Shown piece after piece: positions 1 to 64,000 of a DNA stretch of 64,000 bases (position 1 is its first letter; every line of letters begins with the position of its first letter). The position numbers and the translations under genes are program-made. The notes below the pieces were generated by a model. The model did not search any database. It saw nothing but the letters and a program-made list of their open reading frames with translations, and had not been told where the DNA came from. Source of the stretch: a virus; IMG/VR virus record IMGVR_UViG_3300015371_000011, positions 1 through 64,000 of that record; one strand, given 5' to 3'.

Positions 1-102
1 AACTAAATTACCTTCAAGCAGTGCCAGCTTGCGTGTCGCCAATATCAGCTCTTCGCGCATTCCATCCGTGTTTCTAACCAATTCCTTAAAATGAAACGCC
101 AT
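1..102 (-). CDS. Partial hypothetical protein (3' end beyond window)
   Basis: A minus-strand frame is open from position 102 to the window edge and reads through a charged helix-like stretch (MREELILATRKLALLEG). ATG codons are available at 102 and 60; a TTG at 81 is also in frame. The 5' end overlaps the divergent HNH gene. No function is recognised. The short length makes this uncertain, but the composition resembles the small coiled-coil proteins found elsewhere in this phage. Confidence 0.3.
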   Translation of the reverse strand, partial: MAFHFKELVRNTDGMREELILATRKLALLEGNLV

Positions 103-714
103 AAAAAGCATGACTGCGCCGATCTCACTGGTAAAAAATTCGGTAGACGAACAGTCTTGCGACTCCATGATCGCATAGGTTGGCAATGGCGTTGGTGGTG
201 CAAATGCGATTGCGGTACGGAAGGCCCTGCTTACGGCAATCAACTGAAATCGGGCCAGAGCCAAAGCTGCGGCTGTCTCAAAAACGAAGTGTCGTCTGCG
301 CGATTGTTTAAGCAATGGAGAAACGGAGAACTGGACGGCATAACGAGAACGCACGGTTTCTGGGGACAGCCTGAATGGAACTCTTGGAACAGCGCAAAGG
401 GCCGATGCTATAGACCAACCGATATATCGTACAAAGACTACGGTGCCAGAGGCGTCCGCATGTGCAGCCGATGGCGCAATAGTTTTCCTGCCTTTATCGA
501 AGATATGGGGCCAATGCCGCCCCGTCCACCACGATATACCCTCGACCGCAAAGACAATGACGGCCATTATAGCTGCGGCAAGTGCGAAGAATGCGAAACT
601 AATCAATGGCCGATGAATTGCCGCTGGGCCACCTATAAAGAGCAAGCCAATAATCGCAGGAAGCGAAGATACTGGCGCGGTAGACCTGTTAAAGTTAAAG
701 AAACTCATAGGTAA
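91..714 (+). CDS. HNH-type homing endonuclease, free-standing
   Basis: The 207-residue protein starts with a zinc-binding domain (CKCDCG about residue 38, SCGCL about residue 60). It is followed by the typical phage HNH-like core: W.SWNSAKGRCY, YKDYGARGVRMCSRW, a conserved LDRKDNDGHYS and a closing NCRWATYKEQANN. This arrangement is well known in phage homing endonucleases that cut intron-less or neighbouring DNA. It is one of only two stand-alone plus-strand genes in the window and ends 2 nt from the convergent minus-strand gene at 717, as expected for a mobile insertion. The target is not known. Confidence 0.8.
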   Translation: MKRHKKHDCADLTGKKFGRRTVLRLHDRIGWQWRWWCKCDCGTEGPAYGNQLKSGQSQSCGCLKNEVSSARLFKQWRNGELDGITRTHGFWGQPEWNSWNSAKGRCYRPTDISYKDYGARGVRMCSRWRNSFPAFIEDMGPMPPRPPRYTLDRKDNDGHYSCGKCEECETNQWPMNCRWATYKEQANNRRKRRYWRGRPVKVKETHR

Positions 715-716
715 TG

Positions 717-1022
717 TCATCTAACTGTCTGATCTCGCTCGTAAAGGAAGCGCGGCACGCACTCGAATGTGTCTATCGGCATCCGTTTCCAATCAATCGG
801 TTTATCTATCGGTTGAGTCTGCATATACAGCGTGAGCTTCAGCTGGCACGCAATAACGTCATGTTCCTTGCTCCGTTCGATATGCTCATAAATTGTCAAT
901 CCGCCTAACGCCAGCATCACAATCAGCAGCGCAATACCGAGGGCGTCCTTCCCTGCCATCGAAAGCGTGCCGAGCTTTGTAGCAAGGCTAACCGTGCTCT
1001 TGTCGCCATCGCCGTCCGCCAT
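717..1022 (-). CDS. Small single-pass membrane protein
   Basis: The start at 1022 (MADGDGDKS) overlaps the stop of the preceding gene as TAATG, so it is preferred to a longer upstream start at 1058. The 101-residue product has one clear membrane segment (GIALLIVMLALGGLTIYEHI, about residues 28-47) and a soluble C-terminal half with two cysteines. It is the last minus-strand gene before the left HNH gene. Function is unknown; a lysis or superinfection role is possible but unsupported. Confidence 0.6.
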   Translation of the reverse strand: MADGDGDKSTVSLATKLGTLSMAGKDALGIALLIVMLALGGLTIYEHIERSKEHDVIACQLKLTLYMQTQPIDKPIDWKRMPIDTFECVPRFLYERDQTVR

Positions 1023-1234
1023 TATACATTCACCGTCGCCGCAAAATCTTTTAGCCACTTAGGCTCATGCTTGTCGTGCTTCGCCTTCTGCATCTTCTCG
1101 ATCATTGCCGGGTCGATATTGCGCACCTTGCACACGCACCGCCTGCACAATCCTGTCGCGTTCTCCTCGCCCAGCGCGTGCTTGCACAGGCGGCATTTCA
1201 ACCAGACAGTATGGTGGCAATGCGGACACTTCAT
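1022..1234 (-). CDS. Small zinc-ribbon protein
   Basis: The start at 1234 gives an ATGA overlap with the upstream gene. The 70-residue protein carries three CxxC pairs (CPHC, CRLC, CRRC) followed by a basic tail, typical of a small metal-binding zinc ribbon. It is one of about ten such mini zinc proteins in this genome. Function is unknown; DNA, RNA or protein binding is possible. Confidence 0.6.
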   Translation of the reverse strand: MKCPHCHHTVWLKCRLCKHALGEENATGLCRRCVCKVRNIDPAMIEKMQKAKHDKHEPKWLKDFAATVNV

Positions 1235-1524
1235 TGGCACTTCTTGCCCTTGCCATGACACGACGGCGGTGGCGACGGCAGCGGTATCTGCGCCGTGTTG
1301 CTATAGGCGCTCGTCCCGTCACTGTTAAACGCATTCACACGGTAGCAGTCGCCCGGCTGCGACAAATCGTCCGTCCATGACGTCACGTCCACGCCCACCT
1401 GTAAGACTTCGTAAAAGCCGTCTGTGCAGTTACCCGAAATCGTTTTCTCTATGTTGAAACCCAATTCGTCATAGGAGTTGTCCTGCCATATCAGCGTTAT
1501 CGCCAATAAGAAAATTGCAAACAT
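1231..1524 (-). CDS. Short exported Fn3-like protein
   Basis: The 97-residue protein begins with a hydrophobic stretch (MFAIFLLAITLIW) that could be a signal anchor. It continues as a single fibronectin-III-like fold ending in the characteristic CYRVNAFNSDGTSAYSN strand pattern, then a Pro/Lys-rich tail. It directly follows the large beta-helix/LamG gene and may be an adhesion or host-surface accessory. The exact role is unknown. Confidence 0.6.
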   Translation of the reverse strand: MFAIFLLAITLIWQDNSYDELGFNIEKTISGNCTDGFYEVLQVGVDVTSWTDDLSQPGDCYRVNAFNSDGTSAYSNTAQIPLPSPPPSCHGKGKKCQ

Positions 1525-1526
1525 GG

Positions 1527-3461
1527 CTAATTCCCCCTTTTGCGCAGCGTGGCCGCGCCTATCTTCAACTCCGTGGCAGGCGCCACCTTGATGTAGTTGG
1601 CCGAGCCTGCCGGGGTGTCACGGTCCACGGCAATTTCCGCCGCCGTGCGCGCGCCGCTCCAGATGCGCAGGTCGTCTATCAGGCCAGTGAAGTGCTCATT
1701 ATAGATGCTCGACCCTATAATTATGCTGTCCTCTGCCCCGCTCACTGAGCTGCTGGGTACGGCACTACTCACAAGACTACCGTCGCGATAAAATTTAACA
1801 TCCGTGCCATCATAAGTAACGGCTATATGTGCCCATACATCCTGCGCCAATTGCGAGGTATCGCAGGCATAATAGTTTGGCCCCGCATCGGACGTGAAAC
1901 CGCCCACCGGCTCACTCCCCGCGCATAGATACGTCATCGTGGATGAGAACAGCCAATAACGTCCACTGTTGCCGTGCGACACGATAGAGACGAATGTATC
2001 GTTTGGCGTAATCGTCGGCTTAACCCACGCCTCTATCGTAAACTGAGACAGCGACAATGACGCCGATGCATTCACGGTCAAGCCGCCCGCCCCTGTGAAA
2101 GTCATGCAGTTACCATACTTGCATCCTGACGTGGTATGCGTGATCCCCGTGCCAACAGTAGTAACGTGATTGCCGTTACCGCTGGTATCCTGCGGATTGC
2201 CTGCGGCCTCGTTGAAGCCGTACTGCGCCACTAGCGTTGTGCCCACGGGCGGTGCGGTTCCCAAATACTCATAGGCCCCGATGTCCCATGCACCGCCCAC
2301 GGGCTGCGGCCTCGCGGTGTTGATTATATCGTGACTGTAATTGAAGCCGAGATCGGTGCCCTGATTTACCGCAGGAGAGTTGGACGGAATTTTCAGAAAA
2401 TCCGCGCTGGCTGAATTAGTAGAGATAAAACTCGGATTGCCCCCATACTGACAGCCTGTGCCGACCGACGTGCACAGATTATTAGATGCCGTATAGGATG
2501 GACCGCTCGAAACGACAAAATCCTGACCGCTATTGTTGTATGAAATGTTGTTCTTTATGACTGCGCCAGTGCTCGATTGAATTAAAATGCCCTGGCCGTT
2601 GTTGTAGATCGTATTCTGAACCACGACATTGTTGTTGCTGTTGCTACCCGCATAGCTGATAGCGATGCCACCTGTAGTGTCATAAACCAGGTTGTTATAA
2701 ACGTAGCTTTGTTGCGCGACTCTACCCAGGCCATCAGCATATGCACTTAGAACGATACCGCCGCAGTTGTGCACCCGATTGTTTCTAATGATGTTCCCGG
2801 TTGCATTGCCGTACTGAATTTGAATGCAGTAGCCTGCACTGTCTGTCGGCTTGCTTGCCTGTGAAAATTCGTTATCCTCGATAATCCCGTCCGGCGAACT
2901 CCAGTAAATGCCGTGGTCGTCACCTGCCGCTCCGCAGTCGTGGATATAGTTACCCCGCAAAGCGTTGGCATTGTTTGTTCCTAACGTCGCTTCCGGCCTG
3001 CCGCTATAAACACACGATATGCTGGAACCGGAAATTTCTCCGTTGTTAAACTCGATATGATTCGCGCCATCAACAATATCCACCAGCCCCGGCGTTACCA
3101 CCAAACCATCAAAGATGACGTGGTGGTCGGGGCCGAACACGTACAGATCGCCCGTGATTGTTGCGCCTTTATTGTTCTGTGCCCGAATGGTCGTATATCC
3201 GCCCGCGCTACCGCTAACCCATGTAATATATCCAGGCGAAGCGTAACTCCCATTAGTCAGAATCAGCGTATCACCCGCGGAAAGACAACCCACGCCCTGC
3301 GCAATGGTGCGGCTCGTATTAGCGCTACTCGGTTGACTTGCGCTATTCACGCAGTGCTGATTGCCATCGTTTCCGCTTGGCGATACCCAGTACGTAGCCG
3401 CTTGTGCCCGTACAGTAATCAAGAGAACTAAAATCAACAGTAGCAGCTTAATCTTAGTCAA
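1527..3461 (-). CDS. Exported right-handed beta-helix protein with C-terminal LamG domain
   Basis: The 644-residue protein has a Sec-type signal peptide (MTKIKLLLLILVLLITVRAQA). Residues about 23-400 form a right-handed parallel beta-helix of the NosD/pectate-lyase type, with repeated N-rich turns (IEDNEFS, IIRNNRVH, VVQNTIYNN, VIKNNISYNN). Residues about 410-620 are a concanavalin/LamG domain (FTIEAWVKP, DLRIWSGARTAAEIA). The start is probably the TTG at 3461, with AGAGGG nine bases upstream. Beta-helices are common in phage depolymerase tailspikes, but a cleavable signal peptide is unusual there. It may be a secreted polysaccharide-active protein rather than a virion part. Confidence 0.75.
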   Translation of the reverse strand: MTKIKLLLLILVLLITVRAQAATYWVSPSGNDGNQHCVNSASQPSSANTSRTIAQGVGCLSAGDTLILTNGSYASPGYITWVSGSAGGYTTIRAQNNKGATITGDLYVFGPDHHVIFDGLVVTPGLVDIVDGANHIEFNNGEISGSSISCVYSGRPEATLGTNNANALRGNYIHDCGAAGDDHGIYWSSPDGIIEDNEFSQASKPTDSAGYCIQIQYGNATGNIIRNNRVHNCGGIVLSAYADGLGRVAQQSYVYNNLVYDTTGGIAISYAGSNSNNNVVVQNTIYNNGQGILIQSSTGAVIKNNISYNNSGQDFVVSSGPSYTASNNLCTSVGTGCQYGGNPSFISTNSASADFLKIPSNSPAVNQGTDLGFNYSHDIINTARPQPVGGAWDIGAYEYLGTAPPVGTTLVAQYGFNEAAGNPQDTSGNGNHVTTVGTGITHTTSGCKYGNCMTFTGAGGLTVNASASLSLSQFTIEAWVKPTITPNDTFVSIVSHGNSGRYWLFSSTMTYLCAGSEPVGGFTSDAGPNYYACDTSQLAQDVWAHIAVTYDGTDVKFYRDGSLVSSAVPSSSVSGAEDSIIIGSSIYNEHFTGLIDDLRIWSGARTAAEIAVDRDTPAGSANYIKVAPATELKIGAATLRKRGN

Positions 3462-4095
3462 TGGTCACAACCCTCTTACGTACCACACCCGCTGCCGATG
3501 CGGTTTGAAAGTTGTCGGCTTTGCAATAGTTCAAATCATCGTTCGCGTAGCAGCTGATGCCTATGCGGTTCCCTGAGAGCGGACTGGCGCTGTCGTCGTA
3601 AGTGGCGAGCGAAGTGCTGCCGTTCTTTAACAGCTCGATCACATGTGTCGTGGCGTTGTAGGTGCAAGTGAGAACATCGCCGGCGGCGAACACGTCACTT
3701 CCGTCCACGAGCCGCGTGGGGCTTCCGCTCGCGTATTTCCAGATGCTGGAGTTATCGGTTCGCCCGCGGCAGTAGTAAAACGTCTCAGTGGGTGGGGCAC
3801 CGGCGCTGAGCACGACCGCTGCGGCAGCCTTATTTGTGCCGTCAGTGAGCGCCACAATGTCTATACTCGCCTCCTGGTTGCCGCTGTACGTGGACTGGTT
3901 CCAGGTCACGAAGCAAACGGCGTCTAGTGTAGTGGCTTCAAGCACCGTGCTGCTGGCAATAGCGCAGTCGCTACTGTAGCCAACGCTCCAGTTGCTGCCC
4001 AAACTGGCGCGGTTAAAATCATCCAGCAAAACCGCCGCCCAAACCGCTGAGCACACAGCAAATAGAAACGCTATGACTAGAATCAATCGCCTCAT
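3454..4095 (-). CDS. Exported LamG-like (concanavalin fold) protein
   Basis: The 213-residue product has a signal peptide (MRRLILVIAFLFAVCSAVWA). The following domain starts DDFNRASLGSNW, the usual opening of secreted concanavalin-fold domains, and continues with alternating strands and several Cys pairs. It sits between two other exported proteins with 4-8 nt overlaps, so the three are probably co-translated. Carbohydrate binding is inferred from fold resemblance only. Confidence 0.65.
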   Translation of the reverse strand: MRRLILVIAFLFAVCSAVWAAVLLDDFNRASLGSNWSVGYSSDCAIASSTVLEATTLDAVCFVTWNQSTYSGNQEASIDIVALTDGTNKAAAAVVLSAGAPPTETFYYCRGRTDNSSIWKYASGSPTRLVDGSDVFAAGDVLTCTYNATTHVIELLKNGSTSLATYDDSASPLSGNRIGISCYANDDLNYCKADNFQTASAAGVVRKRVVTID

Positions 4096-4880
4096 GGCAA
4101 CTCGAACTCCAGGCTCACGACCAGCCCCTTGCTGGCCGTAGTCTGCACGGCCGTCACGTCAAAGCGCAAAATCTGCCCATCGGCCACGTCGTCATTGCTC
4201 GTGTCAATCGCTACCGCCGAAGCCGCATCGCTGCTGCTATTCTCGCCGCTGTCGATGCTCACTACGGTCGTTAACATGGACGCCGTGGTGCCGCTGCAGA
4301 TGTTGCCCGACGTTGCCGCCGCACAGCGCGTAATCTGCACTGAGGTCAAGCCTGTAGTGCCCGCCGTTACGACGTTGCTTTTCACGGCCACGAGGTTCAT
4401 ACCCGCAAGGTTTGAAGGCACCCGAAAATAGGCCTTGCCGTTGCCCGTGGTGACGTCGGTGGTGGCATCCACCAACTCCACCTGCACCACCTTACGCGCG
4501 TTGGGCGACGTGGGTACGTATCCTGTGTGGTTGGGGTAATAGAGAGTCTTGGCGCCGGTAACTGCGGAGAAATCTTCGGTCAGGCAATTCGTAGCGCAGT
4601 TGCCGAAGATTGGTGGCTTGTTGAAGTTTAGGTTGGTCGCGTCTTCGGTGAAGGACGGATACGGCCCGATCCATGCCGTGCCGCTCCAGACATAATAAGC
4701 ACCCTGGAGCAGCGTGCCGCCGCTCCCGGTGTTTAGACACGTCGTCCCGTAGGCGACGCCGTTTAGTGTGGTGCAGTCTGGGCGCTGATAGTAACCGACG
4801 TCAGGTGGGCCTGCGGCAATAACAAACCGTGGACAAAGTATGGCCAGTAAAATAAAGCATACTAGGCTAAGACGTTTCAT
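4092..4880 (-). CDS. Exported protein of unknown function, fibre-like
   Basis: The start at 4880 (MKRLSLVCFILLAILCPRFV) gives a clear signal peptide; an upstream ATG at 4895 would extend it without changing the conclusion. The body is rich in Thr, Ser, Ala and Val and holds paired cysteines (GNCATNC). Its N-terminal part resembles the short fibre-trimer segments (W.GPYPSFTEDATNLNF) seen in tail-fibre proteins. It may be a surface-exposed accessory; no catalytic motif is seen. Confidence 0.6.
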   Translation of the reverse strand: MKRLSLVCFILLAILCPRFVIAAGPPDVGYYQRPDCTTLNGVAYGTTCLNTGSGGTLLQGAYYVWSGTAWIGPYPSFTEDATNLNFNKPPIFGNCATNCLTEDFSAVTGAKTLYYPNHTGYVPTSPNARKVVQVELVDATTDVTTGNGKAYFRVPSNLAGMNLVAVKSNVVTAGTTGLTSVQITRCAAATSGNICSGTTASMLTTVVSIDSGENSSSDAASAVAIDTSNDDVADGQILRFDVTAVQTTASKGLVVSLEFELP

Positions 4881-4901
4881 GTCGCACAAAAACAATCCCG
4901 C

Positions 4902-5261
4902 TCATGTGGACGTGAGGGTTATTGTAAATTCTATGCGATCCGCATTCTGAAGTGCGATGGTCGAAAAATCTCCCTTAATCAGCAGCGTGCCGCTGTTGTT
5001 GTGGTACAGCCCCGCATTGGTCACGCTGTTAGGGCCGCTAGGGCCGCAGGTATTGGTCGCCACCCACTGGCGCGTATTGAATGCGGTGATGCTGTTGGCC
5101 GCTAACTGGCGCGAGCCGGCTTCAGTGAATAGCGTGGTATCGGCTTTAGCCGCGGTTCCTGCGCCGCTGCCCCAGCCTATGAAGAACGTGGTGACAGTTA
5201 TCGTCGCATTCATCAGCTGCGTGAGCCACGCGGTGCCACAATCGCAAAAGACGGTTGCCAT
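4902..5261 (-). CDS. Putative phage structural protein (fibre or appendage type)
   Basis: The 119-residue protein is preceded by a good Shine-Dalgarno sequence (AAAGGAG) before the ATG at 5261. It has no signal peptide. The sequence is a run of beta-strands ending in RIEFTITLTST, like small phage proteins annotated as tail or appendage components. Function is otherwise unknown. Confidence 0.6.
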   Translation of the reverse strand: MATVFCDCGTAWLTQLMNATITVTTFFIGWGSGAGTAAKADTTLFTEAGSRQLAANSITAFNTRQWVATNTCGPSGPNSVTNAGLYHNNSGTLLIKGDFSTIALQNADRIEFTITLTST

Positions 5262-5400
5262 AAATTATTTCTCCTTTATCGTTAACGTCGTACCAGCGGC
5301 CGGTTTTGGCACGGTAGACTCTCATCTTGATTTCTACTGCGGCTTTGCTTTCTCCTGGGTCCATGCTTAATCTCTTTTTAATCGTGTAGATTGTGGCCAT
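5146..5400 (-). CDS. Small hypothetical protein with long overlap
   Basis: An ATG at 5400 follows the stop of the GT-methyltransferase-GT gene and opens an 84-residue frame. The first half (MATIYTIKKRL..., KAAVEIKMRVYRAKTGRWYD) looks like a genuine small protein. The second half overlaps the next gene by 116 nt and looks like a shadow of it. A lost base near 5265 would end the gene just before the next Shine-Dalgarno, so a frameshift is possible. Confidence 0.4.
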   Translation of the reverse strand: MATIYTIKKRLSMDPGESKAAVEIKMRVYRAKTGRWYDVNDKGEIIYGNRLLRLWHRVAHAADECDDNCHHVLHRLGQRRRNRG

Positions 5401-5401
5401 C

Positions 5402-8400
5402 TCATGCCACGTACGGTCCCTCAAACGGCTGAAACTTCGCCTTCAATAACTTGCTTATCAGTCTGTTCGCCTCGGCCTCATCGGTCGCCCGAAATCTCTG
5501 CGTGCCGTTTAGCTGTGCGCCTTGCGGCCGCACATCGAGCGAGCAGCACACCTCTAAGCCGATGCCCAGAAACGCCAGCGCCTCGCTATAATAGTTAAGC
5601 GCGTCCTGCGTTAAGAATGGATAATCGTCCGACATGAAAAACTTGCGAAATGTCTCTACGACTATAGTCAAGTGCTTGCGCACCTCTGGCGTCACACGTT
5701 GGCCGTTTTGCTCAAGCGCATATTTGGCCAGATGCATGTTGTCACGTATCTCATAAAGGAATATGCCGAGCGTGCGGTCGGGATATGCGAGCCTGTCGCA
5801 TTCAAGCAGCTTGAAGTTGCGCCAGAAGCGGGCACGGCGGATTGTCTCGGTTAAGTATCCGTCGTGGTGAATATGAATATCGGGTATCAGCATGCAACCG
5901 ATGCCGACGCCTTTGTTGATGCCTAGCTCAGCGTGCTCATGCACCTTGCCATAGAACGAAATGCCTGCGCGGTTTCTAAAGAGCCGCACGGGTATGTCCT
6001 CTTTCAGTATCCCCGCTGGATCGACGGCAATATGATGCTGTCTCACCGCGTAGCCGAGCATCATGTTAGGACGCAGGTACTTCCACAGATTGCGCCATTC
6101 GAGCAATTGCTCGTCGCTATCAATCCACAGAATCCAATCGGCCCAGGTATTCTCGATTGACTCATTGCGCGGCGTCTCGAATCCCGCCATGTCGCATGTA
6201 CCCGGTATAATCTGATCGGGCGAATGTTGCCCTAGATGTGCATAACAGAAAAATGGACTAGTGCCCGCGCGCACATCCTCGGTGTACTCGGCCGCCACAT
6301 CCACGGTGCGGTCAGTTGACGGCCCGTTGTCCAATACTACAATTTGGTCGGCAATCTTGTGGATGCTCCGCATGCTACGGTGCAGCACGTCCTCAACGTT
6401 ATTGGCGATATAGCAAACGGCCAACGTCTCGCGCGGCGCCTGTAAGAAAAACTTGCGCTCCCAATCAATCTGCCCTACCTGCTGCCCGTCGTTCCGATAC
6501 ATCACCATGTGCCAGCCGTAAAACGTGCGGTCCAATTCAAGCTCGCGGCAATCCGAGATAGTCGTGATTTCAAAGTCCTTGCGATGCCCCAGAATGTCGC
6601 GCAAGTCGTGCATATCGAACGCGCGCACATGCACGGGCGGAATGCCCTTCATGACAAATTCGCTGCGCTCGTTATGCCCGACAGGCACGGTTAGAATCAT
6701 CCAGCCGCCCGGCTTACAGTGGCGCTCCAGTTTGGCAATGACTTCTTCGCTGTTAGGCAAATGCTCAAGCAATTCCATGCACACTACGGCATCGAATTGC
6801 TGCACTTCACCCTTATAGTTGGCAATCGGCGCATCCTCATCGCCTACCACAAACTCCACATTCTCAGGGTGCAGAAATGCAGGCGAGCCGTCGGGCATGT
6901 GCGATGCCTTCAACTCATTGCAGCAGCGAATCAAACTGGGAGATACGTCCAAACCAACCACGGTAGCAGCAGGTAAGTGATTGGACAGAGAACGGACGTA
7001 TCCCCCATGCGCGCAGCCGAAGTCCAGTATGCTTTTAATATCTGGATGCTGGTCAATAAACTCCAGCGCCGCCTTTAGCCGTGGCTCGGTATCGGCCCAG
7101 AATGCCGTACGGTAATCAGCCGCTTCACCGCCTGAACGCTCTTCGTAGAAACGCACAATGGCCTGATGCTGCTCGTCAGCGTCCTTTATCCGCATGAACG
7201 GCATGAATCGGTCGCAGTATTTGTCCACTGCCTTATTCAGCACTGGGTCGTTATGTTTCTCGGCATACTTCTGCGCGGCCACCACGTCGCTGTTAAAGAT
7301 AAAGTGCTTCATCATGCGCTTGGTGTCGCTGGACTTCTTGCCGATAATATCGTGAAACAAATCCGTCCACTCTTCGGCCACAGGCCGCCACTGCCATTGC
7401 TCTGCACGATTGCGCGCCTGTTTGCTTAGCGCCTCCCAACGCTGATCGTTGTGCATCAAGTCAATTGTTTGGTCCACAAATGCTTTCACGAATTGCGGTG
7501 TGACAGGCTTGAAGCCAGGATCTATCGGGTCACCTACAGCGCCGAGTGATCCGTCATCGCGTATCAGTACATGAGCGCCCGCGCACGTTTCAGGGCATGC
7601 TGCCTTCCACGGCCCAATCATTACCGTGCCGCAGCCGGCCAACTCCATTGACGATATGTGCGATATTTCTTCGAAGACGCTGCTATACAGAAACAACCGC
7701 GATTGTTTGTAGTGGCGATACAAATCCTTTTTGCCTAAGTTGCCAAGATTGACAATCGTGTTGCCGTACTGTGCGGCGACAGCATTCAATTCCTCATATA
7801 GCGGTAGTGTGGTCGGGTCCGAATAACGCGACACGTAGAGGCGGGCGCGCGGCTCGCGCTTGAGGATCTCAGGCCATACCTGCGTTAAAAGTATGTCCAG
7901 CCCTCGCTCAGGCCGCGCGGTGTATAGCAGTTTAAAGCGGTCCCTCGGCTGCTCTGGCACACTGTCAATCAAGTCCAAGTCAATGCCGTTGCGCGTTAAA
8001 TGGTAAAGTGAGTCAGGGCCACCGTGTACCTGCTGGTACTGGCGCTTCATGAATTGCGACAATAAAAAGATGCGGTCGATATTCCACGCCACACCGCCAA
8101 ATTGGCTAGGGCCTGTCTTAGTGGCCAAATCGTGCTGCCAGAGAATGTTGCATTTGGACGGGTAGTCGAATTGAAACAGCATGGGCTGGCGCTGAATCAA
8201 CATAACGTCGCAAGGCGTAGCGCGCGCGTAATCAAAAAAGCCTTTAGGAAATTGTGCCTGCTGGCCTGCCGGCCCTGGCACCCAGCCCATCGGCTTGAAT
8301 ACCACGTCGTCTACTTCGTGCTCGGCTTCGGTATTACAGAATAGATTGACGTTATGGCCCAGGCGGGCCAATTCGCGGGCGGCTTGGAGTGCAGCGGTTT

Positions 8401-8491
8401 CGCTACCGCCGATTGCCTCCCCGCTGGATATAGTGCGGCCCGACATCGGCATGCCAAGGCAGCAAAGCGTAATGTCTAGGTTGTATCTCAC
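5402..8491 (-). CDS. Trifunctional fusion: GT4 glycosyltransferase - SAM methyltransferase - GT2 glycosyltransferase
   Basis: This very large enzyme (about 1029 residues) has three modules. Residues 1-400 are a GT-B/GT4 glycosyltransferase (GGSETAALQAARELARLGH near the N-terminus; donor-site FEEISHISSMELAGCGT). About 470-660 is a class I SAM methyltransferase (ILDFGCAHGG, VVCMELLEHLP). About 690-1000 is a GT-A/GT2 domain (IVVLDNGPSTDRT; DxD as WIDSDEQ; KVHEHAE). A GTG at 8491 with AGAGAGAAG upstream is preferred to the ATG at 8551, which would overlap the previous gene. It sits inside the head/fibre operon rather than the sugar module, so virion or exported-protein glycosylation is a reasonable inference; no substrate is known. 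Confidence 0.8.
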   Translation of the reverse strand: MRYNLDITLCCLGMPMSGRTISSGEAIGGSETAALQAARELARLGHNVNLFCNTEAEHEVDDVVFKPMGWVPGPAGQQAQFPKGFFDYARATPCDVMLIQRQPMLFQFDYPSKCNILWQHDLATKTGPSQFGGVAWNIDRIFLLSQFMKRQYQQVHGGPDSLYHLTRNGIDLDLIDSVPEQPRDRFKLLYTARPERGLDILLTQVWPEILKREPRARLYVSRYSDPTTLPLYEELNAVAAQYGNTIVNLGNLGKKDLYRHYKQSRLFLYSSVFEEISHISSMELAGCGTVMIGPWKAACPETCAGAHVLIRDDGSLGAVGDPIDPGFKPVTPQFVKAFVDQTIDLMHNDQRWEALSKQARNRAEQWQWRPVAEEWTDLFHDIIGKKSSDTKRMMKHFIFNSDVVAAQKYAEKHNDPVLNKAVDKYCDRFMPFMRIKDADEQHQAIVRFYEERSGGEAADYRTAFWADTEPRLKAALEFIDQHPDIKSILDFGCAHGGYVRSLSNHLPAATVVGLDVSPSLIRCCNELKASHMPDGSPAFLHPENVEFVVGDEDAPIANYKGEVQQFDAVVCMELLEHLPNSEEVIAKLERHCKPGGWMILTVPVGHNERSEFVMKGIPPVHVRAFDMHDLRDILGHRKDFEITTISDCRELELDRTFYGWHMVMYRNDGQQVGQIDWERKFFLQAPRETLAVCYIANNVEDVLHRSMRSIHKIADQIVVLDNGPSTDRTVDVAAEYTEDVRAGTSPFFCYAHLGQHSPDQIIPGTCDMAGFETPRNESIENTWADWILWIDSDEQLLEWRNLWKYLRPNMMLGYAVRQHHIAVDPAGILKEDIPVRLFRNRAGISFYGKVHEHAELGINKGVGIGCMLIPDIHIHHDGYLTETIRRARFWRNFKLLECDRLAYPDRTLGIFLYEIRDNMHLAKYALEQNGQRVTPEVRKHLTIVVETFRKFFMSDDYPFLTQDALNYYSEALAFLGIGLEVCCSLDVRPQGAQLNGTQRFRATDEAEANRLISKLLKAKFQPFEGPYVA

Positions 8492-8525
8492 AAACACTTC
8501 TCTCTGTTTTTTTCTGCAAACACAC

Positions 8526-8855
8526 TTAGAAACCCCGCGGCGCAGTGTCACCTATCAATACGGCCGTGGCTGCGCCTTGGCTTGAGCACGGCGTGAGTGC
8601 TACCTCCACAACCGGGCCGAATAACAATGAATCAAAATTGTTGCCGCCTGAACTGATCGCACTTGTAGACGAAACCGCATAGACACCAGACGTTGCGCCC
8701 GTGCGCACTCTTAGCGTCGCACTGCCAATGACTGAGACAAAACCTGTAAGGCGGGAATAACCTGCTACGGGAAAGACACCGAGGACTACACCATCGCTGC
8801 CCACCACCGAGACTGCGGTGTTATTGAGTAAGGTTCTACGGCGTGCGCGGGCCAC
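8526..8855 (-). CDS. Hypothetical beta-rich structural protein
   Basis: The 109-residue product starts with a basic segment (MARARRRTLL) and continues as Ser/Gly/Val-rich beta-strands, common in small phage head or appendage proteins. It and the next gene upstream share a basic N-terminus and a similar VSVIGSATLRV-type strand, which may reflect distant relationship. No function is recognised. Confidence 0.6.
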   Translation of the reverse strand: MARARRRTLLNNTAVSVVGSDGVVLGVFPVAGYSRLTGFVSVIGSATLRVRTGATSGVYAVSSTSAISSGGNNFDSLLFGPVVEVALTPCSSQGAATAVLIGDTAPRGF

Positions 8856-8864
8856 ATTGTGTCC

Positions 8865-9164
8865 TTATGGGCGCGAGACGACTACCCAGCCAACCGGCAA
8901 ATTGGCTGCTGGTGCTACCGAGCCAGCCATCGAAATGTTGAAACCGCCAGCGCGTATACTCGAAACCATTACACCCTTAACGCTATCGGTTAACGTGCTC
9001 GCATACATTTGCGGCGTTAAGATAACCACGCTGCCACTTTTAACCGATGCCGCGCCGACTGACACGGTTGTCGTGCCTGAGCCGACGGTAGCAACGCCGG
9101 CCATGCCCGCAAGGCCAACCAGGCGCCCAGCCCGTGTGCTTAGAAATCGCTCTTTTCTACGCAT
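8865..9164 (-). CDS. Hypothetical beta-rich structural protein
   Basis: The 99-residue protein begins MRRKERFLSTRAGR and is then dominated by Gly, Ser, Thr and Val strands. It lies just after the capsid gene cluster, overlapping its upstream neighbour by 8 nt, which favours a head-associated role. Nothing in it identifies a family. Confidence 0.6.
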   Translation of the reverse strand: MRRKERFLSTRAGRLVGLAGMAGVATVGSGTTTVSVGAASVKSGSVVILTPQMYASTLTDSVKGVMVSSIRAGGFNISMAGSVAPAANLPVGWVVVSRP

Positions 9165-9510
9165 CTTTTTTCTCCTGCCTTAGCGAGACAGACGGCGTTC
9201 CGCCCGCCTTGCGCACATCGCGGTCAAGCCTGCGTACCATGTCCTCTAACTCGCCTATGCGCTTGGCCTGCTCATCACATAGAAGTTTCAACTTGCCGTA
9301 GGCTTGCTTCATGTCACTGGTATTGTGGACGCCAATGACTTTAAGAAATGAATCAGGGTCGCGGAAATCAACCTGCGCCATGCAGTCATTGCCGTACTTC
9401 GACTTGGCGTACTTGCGCCCAAGGCTAGATGAGTGGCGGTCCAATAACGGCTCGCCCGGCATGACGTGAAAGCGCTCAGTCTTGATTTCTTTCGCGTAGA
9501 CCCACTTCAT
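9157..9510 (-). CDS. Hypothetical protein with C-terminal coiled coil, follows capsid gene
   Basis: The start at 9510 (MKWVYAKEIK) lies 2 nt from the capsid stop (TGATATG). The 117-residue protein has a compact N-terminal half and a heptad-like C-terminal helix (KLLCDEQAKRIGELEDMVRRL). Placement immediately downstream of the capsid suggests a head-completion or capsid-associated role, but this is positional inference only. Confidence 0.6.
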   Translation of the reverse strand: MKWVYAKEIKTERFHVMPGEPLLDRHSSSLGRKYAKSKYGNDCMAQVDFRDPDSFLKVIGVHNTSDMKQAYGKLKLLCDEQAKRIGELEDMVRRLDRDVRKAGGTPSVSLRQEKKDA

Positions 9511-9511
9511 A

Positions 9512-10510
9512 TCAAGCACAACCTACGATCAGATAACCCAAGTCAGGACCGACCGTCTTTTCGTCCTGAAACATATGGACTTCAACGGATTCGGTTTTCG
9601 GCCTGCGGTTGTCGTATCGCTCCGCGGCCAGTGCGCCAGGGAATCCTGCTGGGGTCCATCTAAAAGTGTAGCCGTGCGATGGCTCAAGCAAACCAGGTGT
9701 CGGGTTGACATACAGCATGACGCAGCTCGTGCTCCAGATGTCGGCATATGTAGCAGTGCCCGCGCCTTCAGCCGTTGTGGTCTTTTGTCCGCGCCCAACT
9801 AGGATGCGGTCAAAGCCGAATACATTGGCCACCTGCGATTCAGTCACGCCGCCGCCGCCCACGTTGTCACCCTTGCCGCGAATGAAGTCGATCACGTCAG
9901 GGTGCTTCATGAAGTTGATCCATGACGGATGCGAGAAAATCACCACATTGGGCATGTAGCCCGATGCGCGTCTGATAGCATTCACGCCTGTGTAAATATC
10001 ATCGACAGGCGTTGAGTTGTCGGCGTCACCCCATGTGGCGGATAGTGCGGTGCTCGACGTCATATTCGTGGTGGTCGTGAGCGTTACCGCTTCACGGTCT
10101 TCCCACGCTAGATTGAGTCCGCTCACTACGCGCCGGGTTGCCGATTCACGGATATTCAAGGATGCGTCGGCGTTTTCCAGGTCTTCGTAGGGTATGTCCA
10201 TTGCGAGGGCGTAATTGCGAATCGAGTATGTGTCACTCGACACATCCATTGCGATTCGGTTCGCCTCCATGCCGCGTGCACGGACAGCGTTATGCACCCT
10301 CATATTTTCCGCTTTAGACCAGACGTAGTAAACGCCCGTCTCTTTATCCACGTTTACCACTGGATAAATGAGCGGTGCGATTAGTCCTTGCGGCTCGTAG
10401 TTGATTGAGATGTTGCTCAGCGGGACGTCGATATGTAAATCACGGCCCGTAGCACCCGCATACGCTCTGGCATCGCCGCGAGATACGTTGCTTGGTAGTA
10501 TTCCGTCCAT
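9512..10510 (-). CDS. Major capsid protein (HK97-fold type)
   Basis: The 332-residue protein has the sequence style of HK97-fold capsid proteins in phages with DUF935 portals: an N-arm with SNISINYEPQGLIAPLIYPV, a central VKxxAxxxI-like helix region, an FSHPSWINFMKHPDVIDFIRG peptide-like segment and a C-terminal VGPDLGYLIVG. It follows the protease-scaffold and a DUF2190-like decoration gene, the canonical order. A strong Shine-Dalgarno (CGGAGGAA) precedes the ATG, in line with high expression. Confidence 0.85.
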   Translation of the reverse strand: MDGILPSNVSRGDARAYAGATGRDLHIDVPLSNISINYEPQGLIAPLIYPVVNVDKETGVYYVWSKAENMRVHNAVRARGMEANRIAMDVSSDTYSIRNYALAMDIPYEDLENADASLNIRESATRRVVSGLNLAWEDREAVTLTTTTNMTSSTALSATWGDADNSTPVDDIYTGVNAIRRASGYMPNVVIFSHPSWINFMKHPDVIDFIRGKGDNVGGGGVTESQVANVFGFDRILVGRGQKTTTAEGAGTATYADIWSTSCVMLYVNPTPGLLEPSHGYTFRWTPAGFPGALAAERYDNRRPKTESVEVHMFQDEKTVGPDLGYLIVGCA

Positions 10511-10539
10511 TGGATTCCTCCGTTTAGCTAATTCGCTAA

Positions 10540-10917
10540 TTAAGCTCCGCCCGCGCGATACGGGTTAATAAACGCTTCGGCAATTAGTCCGCTATCCGCG
10601 CCCGTCACCAGATAGCCATACTTCCACTGCCCACTATTGGTCGCCGTAATGCCCCATCCGCCAGAGCCAGCCGCGATCTCGGTGCCCGCACCCAGCGATG
10701 ACGAAATGTAAAGCTTGGTGTTGCCTTGGTTGACAACAGCCGCATGCTCGGTGTGCTTGGGCTTATTCTGCAACACGCCTTCAGCCTGTCCGCCGCTGGC
10801 AGGTAGGTAAACGTGTATGCCATCGGGTGACTTCGCAACAAACTTGAACTGCAGGCCGGATAAATCGCCGCTGGCCACGCAGCTAATACCGTCTCTTGGT
10901 CCTCTGACTACAGCCAT
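10540..10917 (-). CDS. Capsid decoration protein (DUF2190-like)
   Basis: The 125-residue protein lies between protease-scaffold and capsid and has an AGGAGG Shine-Dalgarno. Its sequence resembles small capsid cement proteins of the DUF2190/gpD kind: a Gly-rich beta barrel with AHTEHAA-like turn, GWGITATNSGQWKYG and a C-terminal GLIAEAFINPYRAG. It most likely stabilises the expanded head. The family call rests on position and sequence style. Confidence 0.65.
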   Translation of the reverse strand: MAVVRGPRDGISCVASGDLSGLQFKFVAKSPDGIHVYLPASGGQAEGVLQNKPKHTEHAAVVNQGNTKLYISSSLGAGTEIAAGSGGWGITATNSGQWKYGYLVTGADSGLIAEAFINPYRAGGA

Positions 10918-10948
10918 AGTAGCCTCCTGTTATAAGTTTAACGGCGGT

Positions 10949-11563
10949 TTAATTCCGTGTCGTGTTGTACTTTTGCGCCAATACGGGATTTTTGCGCTGT
11001 GTCTGCCTGAATGCATCGCTGTAAGAAATCGTCTTGCCGTTGGCGGACTGCTCTTCCTGATATTTCTTGGCAAGGCGGTCCAACTCCGCGCCTGGATCGT
11101 CCAGCGGCTCCTCGCGTGACTCTGGATCTTCGCCGCCCTTGCTGAATGTCTTGAATATCGAGTTGCGACTTTCAAATAGCGACTCGAAGATTTTAGCCGG
11201 CGAGTCCTCTGACTCACGCACCTTACCGCTGCCGCTCTCGTACACTTTCACCTTATCGGCCTCGTCGGGTATCCACTCGCGCAGCGCCCGCACGCGACCC
11301 TCTTCGGCCGGGCTGATCTTGCCCGCCTCTTTCATATTTGAAAGCCAGTTCTGGATCTGCTCGCTGCGTTTCTCCAGTGCCAGCTTTCTCACTTCGGCCC
11401 GCAAGGCTTCGGCCTCTTTTTCCTTTTCAAGCTTACCCTCTTCGCGCGCCTTGATGACGCGGTACTCGTACTCTTTCTCTTTTTCCGCCGTCATGGCGTC
11501 CACGCGTTGCTTGATAAGCTCGTCAAGCTCTTCCTGACTCACAGTGATATTCTTGTCGGCCAT
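10949..11563 (-). CDS. Scaffold protein from internal start within the protease gene
   Basis: An in-frame ATG at 11563 (MADKNITVSQEELDELIKQ) is preceded by AGGGAGG with a five-base spacer, one of the best ribosome-binding sites in the window although it lies within a coding sequence. Translation from it gives a 204-residue scaffold alone, without the protease. This mirrors the nested C/Nu3 arrangement of lambda, where free scaffold is needed in excess over protease. Confidence 0.7.
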   Translation of the reverse strand: MADKNITVSQEELDELIKQRVDAMTAEKEKEYEYRVIKAREEGKLEKEKEAEALRAEVRKLALEKRSEQIQNWLSNMKEAGKISPAEEGRVRALREWIPDEADKVKVYESGSGKVRESEDSPAKIFESLFESRNSIFKTFSKGGEDPESREEPLDDPGAELDRLAKKYQEEQSANGKTISYSDAFRQTQRKNPVLAQKYNTTRN

Positions 11564-12523
11564 ACTGCCTCCCTTGGGGCTATAAGATTTCGATTTTTGT
11601 TTATTAGCTGACTCCGCGGTAGATGACCCGTGACACTCGATCTTGAGGGCATTACAGAACGCACCTGGATCGACACCCTTGCCTTCCATGTGGCCCATGC
11701 AGCGGGTGCGAAACCCACTCGCCTCGCCAAACTTGTCGCACATGCCCTTGATGGTGTTCTCAGGCATGTTCATGGCGAAATGAAACTCGCCCGCCTTGTC
11801 GTAAAACCCGACCTTGACTTCGCTAAGGTTGGCAAACTCCATCCTTTTGGCGCACGACTCGCAAACCTCGCTCATCTCGGCGTGCGTCAGCCACAGTTCG
11901 TCTTTGGGATGATTATGAAAAACGAGACGCTTGCTCCTATCCCAACTAAACACCTCATCATCGGTGCGGGAGACAGTTGGAGGTAGAGTCGCTGGCTTCG
12001 GCTCTATCTCCAACTGGGCAAGGCGTATCTCATTGTTGTTTTCGTCGTAGCGCAAATACGCGCCGCCTTCAGATCGAGAATACAGCAATTCTATTTCTTT
12101 AAGATTGGTGAGTGCGGGAATGTCGGCGCCGAGAAAGGCAATGGACTTGAGCACGCGCGGATATTTCGTGCCGGCGTCGGCGTAGTTCCAGTATATTTCT
12201 GACGATACGCGGCTATAAGCGCCCTTCTTAATCAGGTCAGCAAATCGCCTTGGCACCTTGGTCAGATCGGCTAAGAGTTTCTTGCCGCTACGGTAAATCT
12301 TGGTGGCGTAGCCTAGTGCTGGTGCACCGAATACCTTGCGTGCCTGGTCGGCTAACTCCTGCCCGTCCGCATGGCCTGCCTTGACCGTTGGCTTGAACCC
12401 CACCTGATCAAAAGCAGACACCATAGCGTCAAGGTCGGCTTCGCTGTAAACATCATTGTTGAATGTGCCCGCAGCAAAGATTTCAAGTCCGTTGATGTCT
12501 ATGGTTGGTGTTTCTTCAGGCAT
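10949..12523 (-). CDS. Prohead protease fused to scaffold
   Basis: The 524-residue protein starts at 12523 (MPEETPTIDING), just after a terminator hairpin. Residues about 10-160 look like the Mu-I/DUF2213-type prohead protease (VKAGHADGQ, SRVSSEIYWNY, LKSIAFLGADIPA with candidate His and Ser). Residues about 215-300 are a Cys-rich insert (CESCAKRMEF, MCDKFGEASGFRTRCMG). The C-terminal 200 residues are a charged, heptad-rich scaffold (EKEKEYEYRVIKAREEGKLE). As in lambda C/Nu3, the scaffold also has its own internal start. Confidence 0.75.
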   Translation of the reverse strand: MPEETPTIDINGLEIFAAGTFNNDVYSEADLDAMVSAFDQVGFKPTVKAGHADGQELADQARKVFGAPALGYATKIYRSGKKLLADLTKVPRRFADLIKKGAYSRVSSEIYWNYADAGTKYPRVLKSIAFLGADIPALTNLKEIELLYSRSEGGAYLRYDENNNEIRLAQLEIEPKPATLPPTVSRTDDEVFSWDRSKRLVFHNHPKDELWLTHAEMSEVCESCAKRMEFANLSEVKVGFYDKAGEFHFAMNMPENTIKGMCDKFGEASGFRTRCMGHMEGKGVDPGAFCNALKIECHGSSTAESANKQKSKSYSPKGGSMADKNITVSQEELDELIKQRVDAMTAEKEKEYEYRVIKAREEGKLEKEKEAEALRAEVRKLALEKRSEQIQNWLSNMKEAGKISPAEEGRVRALREWIPDEADKVKVYESGSGKVRESEDSPAKIFESLFESRNSIFKTFSKGGEDPESREEPLDDPGAELDRLAKKYQEEQSANGKTISYSDAFRQTQRKNPVLAQKYNTTRN

Positions 12524-12528
12524 TACAT

Positions 12529-12571
12529 AAAACAAAAGGGCGACGGAGAATTAAAATCTCACATCGCCCTT
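12529..12571 (-). terminator. Rho-independent terminator upstream of the protease gene
   Basis: On the minus strand an 8-bp stem (AAGGGCGA / TCGCCCTT) with a further GAG/CTC pairing in its loop is followed by TTTTGTTTT. It sits between the methyltransferase-like gene ending at 12672 and the protease start at 12523, so it could lower read-through into the head genes. The rest of the gap (12572-12671) holds only a weak CCGC/GCGG hairpin and no gene that I can see. Confidence 0.6.
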
Positions 12572-12671
12572 GCTTTCGACTGATCGCGCCCGCTAAGGCG
12601 GCCAGGATGTAATCGGGTCGTTTTAAGTTATGTGATTGTTACGCCTTAGCAATGCGTTTTGCAAGCACTTT

Positions 12672-13166
12672 CTATCTCCGCTCCAAAAGCGCCCACCCCT
12701 GCCCGCTTTCGCGCGTGACAAAATCATCCACATTCACCTGATCCCGCACCGCATACACAAATATTTTCTCAGCCGCGTTCAAGTCACCATTCACCAGCGG
12801 CAGCACGTCACCGCGCACCACAGCCAAGTCATAGGCGCCTATGCCGTTTTTGTCCGTGCCATAATCGTAGACCTGCGCCACGTCGGCTAGCTTGTGCGTC
12901 TTATAGGCACGCTCGAAATATAAGGCGGCATTTTGTGGCGCGGTATCCCAGCGGCAAATCACTTTAACCTTGCCGTCCAGATTGCGCGCGACCGTGGCCA
13001 GCAAAACTGTGCTGCGGCCGCCTTCGGGCCAGTTGTCCAAGAATGTCGCGCCCTGCCGGCATTGCATGGCTATTGTGTAGAGTTTTAGCGCGGCGTCGGT
13101 GGTGAGAAAGCCAGGATGATTGCCCAACTTGCCGTAGACTATAGGAAAATCAACGAATTTCGCCAT
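12672..13166 (-). CDS. Rossmann-like protein resembling a small class I SAM methyltransferase
   Basis: The 164-residue protein has GNHPGFLTTDAALKLYTIA followed by FLDNWPEGGRSTVLLATVA and KVKVICRW, a layout resembling Methyltransf_24 proteins where the second motif would bind SAM. The usual acidic residue after the strand is replaced, so activity is uncertain. It precedes the terminator and overlaps the upstream gene by 17 nt. Confidence 0.5.
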   Translation of the reverse strand: MAKFVDFPIVYGKLGNHPGFLTTDAALKLYTIAMQCRQGATFLDNWPEGGRSTVLLATVARNLDGKVKVICRWDTAPQNAALYFERAYKTHKLADVAQVYDYGTDKNGIGAYDLAVVRGDVLPLVNGDLNAAEKIFVYAVRDQVNVDDFVTRESGQGWALLERR

Positions 13167-13380
13167 CTTCGCTCTTCCCGCCGTAGCGCTGCCTGAGCAA
13201 CTCGTTTCGCGCCATGTCCAGCTTATTCACCTGCGCGTTGAAGCGCCTTAGCGCGCCCGCATCCCAGTTTGGACTCGGCGAGCCAAGGCAATCGTCATAA
13301 TATTCTTTGCAGATGATCGACAATTGCGTGCGGTAACTCTCCTCGATTGCCGCCTTCAGCCGCCCGTCGTCGTAGCTCAT
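13150..13380 (-). CDS. Small hypothetical protein
   Basis: The 76-residue protein is charged and probably all-helical (LKAAIEESYRTQLSIICKEYY, RRFNAQVNKLDMARNELLRQ). It overlaps both neighbours by 4-17 nt, as expected of a translationally coupled operon gene. No family is recognised. Confidence 0.55.
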   Translation of the reverse strand: MSYDDGRLKAAIEESYRTQLSIICKEYYDDCLGSPSPNWDAGALRRFNAQVNKLDMARNELLRQRYGGKSEDGEIR

Positions 13381-13631
13381 CGGTTTGGTATGGCGCGCAG
13401 TTTATCGGCTATCTCATTGGCCAGCCACAATTCTGCGGTGTTAATACATGCCTGTTTCATCTCTTCCCGTGCCCGCCTCACCATATCCGCCACCTTGTCA
13501 TCGTCGTAATACACGGCGGTTATCTCATAGGCTATTTCGTCGGCTGATCTCACTTTACACCTGTGATTTGGATTGCACGTCTGATCTATGATTTGCCCAC
13601 AACCTAGACATTTTACTAATAGGCAACTCAT
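13377..13631 (-). CDS. Small protein with N-terminal zinc-binding knuckle
   Basis: The 84-residue protein has CLGCGQ followed by CNPNHRC near its N-terminus, giving four or more possible zinc ligands. A long amphipathic helix follows (DDKVADMVRRAREEMKQA). Function is unknown. Confidence 0.55.
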   Translation of the reverse strand: MSCLLVKCLGCGQIIDQTCNPNHRCKVRSADEIAYEITAVYYDDDKVADMVRRAREEMKQACINTAELWLANEIADKLRAIPNR

Positions 13632-14272
13632 TTTGATGTCGTCGTACAGCGTGAGTCGCTAAACCCGCCGTTAAACGTGCCGATCTTGGCCCGCACCTCT
13701 ATGCAGTACGCGGTATATCTTTTGCGATTTATCCAGTCATACGTCACCGTGTCCGCTGGCAAGGATGCCACGAGTGCATATTTCTGATTGCCTCTAGCAG
13801 TACGGCCCCACAACTCAAAACCCGTTTCGTCAGGTGTGTCGTCGTAAGTAACCCGTATGCTTGACGATGAGATGGCCGCCAACGTGAGTCCTTGTGGTAC
13901 GGCAACCTGGGGCGGTGCCAGTGCAGGCGAGGTCCAGCACTGCTGCACTGACGGCGTACTTGAGGCAGCGCCGCCCGCCGTACCAATTATGTCCCAACAA
14001 TGATTCACATTGCCCGCATCGGTAAATGTGTTCTGCATCGTGACAGTGGGCGCATTGACCGTGCCGATCACAATTTTGGTCCCGCTCGCGTCGCTGCGCC
14101 TCACCTGAAAGCCCGTGGCGGCCACAATGTTCGTACTAGGTACGCCTGCCGTCCAGCTGAGTGTCACCACGCAGTTCTGTGAGACACCCTGCGTCACTGG
14201 CGTGCAGACCTTCTGCGCCGATGCCACACTCGCCCACATGATGAAGGCTAGCACGAATAGAAGTCGTTTCAT
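13628..14272 (-). CDS. Exported protein with two Fn3-like domains
   Basis: The 214-residue product has a clear signal peptide (MKRLLFVLAFIMWASVASA). The mature part reads as two fibronectin-III-like units: residues about 25-115 (VVTLSWTAGVPS...HCWDIIG) and about 125-212 (VPQGLTLAAISSSSIRVTY, ELWGR, YCIEVRAK). It is one of several Sec-exported proteins in the late operon and may act at the host surface. Its partner or ligand is unknown. Confidence 0.65.
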   Translation of the reverse strand: MKRLLFVLAFIMWASVASAQKVCTPVTQGVSQNCVVTLSWTAGVPSTNIVAATGFQVRRSDASGTKIVIGTVNAPTVTMQNTFTDAGNVNHCWDIIGTAGGAASSTPSVQQCWTSPALAPPQVAVPQGLTLAAISSSSIRVTYDDTPDETGFELWGRTARGNQKYALVASLPADTVTYDWINRKRYTAYCIEVRAKIGTFNGGFSDSRCTTTSK

Positions 14273-14281
14273 GGTTGATCC

Positions 14282-14488
14282 CTATGCCGTCTCGATCTTA
14301 ATGGTGCTCACCACTTTGACAATCACATAGCCATCAGACGGCTTGGTGAATATCTGCTGGCGGCAATTGCTATCCGTGCCGCACGATGTGAGCGCACGCC
14401 TGAATTGGCGCTCGATATTGACGCATTGCTCAAGTACGGACGGCCCCGCCTTGGCCTGCGTCTCGTAGTCTAGGCGCACGTTGAGCAT
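14282..14488 (-). CDS. Small hypothetical protein
   Basis: The 68-residue protein carries three closely placed cysteines (ALTSCGTDSNCRQQ plus LEQCVN) and a C-terminal strand. It follows directly after a two-helix membrane protein and could be part of the same functional cassette. No family is recognised. Confidence 0.5.
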   Translation of the reverse strand: MLNVRLDYETQAKAGPSVLEQCVNIERQFRRALTSCGTDSNCRQQIFTKPSDGYVIVKVVSTIKIETA

Positions 14489-14674
14489 CTAGCGGAGTCT
14501 TATCACTGGACCAAACCCGCCGATCATCTGCAGCAGCCACAAAAGCACAAACACAACCACTACGATGTAGCAAATATTCTTAATCCTCGCGTCAATCGGC
14601 AAAAGATTCAGCACGTATAATATGAGACCGATCAATATCAAGAAAACCAAGATACCGACTAGGCTAATCTCCAT
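14489..14674 (-). CDS. Small two-helix membrane protein, holin-like
   Basis: The 61-residue protein is almost entirely two membrane helices (EISLVGILVFLILIGLILYV and NICYIVVVVFVLLWLLQMIG) joined by a short polar turn (PIDARIK). This matches a widespread family of small phage and bacterial membrane proteins and is compatible with a class II holin. A papain-like protease lies three genes upstream; no classical endolysin is evident nearby. Confidence 0.6.
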   Translation of the reverse strand: MEISLVGILVFLILIGLILYVLNLLPIDARIKNICYIVVVVFVLLWLLQMIGGFGPVIRLR

Positions 14675-14675
14675 G

Positions 14676-14900
14676 CTATTCTCCTTGGTAAAGATAGACA
14701 GTACCGCCGCTAAATCTCACCGTGTAATCCTCGCCCTCACGCTCCGCATGATACCGAAACACACCGCCGTCTAATTGCCTGTCGTTATAGAACCCGCATA
14801 CCCACACGCGCGTATGCACCACTTCTTCCTGCGCGAATTGGTTGCGCAAGAATGGCGGTATCCAGCGGCGCGGAAATATCGGGTCTATTTCACTAGGCAT
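14676..14900 (-). CDS. Small hypothetical protein
   Basis: The 74-residue protein (MPSEIDPIFPRRWIPPF... VYLYQGE) appears to be a small beta-barrel or OB-like unit judging from alternating strands at its C-terminus. It starts inside the 3' end of the short gene upstream (16-nt overlap). Nothing identifies its role. Confidence 0.5.
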   Translation of the reverse strand: MPSEIDPIFPRRWIPPFLRNQFAQEEVVHTRVWVCGFYNDRQLDGGVFRYHAEREGEDYTVRFSGGTVYLYQGE

Positions 14901-15013
14901 TTATAACCGTAATCCTCAGGGTCAGGCTCAATGAATCGGCCACGATAAATACGCCACAATAAATAGGCTATCCAGTACGATTTCTGCAATGACTTGTTCT
15001 TAGGATTTGGCAC
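14885..15013 (-). CDS. Very short basic/aromatic peptide gene
   Basis: A GTG at 15013, inside the stop of the papain-like protease gene, opens a 42-residue frame ending TAG at 14885. The product (KSYWIAYLLWRIYRGRFIEP in its middle, then an acidic PEDYGY) is protein-like, and it fills the only gap between its neighbours with overlaps at both ends. It is short, so the call rests on operon packing. Confidence 0.45.
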   Translation of the reverse strand: MPNPKNKSLQKSYWIAYLLWRIYRGRFIEPDPEDYGYKCLVK

Positions 15014-15716
15014 CGTTTATCAGCGGGAGCGCTGTGAGTTTCTTTTCGACGGCAGCCGCGACTTCGCCATCTTCCAATATAAGCCGCTCCAAGTCCTTAA
15101 ATCCTATGTAGCACTCGCCGCTCAATCCCCAGCTATCGGACCAAGAATTGCTGAGTTTGGCCAAGGCACGCTTGGTATCCGCGCCGCGCCATAACAAGCA
15201 GTGCCCACCGACTACCCGCGCACGTGGCGTGATTGAAATGATGCCTTCTTTATCGGGATACGTCATGGACGAGTACCAAGTCACACCAATTACCGTTGGA
15301 CCCATAGTCAGCACCCACTCTACGGCAGGCTGCAACGTGAACGCCCAGACATAGGATTTCAGCCGGCCCATGCCCATGACAGCCTCGGCACCAGCACGCA
15401 CAGACGTACCTAACTGGCGATCCACGTCGGTATCGTTATCTGGCCATTCGTCCAGCAATATGGCCTTATCATAAATCTGCTCCGCCGTCTGAATCGTGGC
15501 CGTGGTCTGAATTGGCGCGCATCTTAAGAAATTGGCCCAGCCCGCACCGACACAAATTCCTTCATTGCCCTGGTCCAGATTCCTAGCCGCAATCTTCCAC
15601 GTCTTGCTCGTAGGCAGCACGACCTTGGCCGGCGATGGTAACAGGCGCCTCATCAGAAAGCCCTTGTCGCGCTCGTCCTTGCTGACGCGCCGTCCGAATG
15701 ATGGTGCTTTAGCCAT
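15000..15716 (-). CDS. Papain-family (C1) cysteine peptidase
   Basis: The start at 15716 forms a TAATG junction with the previous gene and gives 238 residues. The catalytic set is readable: oxyanion Gln and nucleophile Cys in DQGNEGICVGAGWANFL (about residue 58), His in VVGGHCLLWRG and Asn in LSNSWSDSWG. That is the C1A order Q-C-H-N. It lies between the MuF/portal genes and the holin-like gene. It may cleave head proteins, act on host proteins after delivery, or help lysis; the sequence does not decide. Confidence 0.75.
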   Translation of the reverse strand: MAKAPSFGRRVSKDERDKGFLMRRLLPSPAKVVLPTSKTWKIAARNLDQGNEGICVGAGWANFLRCAPIQTTATIQTAEQIYDKAILLDEWPDNDTDVDRQLGTSVRAGAEAVMGMGRLKSYVWAFTLQPAVEWVLTMGPTVIGVTWYSSMTYPDKEGIISITPRARVVGGHCLLWRGADTKRALAKLSNSWSDSWGLSGECYIGFKDLERLILEDGEVAAAVEKKLTALPLINGAKS

Positions 15717-15988
15717 TACGATAATCCGATCTGTTTGCGCCACTCTAATGGGCGCCGTTCGTTGACCCAAAAACTAACCTTGTTATGGACGGTCATTGCA
15801 CACACATTGAATTCATCGGCAATCTTATTCAGGACGTCTTGTTTACGCATAGAGGGAAGGGCGCGGCGCAACTCTAAATAGCGTATTGCGATGTCAATAT
15901 CCCGCATTAGAAGCCGATAGTGAGCATTCTTCGCTTCTGCTTTAGCCGCCGCCTTATATGGACTGAATGGATGTTTTTCACGGCCCAT
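15716..15988 (-). CDS. Small helix-turn-helix-like protein
   Basis: The 90-residue protein is highly basic at its N-terminus and contains a stretch resembling a helix-turn-helix (RKQDVLNKIADEF-NVCAMTVHNKVSFW). A DNA-binding or regulatory role in the late operon is possible, but the motif is not strong. Confidence 0.5.
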   Translation of the reverse strand: MGREKHPFSPYKAAAKAEAKNAHYRLLMRDIDIAIRYLELRRALPSMRKQDVLNKIADEFNVCAMTVHNKVSFWVNERRPLEWRKQIGLS

Positions 15989-15992
15989 ATTT

Positions 15993-16187
15993 CTATTCGA
16001 TTCGCGCCAACATCATTTCTAACTGGCTCTTGCGCCGTGCCAAACCTGCTAGCTTTGCGCTCAAGTCGGCGACCTGCTTGTTTAGCGCGGCCAACTCTTT
16101 CTCCAACTGCTTGCGCTGGTCGCTCTTGGCGATACCTGCTCCTATACCGAGAAAGCCGCCGCTACTTCTTCGCTTTCTTGATCGCAT
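15993..16187 (-). CDS. Small coiled-coil protein with basic N-terminus
   Basis: The start at 16187 (MRSRKRRSSGGFLGIGAG) leaves a 26-nt overlap with the upstream gene, more natural than the longer frame from 16220. The 64-residue product is a heptad-rich coiled coil (KQLEKELAALNKQVADLSAK). Function is unknown. Confidence 0.5.
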   Translation of the reverse strand: MRSRKRRSSGGFLGIGAGIAKSDQRKQLEKELAALNKQVADLSAKLAGLARRKSQLEMMLARIE

Positions 16188-16371
16188 CAAGCCGCGCCTG
16201 CTGCCCTTGCAGCCGCTCAATCTTGGCCAGCATGTCGTCTATCGTGGTCATCAATGCCGCGGCAGTCGCCTCGTCTGGCGGCGGGTCGGCGGCCAGCTGC
16301 TCCTGACAGTGCAGAATCTGCTCCTCCGCCTTGGCAATCATCTTGTTTAGTTGATCTGTTTTTGGTGCCAT
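16162..16371 (-). CDS. Small coiled-coil protein
   Basis: An AAGGAG Shine-Dalgarno six bases before the ATG at 16371 selects this start (MAPKTDQLNKMIAKAEEQIL). An upstream ATG at 16446, directly after the MuF stop, would add 25 residues but lacks a ribosome-binding site. The 69-residue protein is helical with a Pro-rich hinge. Function is unknown. Confidence 0.5.
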   Translation of the reverse strand: MAPKTDQLNKMIAKAEEQILHCQEQLAADPPPDEATAAALMTTIDDMLAKIERLQGQQARLDAIKKAKK

Positions 16372-16446
16372 ATACATCTCCTTGTTTGAGTTGATAATTT
16401 CTATCCTGTGCTTGTCGAACCAGAAATAAAAGTCACCCGCCGTCAT

Positions 16447-18963
16447 TCATTTAAACTCTGGCTGGATAAGCCTGACAACGGCGTCCAAATCCTCTTCGCT
16501 TGTCCACTCCACATCGTCATCAGAGGTGACGAAAGTGTCGATGCTACGGCAATTAAAATGCAATGGCGGCGTCAACTTAATGGCCCTTGGGTCATCTTTC
16601 TTGAATGTAATACCATCGGCTAACTGGCACACCTCGGTCGTGCGGTCATCCAGTATGCTCGAATGCTCGAAGCCCACAACGAAATCGGCTGCGGCATCAG
16701 CTACCGCCGCGCGCCCCTGTGCTATGGCCGTGGTGCTCTCTGTGCGTATGATGTTTTCTAATCGGTAAGGTTTCAGCACGTCGGCTTCGGTCTGGCTTAT
16801 GCCCGACGGCTCAATCTTGGTCGGGTCGCCAATCCACGGCTCGAATATTGAGCGCAAATCGCCCATCGCCTCATTCATGGTGCGCCCGCCCTTGAGCGTT
16901 TCAAAGATTGAAAACTTGGCGTCGCGGGTTAGCTCGTCATCAACAATGCCCTTGATAAGCAATGCGCGGTTGTGAAAATAGTTGCCCGCTATGTCGGGAC
17001 GGAAGGCGACGGCGTAGGATTTTAGGTTTTCAAGTTTGGCCACAGGCAATGGCAAATAAACTACAATGTAATCGTCAATTTGCTCGTGAATCTTAATCTC
17101 TCTTATGGGTTTTAGCATGTCAGTCGTAGACGCGAGTTTCATGAAATCACCTTCGCGCCTACTATAGACTTGCGCTTTCACCAACCATTCAGGTTTAATT
17201 TGCGCAACAGTCCAACTCCCAGGGGTACGTTTATCATTTGCAATAGTTTCTGATTTAGGGATATGGACTTCAACAATAGCAAATTCAGGCTCACCCTTAA
17301 CTTGCGCGGCCAACTCGCCAAACTTATACGCTGTTGCTGGATTTTGTGCGATGAAAACCTCATGCTCTAATTCGCCAATTCTTGTGTAGCCTTCCCAATT
17401 CTTGAATTTGCCGGTAACTACGCCTTCCTTAATAATATCGGGTAAGCGACTCGCTAACGTACCATGCCAGCCTGTGAGATATGGCTTGCTGCTACTGCCA
17501 CCTTCGCCCCTTGGCTGACTCCCACCAACTTGCCCTGGCCTGCCTTCATGGTCAGGAAATGAATACCGCTTCATGCCCTGCAACTTGACACGCAATTTTT
17601 CTGGCAACTCGGCTATGGCCGCGTCACGGTTACGCCGCCACACGTCCATCAAGTACGCCTCCACGGCATTCTGAAACTCGTGGCCCGTATTGACGCGTAC
17701 CGATTGCGCAAACTCGGCGCTGAGCGGCCCTTGCTGCGCCTGTCTTTCTACGAGTTGCGTGAGCGCATCGCGCGCCGCCGTGATGTAGGTACGCAGCGCT
17801 ATGCTCAGGCGCACGGCGTCCTTGTTGTAGATGTCCTTGATTTGCTGGAAGTCGGTGCGGGATTCGGCGGCGGAGAATTGTTGTTTAGAATGCCGCGGCG
17901 GTGCTTTGATTCGTGGCTGCGGGTCATAGCCCCATTCATGGATTGAATCGCCGTTTGTAAATATGTCACGCGCACTAACGCGCTTCATCAAGATTCTATA
18001 CTTGCCATCAAACTGCGAATCTCCATGCTCCTTGGCGTACTCCCTATTGATCGTCACCCAATCGCCAGGATTGATAGCTATTTTCTGTTTCTCCTGTATC
18101 GGCAATGCCTTGAGCCTGTCCATTTCTTTAGAGATAAAATCGTAGTGTGCGCTGCTATTCTTACCGACTTGCTGCACGCCTGGCGGCACCTTGCCATGCT
18201 TCAGGATATACGCCTTTTGCTTTTCGTAGTCCGTTATCAATTCTTCATTGGTTAGATTTTTCGGCACGGCGCGATAAATGGCTACCGTGGCGTTAGGCTT
18301 GCCATGCATGCTCTGGATAATCGCAATGGATTGTCTATCCATCGGATTACCGCCGCCGTAGTGGCCGTAATATTCAGCGGCCTTTGGCCCATAAATATCT
18401 TCAGGATATGTGTTGGCTAAATCGTGCAGCGGCGAGCCACTATCGCGCATTGGCGCGGTATGTAACCCGCGATAATCTTCGCCTTCTTTACCTTTGCCCG
18501 GCTCGCCCGTTGGTGAGCATGAATTGTCTATGCCACCACCCTCGCCCGTCGGGCAAAACGCATAGCCCTTAACTTCGCGGTACTTGTCATACAACCTCAG
18601 CCCCACGCTGCCCGGCGTCATGTCCAGCGCGCCTAGCCACGGGTCGAGGGCGTCCATGTACGCCTTGCCTTGATTGTGCGCCGCAAACTCCCAGCTGTGC
18701 TCAAGCCGCATGGCCTCGCTGTAAGCCGTCTGTGCATCCACGCCCTGTTGCTCCAGCCACCACTGAAACTTGCGCCGCTTCTCTTCTAGGTTCGTGAAGT
18801 CAAAGCCCATCAGCGCCATGCGGTAGCCGTAGCCCTTGGCCGCGGTGGCGTAGGCGAAGCGCTCAGGCTTCTTCGGCACCGCACGCAGTGGACGCTCCCG
18901 CTCAAGGCGCAACTGGCTAAGCTGAATCAGGCGGCTTAGAAATTGATTGCTGTCAGTCTGCAC
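16447..18963 (-). CDS. MuF-type head morphogenesis protein with two ADP-ribosyltransferase-like segments
   Basis: This 838-residue protein is encoded just downstream of the portal, the usual place for the Mu gpF homologue. The C-terminal part (about 690-820) is the MuF domain: ENIIRTESTTAIAQGR, SSILDDRTTEVCQ and LHFNCRS. Residues about 135-150 hold a CPTGEGGGIDNSCSPTG linker. Two inserted segments resemble ADP-ribosyltransferase folds: about 195-350 (VAIYRAVPKN, INPGDWVTINREYAKEHG) and about 490-600 (YLTGWHGTLASRLPDIIKEG, EVFIAQNPATAYKFG). MuF proteins are known to carry polymorphic toxin domains that may enter the cell with the DNA. Activity is unproven. Confidence 0.75.
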   Translation of the reverse strand: MQTDSNQFLSRLIQLSQLRLERERPLRAVPKKPERFAYATAAKGYGYRMALMGFDFTNLEEKRRKFQWWLEQQGVDAQTAYSEAMRLEHSWEFAAHNQGKAYMDALDPWLGALDMTPGSVGLRLYDKYREVKGYAFCPTGEGGGIDNSCSPTGEPGKGKEGEDYRGLHTAPMRDSGSPLHDLANTYPEDIYGPKAAEYYGHYGGGNPMDRQSIAIIQSMHGKPNATVAIYRAVPKNLTNEELITDYEKQKAYILKHGKVPPGVQQVGKNSSAHYDFISKEMDRLKALPIQEKQKIAINPGDWVTINREYAKEHGDSQFDGKYRILMKRVSARDIFTNGDSIHEWGYDPQPRIKAPPRHSKQQFSAAESRTDFQQIKDIYNKDAVRLSIALRTYITAARDALTQLVERQAQQGPLSAEFAQSVRVNTGHEFQNAVEAYLMDVWRRNRDAAIAELPEKLRVKLQGMKRYSFPDHEGRPGQVGGSQPRGEGGSSSKPYLTGWHGTLASRLPDIIKEGVVTGKFKNWEGYTRIGELEHEVFIAQNPATAYKFGELAAQVKGEPEFAIVEVHIPKSETIANDKRTPGSWTVAQIKPEWLVKAQVYSRREGDFMKLASTTDMLKPIREIKIHEQIDDYIVVYLPLPVAKLENLKSYAVAFRPDIAGNYFHNRALLIKGIVDDELTRDAKFSIFETLKGGRTMNEAMGDLRSIFEPWIGDPTKIEPSGISQTEADVLKPYRLENIIRTESTTAIAQGRAAVADAAADFVVGFEHSSILDDRTTEVCQLADGITFKKDDPRAIKLTPPLHFNCRSIDTFVTSDDDVEWTSEEDLDAVVRLIQPEFK

Positions 18964-19165
18964 GTTTACTGAATTCTTCTTGCGGTATGATTTCCCGATA
19001 GCCTGCTATCGCCTGCTCATCATCATCTCTCAGCCATACCCTATCATGTCCTTCATCAAATCCGTGATAGGCGGGAAATACGCCAAACGTCACACCAGAC
19101 CAATAATCGTCAGGGTCAAATGTCACACGCACAAAACACTTGCACGTGTGACAAATAACCAGCAT
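18953..19165 (-). CDS. Small hypothetical protein
   Basis: The 70-residue protein begins MLVICHTCKCFVRVTF, with CHTCKC as a possible metal knuckle, and is otherwise rich in aromatic and acidic residues (GYREIIPQEEF). It overlaps the MuF start by 11 nt. No family is recognised. Confidence 0.5.
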   Translation of the reverse strand: MLVICHTCKCFVRVTFDPDDYWSGVTFGVFPAYHGFDEGHDRVWLRDDDEQAIAGYREIIPQEEFSKRAD

Positions 19166-19166
19166 G

Positions 19167-19390
19167 TCACGCCGTGGGCGTCACGTTGTGCTTATCGCTT
19201 AGCCGCTGCAGATTGGCCGTCATGTCGGCGATTGTCTGCGTGGCGTCGGCCTTCTCCTCGTCCGTGCTGGCCGGGTCGTCCAGTACCGCCTGAGCCGAGA
19301 CTATAACAGCCTGAAAATGATTAGCCTGTTTTTGCCACTGCGCCCCTGCCTTACCGTGTCCTGCTGGTCATCCATGTCATACGGGTTCAC
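19167..19390 (-). CDS. Small helical protein gene, apparently frameshifted by one base
   Basis: The GTG at 19390 opens a frame (VNPYDMDDQQDTVRQG) that stops early. The next frame continues with AQWQKQANHFQAVIV and DEEKADATQTIADMTANLQR, stopping at 19167. Adding one G to the GGGG run (plus strand CCCC, 19343-19346) joins both into a 74-residue helical protein. No good start exists for the second part alone. A missing base in the assembly or a real mutation are the main explanations; minus-one ribosomal slippage is less likely. Confidence 0.5.
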
Positions 19391-19393
19391 GGT

Positions 19394-19530
19394 TTAATCG
19401 TCGTCGAAGTCCCAATCACCTTTGCCGCTTTTCTTGCCGCTGCTCTTCTTATCGCTCTTGGACGAAGGCTTCTCTCGCCTTTCTTCTTTCTCCTCATCTT
19501 CTTCTTCCTCTCGTCGGGGTGTTGTGCCAT
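19394..19530 (-). CDS. Small highly charged protein gene, apparently frameshifted by one base
   Basis: A strong Shine-Dalgarno (GGAGG, five-base spacer) precedes the ATG at 19530 (MAQHP...). As written the frame becomes an Arg/Ala-rich sequence ending at 19387. One extra C in the CCCC run (19516-19519) would instead give a 45-residue protein with an acidic block, a Lys/Ser-rich middle and the typical end GKGDWDFDDD, stopping at 19394 just before the next gene. The latter looks more like a real phage protein, but the uncorrected frame cannot be excluded. Confidence 0.4.
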
Positions 19531-19570
19531 AAAATCCTCCGGGTTAATGGTTATTATTCTGCGCATCACG

Positions 19571-19870
19571 CTACCACCCATGCTTTTCTATTTTCTCTTT
19601 TACTTCCAATGCCGTGCCTTCAATGATGATCGGTTTGCCCTTATCCACGGTAATCGTGAGTTTTACGCGGTCGGTATGCCAAATTGGCGGAACTAAATCA
19701 TGCGGTGCCACTTGAAACACCGTACCCGAATACGGCGATGTATACGTCTTGCCCTTTATTTTGTAAGTGGACCACACTTCGCGTGACGGCCAATATTCCG
19801 CACGCATCTTTGTCTTGTGCTGCGGCGTGACTTGCACAATCTGCGACACAAGCCGTTTCGGTTTAGCCAC
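19571..19870 (-). CDS. Hypothetical protein downstream of portal
   Basis: The 99-residue protein is basic and beta-rich (YKIKGKTYTSPYSGTVFQV, KPIIIEGTALEVKEKIE). It overlaps the portal gene by 8 nt. Position suggests a head-related role; there is no family signature. Confidence 0.55.
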   Translation of the reverse strand: MAKPKRLVSQIVQVTPQHKTKMRAEYWPSREVWSTYKIKGKTYTSPYSGTVFQVAPHDLVPPIWHTDRVKLTITVDKGKPIIIEGTALEVKEKIEKHGW

Positions 19871-21425
19871 GCAAACTCTCCACGTACTCTATCAACTGCG
19901 CCTCTTGCTCCGCACTAAATGATTGCTTATCCGCCGTGGGCTTAGGCGGCTGATTGCCGTTGCCATTGCCGCTAGCCTTGGGCACCTGTGGCCCTGCACC
20001 ATTACCATTAGCCGTGGGCTGTCCGAGTGCCATTGGCCCGCCAGCCTTGGCCATCTCTAACTCGTTGTCCATGTTGGCCTGGTCTATCTCTGCCTGCTGG
20101 TCGGTAATCTCTTGCGGTAGCGGCTCGAAATTAATCAAATCGCGCAGCTTGCCCTCGTCCTCTGGGCCCTTGGTGAGCGCGCCGGCCGATAGGCCCATCA
20201 AGAATAACTCGAATTGGCGCTGGCGTGCCTCTTCTGTGACTTCCTTGAATTTAAACAGCGGGTACATGCCGTGCTCAATGTCATAATTGAAATCGAGTAG
20301 CGGCTTGACTAGCTGCTCGTTGATGACGGTCTCTATATCACGCCGCAGTTGATTCAAGATCCACAGAAACGCGTCAAACTCCTTTACCGCACGCGCGAAA
20401 CTACCCGTCTGTTGCTCGCCGCTTAAACCCATCAATCCAGGCATCATTATGGCCACGCGTATGAGCTGGTCATAATAGTCCAGCGCGGGCATGAAGGCTT
20501 CGCCCGCACGCTGTGGCGGTTGTAATAGCTGCAGCACTATGGCTTCGGGCAGGATGATGCCGCTACGCGTTTGCAAGTTTTTCAAGAATTGCTCCAGGTC
20601 GTAGCGCTGATCGTCGTCAATTATGCCTTTGTATGTGGCTGTGGCTATCGGCTCGGCGTAGCGCTCTAATGCAATCGGCAGCATGCGCATCACGTTATCC
20701 TTGCACCAGTAGGCGCGGTATGCGGCCCTTAAGTCTGATTCGCCGTAATAATTGCCAAATGTGCCGTTATGACTGTAGATGATAAACTTCCAGGCCGGCA
20801 TCTTAACCATGTTTTGCCAGACGCCGTTTTGGGTCAGGTCGCCTGCGCTATCCATCTCGAATTCAATGTCGTCAGGCGGACGCGTCTTTAGATCCTTAAC
20901 GCCCCACATACCCTCAAACGGGCCATAGTCTATCTTCCAATAGACTTGCTCCGTGACCGAGTAGCCGTAGACCATAGCCGTCATGATGTCTAATAGCTTC
21001 GATTCGAAACTACCCTTCATCTCATTAAGGTTGAATTCGGCAAAGTCGGTATATTCATCCACCGCCTTGTCAGTCTCCTGGTCAGGCAACTCAGGCTTGC
21101 GTATCTCATAGCCCGTGCTTAGCACCGCATATTTCTTGGCGTTGAGCGCGGCTTTGACCTGCTCATCTTCAAGGTACATTTTGCGATATATGCGGATGCC
21201 CTTGCGGTTGGCCAGCTCATCGGGATTGTACGGCGTGGGCGTGAAACTGTTGCGCATGCCGCCGAGCACCGACACGCCGAAGTAACTCCCCGCGCTCGAT
21301 ACCACGCCCGCCTTGGGCACCGCAGGCTGTGTTGACTGGTACGTGGCTGGCACAGGCGGCGATTTTTGCCGTTTTTGGCCTGATTTTGCTATTACTTTAG
21401 GCTTTGGTTTAGCTCTTTTTGCCAT
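19863..21425 (-). CDS. Portal protein, DUF935 (Mu gp29-like)
   Basis: The 520-residue protein shows the typical flow of DUF935 portals: NRKGIRIYRKMYLEDEQV and KYAVLSTGYEI in the N-terminal wing, MTAMVYGYSVTEQVYWK, LPIALERYAEPIATATY, an SGIILPEAIVLQLLQP stem region and GLSGEQQTGSFARAVKEFD. It ends in a disordered Asn/Gly/Pro-rich tail. It forms the dodecameric DNA gate at the head vertex. Terminase lies upstream and MuF downstream, as in Mu-like head modules. Confidence 0.85.
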   Translation of the reverse strand: MAKRAKPKPKVIAKSGQKRQKSPPVPATYQSTQPAVPKAGVVSSAGSYFGVSVLGGMRNSFTPTPYNPDELANRKGIRIYRKMYLEDEQVKAALNAKKYAVLSTGYEIRKPELPDQETDKAVDEYTDFAEFNLNEMKGSFESKLLDIMTAMVYGYSVTEQVYWKIDYGPFEGMWGVKDLKTRPPDDIEFEMDSAGDLTQNGVWQNMVKMPAWKFIIYSHNGTFGNYYGESDLRAAYRAYWCKDNVMRMLPIALERYAEPIATATYKGIIDDDQRYDLEQFLKNLQTRSGIILPEAIVLQLLQPPQRAGEAFMPALDYYDQLIRVAIMMPGLMGLSGEQQTGSFARAVKEFDAFLWILNQLRRDIETVINEQLVKPLLDFNYDIEHGMYPLFKFKEVTEEARQRQFELFLMGLSAGALTKGPEDEGKLRDLINFEPLPQEITDQQAEIDQANMDNELEMAKAGGPMALGQPTANGNGAGPQVPKASGNGNGNQPPKPTADKQSFSAEQEAQLIEYVESLRG

Positions 21426-21481
21426 TTGCGGCTATTTACCTATTGAAACGTGACTTTTGGGTTGTGTATAAGTATAAATTA

Positions 21482-21589
21482 GGGTTGCGAACCCAAGGCG
21501 GAGCGGTCAGCGGGAGACAGGGGCCGGGCGAACGATAAGCGCCGATTAAATACAGGCCGTCTCATAGGACACTTTGGCCGCTCCGCCTT
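21482..21589 (-). ncRNA. Highly structured intergenic RNA candidate between terminase and portal modules
   Basis: A 12-bp perfect inverted repeat (AAGGCGGAGCGG at 21495-21506 with 21578-21589) encloses nested pairings GAGAC/GTCTC (21514-18 with 21559-63), GGCC/GGCC (21522-25 with 21555-58) and GGCG/CGCC (21527-30 with 21540-43). A second hairpin, GGGTT-GCG-AACCC (21482-21494), is directly adjacent. The structure begins one base after a stop codon and fills most of the 164-nt gap (21426-21589), which holds no gene. The 3' remainder is A/T-rich. The folding is directly readable; any function is inference. Confidence 0.5.
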
Positions 21590-21793
21590 TCACATCCACT
21601 TCTCCTGCCTTTGCATGAACGCATCCTCACTGCCGCATAGCATGATATACTCATCCGCCTCTTGTGAAAACATGAATTTTGCCACCTGCTTGTCCACGCC
21701 GTAGATATTGCCGTTCTCGTCGGGCATCGTGCGGTCAATATAGTCCAGCGCGGATTCAATAAAGCGAAATGAAAAACAGGATCGGGTCAGCAT
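21590..21793 (-). CDS. Small hypothetical protein
   Basis: The 67-residue protein (MLTRSCFSFRFIESALDYID... GSEDAFMQRQEKWM) is acidic and helical, with no recognisable domain. It overlaps the sigma-like gene by 7 nt and precedes the structured gap. Confidence 0.5.
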   Translation of the reverse strand: MLTRSCFSFRFIESALDYIDRTMPDENGNIYGVDKQVAKFMFSQEADEYIMLCGSEDAFMQRQEKWM

Positions 21794-22110
21794 GGCAATC
21801 CTCTACTCACAAGCCACTGCCGTGCTTCGGTGTGCCGTTTCAACTGCACATCTTTATAACGCTTAGGTGCACACGCATTTAGCATCTCATATGCTTGCCT
21901 AACGACCTCGCGCTCGATTATTTCAAACTCGCTGCCATTAAAGTATTTGGCCAATTCATTACGGTCACGAAACCGATAGAGCATCTTTTGTGCTAGTTGC
22001 CGTATGCGTTCGCTTGTTACGCCGAATTGCTGCCCCACTTCGTCCAGACCGTGACCTTCTAAATAAACCATGCGTAAAATGACTAAGCTGCGAGCAAAGA
22101 ATAAATCCAC
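21787..22110 (-). CDS. Sigma-70 region 4-like helix-turn-helix protein
   Basis: The 107-residue protein contains a region very like the fourth domain of sigma factors: RSLVILRMVYLEGHGLDEVG, QQFGVTSERIRQLAQKMLYR. The GVTSERIRQL recognition helix is especially typical. It lies between terminase and portal, where phages often keep small late regulators or DNA-binding terminase partners. Only region 4 is present, so it would act as a DNA-binding regulator and not as a complete sigma factor. Confidence 0.6.
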   Translation of the reverse strand: MDLFFARSLVILRMVYLEGHGLDEVGQQFGVTSERIRQLAQKMLYRFRDRNELAKYFNGSEFEIIEREVVRQAYEMLNACAPKRYKDVQLKRHTEARQWLVSRGLPC

Positions 22111-22114
22111 CTGA

Positions 22115-24580
22115 TTACCAATCCGGCCGTAGCCGCTCGCCTACCATGAATATGGCCTTAGTGTTTATTGGCGGCACGCCAGTCAGCTCGTTGAAGGCGC
22201 CCGTGCAGGCGTCTACGATGTCGTCATGGCCGCCGCCTGGAAATAACTGAAACTCATCCAGCGCGTCTTTATTCCAGTGCGCAGCGAGCATATGGACATT
22301 GCCCGCTTCCGCCTGTGACGCTAGTGCGTTGGCTCTGATCTCTTTCGGCCCTGTCACCTTATCACCCTTGAAATCGTAGCCGGCGAGAAATGACGTATAG
22401 TCCGCAATCACCTTAACGCCGCTGTTATGGACAGCAAAATCTTTAACGGTAAAACTATGGCCACCGTCCACCGTTAAACATCGACACGGAAGCGTTTCTC
22501 CCTGTTTAACGATTTCAATGATCGGATCGGCTATATGATTCTCAAAAAATCGCTCCCTAGTTTGTGCATGATCCAATAGCAATCCAGCCTTCTTGCCGTA
22601 AACAGGGATTTGTTCGCAGAATCGAGCCTGCCCATCATTGCTCTTTCGTATTTCTAAGCGGTACATCGTCTGACGACGTTCTCTAAATTGTTTGTCTCGA
22701 TAAACCCGCTCTCGAATCACAGATGGAATCCCAAATCTCAACAACAAATGACGGACACCGTGAAGCAATGCATAGCTTGTCCCATAAAACTCAATGCTCA
22801 GCCCATTGCCATAATAAATTGAGCCATCGGTAGCGAAATATGCTCCTAAAAAATGCGCTACTAAATCATTCGGCGCATTGAACACCCATTGCGGGACGAC
22901 CTTTGTTTCTGTGCGCTTGCCAGCTAAGTCTACATTGCGCAACCAATCACGCACTCCACCTGATAACTTGCAATGCCAATGTTGTGAGCCAGCCCATCTT
23001 GTTTTAAACCCAAGCACTTCAGCACAATGATTTATGTCTTCTTTAAGAATCATATCTGAGCAGGTAATCATCGCGTGAATAGATGAGCCGTCAGCTACAT
23101 AAGTGCAGCATCCGTCGCCAACAAAATATCCAGCTAAGCGAAACTCCTCGGCGATACGAGATGATACACCCTGAATTTCTGGCCGTGACGTTAATCCAAG
23201 ACTCTGTCCGACTTTTAACAATCCCGCTTTGATCCAGCCGGTTGGCGTAAGAAATGGATGCTCCAATGCTGCCGTCACCGAGCGACCACTTTCTGTCTTA
23301 ATGGTGACAACAGTTAATTCGCCCTGTTCATGCACTTTGGAGACAATTCGCCTCTGACCGTACCCATCAATGATAGAATCATTAACGCGAATTTCTTTTA
23401 ACGGCTTGATTGAGCCGTCCGCCATTAAAACTTCCTCTTCTTCCCAAATAGGCGAACCCGGTTCTTGCTCCATGCGGATAGCCACATTACCGTAATTCTG
23501 TCGGTCAGTCTGCGCCGTCTGCATAATGAGTTGATCGACTTTATGCGGGCTGATTCTTTGGCGCTGAATGTCGGCTATGAAATACTCCCTGCCATACTGG
23601 CCCACAAGCGCACCCACGGTATAGTCAGGGTCGTTACCTTCTTTCGGCTCCGTTGCGGCACAATCCCAATACCGTACGAATCGCACGCCTTGGACGGGCA
23701 GCACCTGCGCAATCTTAAACCAATGGCGCATAAACTTACCCGCCGCCTGTGCCTCCCAGTCGCCATTCATCACTTGCGCACGCAGTATCGGGTCAAGGTG
23801 GCTCAGGCTGGATTCATACTCTGCAACATTAGCGGTGGGATTGTCGCGGATGCTGGCGGGAATAAATACTGGCGCGTTAGGATCGCCACGACGGTACGGA
23901 TCAACGAAATGCTCTTTGGTCCACAGCCGTCCTTCGCCTATTGGGTTTGATGCCGAGCGCACACGGAGCGGTAGCGGATTGCCTTCGCTTTTACGTAGCC
24001 AACCAAACGGGAATTCATATTGCTGCTTTTTGAACTGAGTAACCTCATCAAACGCTACGTATGTCCAGTTGACGCCCGTATACTGATATTTGTCTCTATC
24101 AGTATCCATAAAACCAAACGTCACCGTGGCACCACTGGGAAACTCATAGCGATTCTTTTCATCTTTCCACTTGGCGTCGGTATCGCTCAGCCACTTATGT
24201 GCAAGGTCCAGTATGGCTTCAGGCTTATTTAACTCCTTGAATGTGCGCCGAATGATAAGCGCGTTGTAATTCGGCTGGTCAGCAAACTGTAACGCAGCCG
24301 CGAGCAGCGCCCAGCTTTTGCCCCCGAATCCTGCCCCGCCATAGAAGGCTTCCTTACAATCGAGCTTTAGAAACTCTTCCTGCTTAGGAAACGGCGTCAT
24401 CTTGATGTACTTATTCAACCGCGGCTTCAGTTGGCCATCTGCCGTCAATATGCACGTCGGCGGGATGAGCGGCAGCCATGGCTCTAGCACCGCCTTCTTG
24501 GCATCCTCTGCGCTCTTGAAGCGTGCAGCAAAGTCGCGGCTTACTGCGGCCCAGTCTATTTGCTCAGCGGTCAAACCCAT
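22115..24580 (-). CDS. Terminase large subunit interrupted by an intein
   Basis: The precursor has about 821 residues, of which 343 are intein. The host sequence shows Walker A GGAGFGGKS, Walker B VAFDE, an ATPase coupling region (RSASNP), the nuclease Asp in RYWDCAAT, and the closing acidic pair in GGGHDDIVDA. The intein sits between EQEPGS and SGVKVIADY, a conserved spot of the nuclease domain, so the motor is complete only after splicing. The start at 24580 (MGLTAEQIDW) or 24586 is possible. The adjacent upstream gene shares the LTAEQI start through a 17-nt repeat. Confidence 0.85.
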   Translation of the reverse strand: MGLTAEQIDWAAVSRDFAARFKSAEDAKKAVLEPWLPLIPPTCILTADGQLKPRLNKYIKMTPFPKQEEFLKLDCKEAFYGGAGFGGKSWALLAAALQFADQPNYNALIIRRTFKELNKPEAILDLAHKWLSDTDAKWKDEKNRYEFPSGATVTFGFMDTDRDKYQYTGVNWTYVAFDEVTQFKKQQYEFPFGWLRKSEGNPLPLRVRSASNPIGEGRLWTKEHFVDPYRRGDPNAPVFIPASIRDNPTANVAEYESSLSHLDPILRAQVMNGDWEAQAAGKFMRHWFKIAQVLPVQGVRFVRYWDCAATEPKEGNDPDYTVGALVGQYGREYFIADIQRQRISPHKVDQLIMQTAQTDRQNYGNVAIRMEQEPGSPIWEEEEVLMADGSIKPLKEIRVNDSIIDGYGQRRIVSKVHEQGELTVVTIKTESGRSVTAALEHPFLTPTGWIKAGLLKVGQSLGLTSRPEIQGVSSRIAEEFRLAGYFVGDGCCTYVADGSSIHAMITCSDMILKEDINHCAEVLGFKTRWAGSQHWHCKLSGGVRDWLRNVDLAGKRTETKVVPQWVFNAPNDLVAHFLGAYFATDGSIYYGNGLSIEFYGTSYALLHGVRHLLLRFGIPSVIRERVYRDKQFRERRQTMYRLEIRKSNDGQARFCEQIPVYGKKAGLLLDHAQTRERFFENHIADPIIEIVKQGETLPCRCLTVDGGHSFTVKDFAVHNSGVKVIADYTSFLAGYDFKGDKVTGPKEIRANALASQAEAGNVHMLAAHWNKDALDEFQLFPGGGHDDIVDACTGAFNELTGVPPINTKAIFMVGERLRPDW
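22424..23452 (-). mobile_element. Intein with LAGLIDADG endonuclease in terminase large subunit; Pro at position 1
   Basis: The 343-residue insert has a block A-like start (EEVLMADGSIKPLKEI), block B (SVTAALEHPFLT), two LAGLIDADG motifs (LAGYFVGDG and LGAYFATDG), block F (CRCLTVDGGHSF) and the C-terminal FAVHN followed by Ser. The boundary that restores EQEPGSSG makes residue 1 Pro and not Cys or Ser. A Cys takes the usual Asp position of block F, as in class 3 inteins, but the Trp and Thr of the full WCT signature are not at the expected places. Boundaries are inferred from the conserved terminase sequence. Confidence 0.8.
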
Positions 24581-24961
24581 GCGCACAACTCAAATACTGC
24601 AATAGATCAGCAATGTTATGCTTGCCTGACTCGCAAAAATGACAGGATACCTGCGCTTCCAAGTCATCTGATAACGTCAAAATCTTACCATCCTTAACCG
24701 AGCCCTCTTTATTGACCTCACCAAAAATCAACCCTACACCCTTGAAATCACCCGTACACCGACACGCCTCATATGCACGCATACCGTTATAAGCCACTCT
24801 CATGTGTCCTAACTCTTTGCCGAAACATTGCGTTACGGTCCAGAAAATACCATCGCGCCCGCCGTCCGGCTTCCAAAACTGAAACAATGTATTTCGTGGA
24901 GCGATGTGCTGGTTTTTAATCGCAGCATCTAAAATCCCACCATTTATTTGCTCAGCGGTCA
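24557..24961. repeat. 17-bp direct repeats flanking a small gene before terminase
   Basis: The sequence tatttgctcagcggtca occurs at 24557-24573 and again at 24945-24961. The copies encode the LTAEQI N-termini of the terminase gene and of the 134-residue gene before it. The 388-bp spacing suggests that the small gene was inserted through, or generated, a duplication of the start of the downstream gene. Confidence 0.7.
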
Positions 24962-24968
24962 GAGTCAT
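24564..24968 (-). CDS. Hypothetical protein with duplicated terminase-like N-terminus
   Basis: The start at 24968 (MTLTAEQINGG) overlaps the methyltransferase stop as TGATG. The 134-residue protein then diverges into an unknown sequence with a CRCTGDFKG and a CHFCESGKH cysteine pair, possibly metal-binding. Its first residues match the terminase start because of a 17-bp repeat. Nothing indicates its function. Confidence 0.55.
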   Translation of the reverse strand: MTLTAEQINGGILDAAIKNQHIAPRNTLFQFWKPDGGRDGIFWTVTQCFGKELGHMRVAYNGMRAYEACRCTGDFKGVGLIFGEVNKEGSVKDGKILTLSDDLEAQVSCHFCESGKHNIADLLQYLSCAHGFDR

Positions 24969-26314
24969 CAGTCGGCCCATGCTAATAGCGGCGCATCGTC
25001 ATAGCAGCGTTTGTAAGCCATCTGGCAATACTCGATTTTAAGTTCTAGCCCAATACCAAACCGCCCCAGCTTATCCGCTACTAGCGCCGTGGTGCCCGCG
25101 CCGGAGAATGGGTCGAGCACTATGCAGGGCGTTATTGGCGCGTCGTGCGTGCATGTGGGCTGCCAGCCGAGGGTCGTGGATTGATATGCAATATTTCTTT
25201 GCATGTCTGAATAATTCCCATGTGCCGACCCGTTAGGATTAAACGGCGTAGTAGAACGCCGGCCGTCATATGTTGTCTGTTGACGCTCCGTCACCCTCTC
25301 CCACGGCGCACCGCACACGCTACACGCGCCCTTCTCGCTCGTGCCCGCCTTGATGCAGCGCTCGGCTATGGCCTCGGGAAATGTGGCAAAGTGCGCTTCG
25401 GGATAGGGCTGCGTGGCTATTTCCCAGACGGTTCTAATATTTCTGCCTGCTTCATTCGGTAACGGATAAGGACCACGATGGTTATTACCTTGATGTATTC
25501 GGCGGGCTTCTGATTCTGCGTGATTTATATTTGCCATCGTGCCGCCATTATTTTCGTCCCACAACCTAGCATGCGGCTCCCGTACCGCATCCTGATCGAA
25601 GTAATATCTTTCATTTTTAGTGAGCAGGAAAATGTATTCGTGCGCCTTGGTGGGCCTGTCCGTCACGCTCTCCGGCATGGGATTGGGCTTTGACCAGATA
25701 ATATCGCTGCGCAGATACCATCCATCGGCTTGCAGGGCGAAGGCAACGCGCCAGGGGATGCCAACGAGATCCTTGGGCTTGAGGCTCCAATTTTCAAATG
25801 ATTGCTGTACCACCGTATTGCCAATGTGAGATTTGCGGCTTTCTAATTTAGTACCGACGAAGCCGTTATGTGGCTGCGTGACATTACGCGGTTTTCCTTG
25901 TCGGGTAAAATGATGTGTCGCCATTGAATCGCCTAGGTTGCACCACACCGTACCATCGTCGCGCAGCACACGCTTCACTTCCCGAAATACCGCCACCATG
26001 CGCTCGACGTATTCTTCAGGCGATTTTTCCAATCCCAACTGGCGGTCGATGCGCGTTGCGCCGCATGAACAAACAGCCGCTGGTAAATCCCTTGGGAAAG
26101 CGTTCTCAGTTTGCTTGCCGGGTGCACCTGATCCACCGCGCCCATTACGATGGGCAACGCGGTCGTGCGCGTGAGTTTCATCGCCGCCCGACCATGACGC
26201 CGTACCGTAATCCCTCAGCCCCCAGTACGGCGGGCTCGTCACCACGCACTGAACGCTGTTGTCCTTGAGCGGTAGCGGATTAGTGACATCAGCCTGTAAT
26301 ATTTGCCAACTCAT
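24968..26314 (-). CDS. DNA methyltransferase (amino-methyltransferase, TSPPYW type)
   Basis: The 448-residue protein starts with MSWQILQADVTNPLPLKDNS and VVTSPPYWGLRDYG (catalytic motif IV) and ends with the SAM-binding DPFSGAGTTALVADKLGR (motif I), the beta-class order. A Cys-rich insert (CSVCGAPWERV) resembles a zinc ribbon. The order fits N4-cytosine or N6-adenine methylation. Lying between terminase subunits, it probably protects packaged DNA; no cognate nuclease is adjacent. Confidence 0.8.
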   Translation of the reverse strand: MSWQILQADVTNPLPLKDNSVQCVVTSPPYWGLRDYGTASWSGGDETHAHDRVAHRNGRGGSGAPGKQTENAFPRDLPAAVCSCGATRIDRQLGLEKSPEEYVERMVAVFREVKRVLRDDGTVWCNLGDSMATHHFTRQGKPRNVTQPHNGFVGTKLESRKSHIGNTVVQQSFENWSLKPKDLVGIPWRVAFALQADGWYLRSDIIWSKPNPMPESVTDRPTKAHEYIFLLTKNERYYFDQDAVREPHARLWDENNGGTMANINHAESEARRIHQGNNHRGPYPLPNEAGRNIRTVWEIATQPYPEAHFATFPEAIAERCIKAGTSEKGACSVCGAPWERVTERQQTTYDGRRSTTPFNPNGSAHGNYSDMQRNIAYQSTTLGWQPTCTHDAPITPCIVLDPFSGAGTTALVADKLGRFGIGLELKIEYCQMAYKRCYDDAPLLAWAD

Positions 26315-26811
26315 TCGTCATCGTCCTCAACCACATGCCCATTACCCTGCGTCACTGCGTATTGCTGAAACATCTCGGCAGGCACGATGCCCGCTGCTAC
26401 CATCGCCTTGAATGCCGTCACAACCTGCTCGTAGTTTGTCGGCTCGTTTTGCTGCACCACGGTTTGCTGATTGACAATGACTTGCGGCATGTCATTCATG
26501 GACACAGGACGGCCGCAGGTATACTCCAAGGCTAACTTCACATACTCAGGCTCGCCGCGTAGCGCCCGTGCCCATATCATGCCCGCCAGCGTGCGCTCGT
26601 TAGTCCACCCTGCACTGTAGCCAACCATTTGTATCAGCCACTTGCGCTCTTTCGGCTCCAGCCCCTTAGTCTTATTCTCACCTATATCCTTGAGCCATGT
26701 GCGTACCGAGAATTCTTTACGCGGACGTCCAGCAGGGTTAGGTGACTGTCCGCCCTTAATCCATGCTGGATTACCGCCCTTGTTGACAACTTGTTTTTCA
26801 AACCCGTCCAT
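26311..26811 (-). CDS. Putative terminase small subunit (DUF5681-like)
   Basis: The 166-residue protein has the N-terminal GGQSPNPAGRPRKEFSVR motif typical of small terminase-like DNA-binding proteins, then a helical domain and a low-complexity C-terminus (VVQQNEPTNYEQVV, VVEDDDE). It lies one gene before the terminase large subunit, separated by a methyltransferase and a small insert. It would recognise phage DNA for packaging. Confidence 0.65.
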   Translation of the reverse strand: MDGFEKQVVNKGGNPAWIKGGQSPNPAGRPRKEFSVRTWLKDIGENKTKGLEPKERKWLIQMVGYSAGWTNERTLAGMIWARALRGEPEYVKLALEYTCGRPVSMNDMPQVIVNQQTVVQQNEPTNYEQVVTAFKAMVAAGIVPAEMFQQYAVTQGNGHVVEDDDE

Positions 26812-26816
26812 CGCCG

Positions 26817-27155
26817 CTATATTAATCCCTTAGCCTTGATTTCCCGCATACTTACCTGCTTGGGCTTTACCGCCTTGTAAACTTCAACCAACGGTTTATC
26901 TAAATCCTTGCTAGTTATCTTTTTGTCTACCAATCCAATAAATACTAAATCCTGGGTCCGTCGCACTAAAGCATTGAGCCAACTGACACCATCATCTCTG
27001 GTACAATCCACATCGGTAGCCCACCTGCGCTTTCTATCCATCACGATTTCAATCGTCTCGACTCCCAATTGATCGTTGTAGCTATACCGCTCGACGTATC
27101 CACGCTTGATACCCCAAGACTGCATAATGGCGGTAAGCGGTATGTCTTTTCTCAT
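26817..27155 (-). CDS. Hypothetical protein
   Basis: The start at 27155 (MRKDIPLTAIMQSWG) gives an ATGA overlap with the upstream gene. The 112-residue product has mixed strands and helices (YVERYSYNDQLGVETIEIVM, SWLNALVRRTQDLVFIG). No family is recognised. Confidence 0.5.
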   Translation of the reverse strand: MRKDIPLTAIMQSWGIKRGYVERYSYNDQLGVETIEIVMDRKRRWATDVDCTRDDGVSWLNALVRRTQDLVFIGLVDKKITSKDLDKPLVEVYKAVKPKQVSMREIKAKGLI

Positions 27156-27379
27156 ATGTTGGGATCCCATACTGGCGGCGGGGGAGCTGGAGGCGGCGGC
27201 TTACGCTGTACTACTTCGCCGTCTACGGTAAGAGCTAATGTGTGATTATCGCAGTATATCTGATCGCCAAGCATCACCCAGCCATCGGGCACGCTCGGCG
27301 TATGCCTATACCATTGGCGCTTGAAACCGCACTTGTCGCAGATATAAGTCGAGCCTGGCTGAAACCCCATTTGCGCCAC
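27152..27379 (-). CDS. Small zinc-ribbon protein with proline tail
   Basis: The 75-residue protein opens at a GTG (27379), with an ATG nine bases further in. It has CDKCGFKRQWY and a later YCDNHT pairing to make a zinc ribbon, followed by a Pro-rich tail (RKPPPPAPPPPVW). This layout recurs among small phage proteins of unknown role. Confidence 0.55.
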   Translation of the reverse strand: MAQMGFQPGSTYICDKCGFKRQWYRHTPSVPDGWVMLGDQIYCDNHTLALTVDGEVVQRKPPPPAPPPPVWDPNI

Positions 27380-28888
27380 TCATATCACGTTTGCACTAGT
27401 AATAGTATTCTCCAACAACCGCCTCTTCAAATCGTGGCCGAGCATAAAGCCAATCTCCATGATTGCCCGCGGCCCAAACTTGCCTAACACATAGGCGCGA
27501 TACGACTCGTCACTAAAATACCGCTTGAATGCATAATCCCTAAACGCCAGTACTTCTTCTGGCAGCAGGTACTTGGTCCCTAACGGCTCGTGCTCGTAAC
27601 TGTGAAACGACCAGGCCAGCCAGTCTTTCGGTGGTGTCCAGCCTTGCTTGATTTTGTCATTCCAGAGTTGGCTACCAGGGAAGGCCACGGTGCAATACAT
27701 ATTCACGTATTCTGTCTTTAATTCGAGCGCAAGCTGCAGCGTGTCATTCATGGATTCTAGTGTGTCGTTAGGCAGGCCAAACATATAATTGGCAATGATA
27801 TTTATGCCGTGCTGCTTAATGCGATTCACGGTGTCGATAATATCGTCACGACCATAGTCGCCCTTGTCTACACCGTCGCGTACCTCATCGGACACGGATT
27901 CAATTCCCAGACACAGCCACTTGAATCCGGCTTGCCGCATTTTATCCAGGAATCTGTCTTTGGTCTGATCAACACGGCCGTAACACCACAGGTTGAGCCT
28001 GTCACCGTAACGCTCTCTAATCCCGTCGCAAATGGATTCCACATGGTGCGGTTGCAGCACGAACATCTCATCATTAATTCGTATATTGGTAACGCCATAA
28101 GTCTCCACCAGTATGTCTAGCTCACGCATGACGGACGGCGCCGACCACATGCGATACATATTCACGCCGTCACGCCTAGTCGCTAGCTTGTTGCCTTCGC
28201 TAAATGGCGAATTAATCATGCAAAATGAGCACGCAAACGGGCAGCCGAGTGACGTGTAGATCGATGCGTATGGCGTGCGCTCGAAGTTATTCGTCCAGGC
28301 GTGGTGCGCGTAGGAGCGATAGCGGGCCATCGGCAGCAAATCCCAGCAATCGCCGGGCATGTCGTGGTCGAGGTCTTGGACGTTAGGAGCGTGTTGCGGT
28401 GATTCACTCGGCACCACGCCGCGCACCGTACCTGCCAAACCTTTCAGCTTGCACACCATATCAAACACGCTAATCGGCCCTTCGCCCGTACAAACATAAT
28501 CCGCACCCGTTTCACGCAAACTTTGATAAGGCAATGCCGCTGGATGACCGCCTATCAGCATTATAGGCATATCTGGCATGACAGCCTTAAGCGCTTTAAC
28601 CGTGGCCGCAGCCGCTGGCATTTTCTGCGTGCTGGCCGATGGCTGTGTACCGTGCACTATCACGCATACGAGCTTCGGTTGGAGGTGGCTTGCTAGCCTA
28701 GCCACAGTCTCGGCGTCATAGCCCATCGCCTCGGCGTCCAATATCATCACACTGATGTTTTTACGGCGCAGATATGACGCGATCAGGCGGCAGTGGATAG
28801 GCGGCTCGATGGCCGTTAAGCCTGCGCCCGTCAAGCCTTGAAAGACTTTATGCGGCTCGCCTGGATTGATGAGGATAACGTCAGCCAT
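27380..28888 (-). CDS. B12-binding radical SAM enzyme
   Basis: The 502-residue protein has an N-terminal cobalamin-binding-type Rossmann domain (VILINPGEPHK, MLIGGHPAALPY, TGEGPISVFDMV). A radical SAM core follows with CPFACSFC (Cx3Cx2C), a GIESVSDEVRDGV SAM-binding segment and ANYMFGLPNDT. Known relatives methylate or rearrange unactivated carbons in sugars, lipids or peptides. It overlaps the upstream glycosyltransferase by 8 nt, so a sugar or glycan substrate is likely. It is paralogous in architecture to the intein-bearing enzyme at 38371-41355. Confidence 0.8.
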   Translation of the reverse strand: MADVILINPGEPHKVFQGLTGAGLTAIEPPIHCRLIASYLRRKNISVMILDAEAMGYDAETVARLASHLQPKLVCVIVHGTQPSASTQKMPAAAATVKALKAVMPDMPIMLIGGHPAALPYQSLRETGADYVCTGEGPISVFDMVCKLKGLAGTVRGVVPSESPQHAPNVQDLDHDMPGDCWDLLPMARYRSYAHHAWTNNFERTPYASIYTSLGCPFACSFCMINSPFSEGNKLATRRDGVNMYRMWSAPSVMRELDILVETYGVTNIRINDEMFVLQPHHVESICDGIRERYGDRLNLWCYGRVDQTKDRFLDKMRQAGFKWLCLGIESVSDEVRDGVDKGDYGRDDIIDTVNRIKQHGINIIANYMFGLPNDTLESMNDTLQLALELKTEYVNMYCTVAFPGSQLWNDKIKQGWTPPKDWLAWSFHSYEHEPLGTKYLLPEEVLAFRDYAFKRYFSDESYRAYVLGKFGPRAIMEIGFMLGHDLKRRLLENTITSANVI

Positions 28889-29786
28889 GCCGCTCTGCCC
28901 ATTTCAGAAAATAGCCCGTCGGGTCACGAAAGAATTTCTGCACCACATTGACAAAATACTGCCGCGCATTGCGTGAATCACTAGTCGGCTCAATGTGCAA
29001 TATGCGCTCAAACTCGTTATGCATCTCCCAATCCGTCGCCCTAGTTGATACCTGATAGATAAAGTCCAACGGCTCGTCATCTTCGGCCAATATCGGCGAG
29101 TCCGCAATCACAATCGGCACACGGCCAAACGCGCACGCCTCATACAGCCGTGCCGTATGGTGGCCCGCACCACCTGGACACAGGCAAAACGCGTTATCAA
29201 GCATGCCCTGAATGTAACTTGCCGCAATCTCGTGCTGCGGCGGCACCACCGCGCCCCAGAATTGATTCGTCTTGATCTCGGCAGGCAGCCCCTTACATGC
29301 GTCAATCATACGCTGGCGCAGGCCGTTCGGCTCAGGCTGGCCATTGAAATACAGGCGCCTGAGTGGCGGCGATGTCCATTCGGGTGCGCCATCGTCTACG
29401 AGTTGCATGAGTAGTCGGCTACACGGCGGACGTGCCATAAAGCGCCAGCCTTGCTGCACTTTCCCTGCGCGGCTGTAGGCATTCATGACGATGAGCGTTG
29501 CAGGCTTCAGCCATTCGGGCCATTCAATGCACCACCAATCACCCTCTAAATCAAAAATGTGCTTGCGCTCACGACCTTTATAGTGCTCAAAACGATTCGG
29601 GTGCAGCAAGAACGCCACGTTATTGTGGTAGCGGCCGCACCAAAACCAATCCGCGGCGCCAGGGTCGGTTGTCACGGCAAAGTGCGCGTCCACGTCGGCC
29701 TGATTAGCAAATGGCCAGCGCTCGAATCCCTGCGTGGGATACTTGTCAACGAGGGCGTCAGGGTAAATGAATAGCTTAGGCTTCAA
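28881..29786 (-). CDS. Exostosin-like (GT47-type) glycosyltransferase
   Basis: The 301-residue protein ends with the segment typical of exostosin family enzymes: FCLCPGGAGHHTARLYEACA followed by FGRVPIVIADSPILAEDD, where the nucleotide-sugar donor binds. The N-terminal half carries an acceptor-type Rossmann fold (LFIYPDALVDKYP). It belongs to the sugar module, between a radical SAM enzyme and small zinc proteins. Acceptor and donor are unknown. Confidence 0.7.
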   Translation of the reverse strand: MKPKLFIYPDALVDKYPTQGFERWPFANQADVDAHFAVTTDPGAADWFWCGRYHNNVAFLLHPNRFEHYKGRERKHIFDLEGDWWCIEWPEWLKPATLIVMNAYSRAGKVQQGWRFMARPPCSRLLMQLVDDGAPEWTSPPLRRLYFNGQPEPNGLRQRMIDACKGLPAEIKTNQFWGAVVPPQHEIAASYIQGMLDNAFCLCPGGAGHHTARLYEACAFGRVPIVIADSPILAEDDEPLDFIYQVSTRATDWEMHNEFERILHIEPTSDSRNARQYFVNVVQKFFRDPTGYFLKWAERHG

Positions 29787-29974
29787 TTTTTACGTCGCCA
29801 CGTTTCTCCACACACATTACAGCGCCAGTATTCAGCGTGGTTAGGATCGCCTATGTCCTTTAACAAAGCTACCAAACAACTTGTAAATGCATCGCACTTT
29901 GGACAGAACTGCTCTTCAGGTAAACCAAATGGATTGTCACGCTCTGCCTTTAGGGCTTCACTTTTCTTTCTCAT
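29783..29974 (-). CDS. Small zinc-ribbon protein
   Basis: The 63-residue protein has CPKCDAFTSC and, 25 residues later, CNVCGETWRR, a standard four-Cys zinc ribbon with a basic end. It overlaps its zinc-binding neighbour by 17 nt. Function is unknown. Confidence 0.6.
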   Translation of the reverse strand: MRKKSEALKAERDNPFGLPEEQFCPKCDAFTSCLVALLKDIGDPNHAEYWRCNVCGETWRRKN

Positions 29975-30173
29975 ACGGCGCCAGCGCCCGCTCCGACATC
30001 ACTTCTTCTATAAACTCGCCATCACGCAGCGCTTTGATTGCGCACAGATAACAGGCATACACCATATTACGCGCATCACGGTAACGGATACGCCAGCACG
30101 CGGGTTTGGCCCCGCATATTTCACAGACAAGACGCGTGTCACCTCCACTATAAGAAAACGCTGCGGTATTCAT
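29958..30173 (-). CDS. Small zinc-binding protein
   Basis: The 71-residue protein has CEICGAKPACWR and CYLCAIKALR, giving a zinc-binding fold with a conserved RDARNMVYAC spacing. It is one of two consecutive zinc proteins inserted between glycosyltransferase genes. Function is unknown. Confidence 0.6.
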   Translation of the reverse strand: MNTAAFSYSGGDTRLVCEICGAKPACWRIRYRDARNMVYACYLCAIKALRDGEFIEEVMSERALAPYEKEK

Positions 30174-30182
30174 TCATCCCTT

Positions 30183-31055
30183 TCATTCCCATGCCCCCCA
30201 CGGCGACGGCGTGCGCACCGATTCACGCCCCTCTCGTATTGCCGCTATGCGCTCCACAAACATGCGGTGGTTATCCTCGGCGCTTCGCTGCCACGGCTTG
30301 ACAATCGAGTGCGCCAACCGCGGCAGGCCATAAACGCCAATCTTGTAGTTGCACGTCGGCAACAAGCAAAATTTCCAACCTACCATCTCCGCCCTGATAC
30401 CAATATGAATATCCTGTGACGCATAGCCGCCGTCAAATCTCTCATCCCAGCCATTGATTTCCTTCAGCACGGCTAGCGGTATCGAATCATTAAGGCTCGC
30501 ATACCATTTATCGCCCGGCATGCGAAACATTTCAGTCTCGCCTATGCGCTCGCCCTGCATGCCGCCTTTGCGCTCGCGATAAACAGGCTCGACACAATCA
30601 AAGTAATGCCGCGCACGCTCGGCGGTAAACTCATCGGTAAACGACGTCCACCAGACATCTTCAATCTCTTTCGAGTCATTCATCGCCGGCCACGGATAGC
30701 GGTCCAAATAACCGCTGGCCGAGTAACCAGACAGATTCTTGTAGATATTCCAATGATCACGCAGGTAATACGGGTAGGCCCAGATATAATCGTTGAGAAA
30801 ACAAATCAGCTCGCCCTCGGCATGGCGCAGGCCAGTATTCCAGCCTGCACAGTGGTCTATGTAATCGTGTGGCGTTGGCGGGACGTGCCTAAATGCAGGA
30901 ATGAAATAATCATCTACAAACCTTTTGCGCGCTTCATGCCATTCATCGACATAAATCACTTCGAACTGTGGCGCATCTACCTGTGCTTTCATCGAATTGA
31001 TAAGCATGTCCAAGCCGCCGAGCGAGATTGTGGTGGTGATGACAGAGATGCTCAT
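30183..31055 (-). CDS. GT-A glycosyltransferase (GT2-like)
   Basis: The start at 31055 (MSISVITTTISLGGLDMLIN) overlaps the transketolase stop by 4 nt. The 290-residue protein has a GT-A N-terminus, WNTGLRHAEGELICFLNDYI (the acidic DY replacing a usual DxD), and a late GWDERFDGGYASQDIHIGIR segment as in acceptor-side loops of galactosyltransferase-like enzymes. It probably transfers a sugar made by this module. Confidence 0.7.
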   Translation of the reverse strand: MSISVITTTISLGGLDMLINSMKAQVDAPQFEVIYVDEWHEARKRFVDDYFIPAFRHVPPTPHDYIDHCAGWNTGLRHAEGELICFLNDYIWAYPYYLRDHWNIYKNLSGYSASGYLDRYPWPAMNDSKEIEDVWWTSFTDEFTAERARHYFDCVEPVYRERKGGMQGERIGETEMFRMPGDKWYASLNDSIPLAVLKEINGWDERFDGGYASQDIHIGIRAEMVGWKFCLLPTCNYKIGVYGLPRLAHSIVKPWQRSAEDNHRMFVERIAAIREGRESVRTPSPWGAWE

Positions 31056-32023
31056 TGCCAATCTTCGCCTAGATAATCCTTGATGCGCTTCACCACGCCA
31101 TCAACGGTAAGTCCGTACTTTTTGTGCGCCTCGTCCCTACCCCACGGCTCAAAGTGATACACGTCAGGTATGCCGACGCGCAGTAACGAATTAAGGTTGT
31201 CGGCATCATGCAGGACTTCGCTCACAATCGAGCCAAGGCCACCGCTCAAGAAATGTTCTTCTAGTGTGATGATATTTTTCTGGCCTACGTGCGCTAGAAA
31301 TTCATCTTTATCAAAAGGCCATACCCGCGCCACATCGACTACGCCAAATTCTAATTTCTCCTTTAGAAAAAATTCGCTCACCTTCAATGCCGTGTGCGTC
31401 ATGATGCCTGACGAGACGATCCATGCATCACACTCGGACTTGCGCCAATTAGGATACAAAAACGTCAACGGCTTAAAGTCGTATTCGTCGGCCTTGTAGA
31501 TATTCGGTATGCCTGCCCGATCAAATCTAATATATTTCGGCGTTAGCCGCTCATAGCTGAGTTTCGCCAATGCAGCGCCACAGACTGAATCGGCTGGCGA
31601 GTATATCTCCAAGCCACAGCATGTGCGCATGATCGAAATGTCGTCCGCCGTATGATGCGACGGACCCATCTCCGCATAAGCATAGCCTGCACCCACACCA
31701 AGAATCGTAATAGGCAATTTCGAAGCACACACATCTAGCTTCACAAACTCATGGACATGACTGGTCGCAAACGGGGCGATGCAGTACGTCCATACGCGTT
31801 TGCCTTCCTGCGCTAATCCAGATGCCATACCAATCATGTTTTGCTCGGCTATGCCTACCTGAATAAACTGGCGTGGCGTCTGCTCGACAAACTGATCGAG
31901 ACTCGGTGCGCCATTGTCGGCGGTTATCAGAATGCAATTCGAGTCAGCTTTGAAAATATCGAATAGCGCATTGAAAAAGGCGTCGCGCTGGCCAATGATT
32001 CGCGGCGTTGCTTCGTAGCTCAT
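31052..32023 (-). CDS. Transketolase C-terminal subunit (pyrimidine-binding and C-domain)
   Basis: The 323-residue protein has the second half of a transketolase: the activating Glu in VGIAEQNMIGMASGLA, YCIAPFATSHVHEFVKLDVC, GPSHHTADDISIMR and a C-terminal domain (VVDVARVWPFD, FLSGGLGSIVSEVL). Split transketolases of this kind occur in sugar and secondary-metabolite clusters, where they add a two-carbon ketol unit. It overlaps the N-terminal subunit gene by 4 nt. Confidence 0.85.
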   Translation of the reverse strand: MSYEATPRIIGQRDAFFNALFDIFKADSNCILITADNGAPSLDQFVEQTPRQFIQVGIAEQNMIGMASGLAQEGKRVWTYCIAPFATSHVHEFVKLDVCASKLPITILGVGAGYAYAEMGPSHHTADDISIMRTCCGLEIYSPADSVCGAALAKLSYERLTPKYIRFDRAGIPNIYKADEYDFKPLTFLYPNWRKSECDAWIVSSGIMTHTALKVSEFFLKEKLEFGVVDVARVWPFDKDEFLAHVGQKNIITLEEHFLSGGLGSIVSEVLHDADNLNSLLRVGIPDVYHFEPWGRDEAHKKYGLTVDGVVKRIKDYLGEDWQ

Positions 32024-32886
32024 TCCATGCCCAACTCTTTCTTGCTTTGCTCTAAGTCCGCGCCTAGGGGCGCTCTATAATGCCAGAGCCGCACATCTTG
32101 CATTACGCTTGCCCCGTGGCCCTTGTCCGTATGCGCGATAACGCATAGCGGTTTGGTAATCAACGGCCAGTCACGAAAGCCTTCTAGCGACTTGAATATA
32201 TCGTTGAAGTCATGCCCGTCACATTCTCTAATCTCACACCCAAATGCCGCTAGCTTATTTGCCAACGGGTCAAGGCCAGGCCCATCGGACGCATAGAGCA
32301 ATTCATCGTGCATACCGATTGTCGCTTGCTTGTTGTTATCTACAATCAGAATCAGGTGGCCATACGCCCCTACCGCCGACGACTCGTTGTATCGTCCACC
32401 CGCCGTGAATAGCGCCTCCCAATTGCTGCCCTCGTAAAGCTCGCCGTCACCGAGCAAGCAAAATATGAAATGCTTTTTGTTGGCAAGCCGTGCGGCGTGC
32501 GCCATGCCCAGGGCTATCGGCAAGCCATGCCCTAGCGATCCTGTCAGGACTTCAATCCCAGGCACGTTGTATTCAGCATGCACGCCGAGAATGCCACCAG
32601 GGGATGCGAAGCGGTCTATCTCTTCTTCGCTGAAAAAACCCAAATCGGCTAGGATTGGATATAAGCCGAGTCCACCCTGCCCCTTTGAGAGAATGAATCT
32701 GTCACGCCCATCCCATTTCGGATTCTTCGGGTCTACGTTTAGAAGCCCACCGTAATAGAGCGCCACGGTCAACTCCATTTGCGAGAAGGCCGTGCTCACA
32801 TGGCCCGACTCTTTTCTAACCGCCATCTCCAAAACCTGGCGCCGCATCTGGAGCGCCTTGCCTGCCAGAAACTCAACATCAATCAC
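32020..32886 (-). CDS. Transketolase N-terminal subunit (TPP/Mg-binding)
   Basis: The 288-residue protein carries the thiamine diphosphate motif GDGELYEGSNWEALFTAGG ending near IVDNNKQATIG, and the phosphate-handling HVSTAFSQMELT and GSLGHGLPIALGMA segments. It pairs with the following gene to form a two-subunit enzyme equal in size to half of a full transketolase each. Substrate is unknown; a branched or chain-extended sugar is the natural inference from its neighbours. Confidence 0.85.
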   Translation of the reverse strand: MIDVEFLAGKALQMRRQVLEMAVRKESGHVSTAFSQMELTVALYYGGLLNVDPKNPKWDGRDRFILSKGQGGLGLYPILADLGFFSEEEIDRFASPGGILGVHAEYNVPGIEVLTGSLGHGLPIALGMAHAARLANKKHFIFCLLGDGELYEGSNWEALFTAGGRYNESSAVGAYGHLILIVDNNKQATIGMHDELLYASDGPGLDPLANKLAAFGCEIRECDGHDFNDIFKSLEGFRDWPLITKPLCVIAHTDKGHGASVMQDVRLWHYRAPLGADLEQSKKELGME

Positions 32887-33823
32887 GATTCACCGCCTTT
32901 AATTCATCCACCAGCCATTCAAGGCTTTCAGTCAAACCAATCTTTGCCGTCCAGCCCGTCTCGATGCAAAACTTATCGCAATCGGGCACTGCGTAGAAAA
33001 CATCCGTCGGCCGGCGCAGCGTCTCTTTCTCGTGCCACTCGGCATACACGGGCACAATGCGCCTTAGCTCGTCGGCTATGCGCTGGATGCTGCACGGCTC
33101 CTCGCTACCGATATTGTAAACGCCCGGCCCGCATTTCGTGGCCGCGAGATAGTACGCCTTCACAATATCCCTCACATCACAAAACGTACGCACGGGCGAC
33201 AAATCGCCATGCTCAATCACATCCGTGTCGCCGCGTGAGAACTGCACGAGCTGATAGGCTAGCGACGTAGCCACCAGGTCGGGACGGCGCGGATTGATAT
33301 AACCAAAGGCGCGCGTAATCACCAGCGGGAATCCTGCCATCATCGAATAGCAATTGGCGTAGTGCTCCTGACACGATTTCGTCACCGCATACGGGCTGCA
33401 CGGATTGTGCGGCTGCTCTTCACGAATCGGGTTTTCTATCTGCGGCACATTGCCGTAAATCTCGGATGATGACGCCAACACTACCTTCGGCTTTAACCCG
33501 CTTTCGGCTATGGCGTGAAAGAGGTTAAGAGTACCGCCGACATTATTGGCTAGAAACAATTCAGGCTCAGCGAAACACCGCTTCACGTTGGCAATACCCG
33601 CCAAATGAATAATCACTTCGGGATTAGCGTTTTTTAAAGCACGAGCAATCTTTTCATTATCCGTTGCTAGATTTATTGGATGTGAATAAACGTCAAGATA
33701 CTTCGCCACTTCACCAGCTACAGGCTTGCGGCCGATGCCATACACCGTCTCGCCTGCCTCTTTTAGAAACTTGGCCTGATAGTAGCCAACCGCGCCCGTG
33801 GCGCCGACGATAAGAAACCTCAC
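32879..33823 (-). CDS. NDP-sugar dehydratase/epimerase (GDP-mannose 4,6-dehydratase or RMD-like SDR)
   Basis: The 314-residue extended SDR has GATGAVGYYQAKFL (NAD-binding), VVLASSSEIYGN (catalytic Ser), SPYAVTKSCQEHY (YxxxK) and RAFGYINPRRPD. This pattern fits GDP-mannose dehydratase or GDP-6-deoxyhexulose reductase relatives. It overlaps both the split transketolase and the fucose-synthase-like gene by 4-8 nt. It probably acts on a nucleoside-diphosphate sugar in the same route. Confidence 0.75.
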   Translation of the reverse strand: MRFLIVGATGAVGYYQAKFLKEAGETVYGIGRKPVAGEVAKYLDVYSHPINLATDNEKIARALKNANPEVIIHLAGIANVKRCFAEPELFLANNVGGTLNLFHAIAESGLKPKVVLASSSEIYGNVPQIENPIREEQPHNPCSPYAVTKSCQEHYANCYSMMAGFPLVITRAFGYINPRRPDLVATSLAYQLVQFSRGDTDVIEHGDLSPVRTFCDVRDIVKAYYLAATKCGPGVYNIGSEEPCSIQRIADELRRIVPVYAEWHEKETLRRPTDVFYAVPDCDKFCIETGWTAKIGLTESLEWLVDELKAVNRD

Positions 33824-34791
33824 TTGCGCGCCACTCCCTGATTCTTTCTATACCAATCCACCGTCAACTTGAGTCCGTGATGCAGGCTGGTGCGCGCCTC
33901 GAATCCCATATCACGCTTTGCCTTGCTCACGTCGAAACACCGCCGCGCCTGCCCGTTAGGCATGGTGTGGTCCCATGTAATGCGGCCCTTAAAGCCTGTG
34001 ATTTTCGCCAGCATCTTCACCACTTCGGCTATACTGTGCTCCTTGCCGCTCGATAGATTCACAATCTGCGGCTCGTCATAGACTTCGGCAGCTTTCAATA
34101 TCCCTTCGCAGACATCAGGCGCATAAATAAAATCGCGCGTAGCCGTGCCGTGGCCCCATAGGCTTAATACATCGGCGTTATTGTCCACAGCCTCAACGAA
34201 TCGACGCACCAATGCGGGTATGACGTGGCCCTGCTCCAGGTTAAACCAGTCGTGCGGCCCTTACAGATTGCCAGGTATCACCACCACGCTAGGCAGACCG
34301 TACTGCGTATAAACGGCCTTGGCCTGCACGATTTGCATCCTTTTGGCTAACGAATACGGCGCGCTCTCTGGCTGCGGCAAGCCATTCCAGTAATCCTCTT
34401 CTTTGGTCGGTATAGGCGCATGCTCAGGATAGCCGCAGCCCGCCGATACTAGCACGGCTTTCTTGATGCCGTAGTCGTGCGCGTAATAGAGCAGGTGGGC
34501 GCTCATGGTCAGATTATCGTAAAAGAAATCCGCTGGCCGCTGCATGTTAGCGTTGATGCCGCCTACCAGGCCCGCCATGTGCACGAGCACCGTCGGCACC
34601 CGCTTAGTGTGGTGGTTGATATACAATTCTTCAACCTGATTCGCGTCTCTCAAGTCGTAAGCCTCGTGGCTAGGCCCAACGATATACGCTTTGCGGTGCA
34701 GGCAGCGCATGGTGCGCTGAAAGTTTCTTCCAAGAAACCCTGCGGACCCTGTTAATAAAGTTTGGTGCTCGTCCCAGTTAAACATGGCCAC
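33820..34791 (-). pseudogene. GDP-L-fucose synthase-like SDR broken by an in-frame TAA
   Basis: Residues 1-176 (TGSAGFLGRNF, VLVSAGCGYPE, PYSLAKRMQIVQAKA, VVVIPGNL) match GDP-fucose synthase up to the point where the family has NLYGP. Here a TAA (34261-34263) replaces the Tyr codon. The frame then continues GPHDWFNLEQGHVIPALVRR to 33820 with no other change. The total of 323 codons equals the normal family size. A point mutation, a sequencing error or translational read-through are the options; TAA is clearly a normal stop elsewhere in this genome. Confidence 0.8.
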
Positions 34792-34826
34792 CTAACCGAA
34801 ACGGCGCGCCTTCGACGCCGACGCGC

Positions 34827-35015
34827 CTAGCCTCGGTGAATTTTCTCGGCTTCCTCCTTTGTGTTTATTTTCTTCTCTGACACACCCGACATCTGAGCGC
34901 GTAGCCAATTGTCGTAGACTTCAAGCAGCATCACCTCGACGCCATTCGGCCATATCCCCTTTTGCGCACAGTGCTCCAGAAAGGCTTGCAGGCGGTCGCT
35001 AAAGCGTTGGCTCAT
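34827..35015 (-). CDS. Small hypothetical protein
   Basis: The 62-residue protein is helical and charged (QAFLEHCAQKGIWPNGVEVM, SEKKINTKEEAEKIH). It precedes the broken fucose-synthase gene with a 35-nt gap and follows the VRR-NUC nuclease gene. No family is recognised. Confidence 0.45.
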   Translation of the reverse strand: MSQRFSDRLQAFLEHCAQKGIWPNGVEVMLLEVYDNWLRAQMSGVSEKKINTKEEAEKIHRG

Positions 35016-35017
35016 GA

Positions 35018-35395
35018 TTAAAACCTCTTGCCGCCTGCAAAGTTTAAAGGGATTTTGTGCTTAACGCTTTTCCATGCAACCAAGCGGTCGGGTGCCCATG
35101 AGTACCAGATATAAACTTCAAGAATGTTATTCTGCTCAAGCAAGTCGAAAGTCCGCGCCTGATTCGGAGAAACGCTATCGTTTGGTCCTTTGACTTCAAC
35201 GCCAATCGTCTTGCCGTTAAACCGCACTAAAAAATCAGGCCAGCTAGGACGATGGACCACCGTCCAATTATGGATATGCGCACGCTTGACAAAATCTTGC
35301 TCAGCAGGCACTAGCCGTTCAGGTATAACTTTAAAATTCTTTGCCTTTTTGATTTCCTTAGCGATGAATTTTCGCAAGCTAGGACTCAGGCTCAT
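35018..35395 (-). CDS. VRR-NUC family nuclease
   Basis: The 125-residue protein shows the VRR-NUC (PD-(D/E)xK) active site: WPDFLVRFNGKTIGVEVKGP (D, ExK) followed by SPNQARTFDLLEQNN. Phage VRR-NUC proteins are thought to be structure-specific nucleases that act like Holliday-junction resolvases. A second one lies at 44117-44497. Confidence 0.75.
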   Translation of the reverse strand: MSLSPSLRKFIAKEIKKAKNFKVIPERLVPAEQDFVKRAHIHNWTVVHRPSWPDFLVRFNGKTIGVEVKGPNDSVSPNQARTFDLLEQNNILEVYIWYSWAPDRLVAWKSVKHKIPLNFAGGKRF

Positions 35396-35628
35396 TGATT
35401 CTCTCCGTTCTTAACAAGCCGCCCCATTACGCGATGAAACTCAAGACTCCACTTGCCATATTCTTTTACCCGCGAATAAACCTCGTCCGCTAGTTTCTCG
35501 GCACGCGGTATTAGGCTATTGCGCCAGTCGATATAGTCACAGTTATGGACGTGCAAATCATTGCGCAGAACGGGTTGACCGTTGCGATATTCAATCTTGC
35601 CCTCGGCACAGCTACAAAACACAGTCAT
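35392..35628 (-). CDS. Small hypothetical protein
   Basis: The 78-residue protein begins MTVFCSCAEGKIEY and includes HVHNCDYIDWRNSLIPRAEK; Cys and His residues could bind a metal. It overlaps the methyltransferase upstream by 17 nt. Function is unknown. Confidence 0.5.
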   Translation of the reverse strand: MTVFCSCAEGKIEYRNGQPVLRNDLHVHNCDYIDWRNSLIPRAEKLADEVYSRVKEYGKWSLEFHRVMGRLVKNGENQ

Positions 35629-36613
35629 TGGTAATAGCTTTCTCCGTCATCACAATCCTTGTCCCCTCTTTATGCACATCCCAGCGGTTAAACCGCATGC
35701 CATAGTGAAAATGATCGACATACGGTATCTCGTATTGCGGCGGCGACTCCACGCGTATCGACAGGCCAGCCGTGTACTGATCCTTGATCATAGCCCGTAT
35801 CCCGCTGTTGTCGCCCACGTATGGCGGGCCGTAATCGCCGTCAGCCAGAATGAATGCCATATCGCGCCTATCGGCATCGTCAAACTTGACGCTGCGCTCA
35901 TTGAGCACCTTATAGCCCGCCGCCTTTAATAGCGTGGACATCGACTCCCACGTAAAATTGCACTTATGCGCGAAATAGAAGGCGTCGCTCCAGTTTATAA
36001 TTTGAAACGCGTGCGGCACCTCTAGGTAAACAATACCCTTCGGCTTCAGTATGGACTTCAAGCCGCGCATGACGGCGAGCGGGTCGCGGCAATGCTCTAG
36101 GACGTGCGACATGACGACTAGGTTGAAATCCAGCAGCCGCTCTTCACATAACTGCTCGATAGTTGTGCCATCGCCCATCGGCTCCACGCCGCACACGTCC
36201 AGATAGCCCGCCTCCTTAAACGCGTCCACGCCCTCATAGCTAGCCGCGCCAACGTCAAGAATATGGGCATTATGCTTCACGTATGGTGCCACCATCTCGG
36301 CGCGTTTACGGTAGGCGGCAAACCTAGCCGCGCTATACGGCCGCTTATACGGCGGCTGCAATTCGGCCATGCGGGTAAACCAATCGTCGGTAGGCGATAA
36401 CGCGCGCCAGCTAAACGTGCATTGCTTGCAAATCACCGTCTGGTGCACGCATAAACGGCCGATATAGACACTTGCCGCCTCATCGAAGGCACTCACACCG
36501 CATATCGCGCACGAGCCGCGAAACACCAAATCGGCGTGCGCAATCGGATAGCGCGTTACTGGCTCGGCGGCGATGGCGGCTAAGCGGGCATCTTTGAAGT
36601 CGTGGGTTAACAT
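35612..36613 (-). CDS. SAM methyltransferase with N-terminal zinc-binding domain
   Basis: The 333-residue protein has CAICG and CKQCTFSW in its N-terminal 60 residues (zinc knuckle), then a class I methyltransferase with ILDVGAASYEGVDAF and VVMSHVLEHCRDPLAVM. This domain order is shared with C-methyltransferases of NDP-4-keto sugars. Placed in the sugar module, C- or O-methylation of a sugar is a plausible inference. Confidence 0.7.
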   Translation of the reverse strand: MLTHDFKDARLAAIAAEPVTRYPIAHADLVFRGSCAICGVSAFDEAASVYIGRLCVHQTVICKQCTFSWRALSPTDDWFTRMAELQPPYKRPYSAARFAAYRKRAEMVAPYVKHNAHILDVGAASYEGVDAFKEAGYLDVCGVEPMGDGTTIEQLCEERLLDFNLVVMSHVLEHCRDPLAVMRGLKSILKPKGIVYLEVPHAFQIINWSDAFYFAHKCNFTWESMSTLLKAAGYKVLNERSVKFDDADRRDMAFILADGDYGPPYVGDNSGIRAMIKDQYTAGLSIRVESPPQYEIPYVDHFHYGMRFNRWDVHKEGTRIVMTEKAITNDCVL

Positions 36614-36747
36614 TTTTTCATATACACGAATCGGCTGGCCTTGGAGCAGTAGCCTTTATAGCCGCGCTTGGTCATAAAACTTCTATCCACACGGCGGCGC
36701 ATATCACGCCTGATTATCTCGCCGCACTTTGGACACAATAACTTCAC
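36607..36747 (-). CDS. Tiny zinc-ribbon protein
   Basis: A GTG at 36747, overlapping the stop of the glycosyltransferase gene (GTGA), opens a 46-residue frame. It reads LLCPKCGEIIRRDM and later YCSKA and KKC, a four-Cys zinc ribbon with many Arg and Lys residues. It fills the whole gap between two genes and overlaps the next start. Probable nucleic-acid binding is inferred. Confidence 0.6.
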   Translation of the reverse strand: MKLLCPKCGEIIRRDMRRRVDRSFMTKRGYKGYCSKASRFVYMKKC

Positions 36748-37727
36748 GCCAACCCCGCAATCCGAAACATGCCCTTCCAGAATTGCCGCCCGTCAAATAT
36801 CTCTTTGGCCTTTTTCGCGCCTGCCTCGGCTATCCTTGCCGCCTCATTTTGCCCTGGCCCTAAATAGTATTTGAGTCTATCCACCAGCGTTGATGCGCCC
36901 TCGAAGCCAATGGCACCATTAGCCAGCAAGTGAAACGGCTCGCTGAATTTTACGTAATGCTTGAATTCATCTAATAGGCGCGGCGTCTCGTCGTTCGCGC
37001 TCTCCATCAACATTGCGCCGCATAAAGTCGCCTCAGACGTCCTGCCATTTAGGTGCTGAAACGTGACGGCACTGGTGAAATTTAGCGTAATCTTGGATCG
37101 GCGCAGCAACCACGCATAGGCGTCGATGCTATCCACTTTCTGCCCGACGATGCCGCCGCCGCGAGTCACGGCTATGCCCATACCATCAAGCCAGCCGAGA
37201 TTGAGCGCACGGTCGAGACGGCCCGACGTACTGCCGATAAAGCTCAGCGGTATGTCGCGCTCGCCAAACGGCGCAGAATAGAATATGCGCGGGTCTTTCG
37301 GCTCAGGCAGCCAAAACGTCTTGTCGGCAAACGACGTGAATTGTTTCCAGTGCTCGGCGGTATCGACAAACACATTGGCCGTGACGTGTGGCGCATACAT
37401 ATCGGCGTGCAGCACCACATTCGGCGCGCTCTCTAGCCACAGGCCAATGACGGGTATCTTGTAGCGGTCGCGCAGAAAGCGAAACAACTCAGGCTCGATA
37501 TTGCCCGCAAAATTCACTAGCGGCGTTGCCACAATCAAGTCTGGATTCCAACCGCTGGCATACGCGGCCAGCGCCTTGTGGCCGTCCTCACTCACGTCAA
37601 ACCAGTAGCGCTTAATATCAAATCCCAGCGCCTCGGCTGCACCGATTGAGCAATACTCGTGCGGTGATTGGCGTAAGTCGCTCTCATAGCCGTGCATCGT
37701 TTTGTGCGTGGCGAATAGGATTTTCAT
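36744..37727 (-). CDS. Glycosyltransferase (GT-B, CgeB/Glyco_trans_1_2-like)
   Basis: The start at 37727 (MKILFATHKTMHGYESDLRQ) overlaps the methyltransferase stop by 4 nt; an ATG at 37775 would be too long. The 327-residue protein ends with the GT-B donor half LNFTSAVTFQHLNGRTSEAT and LMESANDETPRLLDEF, as in CgeB-type glycosyltransferases. It is in the sugar module next to a DNA methyltransferase; a glycan or DNA base could be the acceptor. Confidence 0.7.
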   Translation of the reverse strand: MKILFATHKTMHGYESDLRQSPHEYCSIGAAEALGFDIKRYWFDVSEDGHKALAAYASGWNPDLIVATPLVNFAGNIEPELFRFLRDRYKIPVIGLWLESAPNVVLHADMYAPHVTANVFVDTAEHWKQFTSFADKTFWLPEPKDPRIFYSAPFGERDIPLSFIGSTSGRLDRALNLGWLDGMGIAVTRGGGIVGQKVDSIDAYAWLLRRSKITLNFTSAVTFQHLNGRTSEATLCGAMLMESANDETPRLLDEFKHYVKFSEPFHLLANGAIGFEGASTLVDRLKYYLGPGQNEAARIAEAGAKKAKEIFDGRQFWKGMFRIAGLA

Positions 37728-38374
37728 GCGAATTTTAGGACTTCTTGCGCCATGCGTTTGGCAGCTATCTCGCAATATTTCTCTTCTATCTCGATACCAA
37801 TAGCCTTGCGGCCCAAGTCCTTAGCGGCTCGCAATGTGGTTCCGCTGCCCATGAAGGGGTCAAGAATGGTTTCATCCTGCTGACAATAATTCGTCAAACA
37901 CCAATTCATCAATTTTAATGGCTTCTGCGTCGGATGGTCTCGTAGTGTCTCTTTGCCTAACAAACCATTCCATTCAATTGTTATTTTTTTTACAGACTTA
38001 CGATTGAATGAAGTCCAAGCTAATTCACAATCGCCAAAAGTTGGCATGGTGTTTAATTTATCCCAACTAATCCAATGGGTAGAGCGTGGCAACAAATCAG
38101 CAAAAAAATTACCGCCCCAAATAATAGCGTTTGATGCCATGTCTAAAATCATCAAAAAAATCTCTTGGCTAGGCCGTTCTGCGTCCCACGCATCAATGTA
38201 CTGGCGTCGCCTAATAGGCGTGCCAAAGCCGCCAAAGCCGTCAAAGCCGTGTGACATACTCACACCATACGGCGGATCAGTCAGCACTAAATCCACCGGC
38301 TCAAGCTGCAGCAGTATTTCTCTACAATCCCCATGAAATATCGTCACCGCATCGTCCTGGTAATAGGGTTTCAT
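37724..38374 (-). CDS. DNA adenine methyltransferase (DPPY type)
   Basis: The 216-residue protein has LVLTDPPYGVSMSHG (motif IV) and ETILDPFMGSGTTLRAAKDL (motif I), with HPTQKPLKLMNW between. The order is that of beta-class N6-adenine methyltransferases and the size is that of a solitary phage enzyme. It is translationally coupled at both ends to sugar-module genes. Confidence 0.8.
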   Translation of the reverse strand: MKPYYQDDAVTIFHGDCREILLQLEPVDLVLTDPPYGVSMSHGFDGFGGFGTPIRRRQYIDAWDAERPSQEIFLMILDMASNAIIWGGNFFADLLPRSTHWISWDKLNTMPTFGDCELAWTSFNRKSVKKITIEWNGLLGKETLRDHPTQKPLKLMNWCLTNYCQQDETILDPFMGSGTTLRAAKDLGRKAIGIEIEEKYCEIAAKRMAQEVLKFA

Positions 38375-41355
38375 AGCAATAATATCTGCCCCGACTTGCG
38401 CCCGTAGAGCACGACTTCACGCGCAAACTTCTTCTTATCGCCGCCGTAATGCCACGGCGTGGGTATGCGCCACATCTGGTTTTCAATCACAGTGTCGTCG
38501 TACAGAAGCCCGCCCGTCTCGTCGTAGAATCCCGCCAAGTCATCGGCTGCCCTGAAAAATGTGGCCTCCTCTGGCCCCCAGTAAACCTCGCCGTACTCAG
38601 GCATGAGCGCCGCTATCGGCTCGCCACGCTCAAGCACGCCGTCAAGAATCTTATTGTACTCGGCCATCTCGTTGCGCCAGAAAGCGCCGTTGCTGTACAT
38701 AATCGCTTCGATGAATGTGCTCGGCATAATACCCTTGGTAAGCAAGTCCTGCAGGATAAAAATACCCAACTTTAGCCCGTGCAGCGCCATAAAAATCCAT
38801 GAAAAAATATTCATGCGCCGCCACTTGACTATGTCCATACTGCTCGTCTCGACAACCAAATCCTCATACTCGGCCAGATAACCATCGGCCCGTACCGTGC
38901 CGTGAATCTCGGCTAACTCTATACGCCGTGTGCGGATACCAAACTGCGCCTGATAGTCGGGCCGGCCCATCTCGGTATTAGGCAAGGCCATCAGCGGGTA
39001 GATAAACACCTGCCCACTCATGCCAGCCGCCACGATCTCGTCCAGCCCCTGCTTCCACGTCTCGTATGTCTCACCCGGCAGCCCGACAATAAATTCGCTA
39101 TATGTCGGCACGCCTTCGGCGTTGAAACGCTCCTGCAGCTTCTCGTAGGTAGACATTTTGATATTGCTGCGCTTGATATTCTGCAGCACCGTGGCGTTGT
39201 TGCTTTGGCGTGCGAGCGTGACGCTTTTAGACATGCCTGCGTCGGCTAGCATCTTGCCTACGGCGTAAACCTTGTCGTCGGTGTTCTTGCCGTAATTGAC
39301 GCGAAACCGCTGCGGATAGCCGTATTTCTCTTTGGTGGCTATCAGGTACTCGGCTATTTCACGGTCGCGTGCGAGCATGCCAAAATTCGACGCGCTCCCA
39401 AGTGCATACGGGATTTTATTACGCCCCAACCATTCAATCTCCGCAAATACTCGGTCTAGTCCATAGTAGCTCATCTTGTGTTGCCCAAGTCCATATTCGC
39501 AGAATGAACAATTTTCACAGAGCAACCCGTTAGCAAAAAAATTATGATTCGGCGTAGCTTCAACAATATCATAAACTCGCCGATGCTCGCTTGGCGAAAT
39601 CTCTTCTACTGCACACCAAGAAACCTTTGCAGTCGTTGCACCATCGCTTCGTTCAACTTGTCGTCGTTCCAAATCACAAAAATCTCCCAACCGAAATATT
39701 GATAATCTGCCGCTTCCATTTCCACGTCCTTTTCCTCTTGGTGCCAATAACGACCATGAGCGAGAATCGCTTTTCTTACTCCCTTTTTGCAGTGGATAAA
39801 ATCTGGATTGCGACAACCTCCCGATACTCCCGGCCCCAACCAAAATGTCCTGTCGCCAGTATATTTGAATGGCAGTTGATACTGTTGAAAAAATTTTATC
39901 AGCTTGCTCTCGAAACCATTCGGCGGCTCGCCAGCCTTTAAAAAATGAGCGGCATGCCATTGCGGATCGTTCCAATATTGCCGCATCTTTTGCTTCCACG
40001 ATTCGATCATTTGCTTGTGCTTGATTGGATCTAACCGTCGCATCGGATTGTTGTCGCCAGTTTGCCATGCGTAACCGAGCCTCTTGCTTGTTTCCACCCC
40101 TTTCCTCGCATGTGCTAGTCGTTGTTCTCGACTCATTCGCCGCATTGGACTGTTGTCGCCAGTGAATTTCAGGTAGTGCCCCATTGCTCGTTGCGTTGCT
40201 ACCACCTTCGCTACGTGTTCTGGCGATTTCTTTATTCCCTTGTTCATACCCGGATGTCTGTAGAGACCCGCTGCTGCTGCCCTCTTTATCCCCTCTATTC
40301 GCCGCTCTTCGCCTCCGCTTTGCTTCCGACTTGCTGCAGCTTTGATTCCCCGGAGTCTTTGCACTTCCAACGGAGTCGTTAATACTCTCTGTCTCAAGTG
40401 CGGCAGATAGCACCCCATCGAACAATACATCCTCTCTTTTGGCCGATGATCTATCGACGTTCCACAACCCTTGCAAAATCTTGTCGCCGACTTTAAGGTC
40501 GCCTGCTGTAACCCATCCCCTGTCGGTGTAAAAAGGATGATCTCTAGTTGCTCCAATTTCAGAACCTCCCGCTACTATCTTGATGGTTTCCTTAATGCCG
40601 CTACAAATCGAAAATGCGACTCTATTCCACGCAAGGCATTCGTCTTTCTCATTCCAACCTAAAATATAATCACCGGACTGCACTGCTTCTATATTTTTTT
40701 GCCCTGTTTGAGTAACTACCACCGTTCCTTCCGCGAGACACATAAATGGGCATCCGCGATCCTGCTCCAAGACGTAGCTATACTCTATTGGCTCTGGATG
40801 CTGCTCCAATAACCCGTCAAATAAGCCGGTCAACGCGGGCGACGGCAATTCATTCAACTCTTTCTGAAACGGATAATCCTGAGCGCAGTAGTGCACATCA
40901 TTGTCTCGATACGTTATCTGCGGGATACCTTCAAAGTCCGTGCTGTGAGTTTCCGCCCAACGCTTTAATACGGCAGTAAACGCCTGCTCACCCGCGCGTC
41001 TGACAGCTACGTCGATAAATGGATGCTTGGATAAATACTCAATGGCGTTATCGGGCACCTGCAATCCACCAAACACAATCAGGCACTCAGGCCAACGGCG
41101 TTTCACTTCGGCGGCTACTGCCAGGTTTAATTGCTCATTCCACACCGCCACAGAGAAAGCCGCCACGTCCACACGGTTGTCATAGTGCTTGAGAATATTG
41201 GCCGGCTTATCCACGCAGTAAAGAAAATCGCCAAACTCGTAATTGGCCTTGATGTCGTCATTCTGCTCGGCATAGGCGCGCAGCAATCCCGTAGCCAGCG
41301 GCAAGTAGCAGTTGCGGCCGAGCCTGATGTTATATTCGTTTAGGACTACGCGCAT
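38371..41355 (-). CDS. B12-binding radical SAM enzyme interrupted by an intein in its cluster motif
   Basis: The precursor has 994 residues; removing the 410-residue intein leaves 584. The host protein has a cobalamin-binding N-domain (IVFGGLQVPDNAIEYLSKH, VAVRRAGEQAF) and a radical SAM domain. The cluster motif CPFM|CSFC is split exactly before its second Cys by the intein, so the iron-sulfur cluster cannot form until splicing. Downstream are NFGMLARDREI and GLPGETYETWKQGLDEIV. Like the enzyme at 27380-28888 it would alter an unactivated carbon; the substrate is unknown. Confidence 0.8.
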   Translation of the reverse strand: MRVVLNEYNIRLGRNCYLPLATGLLRAYAEQNDDIKANYEFGDFLYCVDKPANILKHYDNRVDVAAFSVAVWNEQLNLAVAAEVKRRWPECLIVFGGLQVPDNAIEYLSKHPFIDVAVRRAGEQAFTAVLKRWAETHSTDFEGIPQITYRDNDVHYCAQDYPFQKELNELPSPALTGLFDGLLEQHPEPIEYSYVLEQDRGCPFMCLAEGTVVVTQTGQKNIEAVQSGDYILGWNEKDECLAWNRVAFSICSGIKETIKIVAGGSEIGATRDHPFYTDRGWVTAGDLKVGDKILQGLWNVDRSSAKREDVLFDGVLSAALETESINDSVGSAKTPGNQSCSKSEAKRRRRAANRGDKEGSSSGSLQTSGYEQGNKEIARTRSEGGSNATSNGALPEIHWRQQSNAANESRTTTSTCEERGGNKQEARLRMANWRQQSDATVRSNQAQANDRIVEAKDAAILERSAMACRSFFKGWRAAEWFREQADKIFSTVSTAIQIYWRQDILVGAGSIGRLSQSRFYPLQKGSKKSDSRSWSLLAPRGKGRGNGSGRLSIFRLGDFCDLERRQVERSDGATTAKVSWCAVEEISPSEHRRVYDIVEATPNHNFFANGLLCENCSFCEYGLGQHKMSYYGLDRVFAEIEWLGRNKIPYALGSASNFGMLARDREIAEYLIATKEKYGYPQRFRVNYGKNTDDKVYAVGKMLADAGMSKSVTLARQSNNATVLQNIKRSNIKMSTYEKLQERFNAEGVPTYSEFIVGLPGETYETWKQGLDEIVAAGMSGQVFIYPLMALPNTEMGRPDYQAQFGIRTRRIELAEIHGTVRADGYLAEYEDLVVETSSMDIVKWRRMNIFSWIFMALHGLKLGIFILQDLLTKGIMPSTFIEAIMYSNGAFWRNEMAEYNKILDGVLERGEPIAALMPEYGEVYWGPEEATFFRAADDLAGFYDETGGLLYDDTVIENQMWRIPTPWHYGGDKKKFAREVVLYGRKSGQILLL
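39511..40740 (-). mobile_element. Intein inside radical SAM motif, containing an out-of-frame endonuclease gene
   Basis: The intein runs from Cys (CLAEGTVVVTQTGQ, block A) through block B (IGATRDHPFYTDRGW) to block F/G (RRVYDIVEATPNHNF, FFANGLLCEN) followed by extein Cys. The penultimate residue is Glu where His is usual. Between the splicing halves, about 300 residues are Ser, Arg and Asn rich without a domain; that DNA encodes an endonuclease in another frame. The frame stays open throughout, so full-length precursor can be made. Confidence 0.8.
39606..40556 (-). CDS. Vsr-like homing endonuclease nested out of frame inside the intein
   Basis: The 316-residue protein is read from the same strand as the intein but in another frame. 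It has a zinc finger (FCKGCG...MYCSMGC), NUMOD-like repeats (GDNSPMRRMS, GDNNPMRRLD) and a C-terminal Vsr/EDxHD-type nuclease (GGCRNPDFIHCKK, KAILAHGRYWH, YFGWEIFVIWNDD). The start is a TTG with GGGAGG eight bases upstream. The frame begins within the intein block B region and ends where block F begins. It would spread the intein by cutting intein-less copies. Confidence 0.8.
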   Translation of the reverse strand: MEQLEIILFTPTGDGLQQATLKSATRFCKGCGTSIDHRPKERMYCSMGCYLPHLRQRVLTTPLEVQRLRGIKAAASRKQSGGEERRIEGIKRAAAAGLYRHPGMNKGIKKSPEHVAKVVATQRAMGHYLKFTGDNSPMRRMSREQRLAHARKGVETSKRLGYAWQTGDNNPMRRLDPIKHKQMIESWKQKMRQYWNDPQWHAAHFLKAGEPPNGFESKLIKFFQQYQLPFKYTGDRTFWLGPGVSGGCRNPDFIHCKKGVRKAILAHGRYWHQEEKDVEMEAADYQYFGWEIFVIWNDDKLNEAMVQRLQRFLGVQ

Positions 41356-42713
41356 GACGACACACCCGTTATCATTGCATCCATCTGTACTCGCACAATC
41401 CGCGACACAGGCTTGACCGCCTTCTTCAGCACTTCGAAAATATACCGCATGTGCTCTTCGTTAAGCCCAGGATGCACGCCAACGAAAAAGCCGCCATGCA
41501 TGATTCTGTCCGTATTTGCCAAGGTGCCGTGCACACGGTGCGTAATGCCGCTAAACGCGGGTTGGCGTAGCAGGTTGCCCGCGAATATCGGCCGCGTCTC
41601 AATCTTAGCGGCCTCTAACGCCGCTATGATTTCACGCGTAGGCACGCCGCTGTTATTGATTAGCGGGTAAGCATACGGCGACGGGTCGGCGCGTGAATCC
41701 CACTTTGACAATATGAAATAGTCAGCCAACTCGGCGCGGCACATGGCGTGCAGCGTGTTGAAGTTTTCTTGCCGCTTGCCGATGATCGTGCCTAGTTTAT
41801 CAAACTGAGCACACAGCACCGCCGCCTGCATATCGGTTGCCTGCATATTGTAGCCGATATTTGAATACTGATATTTGTGATCGGTCCCTGGCGGCAATCC
41901 TGGCGTGTCCCATTCAAACCGCTTGCCGCAGGTATTTTCTTTGCCTGGCGCGCAGTAGCACGACCGACCCCATTGCGAGATTGAGCGTGCTGCTATTTTC
42001 AATTTAGGGTTATTGACGATGACGCTGCCCGCCTCGCCGCAAGTCGTATGGTGCGCAGGGTAGTGGCTCAGAGATGCCATGTCGCCGAAGGTGCCAGTCA
42101 GCATGCCGTCAAACCTAGAGCCTAGCGCATCGCAATTGTCCTCTAAGAACAACAAGCCATTCTTGGCACAGAAATATTTCACCGCGGCGCAATCAAACGG
42201 CAGGCCCATCGGGTGCGGTAGCATGACGGCGCGCGTCCTTGGCCCAACTGCACTAACAATGTCCGTGAATGTCGGGTTATAGGTGCCAAGACCCACGTCC
42301 ACGAATACAGGCACAAGCCGATTTTGAATAATCGGCGCTAGCGTAGTCGGGAATCCCGCCGCCACGGTTATAACTTCATCGCCATCCTGCAGCGGCCTAA
42401 GTCCGTATTGCGCAATGTCCTTGCTGCATACCGTGGCAAGCATGAGCAGGTTGGCCGATGAGCCGCTATTGACGAGCAAGACGTCGCGCGCGCCAAAATA
42501 CTTGATCATGGACGTCTCGAATTGCTCCGTCCACTTGCCCGCCGTCATCCATTGCGACAATGCCACGTCTATCAGGTTGAGCGTTTCCTGTTCGTCAAAG
42601 AAATGCTTGCTGTAGTGGATCTTTGTCTGGCCTGGGATGAAGTCCTGCGGCGTGTGCAACGCCTGCACGAATTTCTTAGCCAAGTCCCAGATCAACTCAA
42701 CGGTGGCGTCCAT
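41346..42713 (-). CDS. E1/RfbH-type NDP-4-keto-6-deoxyhexose 3-dehydrase
   Basis: The start at 42713 (MDATVELIWDLAKK) matches the family; the longer ATG at 42851 would overlap another gene. The 455-residue fold-type I enzyme has HYPAHHTTCGEAG, with His at the PLP-lysine place as in CDP-4-keto-6-deoxyglucose 3-dehydrase, so it uses PMP. The cysteines of NCDALG, SCYCAPG and ENTCGKR follow exactly the C-X57-C-X-C-X7-C spacing of E1 that holds a [2Fe-2S] cluster. It makes 3,6-dideoxysugars with a partner reductase, which is not evident in the window. Confidence 0.8.
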   Translation of the reverse strand: MDATVELIWDLAKKFVQALHTPQDFIPGQTKIHYSKHFFDEQETLNLIDVALSQWMTAGKWTEQFETSMIKYFGARDVLLVNSGSSANLLMLATVCSKDIAQYGLRPLQDGDEVITVAAGFPTTLAPIIQNRLVPVFVDVGLGTYNPTFTDIVSAVGPRTRAVMLPHPMGLPFDCAAVKYFCAKNGLLFLEDNCDALGSRFDGMLTGTFGDMASLSHYPAHHTTCGEAGSVIVNNPKLKIAARSISQWGRSCYCAPGKENTCGKRFEWDTPGLPPGTDHKYQYSNIGYNMQATDMQAAVLCAQFDKLGTIIGKRQENFNTLHAMCRAELADYFILSKWDSRADPSPYAYPLINNSGVPTREIIAALEAAKIETRPIFAGNLLRQPAFSGITHRVHGTLANTDRIMHGGFFVGVHPGLNEEHMRYIFEVLKKAVKPVSRIVRVQMDAMITGVSSCA

Positions 42714-42738
42714 TATCGCCGCCCGCCCATGACCTTGC

Positions 42739-42975
42739 TCATTTACCAACCTCATTGAGCCATTCGGTCGCTTTTTCGAGCACGGTGAGGAATCCACCTT
42801 CATAAACTCGGTCGCCATATTTAACGGTGCAGGACGGTGATAGATCAGCAAATGTGCGCACCGTTATATTCACCGCTAACGGCCATTTATAACCCTTACC
42901 CGAAAGTGCGCTGTCAGATTGCCGTGTCGTCACAACACATAGCGCCGCCAAGAATTCATCGACAACCTTACTCAT
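42739..42975 (-). CDS. Small hypothetical protein
   Basis: The start at 42975 (MSKVVDEFLAALCVVTTRQS) overlaps the SDR gene stop by a few bases. The 78-residue protein seems to be an alpha/beta unit (KWPLAVNITVRTFADLSPS, TVLEKATEWLNEVGK). Function is unknown. Confidence 0.5.
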   Translation of the reverse strand: MSKVVDEFLAALCVVTTRQSDSALSGKGYKWPLAVNITVRTFADLSPSCTVKYGDRVYEGGFLTVLEKATEWLNEVGK

Positions 42976-42977
42976 TT

Positions 42978-44009
42978 TCAATCCTTCTCATTACAATAAT
43001 ACTCGTACGTCCGTCGCAGCCCATCATCCAGCGACACGGCTGGCGGCGGCGCTAACTTCAATATCTTGCTGGTATCGGGCCGCCTGCGGCTCGGCGCATC
43101 GCTTAACCGCTCCTGATTGTCCACATGCTTCATTTCGAGTTTCGGGAATAGCGCCTGCGCCGTCCAGCCAAAGGCGTTGATCGACACCTCGCTATTGCCG
43201 TCGCCCACGTTATAGGCTTCACCATTCTCACCGTCGAGCAGCACGGCCATGAATTGCAGCACGGCATCGCTGATATAAACGAATGAGCGCGTAGCACGGC
43301 CGTCGCCGTAAATGGTTAGCGGCGTCTCCGTCATTAGCGCCTGCATGAGCTGAGGCACTAGGCGACCATCGTCTACGGCTTCGCCCGGCCCGTAGATATT
43401 AAACGGTCGCACCACCTTTACGGGCACGCCATGCATCTTGTGGTAAATCTGGCATAGTGTCTCGCTTAACCGCTTGCTTTCGTCATACGGGCTTGATGGC
43501 CCCGTAAACGAGCAATTGCCCCAATACGTTTCTGGCGTGGGTATAAACAGCGCAAACGGATCGCCGTAAACCTGCACGCTTGAAAAATGCAGCACCGCCT
43601 TGGAGCGTGACTCCAGCGCCAACCCCAGAATCACCTTAGTCAAGTCCACGTTAGCTTCAATCGTCTCTAACGGCTTTTCTAAGTACATTTTGGCCGACGC
43701 TATGGACGCTAGGTGAATGTAATAATCGGCCCCCGCCGCGCCCATATAGGCCAGCGGCGCCTCACACTGGAGCAGCTTGACGTCCGTACCCCGCACGACG
43801 CGACTAGGGGCAATCATCGTGTCATAGCCCGTAACCTTGACGGACTTCTTGAAATATGTCTCGTTGGCGTAGGCAACCAGGCCCATCAGGTAGCTGCCGA
43901 CAAACCCCGCGGCGCCAGTAATAAATACCTTGGCCCCCGCTAAATCCTTGAAAGTAGGCGTGATGGCATCGAGGATGCTGTCATAGTCGGATTGTAAGAC
44001 GGGATTCAT
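42978..44009 (-). CDS. NDP-sugar SDR (UDP-glucuronate decarboxylase/4,6-dehydratase-like)
   Basis: The 343-residue extended SDR shows GAAGFVGSYLMGL, IHLASIASAKMYLEKP, VLHFSSVQVYGD, YWGNCSFTGPSSPYDESKR (YxxxK) and IYGDGRATRSFVYISD. The YWGN motif and substrate strand are close to UDP-xylose synthases; a 4,6-dehydratase is also possible. It is the first gene of the sugar module in transcription order. Confidence 0.75.
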   Translation of the reverse strand: MNPVLQSDYDSILDAITPTFKDLAGAKVFITGAAGFVGSYLMGLVAYANETYFKKSVKVTGYDTMIAPSRVVRGTDVKLLQCEAPLAYMGAAGADYYIHLASIASAKMYLEKPLETIEANVDLTKVILGLALESRSKAVLHFSSVQVYGDPFALFIPTPETYWGNCSFTGPSSPYDESKRLSETLCQIYHKMHGVPVKVVRPFNIYGPGEAVDDGRLVPQLMQALMTETPLTIYGDGRATRSFVYISDAVLQFMAVLLDGENGEAYNVGDGNSEVSINAFGWTAQALFPKLEMKHVDNQERLSDAPSRRRPDTSKILKLAPPPAVSLDDGLRRTYEYYCNEKD

Positions 44010-44084
44010 TCACCATCCAAATATAACTGAAAACACCGCAGACCAGACCACAGCTATAATAAATGCCAAAATCAACCATCTCAT
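44010..44084 (-). CDS. Very short membrane peptide
   Basis: An ATG at 44084 opens a 24-residue frame whose product is almost entirely a membrane helix (MRWLILAFIIAVVWSAVFSV). It ends TGA directly before the next ATG. A similar peptide lies at 50363-50434. The rest of the gap (44085-44116) holds nothing evident. The short length keeps confidence low. Confidence 0.4.
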   Translation of the reverse strand: MRWLILAFIIAVVWSAVFSVIFGW

Positions 44085-44116
44085 GTCTTTATCACGCTTC
44101 AGCTTGCTTGTGTGAC

Positions 44117-44497
44117 TTATTTTAGGGCTGTTTTGCCCTCTCTGGCTGGACGAGTCATAATCGCCCACAGCATGTCAAAGTTGGATGGCCTGATGGTAAA
44201 CACGTAAACCTCAGCATCGGTGTAGTGAAACACCTTGCGCCACGCGTGCAGCCATTCATGCTGTTTTTCGCTCACTTTGCCCTTTTCGCTTTTAAGCTCG
44301 CACACTATCATCCTGTGCTTTTCTGGATGGATCATTACGCAATCGGGGAAACCTTCAGGCGAGCGGTAAGCGTTAAAGGTGTGGTAATACAAGTAACCGT
44401 TTAGCAACGCGGCTTGACGCACCTTCTCCTGCAATAGCTTCTCGGTAATAACGGGCATGCCGTCCTTGCCAACGGCTCTAGCCCTATAATTTCTCAT
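44117..44497 (-). CDS. VRR-NUC-like nuclease
   Basis: The 126-residue protein has the active-site order of VRR-NUC nucleases: RSPEGFPDCVMIHPEKHRMI followed by VCELKSEKGKVSEKQHEWL (D, ExK). The family is linked to replication and repair nucleases. It has the same fold as the gene at 35018-35395 but is not a close copy. Confidence 0.75.
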   Translation of the reverse strand: MRNYRARAVGKDGMPVITEKLLQEKVRQAALLNGYLYYHTFNAYRSPEGFPDCVMIHPEKHRMIVCELKSEKGKVSEKQHEWLHAWRKVFHYTDAEVYVFTIRPSNFDMLWAIMTRPAREGKTALK

Positions 44498-44693
44498 TGC
44501 GTGCGTCCTGGGGCATTTCTACGGGGTTTAAACGGCATTCTGGGCGGGATCGCCAATGCAGGTTGTGACACTGGCAGCATATGTAGCAATCCGAGGTGCC
44601 CGTCCCGACCGACAACTCGCGACAGTCGGCGCACTCGGCGTGCCTAGCCTTGCACGTTTTCTTGACTGGCATAGGCTCCTGACGCTTGATCAT
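44484..44693 (-). CDS. Small Cys-rich protein
   Basis: The 69-residue protein has CADCREL and CYICCQCHNLHW plus further Cys, a possible two-zinc module. It overlaps both neighbours by 4-14 nt. Function is unknown. Confidence 0.55.
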   Translation of the reverse strand: MIKRQEPMPVKKTCKARHAECADCRELSVGTGTSDCYICCQCHNLHWRSRPECRLNPVEMPQDARNEKL

Positions 44694-44926
44694 GCCTTTT
44701 CTCTATACAAAGCGCACACCTGCGCCCAGTGTCGCTCGTACTCATCCATTGTCATCTTGCCTTCATACACGGCCAGCACCAGCCGCATGCCTTCGCGCTG
44801 AAGCTCGCGGTTTCTAACGATTTTGCCGTGTGTCCTTTCGTATTTCTCGTCCGCCAAACGTAGATCTTGCAAACTCGGCTTCGGCTTCTTTTCTGGCGTT
44901 GTGCTCGGCTTCCGACGTGCGGGCAT
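44690..44926 (-). CDS. Small hypothetical protein
   Basis: An AAGGAG immediately upstream supports the ATG at 44926 (MPARRKPSTTPEKKPKPS). The 78-residue protein has a basic disordered start and a helical part (EGMRLVLAVYEGKMTMDEYE). It overlaps the preceding gene by 113 nt, which is long for this genome and could reflect an indel. Confidence 0.45.
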   Translation of the reverse strand: MPARRKPSTTPEKKPKPSLQDLRLADEKYERTHGKIVRNRELQREGMRLVLAVYEGKMTMDEYERHWAQVCALYREKA

Positions 44927-45143
44927 TGCTCCTTGCCTCCACTTTGTCCAGTATTCTGTCCAGGTAGGGCCACCAGTCATTTGACACCTCGCGGGCCAAT
45001 GGCTCAAACGCTTTTAGCGTGGCCACTATGATTTCAGGTTTGTAAGTGCGCTCGGCGGCAGTTATCCACCTAACAAGCCGTCGAAATTTCGCCTTATCTA
45101 TGGCGTAGATACGATCACTGACAATTTTTATTGCGGGATTCAT
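44814..45143 (-). CDS. Hypothetical protein
   Basis: The 109-residue protein has a globular start (MNPAIKIVSDRIYAIDKAKF) and a conserved-looking helical region (PEIIVATLKAFEPLAREVS) followed by a charged helix. The overlap with the next gene makes its C-terminus uncertain. Function is unknown. Confidence 0.5.
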   Translation of the reverse strand: MNPAIKIVSDRIYAIDKAKFRRLVRWITAAERTYKPEIIVATLKAFEPLAREVSNDWWPYLDRILDKVEARSNARTSEAEHNARKEAEAEFARSTFGGREIRKDTRQNR

Positions 45144-45153
45144 AAGATTTAAC

Positions 45154-45183
45154 TTGACACGTCATTTTTGGATGACATATATA
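45154..45183 (+). promoter_or_regulatory. Sigma-70-like promoter with internal inverted repeat, plus strand
   Basis: TTGACA (45154-45159) and TATATA (45178-45183) are 18 bp apart. The spacer holds GTCAT-6-ATGAC (45161-45176). It points to the right into the hairpin array, away from the minus-strand operon below it. No plus-strand gene follows. Confidence 0.5.
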
Positions 45184-45228
45184 AATGCTTCAATAACCCG
45201 CCACTGTTAAAGGGTGACTCTCCGAAAT

Positions 45229-45344
45229 ACCTTTCGTAAGAAAGGTGCAACCTTCTTAGGTTGCGGCGCTTCGCCGATCTTAATTTCAACGTAAGCATTA
45301 TAAGTTTCTTCTCATGTCTGCCGCCTCATGTTTAGAAGCGGCAG
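45229..45344 (+). ncRNA. Structured region with contiguous hairpins (candidate small RNA)
   Basis: Three perfect stem-loops lie end to end: ACCTTTC-GTAA-GAAAGGT (45229-45246), GCAACCT-TCTT-AGGTTGC (45247-45264) and GGCG-CTT-CGCC (45265-45275). A fourth, CTGCCGC-13-GCGGCAG, spans 45318-45344. The 220-nt interval 45144-45363 has no gene. On the plus strand a promoter lies upstream and the first loop is a GNRA tetraloop. On the minus strand the same stems could act as a leader or processing site. The strand is therefore not certain. Confidence 0.45.
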
Positions 45345-45363
45345 AGTGAAAAGAAATTCCCAT

Positions 45364-45903
45364 TTACCCGACAGCTTCCTCTTTCAAACCCACTAGCACG
45401 CGTTTTGCTTTACGCGCTAGATATGCAAAATCGTCGGCAAGCTCCTCCATCCTAGCCCTGTGTTTTACTGAGCGCTCATTATTCGCACAAGCAGTCCATG
45501 CCGCCGAGCTGTTTTGCGATTGCTGTAAAACACGCTGTACGGTTGATACACTACCGTTGCGAGCATTATCACGATTCTCGCTCGTGAGAACATAACTGCC
45601 ATCTTTCTCTGTGGTCACAGCGAAAAACCGATGGCTGTCCTCGGCTCCGGGCCGCCCCGTTTTCACCAACGGGACGGTCCAGCCATACTCCGCGCAATGC
45701 TTCCGCAAGTGGTACAAAGCCTGAACGACACTGGCAACGCTCACGTTCTTGTTCTCATGGCGCACCTTGCGGAGCAATTTGGTTATGTCCACAGTAGTCC
45801 GACACCCGCCATTATCGACAAGCACGTCAAACAAGTCATCAAGAAGAATGTCCACTCTGGGGCGTTTCTTTGATGGCTTCTCGAATGAAATTACCTTACC
45901 CAT
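45364..45903 (-). CDS. Hypothetical protein with possible winged-helix N-terminus
   Basis: A GGAGGG Shine-Dalgarno selects the ATG at 45903 (MGKVISFEKPSKK). The 179-residue protein has a helix-rich segment (VDITKLLRKVRHENKNV, SVVQALYHLRKHCAEYG) like a winged-helix unit, then a polar linker and a C-terminal helix with basic residues. Base composition looks slightly different from the structural genes. Function is unknown; DNA binding is plausible. Confidence 0.5.
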   Translation of the reverse strand: MGKVISFEKPSKKRPRVDILLDDLFDVLVDNGGCRTTVDITKLLRKVRHENKNVSVASVVQALYHLRKHCAEYGWTVPLVKTGRPGAEDSHRFFAVTTEKDGSYVLTSENRDNARNGSVSTVQRVLQQSQNSSAAWTACANNERSVKHRARMEELADDFAYLARKAKRVLVGLKEEAVG

Positions 45904-45922
45904 GATTTTTTTCCCTCCTTCC

Positions 45923-46747
45923 TTATCGCACAACCGACAAGCGGTCGCGTTTCTTGGTTCCACCGGCTATCTCGATTGCTTCGTGAACCGCGTTGGAAAC
46001 CTCCAGTAAATCCTCTGTCACGGAATCTAACGTCTTTTCGGACATTAGATGGCGGTGCGTCTTTAACTCCTTAAGACACTTCTGCATTTGAGAATTTGCA
46101 TCAGCGGCATAGGCGGCTACTTGGAGACCGACAACCAACGAATCCGCCTCATCATCATTCGGGACTTCTCGCTTCTTTGGCGGCACTCGTTTTATGACTG
46201 CTTCAGCCTCTGTTCTTTGTTCGCGGGCTTCTTCGAGCGCCTTTTCCGCCGCCTTGCGCGAGCGTTCATCTTCGGCATCCTTGAGCCTCATCTTGGCTTC
46301 GCGTTCCTTTGCAGCGGCTTTCTCCATATCAACGCGAGCACGCGCTTGTGCTTTTTCACGCTCGATTTCCTGTTCGCGTCGGAATTGACTCATAAAGTCT
46401 TCGGCCCAAATCTGCGAGAACGATTTGCCTTTAGCTGCCTTCAGCATCGTGGCAAGCATTTCTGGAGTACGAGCTACTTTATGGACGCCCCACGCTACGG
46501 ACTTGCCCCGCGTTCGCGGGGGAAAATTGTAAGCAATTTTACGCAGTTCCGCTAAGTGACCTGTTGAATACTCCTGCCCATTCTCAAACAAATATTCAGC
46601 CGCCCGTTCAATTTCCGCGTAACTCCCGTCTTTAACTTCCGATGGGTCTCCGACTTCGGCAAGCAACGCATCGCCGATTTCCCACTGTGACCCGTCCCGC
46701 CTTTGCGCTGCCGCAAGTGTACGGGGAAACGTCTTTCTTGTAGTCAT
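45923..46747 (-). CDS. Coiled-coil DNA-binding-like protein
   Basis: AGGAGG upstream supports the ATG at 46747 (MTTRKTFPRTLAAAQRRDGS). The 274-residue protein has a globular N-domain (GDALLAEVGDPSEVKDGSYA, FENGQEYSTGHLAELRKIAY) followed by a long Ala/Glu/Arg coiled coil (about residues 115-190) and a helical C-domain. It resembles plasmid KfrA/partition-type layouts only in outline. Co-transcribed with the previous entry. Confidence 0.5.
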   Translation of the reverse strand: MTTRKTFPRTLAAAQRRDGSQWEIGDALLAEVGDPSEVKDGSYAEIERAAEYLFENGQEYSTGHLAELRKIAYNFPPRTRGKSVAWGVHKVARTPEMLATMLKAAKGKSFSQIWAEDFMSQFRREQEIEREKAQARARVDMEKAAAKEREAKMRLKDAEDERSRKAAEKALEEAREQRTEAEAVIKRVPPKKREVPNDDEADSLVVGLQVAAYAADANSQMQKCLKELKTHRHLMSEKTLDSVTEDLLEVSNAVHEAIEIAGGTKKRDRLSVVR

Positions 46748-46782
46748 TGCAATCCTCCTATAATTGAATTTAAGGTCCGGCT

Positions 46783-47004
46783 TCATTCCGGGTTAGGCTT
46801 TGACGTCAAATGCCACCATCCACAATTCGGACACTGATAAACTTGTTGCTCACGCCGATAGAAATTCCCTAATTCCCGACCTTTCATTGCCTCTCGAAGT
46901 CTGTCTCGTGCCGCACGCTGGGAAAACTTGACTTTGCGGCATGGCTCATTTCTAACCGTCAATCCGTCGGGAAATCTCAGTGGGTTGAAAATCATTGGTT
47001 CCAT
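46783..47004 (-). CDS. Small zinc-binding protein
   Basis: The 73-residue protein ends with YQCPNCGWWHLTSKP, a CxxC followed by His, found in many small phage and plasmid proteins. The N-terminal half is basic (KVKFSQRAARDRLREAMKGR). Probably binds nucleic acid. It overlaps the next gene by 4 nt in the longer frame. Confidence 0.55.
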   Translation of the reverse strand: MEPMIFNPLRFPDGLTVRNEPCRKVKFSQRAARDRLREAMKGRELGNFYRREQQVYQCPNCGWWHLTSKPNPE

Positions 47005-47041
47005 ATCTGTAACCTAGTGCTGCCACGTAAAACAAATTTTT

Positions 47042-47212
47042 TTAGGCTCCGTCCGTTATGTGCTCCACCGCCAGCGCTATAGCTTTCGGTATCTTCTTGG
47101 CCCCTGTCTCGTAGCGGGTCATCGTTACGCGGTGGACCCCTAGCCGTTTAGCCAATTCGCCCTGGGTCATTCCTGCCCGTTCCCGCCTGCGCTTCAATTC
47201 TTCCTTTGTCAT
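47042..47212 (-). CDS. Xre/Cro-CI family helix-turn-helix regulator
   Basis: The 56-residue protein is essentially one HTH_3 domain: MTKEELKRRRERAGMTQGEL, AKRLGVHRVTMTRYETGAKK. It lies directly behind a strong promoter whose spacer holds a dyad, so autoregulation is likely. The ATG is two bases from the expected transcription start. Being downstream of a restriction-modification-like trio, it could be a C-type controller or the phage repressor. Confidence 0.75.
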   Translation of the reverse strand: MTKEELKRRRERAGMTQGELAKRLGVHRVTMTRYETGAKKIPKAIALAVEHITDGA

Positions 47213-47220
47213 ACGCGCCT

Positions 47221-47249
47221 AATGTAGTAATCGGCTACTACCGTGTCAA
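47221..47249 (-). promoter_or_regulatory. Promoter and operator of the Xre gene
   Basis: On the minus strand TTGACA (47249-47244) and TACATT (47226-47221) are 17 bp apart. The dyad GTAGTA-6-TACTAC (47224-47241) covers the -10 element and spacer, a natural Xre operator. The expected start of transcription (about 47214) leaves a leader of about two bases before the ATG at 47212. Confidence 0.7.
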
Positions 47250-47578
47250 GTCCTAACTATTAGCTGATACTCAAACAGCCCATTTTCACGCTCACCACGA
47301 GCGCGGCGCTGCACTTCGTAGCCGCCAAACTTCTCCTTGCGCAAATCGCGTAGCCGCGCCGATATGCTCGCCTGCGGGTCGCCCGTGGCGGCCTCAATCT
47401 CGGCCAGTGTGCGCCAGCGGCCATCGGACATGGCGGTAAACACGCGCAGGCATTGGCCGGTGAGCCGCGCCTTGTCGTGTGCGCGCTCGTAGGTGGCGCC
47501 GTCGAAGTCGGGCTTACGCTGCTCTAGGTGCGCGGCGAAATCGAAATAGAGGTCTTGCTCTGGTCTATTCATTGCCAT
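47246..47578 (-). CDS. Winged-helix-like DNA-binding protein
   Basis: The 110-residue protein has LRVFTAMSDGRWRTLAEIEA and QASISARLRDLRKEKFGGYE, the usual helices and wing of a small winged-helix domain. An internal ATG (MNRPEQDLYFDF) may be the start. Common in phages as an early regulator. It overlaps the methyltransferase stop by 10 nt. Confidence 0.6.
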   Translation of the reverse strand: MAMNRPEQDLYFDFAAHLEQRKPDFDGATYERAHDKARLTGQCLRVFTAMSDGRWRTLAEIEAATGDPQASISARLRDLRKEKFGGYEVQRRARGERENGLFEYQLIVRT

Positions 47579-48261
47579 ATTCCAGCCCTTTCAAGCTGTT
47601 TTTTATACTTGGCCATTGGTTTTTCCATAATCCACAGAAACGAATGATTCTTGCGGGCATGAAACTGTGTTTTCCACCGCTTGTGGCTTGTCTGCGATGA
47701 CGGCACGAGAATGAATAAATCCCGCGCAAATAAACCCTGAGACAATGCCGCATCGTAAATCTCGATATGTGACCACCGCTGCACACCGCTCTCCACTTCG
47801 TCTTTGCATTTGATCCACAACTGCCCGCCCTCTGGCTTTAGCACTCGGCCTGCCTCTTTCATTCCTAGTTTGTACAACTCAATAATGTCTCGGTGATACA
47901 TGCCCTTAATGGTGCGCGATAGACGGTAACGATTGTCGGTGACATGCTCGCCAGGATTGTGCGTATATGGTGGATCAAATACGACAATATCCATGCACTC
48001 GTCTTTGTAAGGCAATGCGCAAAAGTCGGCTTTAACCATCATACCGTGCTTGGGAGAAAAGAAATCGGCATTTTTATCAGGCGGTATCGTATGCAGGTCG
48101 GTCATAAATAAGTTGATATGACTACAGTTAATCTTTCGCCAGAAAACACCCAAGCCATAAGTCATATCCAGCACGTTGCTGTCTTTCGGTAGGTATAATC
48201 TTGCGACGGCTGCCAAAAGGTCGGCATTATTGCCAGCATGAGTTGTAACAACAGCCGTCAT
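47569..48261 (-). CDS. DNA methyltransferase-like protein (DPPY)
   Basis: The 230-residue protein has a SAM-site-like VLDMTYGLGVFW and the catalytic VVFDPPYTHNPGEHV, with CDS length typical of a small solitary enzyme. It overlaps the restriction-endonuclease-like gene by 4 nt, and with the methyltransferase on the other side forms a three-gene set. Target is unknown. Confidence 0.7.
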   Translation of the reverse strand: MTAVVTTHAGNNADLLAAVARLYLPKDSNVLDMTYGLGVFWRKINCSHINLFMTDLHTIPPDKNADFFSPKHGMMVKADFCALPYKDECMDIVVFDPPYTHNPGEHVTDNRYRLSRTIKGMYHRDIIELYKLGMKEAGRVLKPEGGQLWIKCKDEVESGVQRWSHIEIYDAALSQGLFARDLFILVPSSQTSHKRWKTQFHARKNHSFLWIMEKPMAKYKKQLERAGIWQ

Positions 48262-48767
48262 TGCATCGCTGCTAGCGAGTACGGCATATGACGTGCCGTT
48301 CCTTTTAGGTATTTGACTAATCCATTTGCTAAAACATTCATGGTGTCAGGTACTGAGGGTGAGGCAAAAAAATCAAAGGCCGATTGCTTGTGGATCAATG
48401 CCAAAAATCTATTGATAGTTGCCGCACTGGCGTCATCTTTTTCTTGTCTCGTAAACTCAATCCATAGGCACGATGGAAACCATTGTTTAAAAATTCTCGC
48501 ATCACGATCATCTACTTTCCAGCGTTCCCGTAATGACCGTTTGCTGCCTCCACAAACAACCATCAATCCATCATTTCTGCGAATAACGTGGTCCGGCTTT
48601 ATAGACACGGTGCCACTGCAAAACTTTTGCGCATTTTCAATATGAAACATATTGTCTAATGAATGGCGTTCTAAACAAGTCACTAACCATAAATGCATAT
48701 CTTTTTGAAATCTGGTGCCACCTTTACTTTTATCACTTTGTCCCTCTCTGTTAGTTCTAGGCGGCAT
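48258..48767 (-). CDS. Type II restriction endonuclease-like protein
   Basis: The 169-residue protein has KPDHVIRRNDGLMVVCGGSK followed by RSLRERWKVDD, where SLRERWK is characteristic of several type II restriction enzymes next to their (D/E)xK site. In this copy the residue two before the Lys is Gly and not Glu or Asp, so the catalytic acid may be lost or displaced. It is flanked by two methyltransferases with overlaps. Activity is doubtful. Confidence 0.6.
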   Translation of the reverse strand: MPPRTNREGQSDKSKGGTRFQKDMHLWLVTCLERHSLDNMFHIENAQKFCSGTVSIKPDHVIRRNDGLMVVCGGSKRSLRERWKVDDRDARIFKQWFPSCLWIEFTRQEKDDASAATINRFLALIHKQSAFDFFASPSVPDTMNVLANGLVKYLKGTARHMPYSLAAMQ

Positions 48768-49515
48768 CTTGCTCTAATCCTTTTTCTAATCCCATACGCC
48801 AGTATTTTTTCTGAATCTCTGCTCCAACAAATTGTCGGTCTAGTTCTCGCGCTGCTATGCCCGCTGTTCCACTACCAGCATAAGGGTCACATACTAATTC
48901 GCCCGGTTTGGACCATGCCAAAATAACTCCTTTAGCCAGCTCAATCGGGAATGGGCAAGCATGGCCATTGCCTCTATGCCGAGTAATGGCCCAAACATCT
49001 GAGCGATAAGGCAATGCCTTTGTATTCTGAAAGCGATATTTGCCATCGGTACGGCGAAACACATAAAGGCGCTCGGTATGTGGCCAGATAACCCTGTCGC
49101 CGTGGTTATGAGTTGACTTGCGGTCCCAGATAATTTCTTCCATTAGGGTCAAGCGGCTTCGCACTTCGGGCCGTAAAAACCATTCTGCCGGATGAATCAT
49201 CGCTCCATTACGACGGCGTGGTTTATGGTTGTAAACAACCGTGCCGTTTACAGTCAAATGATCGGCGGCCCAAACCAGAAATTTTGCCTGCTGGTCCTGA
49301 TATTCGGTTTCGGGCAAGCTGTCTGGATAGTCACGGATGGCACCATAGGATTTAGGGTCGTATGTACCTAGCCGACGATTACGAAGGCCAGTCTTTGCGG
49401 GTGATTCGCTACCAATATTGTATGGCGGTGATGTGAAAATTAAATCCGCCTTTACCGAATTCAACACATCGGCATAATTACCGTGATGTATAATTATTTT
49501 TCTGTTCTCGTTCAT
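48757..49515 (-). CDS. DNA methyltransferase (TSPPYN type)
   Basis: The 252-residue protein has LIFTSPPYNIGSESPAKTGL as motif IV and LVCDPYAGSGTAGIAARELD as the SAM site, the order of N4-cytosine or N6-adenine beta-class enzymes. It begins the restriction-modification-like trio. It could protect the phage against the host system or against its own nuclease. Confidence 0.75.
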   Translation of the reverse strand: MNENRKIIIHHGNYADVLNSVKADLIFTSPPYNIGSESPAKTGLRNRRLGTYDPKSYGAIRDYPDSLPETEYQDQQAKFLVWAADHLTVNGTVVYNHKPRRRNGAMIHPAEWFLRPEVRSRLTLMEEIIWDRKSTHNHGDRVIWPHTERLYVFRRTDGKYRFQNTKALPYRSDVWAITRHRGNGHACPFPIELAKGVILAWSKPGELVCDPYAGSGTAGIAARELDRQFVGAEIQKKYWRMGLEKGLEQDAA

Positions 49516-49667
49516 TTCGCCCCTCTAATCCCCCACACAGCCCGCTCCAGCTCCAGCTTGAGCGACGCGTTATCAAGCATGCTCAAGTCCTTTGTCACGC
49601 CGTAAATGCGTAGCAGGCGCACAATCATCTCGCGCATTGCCTGCTGGTGCGCGTAATCAATCTTCAT
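49512..49667 (-). CDS. Small helical protein
   Basis: An ATG at 49667 opens a 51-residue frame (MKIDYAHQQAMREMIVRLLR) that ends in TGA overlapping the methyltransferase start. The product is two helices with an acidic end. Its packing between neighbours supports it; function is unknown. Confidence 0.5.
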   Translation of the reverse strand: MKIDYAHQQAMREMIVRLLRIYGVTKDLSMLDNASLKLELERAVWGIRGAK

Positions 49668-49909
49668 GGCTCCACGTCGTTACTAAGCCTGACAATCTCA
49701 GCCTTGAGCCTGTTTATTTCCAATGCCGCCTGTAGTGCCAGTTCGTCTCTCTCGGCCTGACAGAGTTCGCTGTGACGCGCCTGGGCCTCCCGCAGCGCGG
49801 CGGCAATACGCTCGGTTAAAGCATGATGGTAACTGCTACCGATCAGGCTCAATGGCAAACAAAGCGCCACAATCTCCTCGGCTTGATTCTCCGCATCGTC
49901 ATCGCTCAT
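49664..49909 (-). CDS. Small helical protein, paralogue of the next gene upstream
   Basis: The 81-residue protein begins MSDDDAENQAEEIV and continues with IAAALREAQARHSE. The upstream gene begins MSDDAEKKARELA and has AIAAALRELTTVL, so the two are related copies. Function is unknown. Confidence 0.55.
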   Translation of the reverse strand: MSDDDAENQAEEIVALCLPLSLIGSSYHHALTERIAAALREAQARHSELCQAERDELALQAALEINRLKAEIVRLSNDVEP

Positions 49910-50172
49910 TTCTTCCCCTCGGCTTGGGCGACTATGGCCTCTACACGCTTTTGAAAATGTTTAGCAACGCAATCATCCTCAGTGCAATCCCTATGGTCCG
50001 GTAAAAAAAACAACGCTTCTCGAAGCACCGTGGTGAGTTCCCGCAGCGCGGCGGCAATGGCGTTGACGCTCGCCTCATAGTCGGCCTTACACTCAGGCCT
50101 CCAATCGGGCATCGAGCAGTAACGGCAATGATCGGCCAACTCACGCGCCTTTTTTTCCGCATCATCGCTCAT
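49906..50172 (-). CDS. Small helical protein with Cys/His cluster
   Basis: The 88-residue protein has CRYCSMPDWRPEC and a later HRDCTEDDC, making a possible zinc site, in a helical frame (AIAAALRELTTVLREALFFL). It is a paralogue of the gene at 49664-49909. Function is unknown. Confidence 0.55.
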   Translation of the reverse strand: MSDDAEKKARELADHCRYCSMPDWRPECKADYEASVNAIAAALRELTTVLREALFFLPDHRDCTEDDCVAKHFQKRVEAIVAQAEGKK

Positions 50173-50366
50173 AATCCCGCCTTGGCCGGCGTATCGGCCA
50201 GCTCCGCGTCCACGGCGGCATCCACTTCGTCAATAATGCGCATGGCATGGGCAATAGCAGCTGCATCGCTCCAAACTGGGGTGCCACCTATAAGTGCTGC
50301 CGCCAGCTGCGCTACTTTGGTCTTGTACGCCGCGATGTCAGGTGAGTCGGTTTTGAGTTTTTTCAT
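50169..50366 (-). CDS. Small helical protein
   Basis: The start at 50366 (MKKLKTDSPDIAAYKTKVAQ) overlaps the short peptide gene upstream as ATGA. The 65-residue protein is Ala-rich and helical (IAHAMRIIDEVDAAVDAELA). Function is unknown. Confidence 0.5.
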   Translation of the reverse strand: MKKLKTDSPDIAAYKTKVAQLAAALIGGTPVWSDAAAIAHAMRIIDEVDAAVDAELADTPAKAGL

Positions 50367-50434
50367 GTCATTAACCACAATACCGTCATAAAAAAACCCA
50401 CGCCGAGCGCAAAACTGAGCACTATATTTCTCAC
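50363..50434 (-). CDS. Very short membrane peptide
   Basis: A GTG at 50434 overlapping the preceding stop (GTGA) gives a 23-residue, almost wholly hydrophobic peptide (NIVLSFALGVGFFMTVLWLM). GGGAGGG lies just upstream. Its junctions are typical of operon genes; the function is unknown. Confidence 0.4.
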   Translation of the reverse strand: MRNIVLSFALGVGFFMTVLWLMT

Positions 50435-51126
50435 GGCACCCTCCCGTCGTGCATCAGCTCGCCGCTAGGTAGCCAATGGCCCGTGTCGTCGCTGAAATAC
50501 CAACCATCCACAAATTTTCTCTCCGTCAATTCTGGGTCGTTATAATAACCCTCGGCCATATAAGGCGACTTGACAACGATCTGTTTAGCTACGAGCGATA
50601 CCTCAACACCCGCAACCGGCTGACCCACCGGCAAGCGACCCTCTCCTATCGGCTGATCGCCTGTCACGATCTTGCGGCAAATTATATTCGCTTCACTGCA
50701 CGCATAGCGATTAACGAACACCGCATTGGGGCACACACGCCGGCCTAGCTCCACGTCGCCCCAGTCAACCATCTCACCGCCCACTTCCAAGACCTCGACG
50801 CTAGGGTATTGGTAAATGCCCTGCGCCACCCACCTAAACGTCGTAGCCAATAGACTCAAATGCGTGATCTGCTCCTGATTGATCCATGTGCGGAGACTTA
50901 TTGTCTCGTGCCCCGGATAGATCGCCAGACGCGCACCCGACGCACGTGCCCAATACAGTTTTCTAAACCCGCCCATGCTCCAGCGATCGATGTTGATGAT
51001 TGATTTGTGGTTGATATTGAGGTCGGCGGCGTCCACCTTGCCCATTTCGATGAACGCCGCCTCACTGCATAGGACACGCTTCGGTTTCCCGGTCGTGCCC
51101 GAAGTCTCGAAGATAAAGTCAATCAT
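50431..51126 (-). CDS. Truncated AMP-binding (ANL) enzyme
   Basis: The 231-residue protein contains the core motifs of adenylate-forming enzymes in order: FETSGTTGKPKRVL (phosphate loop), VFVNRYACSEAN (substrate/AMP loop), GRLPVGQPVAGVEVSL and YYNDPELTERKF with FSDDTGHWLPSGE. It lacks most of the usual N-terminal half and the C-terminal lid that complete the thioester reaction. ANL proteins are rare in phages. It may be an acyl adenylating enzyme that works with another protein. Co-translated with the next gene upstream. Confidence 0.75.
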   Translation of the reverse strand: MIDFIFETSGTTGKPKRVLCSEAAFIEMGKVDAADLNINHKSIINIDRWSMGGFRKLYWARASGARLAIYPGHETISLRTWINQEQITHLSLLATTFRWVAQGIYQYPSVEVLEVGGEMVDWGDVELGRRVCPNAVFVNRYACSEANIICRKIVTGDQPIGEGRLPVGQPVAGVEVSLVAKQIVVKSPYMAEGYYNDPELTERKFVDGWYFSDDTGHWLPSGELMHDGRVP

Positions 51127-51458
51127 CTCATTAACGGATCGTCGGTGCCGGCCACGCCCACCTTGAATTTATCGTAAGCGGGATTCTGCAATATCCGCTT
51201 ATCCACAGCATCATTGACGGCCACCTTTGCCTTAGCCGCGTCCTCCGACGTACCGCTGGCAAGCGCCCTAGCCGCAATGCCACGGATCTCGCTCCATGTT
51301 AGCGCGAACGCCTCCTGCTCCTGCGCCGTGCCCTCAAGCCGCAGATTGTGGCTAATCATAGTTGCCTGTGCGAGCTTGACGGCCTGCAAGATCGCAAACA
51401 GATAATCGTTGGCCGCAGCAATCTCCTGACTCGGCGGTGGACTCGCTATATAACCCAT
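51123..51458 (-). CDS. Hypothetical helical protein
   Basis: A strong AAGGAGGT ribosome-binding site precedes the ATG at 51458. The 111-residue protein (MGYIASPPPSQEIAAANDYL) is Ala-rich and helical, with a disordered Pro-rich start. It is translationally coupled to the ANL gene and might be its partner. No family is recognised. Confidence 0.5.
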   Translation of the reverse strand: MGYIASPPPSQEIAAANDYLFAILQAVKLAQATMISHNLRLEGTAQEQEAFALTWSEIRGIAARALASGTSEDAAKAKVAVNDAVDKRILQNPAYDKFKVGVAGTDDPLMR

Positions 51459-51524
51459 CGGATACCTCCTTGTTAATGGTTGATAATTTGGCGGGTCGGG
51501 TGTTGACGCACTCGGCCCGTCGGC

Positions 51525-52274
51525 TTATTTAGCTAGCTTCAATTCCTTTAACCGCTTGTATGCCTCAAACGCACCGAGAAACCCACTAAAATCCTTATCC
51601 AAGTCGCCAAACTCTTGCGGCTCAAATACTCCGTCATCCTTACCAAGCCGCACAATCCAACGCGTATATTGCAAACCGCTTTCTTCGCGCCTAGCCGCTT
51701 CGTATGCGGCCGTCTGAAACCGCATCTCAGGATATATAGCGTTACCTGTCTTGAAGTCGATAATAGCCAGTTTGCCGTCAACCAAACCCTCGGCGTCCAG
51801 CGTGCCTGCGTACCGATACCGCCTTGAATAAATCTTGCGCTCCGATTCGGTAAACTTGACGTCATGCTCTTTAACCCAATTCAGAAAGGCGTCGGTGCCA
51901 TTACGCATCTTTTTATTCACAGGCGGCGGCGGATTCTTGCCCTTGATATGATCTTCACACCAAGCATGGATAAGTGTACCAATGTCAGCTGCTGCGTCTC
52001 GTTTAATGTTGTGTGCGCGTTTAGCCTGTGCGAGCAAATCTTTAAGCTGGATTTCATCAAGAGCTACACCAGGCTTTAACTGCTCAGTCATAAACGCCAC
52101 GCACATATTAACGCCCCATTGCAGAAGCGCGGGCTTATTGAGTACGCCGAGTATGCCCGTGCAGCCGTCCACCTGCCCTAGCGATTCACGCCGACTGTCA
52201 TAGACGAAATACTGGTGCTTTGTCGGGTTAAACTGTAATTCAATCTCGCCGTTATAAAGCAGATAGGTTTCCAT
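51525..52274 (-). CDS. PD-(D/E)xK nuclease, RecB/Cas4-like
   Basis: The 249-residue protein has GTLDAEGLVDGKLAIIDFK (D, DxK) followed by FQTAAYEAARR, the typical active site and QxxxY helix of RecB-like phage exonucleases, plus GTLIHAWCEDHIKG as the upstream His helix. It is adjacent to two small genes of a recombination-like cassette, so a phage recombinase exonuclease is likely. Confidence 0.75.
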   Translation of the reverse strand: METYLLYNGEIELQFNPTKHQYFVYDSRRESLGQVDGCTGILGVLNKPALLQWGVNMCVAFMTEQLKPGVALDEIQLKDLLAQAKRAHNIKRDAAADIGTLIHAWCEDHIKGKNPPPPVNKKMRNGTDAFLNWVKEHDVKFTESERKIYSRRYRYAGTLDAEGLVDGKLAIIDFKTGNAIYPEMRFQTAAYEAARREESGLQYTRWIVRLGKDDGVFEPQEFGDLDKDFSGFLGAFEAYKRLKELKLAK

Positions 52275-52711
52275 CAGAATGGGATTTTTAAATCTTCAAT
52301 TAGAATCTTGGAGTCCTTACCAAATACCGCAATCATCGCGGTATTAACCAAGGCCGCCCGTGCACGGCTACGGTCAATGGCAACAATATTATGCTCCACG
52401 TCTGCAACCGTATCAGGCTCCAACTCCTCAGCCACCTTGTGAGCCATCTTCATATAACTCTCATAAATCGACCAGTTGATAATCAGCTTTGGATCTTCGT
52501 CTAATCCATTGCCTTTATTGTCTGGCTGAGTCTCTAGCAATCGTGCATCGTACCAGCCTTGATACTTGGATGGCTTAATCTCCACTTTTTTATTTGCATA
52601 CTCAGGATGGTGCTCAAAAATGTTATGCCAGACGCCATTGGCGTATAAGCCAGTTTTAGGTTTCCCGTTTTTGGTTTCCCCGACATTGACTCTCTCGACA
52701 AAGATTTCCAT
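52274..52711 (-). CDS. Hypothetical protein beside RecB-like nuclease
   Basis: The 145-residue protein has a beta-rich start (MEIFVERVNVGETKNGKPKT, KVEIKPSKYQGWYDAR) and a helical C-terminal half. It may bind DNA as an SSB-like or recombination partner, given its position next to the nuclease, but no motif shows this. Confidence 0.5.
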   Translation of the reverse strand: MEIFVERVNVGETKNGKPKTGLYANGVWHNIFEHHPEYANKKVEIKPSKYQGWYDARLLETQPDNKGNGLDEDPKLIINWSIYESYMKMAHKVAEELEPDTVADVEHNIVAIDRSRARAALVNTAMIAVFGKDSKILIEDLKIPF

Positions 52712-52720
52712 TTTTCCCCC

Positions 52721-53068
52721 TTAGTCCAATAATCGCTTAACACGGTCAATCGCACGCTCAAGCCATTTGCGATAAAAAGATTCGAAGTCCTCTGGCTCGC
52801 CCTGTTGCTTCCACCAGACATAGAGCGTTGCGCGCAGTCGCTGCGATGGTGTTTTCTGCTCGTCGGTAGGCGCATCTTCTTCTGGTACGTCGCTTTGCTT
52901 GAATTGGTTTTCAGAAAATAAAATCCATCCAAATTTCTGATGAAAACCCATTGCGGTGACTTTCTCCTCGGTCGTTAATTCATTGGTGTGAAAGTTGAGC
53001 CGCAATCCACCGTCGGCGGTACTGCCCACGCTAGTCAATGTAGCTGGCGCTTGAAAAACTTTTGTCAT
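52721..53068 (-). CDS. Hypothetical protein in recombination-like cassette
   Basis: The 115-residue protein begins with a beta-rich N-domain (LTSVGSTADGGLRLNFHTNE) followed by a helical C-domain (RLRATLYVWWKQQGEPEDFE). It starts directly after the stop of the next upstream gene. Function is unknown. Confidence 0.5.
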   Translation of the reverse strand: MTKVFQAPATLTSVGSTADGGLRLNFHTNELTTEEKVTAMGFHQKFGWILFSENQFKQSDVPEEDAPTDEQKTPSQRLRATLYVWWKQQGEPEDFESFYRKWLERAIDRVKRLLD

Positions 53069-53262
53069 TACCTACCGCAATCGCTACAACGCTCTAAATC
53101 ACCGATACGCTCAAACCTGTCGCTCCCGCATTCAGGACACAATTGCCCCGCACAATACACGCAGTCATCCCCACAATCGCCGTCCTTGTGCCGCTGTATC
53201 TCGGCGTCAAGGCGCTTCTCGTTTTCATCGGCAAACTGAGACCAATAATCGTCTCTACTCAT
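53068..53262 (-). CDS. Small zinc-ribbon protein
   Basis: The start at 53262 (MSRDDYWSQFADENEKRLDA) gives a 64-residue protein with CVYCAGQLCPECGSD and CSDCGR, four to six Cys that form zinc ribbons. Probable nucleic-acid binding. It is followed directly by the next gene. Confidence 0.6.
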   Translation of the reverse strand: MSRDDYWSQFADENEKRLDAEIQRHKDGDCGDDCVYCAGQLCPECGSDRFERIGDLERCSDCGR

Positions 53263-53273
53263 AATTGTCCCCT

Positions 53274-53480
53274 TCAAAACAACTGTGTGTGACAAAACGG
53301 GCATTTTTTATGACGTATGCTGACACTCTCATTGAACGCCGTGTGACACTTGACGCATGACAATTTCAGCCATCCTTCAACTTTGTCATATTGTCCTAAA
53401 TTTGGTGGTTCTATGCGCTCACGTTTTTCTGCGTCTTTAATTCTTCTGTAGTCATCTTTTATATAAAGGTATCTGGGCAT
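53274..53480 (-). CDS. Small zinc-ribbon protein
   Basis: The start at 53480 (MPRYLYIKDDYRRIKDAEKR) gives 68 residues with CVKCHTAFNES and CPFCHTQLF as a zinc ribbon after a basic helical segment. The longer frame from 53564 is a shadow of the neighbouring gene. Function is unknown. Confidence 0.55.
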   Translation of the reverse strand: MPRYLYIKDDYRRIKDAEKRERIEPPNLGQYDKVEGWLKLSCVKCHTAFNESVSIRHKKCPFCHTQLF

Positions 53481-53487
53481 GACTTTT

Positions 53488-53745
53488 TTATTGCAGCACC
53501 AAGGTTGTCGGCCCCAAAAACACATCGGCCACAACACTACCAAAGTTAGGCGAGCGGCGATCAATCTCCTCGATAAAATGCGCCGCGCCTTTGGGATACT
53601 TTTCGCGGCACTCGTAGCAGTAGCAGGCTATCTTCCAGCATGTGAGCAAGTCGCGCTCCTCGTGGCCGTTACCGATGCCATGCTCGTCACTGTAGCGGGC
53701 ATTGGTTAACTTGACGTAGAATTCTAAAAGGCTGATTGATTTCAT
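53488..53745 (-). CDS. Small hypothetical protein
   Basis: The 85-residue protein has CWKIACYCYECREKYPKGAA and FGSVVADVFLGPT. Its Cys cluster may bind a metal. No family is recognised. It overlaps the upstream gene by 4 nt. Confidence 0.5.
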   Translation of the reverse strand: MKSISLLEFYVKLTNARYSDEHGIGNGHEERDLLTCWKIACYCYECREKYPKGAAHFIEEIDRRSPNFGSVVADVFLGPTTLVLQ

Positions 53746-53885
53746 TTGCCTTCACCTCTTAGCCAATCTTCGATGGCGTCCTGAATCACCTGCGCCAACT
53801 CGTCAATCGCGGTTTCGGGTATCGGGTCGTAATGGTCGTCCAGAAACTCTATCGCTAAGTCGCGGCATTTGCGGTCGTAGCTCAT
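53742..53885 (-). CDS. Small acidic helical protein
   Basis: The start at 53885 (MSYDRKCRDLAIEFLDDHYD) overlaps the stop of the short gene upstream as ATGA. The 47-residue protein is strongly acidic (IDELAQVIQDAIEDWL). Function is unknown. Confidence 0.5.
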   Translation of the reverse strand: MSYDRKCRDLAIEFLDDHYDPIPETAIDELAQVIQDAIEDWLRGEGK

Positions 53886-53989
53886 TTCGCCCTCCGTATC
53901 TCCAATAGGATTTTGGATTTGCGTGGCCACTCGGCCCACAGTTTTTTCATCGGGAATAGCCAGGAGAGTATGCGCTGGATGATTTTCAT
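53882..53989 (-). CDS. Very short basic peptide
   Basis: A 35-residue frame (MKIIQRILSWLFPMKKLWAE) runs from the ATG at 53989, forming TGATG with the lipoprotein gene, to 53882. The product is an amphipathic, basic helix that could associate with the membrane. It fills the interval completely. Confidence 0.45.
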   Translation of the reverse strand: MKIIQRILSWLFPMKKLWAEWPRKSKILLEIRRAK

Positions 53990-54234
53990 CACTTCACTTC
54001 CATCCTGACGTAACCCTTGCTCTCCATGCATTGGTGCTCAATCATGTCCGACGCTATCGACGCACTGATGCTGCCGACGTTGCGGCTAGCCTGCTGAAAG
54101 TGATTATCGGCGTCACGCTTACACTCGTAAATATCTTTGGCATAAGTGCCTTGAGCGCCCTGTGTCTTGACGTATTGGTACGTAGAGCATCCTGAAAGCA
54201 GGATGGCGAGAATTATGGCGTGTGTGGTTTTCAT
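53989..54234 (-). CDS. Predicted lipoprotein
   Basis: The start at 54234 (MKTTHAIILAILLSGCSTYQ) gives a lipoprotein signal with an LSGC lipobox. The mature part holds three further Cys (YECKRDADN, QCMESKGYV) and short helices, as in small bacterial outer-membrane lipoproteins. In a phage it may serve superinfection exclusion or act like a spanin outer partner; there is no partner gene beside it. Confidence 0.65.
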   Translation of the reverse strand: MKTTHAIILAILLSGCSTYQYVKTQGAQGTYAKDIYECKRDADNHFQQASRNVGSISASIASDMIEHQCMESKGYVRMEVK

Positions 54235-54455
54235 TGGACCCTCTGAATAAAATCCCATGCCCAATGCGTCGGGATAGGATTGATTTGATATTGAATCACG
54301 TCACCGTTAAACCAGATTCGCGCATGCACTGAACGGCCTTCTCTCCATACTTCGCGATGCATATAGCCTTCACCGATAATCCAAGTTCCATACTCACCCT
54401 TGGCGGCAAGCAGGGTATAAGGCCGCTTTTGATGAAATGCTGTTTGTGGTTTCAT
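54231..54455 (-). CDS. Small hypothetical protein
   Basis: The 74-residue protein is beta-rich and aromatic (YGTWIIGEGYMHREVWREGR, RIWFNGDVIQYQINPI). It overlaps the lipoprotein and HNH genes by 4 nt each. No family is recognised. Confidence 0.5.
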   Translation of the reverse strand: MKPQTAFHQKRPYTLLAAKGEYGTWIIGEGYMHREVWREGRSVHARIWFNGDVIQYQINPIPTHWAWDFIQRVQ

Positions 54456-54778
54456 AACCGTGCCTCCTTTGGCTTGCGCTTGGCCTCGGCCAAGGCGTCT
54501 AGAGTTTTATAGGCCGGTCCTCGCAATGTGTTGCACCGTATACAAACCGGCTCGACTTTTAATGGCTCAAAATAATCTCGATGGTCGTAGCTTTCCGCTT
54601 CTTCTCCGCAGTCAACACATTTCGGAATCTCGTGTTTTTCCAGACATGCGTTAGCATTCCGACCAAGGCGAAATAATATGCCCTGTGAAAAGGCACGCAT
54701 TAATTGTCTCGCCGCTAACCTCTGCATGGTTCTATATTCGTCTACTACAGCGCTGTCGTATTGAATCAATAACTTCAT
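54452..54778 (-). CDS. HNH-like zinc protein
   Basis: The 108-residue protein has CVDCGEEAESYDHRDYFEPL followed by VEPVCIRCNTLRGPAY. The Cys pairs and the HRD..CN..RG layout are typical of HNH or related zinc nuclease-like domains in small phage proteins. Catalytic residues cannot be fully confirmed. It may cut DNA or only bind it. Confidence 0.6.
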   Translation of the reverse strand: MKLLIQYDSAVVDEYRTMQRLAARQLMRAFSQGILFRLGRNANACLEKHEIPKCVDCGEEAESYDHRDYFEPLKVEPVCIRCNTLRGPAYKTLDALAEAKRKPKEARL

Positions 54779-54954
54779 GACCGCGCCTCGTGTTGCGGCG
54801 GTTTCTTTGGCATCTGCGCTAGTGCGCGCCTAATAAGAAAAAGCGCTTGTTTGCCAATGGAACGATTTTCATCGGCTGCCTGTCTTTCCACTTCCTGTTT
54901 GATGGACAACGGTAGCCGAATAAGGATGGTGGACGTTTTTGATTTCGATTGCAT
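54775..54954 (-). CDS. Arc-like ribbon-helix-helix regulator
   Basis: The start at 54954 (MQSKSKTSTILIRLPLSIKQ) matches the expected transcription start. The 59-residue protein shows a strand (TILIRLP) and two helices (LSIKQEVERQAADENRSIG, KQALFLIRRALAQ), the pattern of Arc/CopG repressors. It is the first gene of the early operon and has a 21-bp dyad in its own promoter, so it probably represses itself. Confidence 0.7.
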   Translation of the reverse strand: MQSKSKTSTILIRLPLSIKQEVERQAADENRSIGKQALFLIRRALAQMPKKPPQHEARS

Positions 54955-54960
54955 GACATA

Positions 54961-54989
54961 CTTATACACACGGTATCAAAGTGTGTCAA
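54961..54989 (-). promoter_or_regulatory. Strong sigma-70 promoter with operator for the early operon
   Basis: On the minus strand TTGACA (54989-54984) and TATAAG (54966-54961) are exactly 17 bp apart. The spacer is covered by a dyad, ACACAC-9-GTGTGT (54966-54986), of 21 bp, the same length as the Arc operator. The predicted start, seven bases past the -10, falls on the A of the ATG at 54954, so the transcript would be leaderless. Confidence 0.75.
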
Positions 54990-55026
54990 CGCTATTTATC
55001 GGGCAAACGTGATTTATTATATGGCG

Positions 55027-55045
55027 AAAATGCCCGACTAGCGGG
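55027..55045 (-). terminator. Weak terminator after the tail-tip gene
   Basis: A CCCG-5-CGGG hairpin overlaps the stop codon of the J-like gene on the minus strand and is followed by CATTTT. The stem is short. It lies just before the early promoter and could separate tail and early transcripts. Confidence 0.3.
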
Positions 55046-58000
55046 AATAGATGGTGGCGTTGTAGTGAAGGTTGACGAGGTTGACGCTGGTAACGGTATT
55101 GCCGAATTCGGTAAAATATATGGTCATCGGCGCATAGGTCGTCACTAGGGTCTTGGCAAGCGTATAGCTCTTTTTCTGTGCGTTTCCTACGGATATGGAA
55201 TCCATAAAAAGGCGGTTGGTGTAGTCCGTTAGATAATCTCCCCACAGTAGGCCAAATCCCGCTGGAGAGTTTATGACGCTCAGGCTATTGGCAATAAATA
55301 CAGGTTCCAGTGCGAGCTGTGGGCCACCGTTACGGGCAAAATCCATAGTGGCTTGCAGAAATACGGTTGCGCCTGATTTGTTAATTGTGATTGCCGCATA
55401 ACTGTGCGGGTATAATCCAGGCGATACAAACGATGGCTCTAATAGCTGCATTGAATCCGCATGCTCGTAAAACAGATAATCAACGGTCTGCCCTGTTGAT
55501 ACGAATGTACCGCTGAAACTGATCGTGACTTCCCAATCGCCCAAATAATTACGCACGCCGCGCGTGTTAAAGGGCACGACTTTGTACTGCATGTCGGCCT
55601 GTAGCGAGTCGATCATTACCGTTTCTTCGTAGTGCGTGCCTAAGATAGGCGCGACAAAGCTATAATCCGCCGACGCCTCAATAGTGCGTCGATACAGATC
55701 AAACCCATCAAAGAAGCCGCCGCGGTGTAGCAGCGTATAACGGTCGCCTGAGTTTGGTGGATACGGTGGAAAGCCCACAATGGCAGACTGAAATCCAGGC
55801 GCGTAAAAGGCTTGGTGATCCGAGCCTGTCCAATAATTAATGGTACGGACTGCGCCTTCATTGCCCTTTGCACCTGGCCCAGGGCCGGCCGAGCCGGTAT
55901 TCATGCGAAACATATCGCCGTTGAGCGAATAACGCACAGGGCAATGCGAACCGCTGAGCACTACGTAGGATGACGCCACGGTGCCGAGCTGCCCGCCTTC
56001 TTCTAGCGGTGCCGGCACGACGTCTACATTGAGCAGCGCCGCCACGGTGCCATCCGCCGCTATATTATAAGTAATGCCGCCCTTGACACTTAACGGCTGC
56101 GCTGGCGGTGCGTTCATATCCCAGAATGTAATCGTGCTCACCAGCGTCGGCGTGATCGGCACAGTGGGCACGTACTCCTGCACGACTAATGAATGCTTAG
56201 CCGTTTGCGGGTCGAAATTGATTCGCTTGACGAAACACGTTCTGAGGTCTTCTGACGTGATACCGATGGCCCAGCGGTCGCCGTTTTGCGGTTGAATATT
56301 GAATGGATTGCTAGGGCTAACGGTAATCGTGATAATGCTCGGCGCGCCCGCTGGAGGTGTCGTCGCCACGGTGCGTACTTCGGGCGAGTCGCTTTGGGTG
56401 TGCCATAAATAAAACTCATAAGTGTAGCCGCTATTAACCGTTACCTCGCGGTCGAGCACGACATTGAATAGATCGCCCTCAAGCACGCGCCCACCATAAC
56501 CCATCTCAAAGCCAGTAGTGACGATACCCACTTTGCACATATCGCCAGGCTCAACGGCTAGCGCCTCGATGCCCGTGGCGAATTGCATCTCGCGTACACT
56601 TTGACGGCGCCGTTGCAATTGATAATAGCCCTCGCGTACGGCCTCGGACTCGCGCGTGACGCCGATCAAACTTAAGTCCACATCCTTGATCGGCTCGTTG
56701 CGGCCATAGATGCTGGCCGAGTCCTGCACGAAAATCGTGTCCATGTTGAAATCGGCCATGCGGTTGGGGAATGACAGATTGACTTGATTCGGCGGTGTGG
56801 GATCGGTGGCGCCTATCGTCAATTGAAACGTGCCGGGTAGAATATTGCCCGCATGAAAAATCTGTCGCACGGGCAAGTCGCCGCGGTCGGTTATGATCTT
56901 AAATTTACCTTGACTATAAATAAGCGCTGATCGGTAAAGCCCCAGCATGTCGTTTACCCACTGGATATGCGGCTTCTTCTTGTCCATCACAATGTCTAAA
57001 CAGTGCTGCGGCTCCAAACCGCCTGCGCCGTTGGAGACTTGCGAATCGCATAGCGTGGCAAAATCAATAAAGGACTGAATATTTATGGCCGACGTCGGGA
57101 TAAACGGCCCCATGCCGTAGACCGAATTCGTCATGTAATCCAGAATGCCCCAGGCTGGATTTCTCGTCCATGTGGTCACATAGGTTGTCGTATTGTAGTA
57201 CGCGCGCACGTTACGCCCGCGCAGGACGGCGCTAATCGTAGGTGGTCCGCCCTGAAGTTGATTGGTTGCGATAGCCTTGACGGACAGAAGCGCCGTGCCT
57301 GAATACGTCTCCACCTGCGCATCTGACATTTCGGTAACATTGCGCAGCCAGATATGAGCAAAATCGGCATCGCCTTTGGCTAGGTCGCTGCGCTCATGCT
57401 GAGCTTCGCCTATCCACGTAAGACGAAAATCCCATGCGGCACGACTGGGAAGATTGTAAACTGGCGCATCCCATATCTCGCCCTTGTCCGCACCTGAAAA
57501 TGCACGGTCTTCAGCCGTCGTATAGGTGCCAGCCCCCTGCGGACTATACTCAACGCGATAATAGACAGTCTGCGTCTGCATGCGCGGATTAGTGCCACCA
57601 CGAAAAATCCCCAATCCTTGCAGCGCTGCCACCTGCAACTGCACTCGACTAACCTGATTGCCCTGTGTCGGATAGGTAATGGCCAGACTTGAAATCTCAC
57701 GGCCATCGGCAAATGTGTTGCGCGATAATTCAAAGCCAGGTATGGCCGATTGACTCGAAGCGCCTGTGCGCCAGTCCCATGAGATGTTGAGCGGGTCGTT
57801 CGTGCATAACTCGGAATGCCATATCGCTCCCTCATATTGCCCATATGAAAGATAATGGTCGTAGGCACCCGCAGGCGAAGAGCCGTACCACGGGTCAGCC
57901 GCTACGTCGGGACGGTCGATCCAATATCTATCGGCCGCTGCCTGGCAGATAGCGGACTGCGGTAGTGGATTATTGAAATTAGAAAAGGAGATCCCATTGA

Positions 58001-58538
58001 CCTTGATGCAGTCCACATTGGTAATGGTGCCGCAGCCCTCGCCTAATAGCATGCTTAAAACCTGCTGATTGGGATTGGCCGGGTTGACGTCAATGGCAAG
58101 GCTTAGCAGTTGTCCGCCTGAGGCATGCTCGCCGTACACTACAGGTATCGGCCCGCCCGGTGCATAACTCGTTTTTAATCCGTCCCAACTGTATGTCGTT
58201 GTCTCTTTCGGTGTTTCGAGTTTCGTCGGCTTGGGCCGCATGACCATGCTGACGATGGTGCTGATAAGAGAAATGACGAGCATAATGACTTGGATAACTG
58301 CCAACACAGGGCCGCGTGGCGCAATGTCTATCTCCACCGAGTCGGTCTGCCGTAAAGTCGTGGCTTGCCATTGATCAATTTTAATGCTGTTGACCTTTAC
58401 CTGTGCGACGCACGGCTTGATGCGCTTTAATTCTTCGCGCTGATCGAATAGATAGCCTAGCGTAATGTCGGCAGGCGGTGCTTGCGTGTGCGCAATGTGT
58501 ACCTTGCCGTCGATAATATCGCGCACTTCAATAATCAC
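55038..58538 (-). CDS. Tail tip host-specificity protein (lambda J/TipJ-like)
   Basis: The 1166-residue protein begins with the typical J N-terminus (DQREELKRIKPCVAQVKVNS), a membrane-like helix (VLAVIQVIMLVISLISTIVS), then GGPIPVVYGEHASGGQLLS and LLGEGCGTITNV as in tail tip attachment proteins. A middle region has RVQLQVAALQGLGIFRGGT and IFVQDSASIYGRNEPIKDVD. The C-terminal part (EVTISFSGTFVST) is beta-rich and probably receptor-binding. It closes the tail module and follows K and L homologues, the lambda order. Confidence 0.85.
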   Translation of the reverse strand: MIIEVRDIIDGKVHIAHTQAPPADITLGYLFDQREELKRIKPCVAQVKVNSIKIDQWQATTLRQTDSVEIDIAPRGPVLAVIQVIMLVISLISTIVSMVMRPKPTKLETPKETTTYSWDGLKTSYAPGGPIPVVYGEHASGGQLLSLAIDVNPANPNQQVLSMLLGEGCGTITNVDCIKVNGISFSNFNNPLPQSAICQAAADRYWIDRPDVAADPWYGSSPAGAYDHYLSYGQYEGAIWHSELCTNDPLNISWDWRTGASSQSAIPGFELSRNTFADGREISSLAITYPTQGNQVSRVQLQVAALQGLGIFRGGTNPRMQTQTVYYRVEYSPQGAGTYTTAEDRAFSGADKGEIWDAPVYNLPSRAAWDFRLTWIGEAQHERSDLAKGDADFAHIWLRNVTEMSDAQVETYSGTALLSVKAIATNQLQGGPPTISAVLRGRNVRAYYNTTTYVTTWTRNPAWGILDYMTNSVYGMGPFIPTSAINIQSFIDFATLCDSQVSNGAGGLEPQHCLDIVMDKKKPHIQWVNDMLGLYRSALIYSQGKFKIITDRGDLPVRQIFHAGNILPGTFQLTIGATDPTPPNQVNLSFPNRMADFNMDTIFVQDSASIYGRNEPIKDVDLSLIGVTRESEAVREGYYQLQRRRQSVREMQFATGIEALAVEPGDMCKVGIVTTGFEMGYGGRVLEGDLFNVVLDREVTVNSGYTYEFYLWHTQSDSPEVRTVATTPPAGAPSIITITVSPSNPFNIQPQNGDRWAIGITSEDLRTCFVKRINFDPQTAKHSLVVQEYVPTVPITPTLVSTITFWDMNAPPAQPLSVKGGITYNIAADGTVAALLNVDVVPAPLEEGGQLGTVASSYVVLSGSHCPVRYSLNGDMFRMNTGSAGPGPGAKGNEGAVRTINYWTGSDHQAFYAPGFQSAIVGFPPYPPNSGDRYTLLHRGGFFDGFDLYRRTIEASADYSFVAPILGTHYEETVMIDSLQADMQYKVVPFNTRGVRNYLGDWEVTISFSGTFVSTGQTVDYLFYEHADSMQLLEPSFVSPGLYPHSYAAITINKSGATVFLQATMDFARNGGPQLALEPVFIANSLSVINSPAGFGLLWGDYLTDYTNRLFMDSISVGNAQKKSYTLAKTLVTTYAPMTIYFTEFGNTVTSVNLVNLHYNATIYSR

Positions 58539-58894
58539 AGTGGACGCCCCACGCCGACAATCCTGTGCTCGTATTTGATTAACGGCTCACAAACCACGCC
58601 GCCAAACATCGCACCGCAGTGAAGAAAGTCAGAACCGTTGTTACAAACGATGCCAATATGATTGATGATACCCGGCAGGATTTCGGCAAACATAACAACA
58701 TCGTAAGGCTCAAGTTTGGCTGGCGGCGGTTTGTAGATTTTCACATAGCGCGGCCACGCGATGGCCGATGGCGGCGACTCTGGCAGATCCATACCGCGTT
58801 CTTTGTTGAGCACATAGCGTACAAGTGAATAGCAGTCGAAAGATTGCGGCCCGATGGCTTTCTCTGCGTATGGCGTGCCGACGAGTTCAAGCAT
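58535..58894 (-). CDS. NlpC/P60-type tail peptidase (lambda K-like)
   Basis: The 119-residue protein has the catalytic Cys in FDCYSLVRYVLN, His in INHIGIVCNN and a further polar residue near FLHCGAMFGG, the NlpC/P60 order. Phage tail-tip K proteins use this fold to open peptidoglycan during infection or to assemble the tail tip. It overlaps the J gene by 4 nt. Confidence 0.8.
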   Translation of the reverse strand: MLELVGTPYAEKAIGPQSFDCYSLVRYVLNKERGMDLPESPPSAIAWPRYVKIYKPPPAKLEPYDVVMFAEILPGIINHIGIVCNNGSDFLHCGAMFGGVVCEPLIKYEHRIVGVGRPL

Positions 58895-59391
58895 TAGAAG
58901 ACAAAGAATTTTGAAGCATTGTACGGAATGGAAGGAAAGTCTTTTCTATTATAATTTCTGCGGGGTCCCTCGCTGTCATAATCAAAATTAAATCCTAGAT
59001 TGAACCTCGCCACTTCGTCAGTGAACACCACGTTTTTTACCTGCATCCTTATTAAGTCTTCCTGCCCCGATGTTGTGAGCGACGGATTCACGAGCCGTAT
59101 CGTCACGTCGTTAAGCGCTAAGTCATTGTCCTTGGCGAAGCGCAGCGCCATGCCTTGAAAGTTAGACACGTCCACCGTCATCTGCGGCAGCGAGCCGTCG
59201 CCGCTTTGCTCTGAGACGCCGACGAGAAAAGGCACTGCAGCGTAAATCTGGCCATTAAAAGTGAGTGTGTCGGGTAGGTTAGTAAACCGCGCAGTGGTGT
59301 TTGGGTTAATTGTTAAGTCTACACAATGGCACCAAGTTGTCTCTTCCATGGCGTTCTTCAATGCGATCAGGGAACTCGAAAATGACTTCAA
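58894..59391 (-). CDS. Minor tail protein, L-like
   Basis: The 165-residue protein sits where lambda L or DUF1833 proteins lie, upstream of K. It has a beta-rich body (FNGQIYAAVPFLVGVSE, MTVDVSNFQGMALRFAKD) and a C-terminal DYDSEGPRRNYNRKDFPSIP like other tail-tip base proteins. A single base separates its stop from the next gene start. Confidence 0.65.
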   Translation of the reverse strand: MKSFSSSLIALKNAMEETTWCHCVDLTINPNTTARFTNLPDTLTFNGQIYAAVPFLVGVSEQSGDGSLPQMTVDVSNFQGMALRFAKDNDLALNDVTIRLVNPSLTTSGQEDLIRMQVKNVVFTDEVARFNLGFNFDYDSEGPRRNYNRKDFPSIPYNASKFFVF

Positions 59392-59440
59392 TTGAATAAT
59401 CCTTTGACTAAATAATCGTTGTTATATAAATTCACCCCAT

Positions 59441-60127
59441 ATGCCATTTGCTAAAGGTCTTTACCGCACACCCATAGAAGAACGATTCAAACGTTTCTGG
59501 GATAAGATGGAAAAACCTGATGATGGCTGTTGGATTTGGCCTGGAAGCAAAGCTGCTGGCTACGGTACTATTTTTGTTGAATATAGAACTAAACATGCCA
59601 CGATGATGAAGGCACACAGATTGTCTTACATGATTCATGTCGGAGCGATTCCACCCGATAAAGAAATTTGCCACAGTTGCGATACCCCACCATGCATACG
59701 TCCTTCCCATCTTTTTCTTGGTACTCATCAAGACAATATTGCGGATGCCAAGCGGAAAGGTCGCATGGCTCATATCGGTCAAAATTCTCCACGTGGCGAG
59801 AATCATCCAACGAGCAAATTGACACAAAATGCCATCAAAGAAATTCGTGCTACTTATGCCGCTGGTGATACTAGCATGAGTACTCTCGGTCAACGATTTG
59901 GTGTTTCCGCTTCTCTTATTTATCACATTGTACGAAACCATCGTTGGAAAGATGTTATCGCTACCGATGCGAGAATGGTTAATCGCGCTAGAAGAACCTC
60001 CGTAGATATAATGAAAGAAATTCAAGAAAGATATTTGGCTGGCGAAACACCTACCCAATTGGGTAAGATTTATAACCTTACTCGTGGCCGTGTTTGGGGT
60101 ATTGGGCATGGCAGATTTAAAAGTTAG
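59441..60127 (+). CDS. HNH homing endonuclease with NUMOD-type repeats, free-standing
   Basis: The 228-residue protein has a HNH_3 domain: DDGCWIWPGSKAAGYGTI, AHRLSYMIHVG, CHSCDTPPCIRPSHLFLGTH and QDNIADAKRKGR. Two helix-turn-helix repeats follow (GDTSMSTLGQRFGVSASLIY and AGETPTQLGKIYNLTRGRVW). It lies on the plus strand between minus-strand tail genes, a classic homing insertion. A weak TTGACT/TATAAA pair lies upstream. Confidence 0.85.
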   Translation: MPFAKGLYRTPIEERFKRFWDKMEKPDDGCWIWPGSKAAGYGTIFVEYRTKHATMMKAHRLSYMIHVGAIPPDKEICHSCDTPPCIRPSHLFLGTHQDNIADAKRKGRMAHIGQNSPRGENHPTSKLTQNAIKEIRATYAAGDTSMSTLGQRFGVSASLIYHIVRNHRWKDVIATDARMVNRARRTSVDIMKEIQERYLAGETPTQLGKIYNLTRGRVWGIGHGRFKS

Positions 60128-60129
60128 CT

Positions 60130-60693
60130 TCATGGCACCAGCGCATTCTCCGTCAACGTGAATTGCGTCTTGTAAACATTACGCGCAATTTGCTCCATCT
60201 TCAGTCCATTCGGATCAAAATTGACAAGATAATTGCACGCCCACTTGGCATATATCTCCTGCCCCGATGACGGTGCCGTACCGAAATCCACCTGCCCCCA
60301 GGTGCGCAGCGTATAGTCGGTGGTAATGGATGTGACGCCCGTATCGGTTGTGAGCATGCGTGCCGAGAAAGAGCTGGCATTCAGGTTTCTATTCGGTAGG
60401 TAGTATGCCGTTGAGCGGCCATCGGCCACGCCAATCAGGCAGTAATTCTCTACCGCGCCAAACTCGCCGCCGTTCCAGTAAAATGGCGTTGCGCCTTGAT
60501 GATAGGCATGCAGCCCTTGCAACTCCTGCATGTGGCTGCGGCTAATGGCGTCGTAGGTAAGCGTGAATCTATACATCGGCCTGCGTGCGCGATTACTGAG
60601 TTGAAACGCCGTCACGTAGTCGGTAAGCACCGAGAATGTCATGGCTTCGCGCGTAAGCGCGTTTGGCGTGAATGAAAGCGTGAGCGGTATCAT
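60130..60693 (-). CDS. DUF2460-like tail protein, copy 3
   Basis: The start at 60693 (MIPLTLSFTPNALTREAMTF) overlaps the next stop by 4 nt. The 187-residue protein shows the family flow: RPMYRFTLTYDAISRSHMQE, AYHQGATPFYWNGGEFGA, TAYYLPNRNL and a closing NGLKMEQIARNVYKTQFTL. DUF2460 (GTA gp12-like) proteins belong to the distal tail. It is the shortest of three paralogues. Confidence 0.75.
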   Translation of the reverse strand: MIPLTLSFTPNALTREAMTFSVLTDYVTAFQLSNRARRPMYRFTLTYDAISRSHMQELQGLHAYHQGATPFYWNGGEFGAVENYCLIGVADGRSTAYYLPNRNLNASSFSARMLTTDTGVTSITTDYTLRTWGQVDFGTAPSSGQEIYAKWACNYLVNFDPNGLKMEQIARNVYKTQFTLTENALVP

Positions 60694-60914
60694 GGAGCGT
60701 CCACCCGCCAATCATAGCGGCCGCCGCCGCTGTCAATCTGTGTGCTGAATCGTATCGTCACGGCATTTGTTGACTTGCTGTACACCCATACCGTCGTATT
60801 CCAGCTAGGCGAAATGCCCGTCACGGCCACGCTGTTAGACGCCAGCGCGTGCGAGAATGAGCTGATGCTGGTGCCACTGCCGCAGCTTACCGTGCCGAAT
60901 ACCGTGGTTGTCAT
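60690..60914 (-). CDS. Small protein related to the C-terminal module of the DUF2460 copy 2
   Basis: The 74-residue protein ends PSWNTTVWVYSKSTNAVTIR and DSGGGRYDWRVDAP. The C-terminal end of the adjacent large paralogue is PYWNTTWWISSRSASLNVV and NSGGSYFDWSIVGS, so the two share a module. It could be a free appendage domain of the tail. Confidence 0.6.
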   Translation of the reverse strand: MTTTVFGTVSCGSGTSISSFSHALASNSVAVTGISPSWNTTVWVYSKSTNAVTIRFSTQIDSGGGRYDWRVDAP

Positions 60915-62068
60915 GACCCCACGATGCTCCAGTCAAAGTAACTGCCGCCGCTATTGGCAGGCGTGGCGAATGTCACCACGTTGAGCGATGCGCTGCGGCT
61001 ACTGATCCACCATGTCGTATTCCAATACGGGACGCCGGTTATAAATTGGCTTGTTGTCGTCATGTTAACCGTGGTCGTGCTGGCCGAGCCTGCCACCACG
61101 TTTGTACCAAAGGACGTTACGCCCGTGACTGCGGACGATGTAATAACGCGGCTTATCCCTGGCACTGCGCGTGTCCGTGCGGCTAGTGTCTTGTGCCATA
61201 GCGGTACGTGCTCGGTGATGCTCGGCGTCTCTTTGGCTTGCGCACGCAAGGCCATGCGCTGTATTGGCGCATGCGCGGTCAGTTGCAGTGCGGTGCGCAA
61301 TCCTACCGCCATGCTTACCCGCACTGTGGTAGCTGGCAAGGTTATAAATGGACTGACATTGGAGACTTCCGCAACATGCGCCCTTAGTGCCATGCGCTGA
61401 ATCGGTGCGTGCTCCGTCATGCGTGCCGAGATTTGCGCCCCTGCGTTCAAGGTAATTTGATACCAAGTCGGCCGGCCCACCGGGTCCACAATCGCGCCAG
61501 GATTCTCGATTAACTGTATTTGTGCGTTGTAAAGGCCAGGGCGAAATTGATCGAGCTTTAGCCCTTCTGGCGGAAAGAATACGCGATAGCGACAGCAGTA
61601 CGCCGCGCGTATGTGGTCGCCGCTGTAAGGCACGGTATCGAATGTCAGCACGCCGCTGGCCGAGGTGAGCGATGCAATGGCGTGCGTCCATGTAGAGTCG
61701 GTATATGAGCCGCCTGAGTAGCGGCGCGTCTTGACGGTATAGCTGGCCGCGTCGATCCAGCGGTTGGGCAAAAAATAGGTTTTGCGCACACCGTCTGCCT
61801 GCGCGATAAAGCATTCGTCTATGAGTCCATATTGCCCGCCATCCCAGTAAAAGGATCGTCCGCCTTGGACATACGCGAATAGCGCAGACAACGATTCGGC
61901 CTCGTGGCGGAGCAGAGGCCCAATGTCCATACTGAAGCGGTAGCTTGGCCGCGGTGAATAATTGAATGCGTGGAAAAACCCCGGCAGGCCCGCTACCGTC
62001 GTGCGCGTTACAGCTTCGCGTGTGACCGTGGGAGAAGGCGAAAAAGTTAAGGTGCGGGGTAGAGCCAT
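60911..62068 (-). CDS. DUF2460-like tail protein with repeat extension, copy 2
   Basis: The 385-residue protein has a DUF2460 N-terminus (RPSYRFSMDIGPLLRHEAES, QGGRSFYWDGGQYGLI, KTYFLPNRWIDAASYTV, GLKLDQFRPGLYNAQIQL). From residue 210 on, it adds repeated units (EHAPIQRMALRAHVAE) and a beta-rich end (PYWNTTWWISSRS). Copies of the unit also occur in the next paralogue. It probably extends the tail tip. Confidence 0.75.
   Translation of the reverse strand: MALPRTLTFSPSPTVTREAVTRTTVAGLPGFFHAFNYSPRPSYRFSMDIGPLLRHEAESLSALFAYVQGGRSFYWDGGQYGLIDECFIAQADGVRKTYFLPNRWIDAASYTVKTRRYSGGSYTDSTWTHAIASLTSASGVLTFDTVPYSGDHIRAAYCCRYRVFFPPEGLKLDQFRPGLYNAQIQLIENPGAIVDPVGRPTWYQITLNAGAQISARMTEHAPIQRMALRAHVAEVSNVSPFITLPATTVRVSMAVGLRTALQLTAHAPIQRMALRAQAKETPSITEHVPLWHKTLAARTRAVPGISRVITSSAVTGVTSFGTNVVAGSASTTTVNMTTTSQFITGVPYWNTTWWISSRSASLNVVTFATPANSGGSYFDWSIVGS
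61172..61428 (-). repeat. Tandem-like 22-27-residue protein repeats in DUF2460 copy 2
   Basis: Three related units are encoded at about 61172-61226 (EHVPLWHKTLAARTRAVPGI), 61241-61286 (AHAPIQRMALRAQAKETPSI) and 61380-61428 (EHAPIQRMALRAHVAEVSNV). A fourth lies in DUF2460 copy 1 (ERRPLWPIALRATVREVPTI, 63276-63340). DNA copies keep gccatgcgctg-like cores. Confidence 0.6.
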
Positions 62069-62224
62069 TCATTCGGGACTTTTTTGTGTCTGTATGCGCG
62101 TGACAATATTTTCCAATGCCGCTTTTTCTTCCTTTAGCTGCTCCACCTGTGCGGCCAGTGCCATGTTTTCCATCATCAATGCGCCGAGCATCTCGCGCAC
62201 GCGTTCGTCAATACTCTTAGCCAT
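62069..62224 (-). CDS. Small coiled-coil protein in the tail module
   Basis: An ATG at 62224 opens a 51-residue frame (MAKSIDERVREMLGALMMEN, ALAAQVEQLKEEKAALENIV) ending in TGA next to the next ATG. It is a short coiled coil of the kind seen as chaperone or trimerisation factor near fibre genes. Function is inferred from position only. Confidence 0.55.
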   Translation of the reverse strand: MAKSIDERVREMLGALMMENMALAAQVEQLKEEKAALENIVTRIQTQKSPE

Positions 62225-62227
62225 TTT

Positions 62228-63187
62228 TCAATTTGGCACGCGCAACGAACGAAACCCCGTTCCACCCGTATCGGCGCCACCGACAAAAACCTGCTGCGCC
62301 ACAACACCACCACCACCATTGTAAGCTACACGCATGGCTGTATAACCCGACGTCGGGTCAGCCGCATCGACTACGAACACATTGTTAGTCGCCGTCGCAT
62401 TGAAGCACTCAATAAGAGTACCGCTTGGATTGGTGTCCGTCTGACGGTAAATAAAAAGTGTTCGCCCCGTATCAGCCGGTTGTTTCAATTGCAGCACTCC
62501 GTCGCCGTCCAGCTTAAAAGCAGACTGCCCGCCGCTTGTAACAATATTGATATAGTTTCCCCACGGCCCTGTCAGTCTCAATCCATCGGCATTACCGCCC
62601 ACGCCGGCCAGGCGTATTGCATAATAGCCCATTGTAATATTATTAGGCGCGACAACACCTACCTGAACATCTATCTGATCCACTGCGGCGCTTAGTGAAT
62701 TGAATTGCGTGGTAACGCCTTCAAGGATACAGTAAAAATAACTGCTCGGTTGATACCCAGCCACGTTTATATCAAACGCGCTGGCGTCGCCCTTTAATCC
62801 TTGGCGCACGTAGATGTTTCCTGCCGTAACCTGCCCTTCGATGTTGGACGTCTCGTAATTGATTTTCTGCGCTGACAGAAAAAGTGTTGCATCCATTGCA
62901 TTGGGACCATTACTGCCTGAGCCTGTAGCGCGGTGCGTAATGCCTAGTGCCGCACGCGACTGCCAGCCGTGGCTGCCTGGGTCATCAACGCCGCTAAAAT
63001 ACACCCGTGTGACGGTATTGGATGTAGGCGAACCGACGGCATCCATGCTCAAAAGTGAGTCTGTGCGAGTATAGATACTGAGCGGCGATTTAACCGTGCC
63101 GCAGGCTGTAAGAGTTACGCCCAAATAATCATTAAGCACCTCGCCCCAGGTATTACCATCGCCAAAGACGGTCGGTAGTCTACTCAT
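62228..63187 (-). CDS. Fibre-like tail protein
   Basis: The 319-residue protein is beta-rich with no membrane segment. Its start (MSRLPTVFGDGNTWGEVLND) resembles the N-terminus of phage fibre or appendage proteins (W.EVLNDYL), and its centre (TGPWGNYINIVTSGGQSAFK, KLDGDGVLQLKQPAD) matches the short repeat style of tail fibres. It lies between two DUF2460 proteins. Confidence 0.65.
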   Translation of the reverse strand: MSRLPTVFGDGNTWGEVLNDYLGVTLTACGTVKSPLSIYTRTDSLLSMDAVGSPTSNTVTRVYFSGVDDPGSHGWQSRAALGITHRATGSGSNGPNAMDATLFLSAQKINYETSNIEGQVTAGNIYVRQGLKGDASAFDINVAGYQPSSYFYCILEGVTTQFNSLSAAVDQIDVQVGVVAPNNITMGYYAIRLAGVGGNADGLRLTGPWGNYINIVTSGGQSAFKLDGDGVLQLKQPADTGRTLFIYRQTDTNPSGTLIECFNATATNNVFVVDAADPTSGYTAMRVAYNGGGGVVAQQVFVGGADTGGTGFRSLRVPN

Positions 63188-63966
63188 TTCGAATACAACC
63201 CATCACCAAAGAGTCCGCTGCTATAAGTATCACCGCCGCTAGCTGTAATCGTTGTTATCGTAGGCACCTCGCGCACCGTAGCCCTGAGTGCTATAGGCCA
63301 TAGCGGTCTGCGCTCCACGATACGCGGCCACGCCGCCACCTGGGCCGCCAACACCACCTGATAGAAAGTCGTGCGTGCCGCTTCGCTGGCAACTAGTGTC
63401 GGGTGCTCGGTTAAAACCAGCTGCGCGTTGTATAGCCCTGGCCCGAATTGCTCCAGCTGTATGCCGTTGGTCGGGAATTTGACGCGATACATGCAGCCGT
63501 ACTTGGCGCGCACGAAATCCCCACTGTAAGGCGCACTGCCGAACGTGACCACACCCGACGCGCCGCGCAGCGTGTAGGCGCCTGCCTGCCACGTCGATGC
63601 CGTCTGTGTGGTTGGTCTGTACGTCTGTACCGAGAATGAGCTTTGCCCGATATTGCGGTTGGGTAAAAAGTAATCGCGCCTCACGCCATCGGCCAGCGCC
63701 ACAAAGTCGTAGTCCGTCATGCTGCCGAACTGCGCGCCGTCCCATAGAAATGTCTTGCCGCCCTGATGATAGGCGTGCTGCGCCGATAGGTTCTCCGCTT
63801 CGCCGCGCGTGAGCGGCCCCATATCCAAGGTGAATTGATAGAGCGGCCGATTGGTCGGATTGAATAAGTGCTGAAAGCCCTGCTGCCCCGCGCCCTCGGT
63901 AGCGCTGATATTCTCGCGCACCACCGTAGGCGCTGGGCTGAAACTGATTGTGCGGGAAACGGACAT
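63184..63966 (-). CDS. DUF2460-like tail protein, copy 1
   Basis: The 260-residue protein shows RPLYQFTLDMGPLTRGEAEN, AYHQGGKTFLWDGAQFGSM, RRDYFLPNRNIGQSSFSV and NGIQLEQFGPGLYNAQLVLT, the DUF2460 pattern. Its C-terminus holds one unit of the repeat found in copy 2. Three successive paralogues imply local duplication in the tail tip. Confidence 0.75.
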   Translation of the reverse strand: MSVSRTISFSPAPTVVRENISATEGAGQQGFQHLFNPTNRPLYQFTLDMGPLTRGEAENLSAQHAYHQGGKTFLWDGAQFGSMTDYDFVALADGVRRDYFLPNRNIGQSSFSVQTYRPTTQTASTWQAGAYTLRGASGVVTFGSAPYSGDFVRAKYGCMYRVKFPTNGIQLEQFGPGLYNAQLVLTEHPTLVASEAARTTFYQVVLAAQVAAWPRIVERRPLWPIALRATVREVPTITTITASGGDTYSSGLFGDGLYSK

Positions 63967-63972
63967 TCATGT

Positions 63973-64000
63973 TTACCTGTTGCGCTTAAGCACGTTGACC
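63973..64000 (-). CDS. Partial gene, 3' end only
   Basis: The last 28 bases encode a frame ending VNVLKRNR and TAA (63975-63973) just before the DUF2460 gene. It is probably the end of another tail gene that continues beyond the window; only eight residues can be seen. Confidence 0.3.

Follow-up and report, generated by a model that had tools for sequence, protein, structure and literature searches.

A glycosyltransferase-methyltransferase-glycosyltransferase fusion linked to the major capsid gene of uncultured tailed phages, and its probable action on a virion protein

A single gene for two glycosyltransferases and a methyltransferase lies between the capsid gene and the genes of exported surface proteins in an uncultured phage, and the question that it raises is what such an enzyme modifies. 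The window analysed here is a stretch of 64,000 nucleotides belonging to an 81,479-base virus record. A sequence-only reading had proposed one polypeptide of about 1030 residues uniting two glycosyltransferases of different folds, with a methyltransferase between them, and Pfam bears this out within one frame of 1029 residues. That reading gave no strand; the plus strand of 5402-8491 is full of stops. The open reading frame (ORF) begins with GTG at 8491, 5 nt downstream of the purine-rich AGAGAGAAG, and this start is supported because those of close homologues match it. The gene and its parts are as follows.

5402..8491, minus strand: GT4-methyltransferase-GT2 fusion protein, 1029 aa, GTG start, frame open to 8551; identified from Pfam, homologues and a structural model
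7337..8479, minus strand: GT4 domain (GT-B), residues about 5-385; GGSE, HD, RPERG and E/D-x7-E motifs conserved
7097..7336, minus strand: helical linker, residues about 386-465; kept in much of the clade
6482..7096, minus strand: class-I SAM methyltransferase domain, residues about 466-670; D-F-G-C-x-x-G and D515 conserved
5732..6442, minus strand: GT2 domain (GT-A), residues about 684-920; DxDE and G-x-V-H-E-H; nearest GmaR, SunS and ThuS
5405..5731, minus strand: conserved helical C-terminal extension, residues about 921-1029

The order from N to C terminus is therefore that of the name: GT4 with a GT-B fold, class-I SAM methyltransferase, and GT2 with a GT-A fold. Pfam places Glyco_transf_4/Glyco_trans_1_4 at residues 27-303 (Glyco_transf_4 at 32.7 bits against a cut-off of 28.5), Methyltransf_23/12/25/11 at 468-643 (1e-16) and Glycos_transf_2 at 695-798 (28.7 bits against 23.3). 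Catalytic motifs of all three domains are retained across 55 homologues. The N-terminal domain has the E-x7-E motif that goes with the GT-B fold in the GT4 class; E283 is invariant and E275 is E or D in all 55. The GT2 domain likewise joins its GT-A fold to the DxD motif of its class: DxDE (D791/D793/E794, at 791-794) is invariant, and G-x-V-H-E-H (848-853) is nearly so, V850 being V or I. AlphaFold2 models the whole as a single well-packed protein (pLDDT 90.7, pTM 0.91). A fold search with the entire fusion against viral structures gave only domain-level or poorly superposed matches, with a whole-query TM of at most 0.30, and a search for repeats around the gene gave only short chance matches.

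Is the fusion a peculiarity of one assembly? The sequence-only reading had called for a homologue search. IMG/VR was scanned by pattern-plus-tblastn with the whole protein, with single domains, with a family alignment and with the major capsid protein (MCP) alone, and 84,980 prokaryote genomes were covered in one scan. Together these yielded 149 three-domain ORFs, or 111 distinct homologues at 95% clustering, from uncultured phages and from phage DNA in metagenome-assembled genomes (MAGs). Because all 111 hold the three domains in one frame, an assembly or frameshift artefact is ruled out. Their median length is 972 residues, and the order is GT4-MT-GT2 (MT, methyltransferase) in 108 and a permuted MT-GT4-GT2 in three, both orders being confirmed by Pfam in representative members. 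In two loci (L004 and L027) a separate GT4 gene precedes the permuted fusion gene. One homologue (L113) lies on a 982-kb Deltaproteobacteria contig and is likely prophage-borne. The whole fusion was absent from the 50,697 named phage records searched, and no paper describing it beside an MCP was found in the open-access literature. Reduced forms also occur: L055 has two GT4-GT2 proteins without methyltransferase downstream of its MCP, with two small ORFs between them, and in L119 the position following an MCP of unrelated type (phrog_1328) is taken by a GT4-GT2 protein without methyltransferase.

In the window the gene lies in the head module. On the minus strand the order is terminase, portal, Mu F-like protein, protease, head-fibre/scaffold-like protein, MCP, three small ORFs and the fusion; a 119-residue protein follows on the same strand, and after it come several proteins with signal-peptide-like leaders, including beta-helix/LamG proteins. 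The proposed location between capsid and exported surface proteins holds, with head genes on one side and leader-bearing proteins (1527-4895) on the other, as does the remoteness from the sugar genes, which lie at 27-44 kb, about 20 kb away. The neighbours that matter here are these.

4902..5261, minus strand: 119-aa protein immediately downstream of the fusion, with no assigned function
8526..9519, minus strand: three small ORFs (8526-8855, 8865-9164, 9157-9519) that separate the MCP from the fusion and vary from one relative to another
9512..10510, minus strand: MCP (phrog_1005, 3e-69), the conserved neighbour and most likely acceptor
10540..10917, minus strand: head scaffolding/head-fibre-like protein (phrog_673), a second candidate acceptor
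10949..12535, minus strand: head maturation protease (phrog_976, 3e-33)
27380..44009, minus strand: separate nucleotide-sugar/glycan module, a possible donor supply and not a conserved partner

Beyond the window, the record holds a tail-like module that includes a 1080-residue protein of tape-measure size, as judged from ORF sizes and sequence. By eye, signal-peptide-like leaders occur at 1527-4895 and 13628-14272 (minus strand) in beta-helix/LamG proteins and proteins of no assigned function, which is unusual for virion proteins. In the large terminase frame (22115-24586, minus strand), the terminase N and C parts are separated by an insert that resembles an intein and includes a LAGLIDADG domain (575-660); its matches to intein-splicing domains are weak. 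In the sugar module, a B12-binding radical SAM protein (38371-41355, minus strand) has an intein-like/HINT insert at about residues 213-614, and a third frame resembling an epimerase (34054-34758, minus strand), interrupted by a TAA, is probably a decayed or broken gene. A split transketolase pair, with C-part and N-part genes (31052-32886, minus strand), adjoins a GDP-mannose dehydratase-like gene, GT47 and the B12 radical SAM genes, and suggests an unusual sugar.

Linkage to the capsid gene was examined in two directions. When loci were found by the fusion alone (76, including two from the genome scan), an MCP gene lay upstream on the same strand in 59 and was adjacent but inverted in three; 14 had none, 11 of them with less than 3 kb of sequence on the upstream side. 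The reciprocal scan took the best 80 loci found with MCPs of fusion-bearing phages, and its result applies to this clade and not to all phrog_1005 phages: of the 53 loci whose downstream DNA reaches at least 3 kb, 48 carried the fusion. The other five comprised two with the permuted form farther off, L055 with its pair of GT4-GT2 proteins, and two (L062 and L084) in which the fusion was missing despite that length of DNA. Taken together, the 111 clusters include 93 in which the MCP gene precedes the fusion on the same strand, a count biased upward because loci found through the MCP are among them; in three it is adjacent and inverted, and 12 have too little upstream DNA. The gap between the two genes in the 93 has a median of 393 bases (range 62-8194). 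In L147, L149 and L201, where the fusion adjoins the MCP in the opposite orientation, the two must be transcribed separately, so that co-transcription is not universal.

Distances in the MCP and fusion trees are correlated (r=0.85 across 54 phages; the largest of 999 permutations gave 0.21). Because the two trees agree, the fusion behaves as a core gene of the head module, and placement at random as cargo, as a moron, is not supported. As in phage virion glycosylation systems, the gene is encoded with virion structural genes. Named phages with remote MCPs of the same type (RDJL Phi 1, Ottawa and CRP-6; 29% identity or less) are without the fusion. Adjacency to the MCP is an association, and does not establish the MCP as the acceptor.

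Clues to the activity come from the GT2 domain and from cellular relatives. SunS and ThuS are peptide S-glycosyltransferases, and GmaR of Listeria acts on flagellin. With a family profile of the GT2 domain, these are the best solved relatives (GmaR 5e-25, SunS 8e-22, ThuS 2e-18), in a ranking biased by what has been solved because few GT2 enzymes of the subfamily are in the PDB. Structure search leads from GT2 to SunS/ThuS and from GT4 to MshA/PimA/WaaG-type enzymes. Among NCBIfam GT2 models, too, SunS comes closest to each of the five proteins tested, but the scores (31-41 bits among the three-domain proteins tested; 35.9 for the window protein) lie far under the curated cut-off of 350 bits for the SunS family (TIGR04195), and therefore indicate relatedness, not membership. 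In L128, cellular relatives of the GT4/GT2 pair have flagellin, FliS and FliD as neighbours; in Deltaproteobacteria the neighbours are Maf-like or DUF3880 glycosyltransferases. The affinity of the GT2 domain, the retention of motifs, the cellular neighbours and the L119 locus point to protein glycosylation.

We therefore think it probable that the fusion is a soluble glycan synthase of three domains that serves a virion protein, the MCP or a head-fibre partner being the most likely one. The SunS/GmaR-like GT2 domain would probably attach a first sugar straight to the protein, with GT4 adding a second from a nucleotide sugar and the methyltransferase methylating the growing or final glycan with S-adenosylmethionine as donor. 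Placement in the head module would supply the enzyme when the MCP is made. The acceptor, the order of steps, the identities of the sugars and methylation as a cap are all points that we infer; the acceptor could be the head-fibre protein or some other late product in place of the MCP. As a general rule, dependence on the sugar module at 27-44 kb was set aside, since most relatives tested are without it: PF01370 epimerases were matched in one other phage record (G006) of 12 tested, the remaining matches being in the 3.9-Mb MAG behind L121.

Two glycosyltransferase domains and a SAM methyltransferase in one polypeptide are the mark of trifunctional synthases of the A064R/WsaE type. Chlorovirus PBCV-1 A064R (638 aa, GT-GT-MT) constructs the end of the glycan carried by the major capsid protein and O-methylates it (PMC9614988), and it too is a viral three-domain fusion. 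It belongs, however, to a eukaryotic algal virus, and its methyltransferase is C-terminal; a domain with a GT-A fold comes first and is followed by one from a new GT family, and the enzyme sets terminal sugars onto an existing N-glycan. We liken the two as possible functional analogues and claim no homology. Geobacillus WsaE (MT-GT-GT) is trifunctional, and helps to build and 2-O-methyl-cap an S-layer protein glycan (PMC2943079). It shares the methyltransferase and two GT domains, and the permuted phage form MT-GT4-GT2 is also methyltransferase-first; its own setting is a bacterial S-layer locus, with a lipid-linked glycan, ABC export and an oligosaccharyltransferase. Corndog gp35-gp38 comprise an O-methyltransferase, two glycosyltransferases and a GlcNAc transferase, for which addition of methyl groups and glycans to the capsid has been proposed (PMC4351075). 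There, as here, a methyltransferase and GTs lie within the head gene block, but in those cultured mycobacteriophages each is its own gene, set between portal and protease, whereas the fusion is one protein after the MCP in an uncultured clade. It is best read as a fused counterpart of the separate Corndog genes. SunS, ThuS and GmaR, to which the GT2 domain comes closest by profile among solved enzymes (for SunS and ThuS also by fold), are without a GT4 or methyltransferase domain. The fusion would work like A064R, WsaE and the Corndog genes, but differs from them in its combination of folds, fusion, MCP linkage and host range.

The enzyme could instead act on the host surface, modifying LPS, O-antigen or capsule during infection or lysogeny, with serotype conversion or a block to superinfection as the outcome. 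The GT4 fold matches include WaaG and other polysaccharide GTs, methyltransferase-bearing enzymes such as WsaE and WbdD can build or cap exported glycans, and the likely prophage at L113 would suit such a role. The gene sits, however, in the head module and not in a gtr-type cassette, and fusion loci are not found with LPS, gtr or polysaccharide export genes, as an LPS/O-antigen cassette would be; the tight coevolution with the MCP is unexpected of a host-surface modifier, and the nearest GT2 relatives act on proteins or peptides. The sequence-only reading had named homologues confined to LPS operons as evidence against itself. They are found beside the MCP gene, and the genome loci examined include none in an LPS operon, so that an origin from such an operon is rejected. 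We regard a host-surface role as unlikely.

A slightly lower probability attaches to another virion component as substrate (tail tube, fibres or the nearby leader-bearing secreted proteins), MCP adjacency then reflecting operon position only. Beta-helix/LamG proteins do lie downstream of the fusion in the window, and tail-tube glycosylation is reported in mycobacteriophages, in work cited in PMC12619734, but the adjacency to the MCP persists across very divergent phages and two MCP types while other neighbours vary. For the secreted proteins in particular, which the sequence-only reading had named as possible substrates, nothing specific speaks in favour of modification. Glycosylation and methylation of phage DNA to give hypermodified bases is very improbable. 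Phage GTs do serve DNA hypermodification, according to work cited in the same paper (PMC12619734), and DNA methyltransferases are encoded in the window; the fusion, however, is linked to the MCP and not to replication genes, and its GT2 is related to peptide GTs. A thymidylate synthase/hydroxymethylase homologue (PF00303) was absent from the window's record and from 11 of 12 other phage records, with one match in G009, and this absence from 12 of 13 records also disfavours DNA as the substrate.

Finally, we return to modification of a virion protein as the preferred reading. To our knowledge, a few mycobacteriophages supply most of what is known of glycosylation on phage virions. We suggest tentatively, and with slightly less than even confidence, that glycosylation of the capsid is ancestral and near-obligatory in a large clade of uncultured tailed phages, where one MCP-linked enzyme starts, extends and methylates a glycan directly on the MCP, as an independently arisen bacteriophage counterpart of the chlorovirus capsid-glycan enzymes. 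The fusion offers a defined enzyme for testing and a means of spotting glycosylated phages in metagenomes; it allows comparison with the capsid glycans of eukaryotic viruses, and could serve as a compact tool for building methylated glycans onto proteins. It is a conserved marker gene by the MCP, shared by about a hundred lineages across many metagenomes, and it predicts virion glycosylation across the uncultured clade; its place beside the capsid gene in so many lineages suggests phages that cover their own capsids in a methylated sugar chain.
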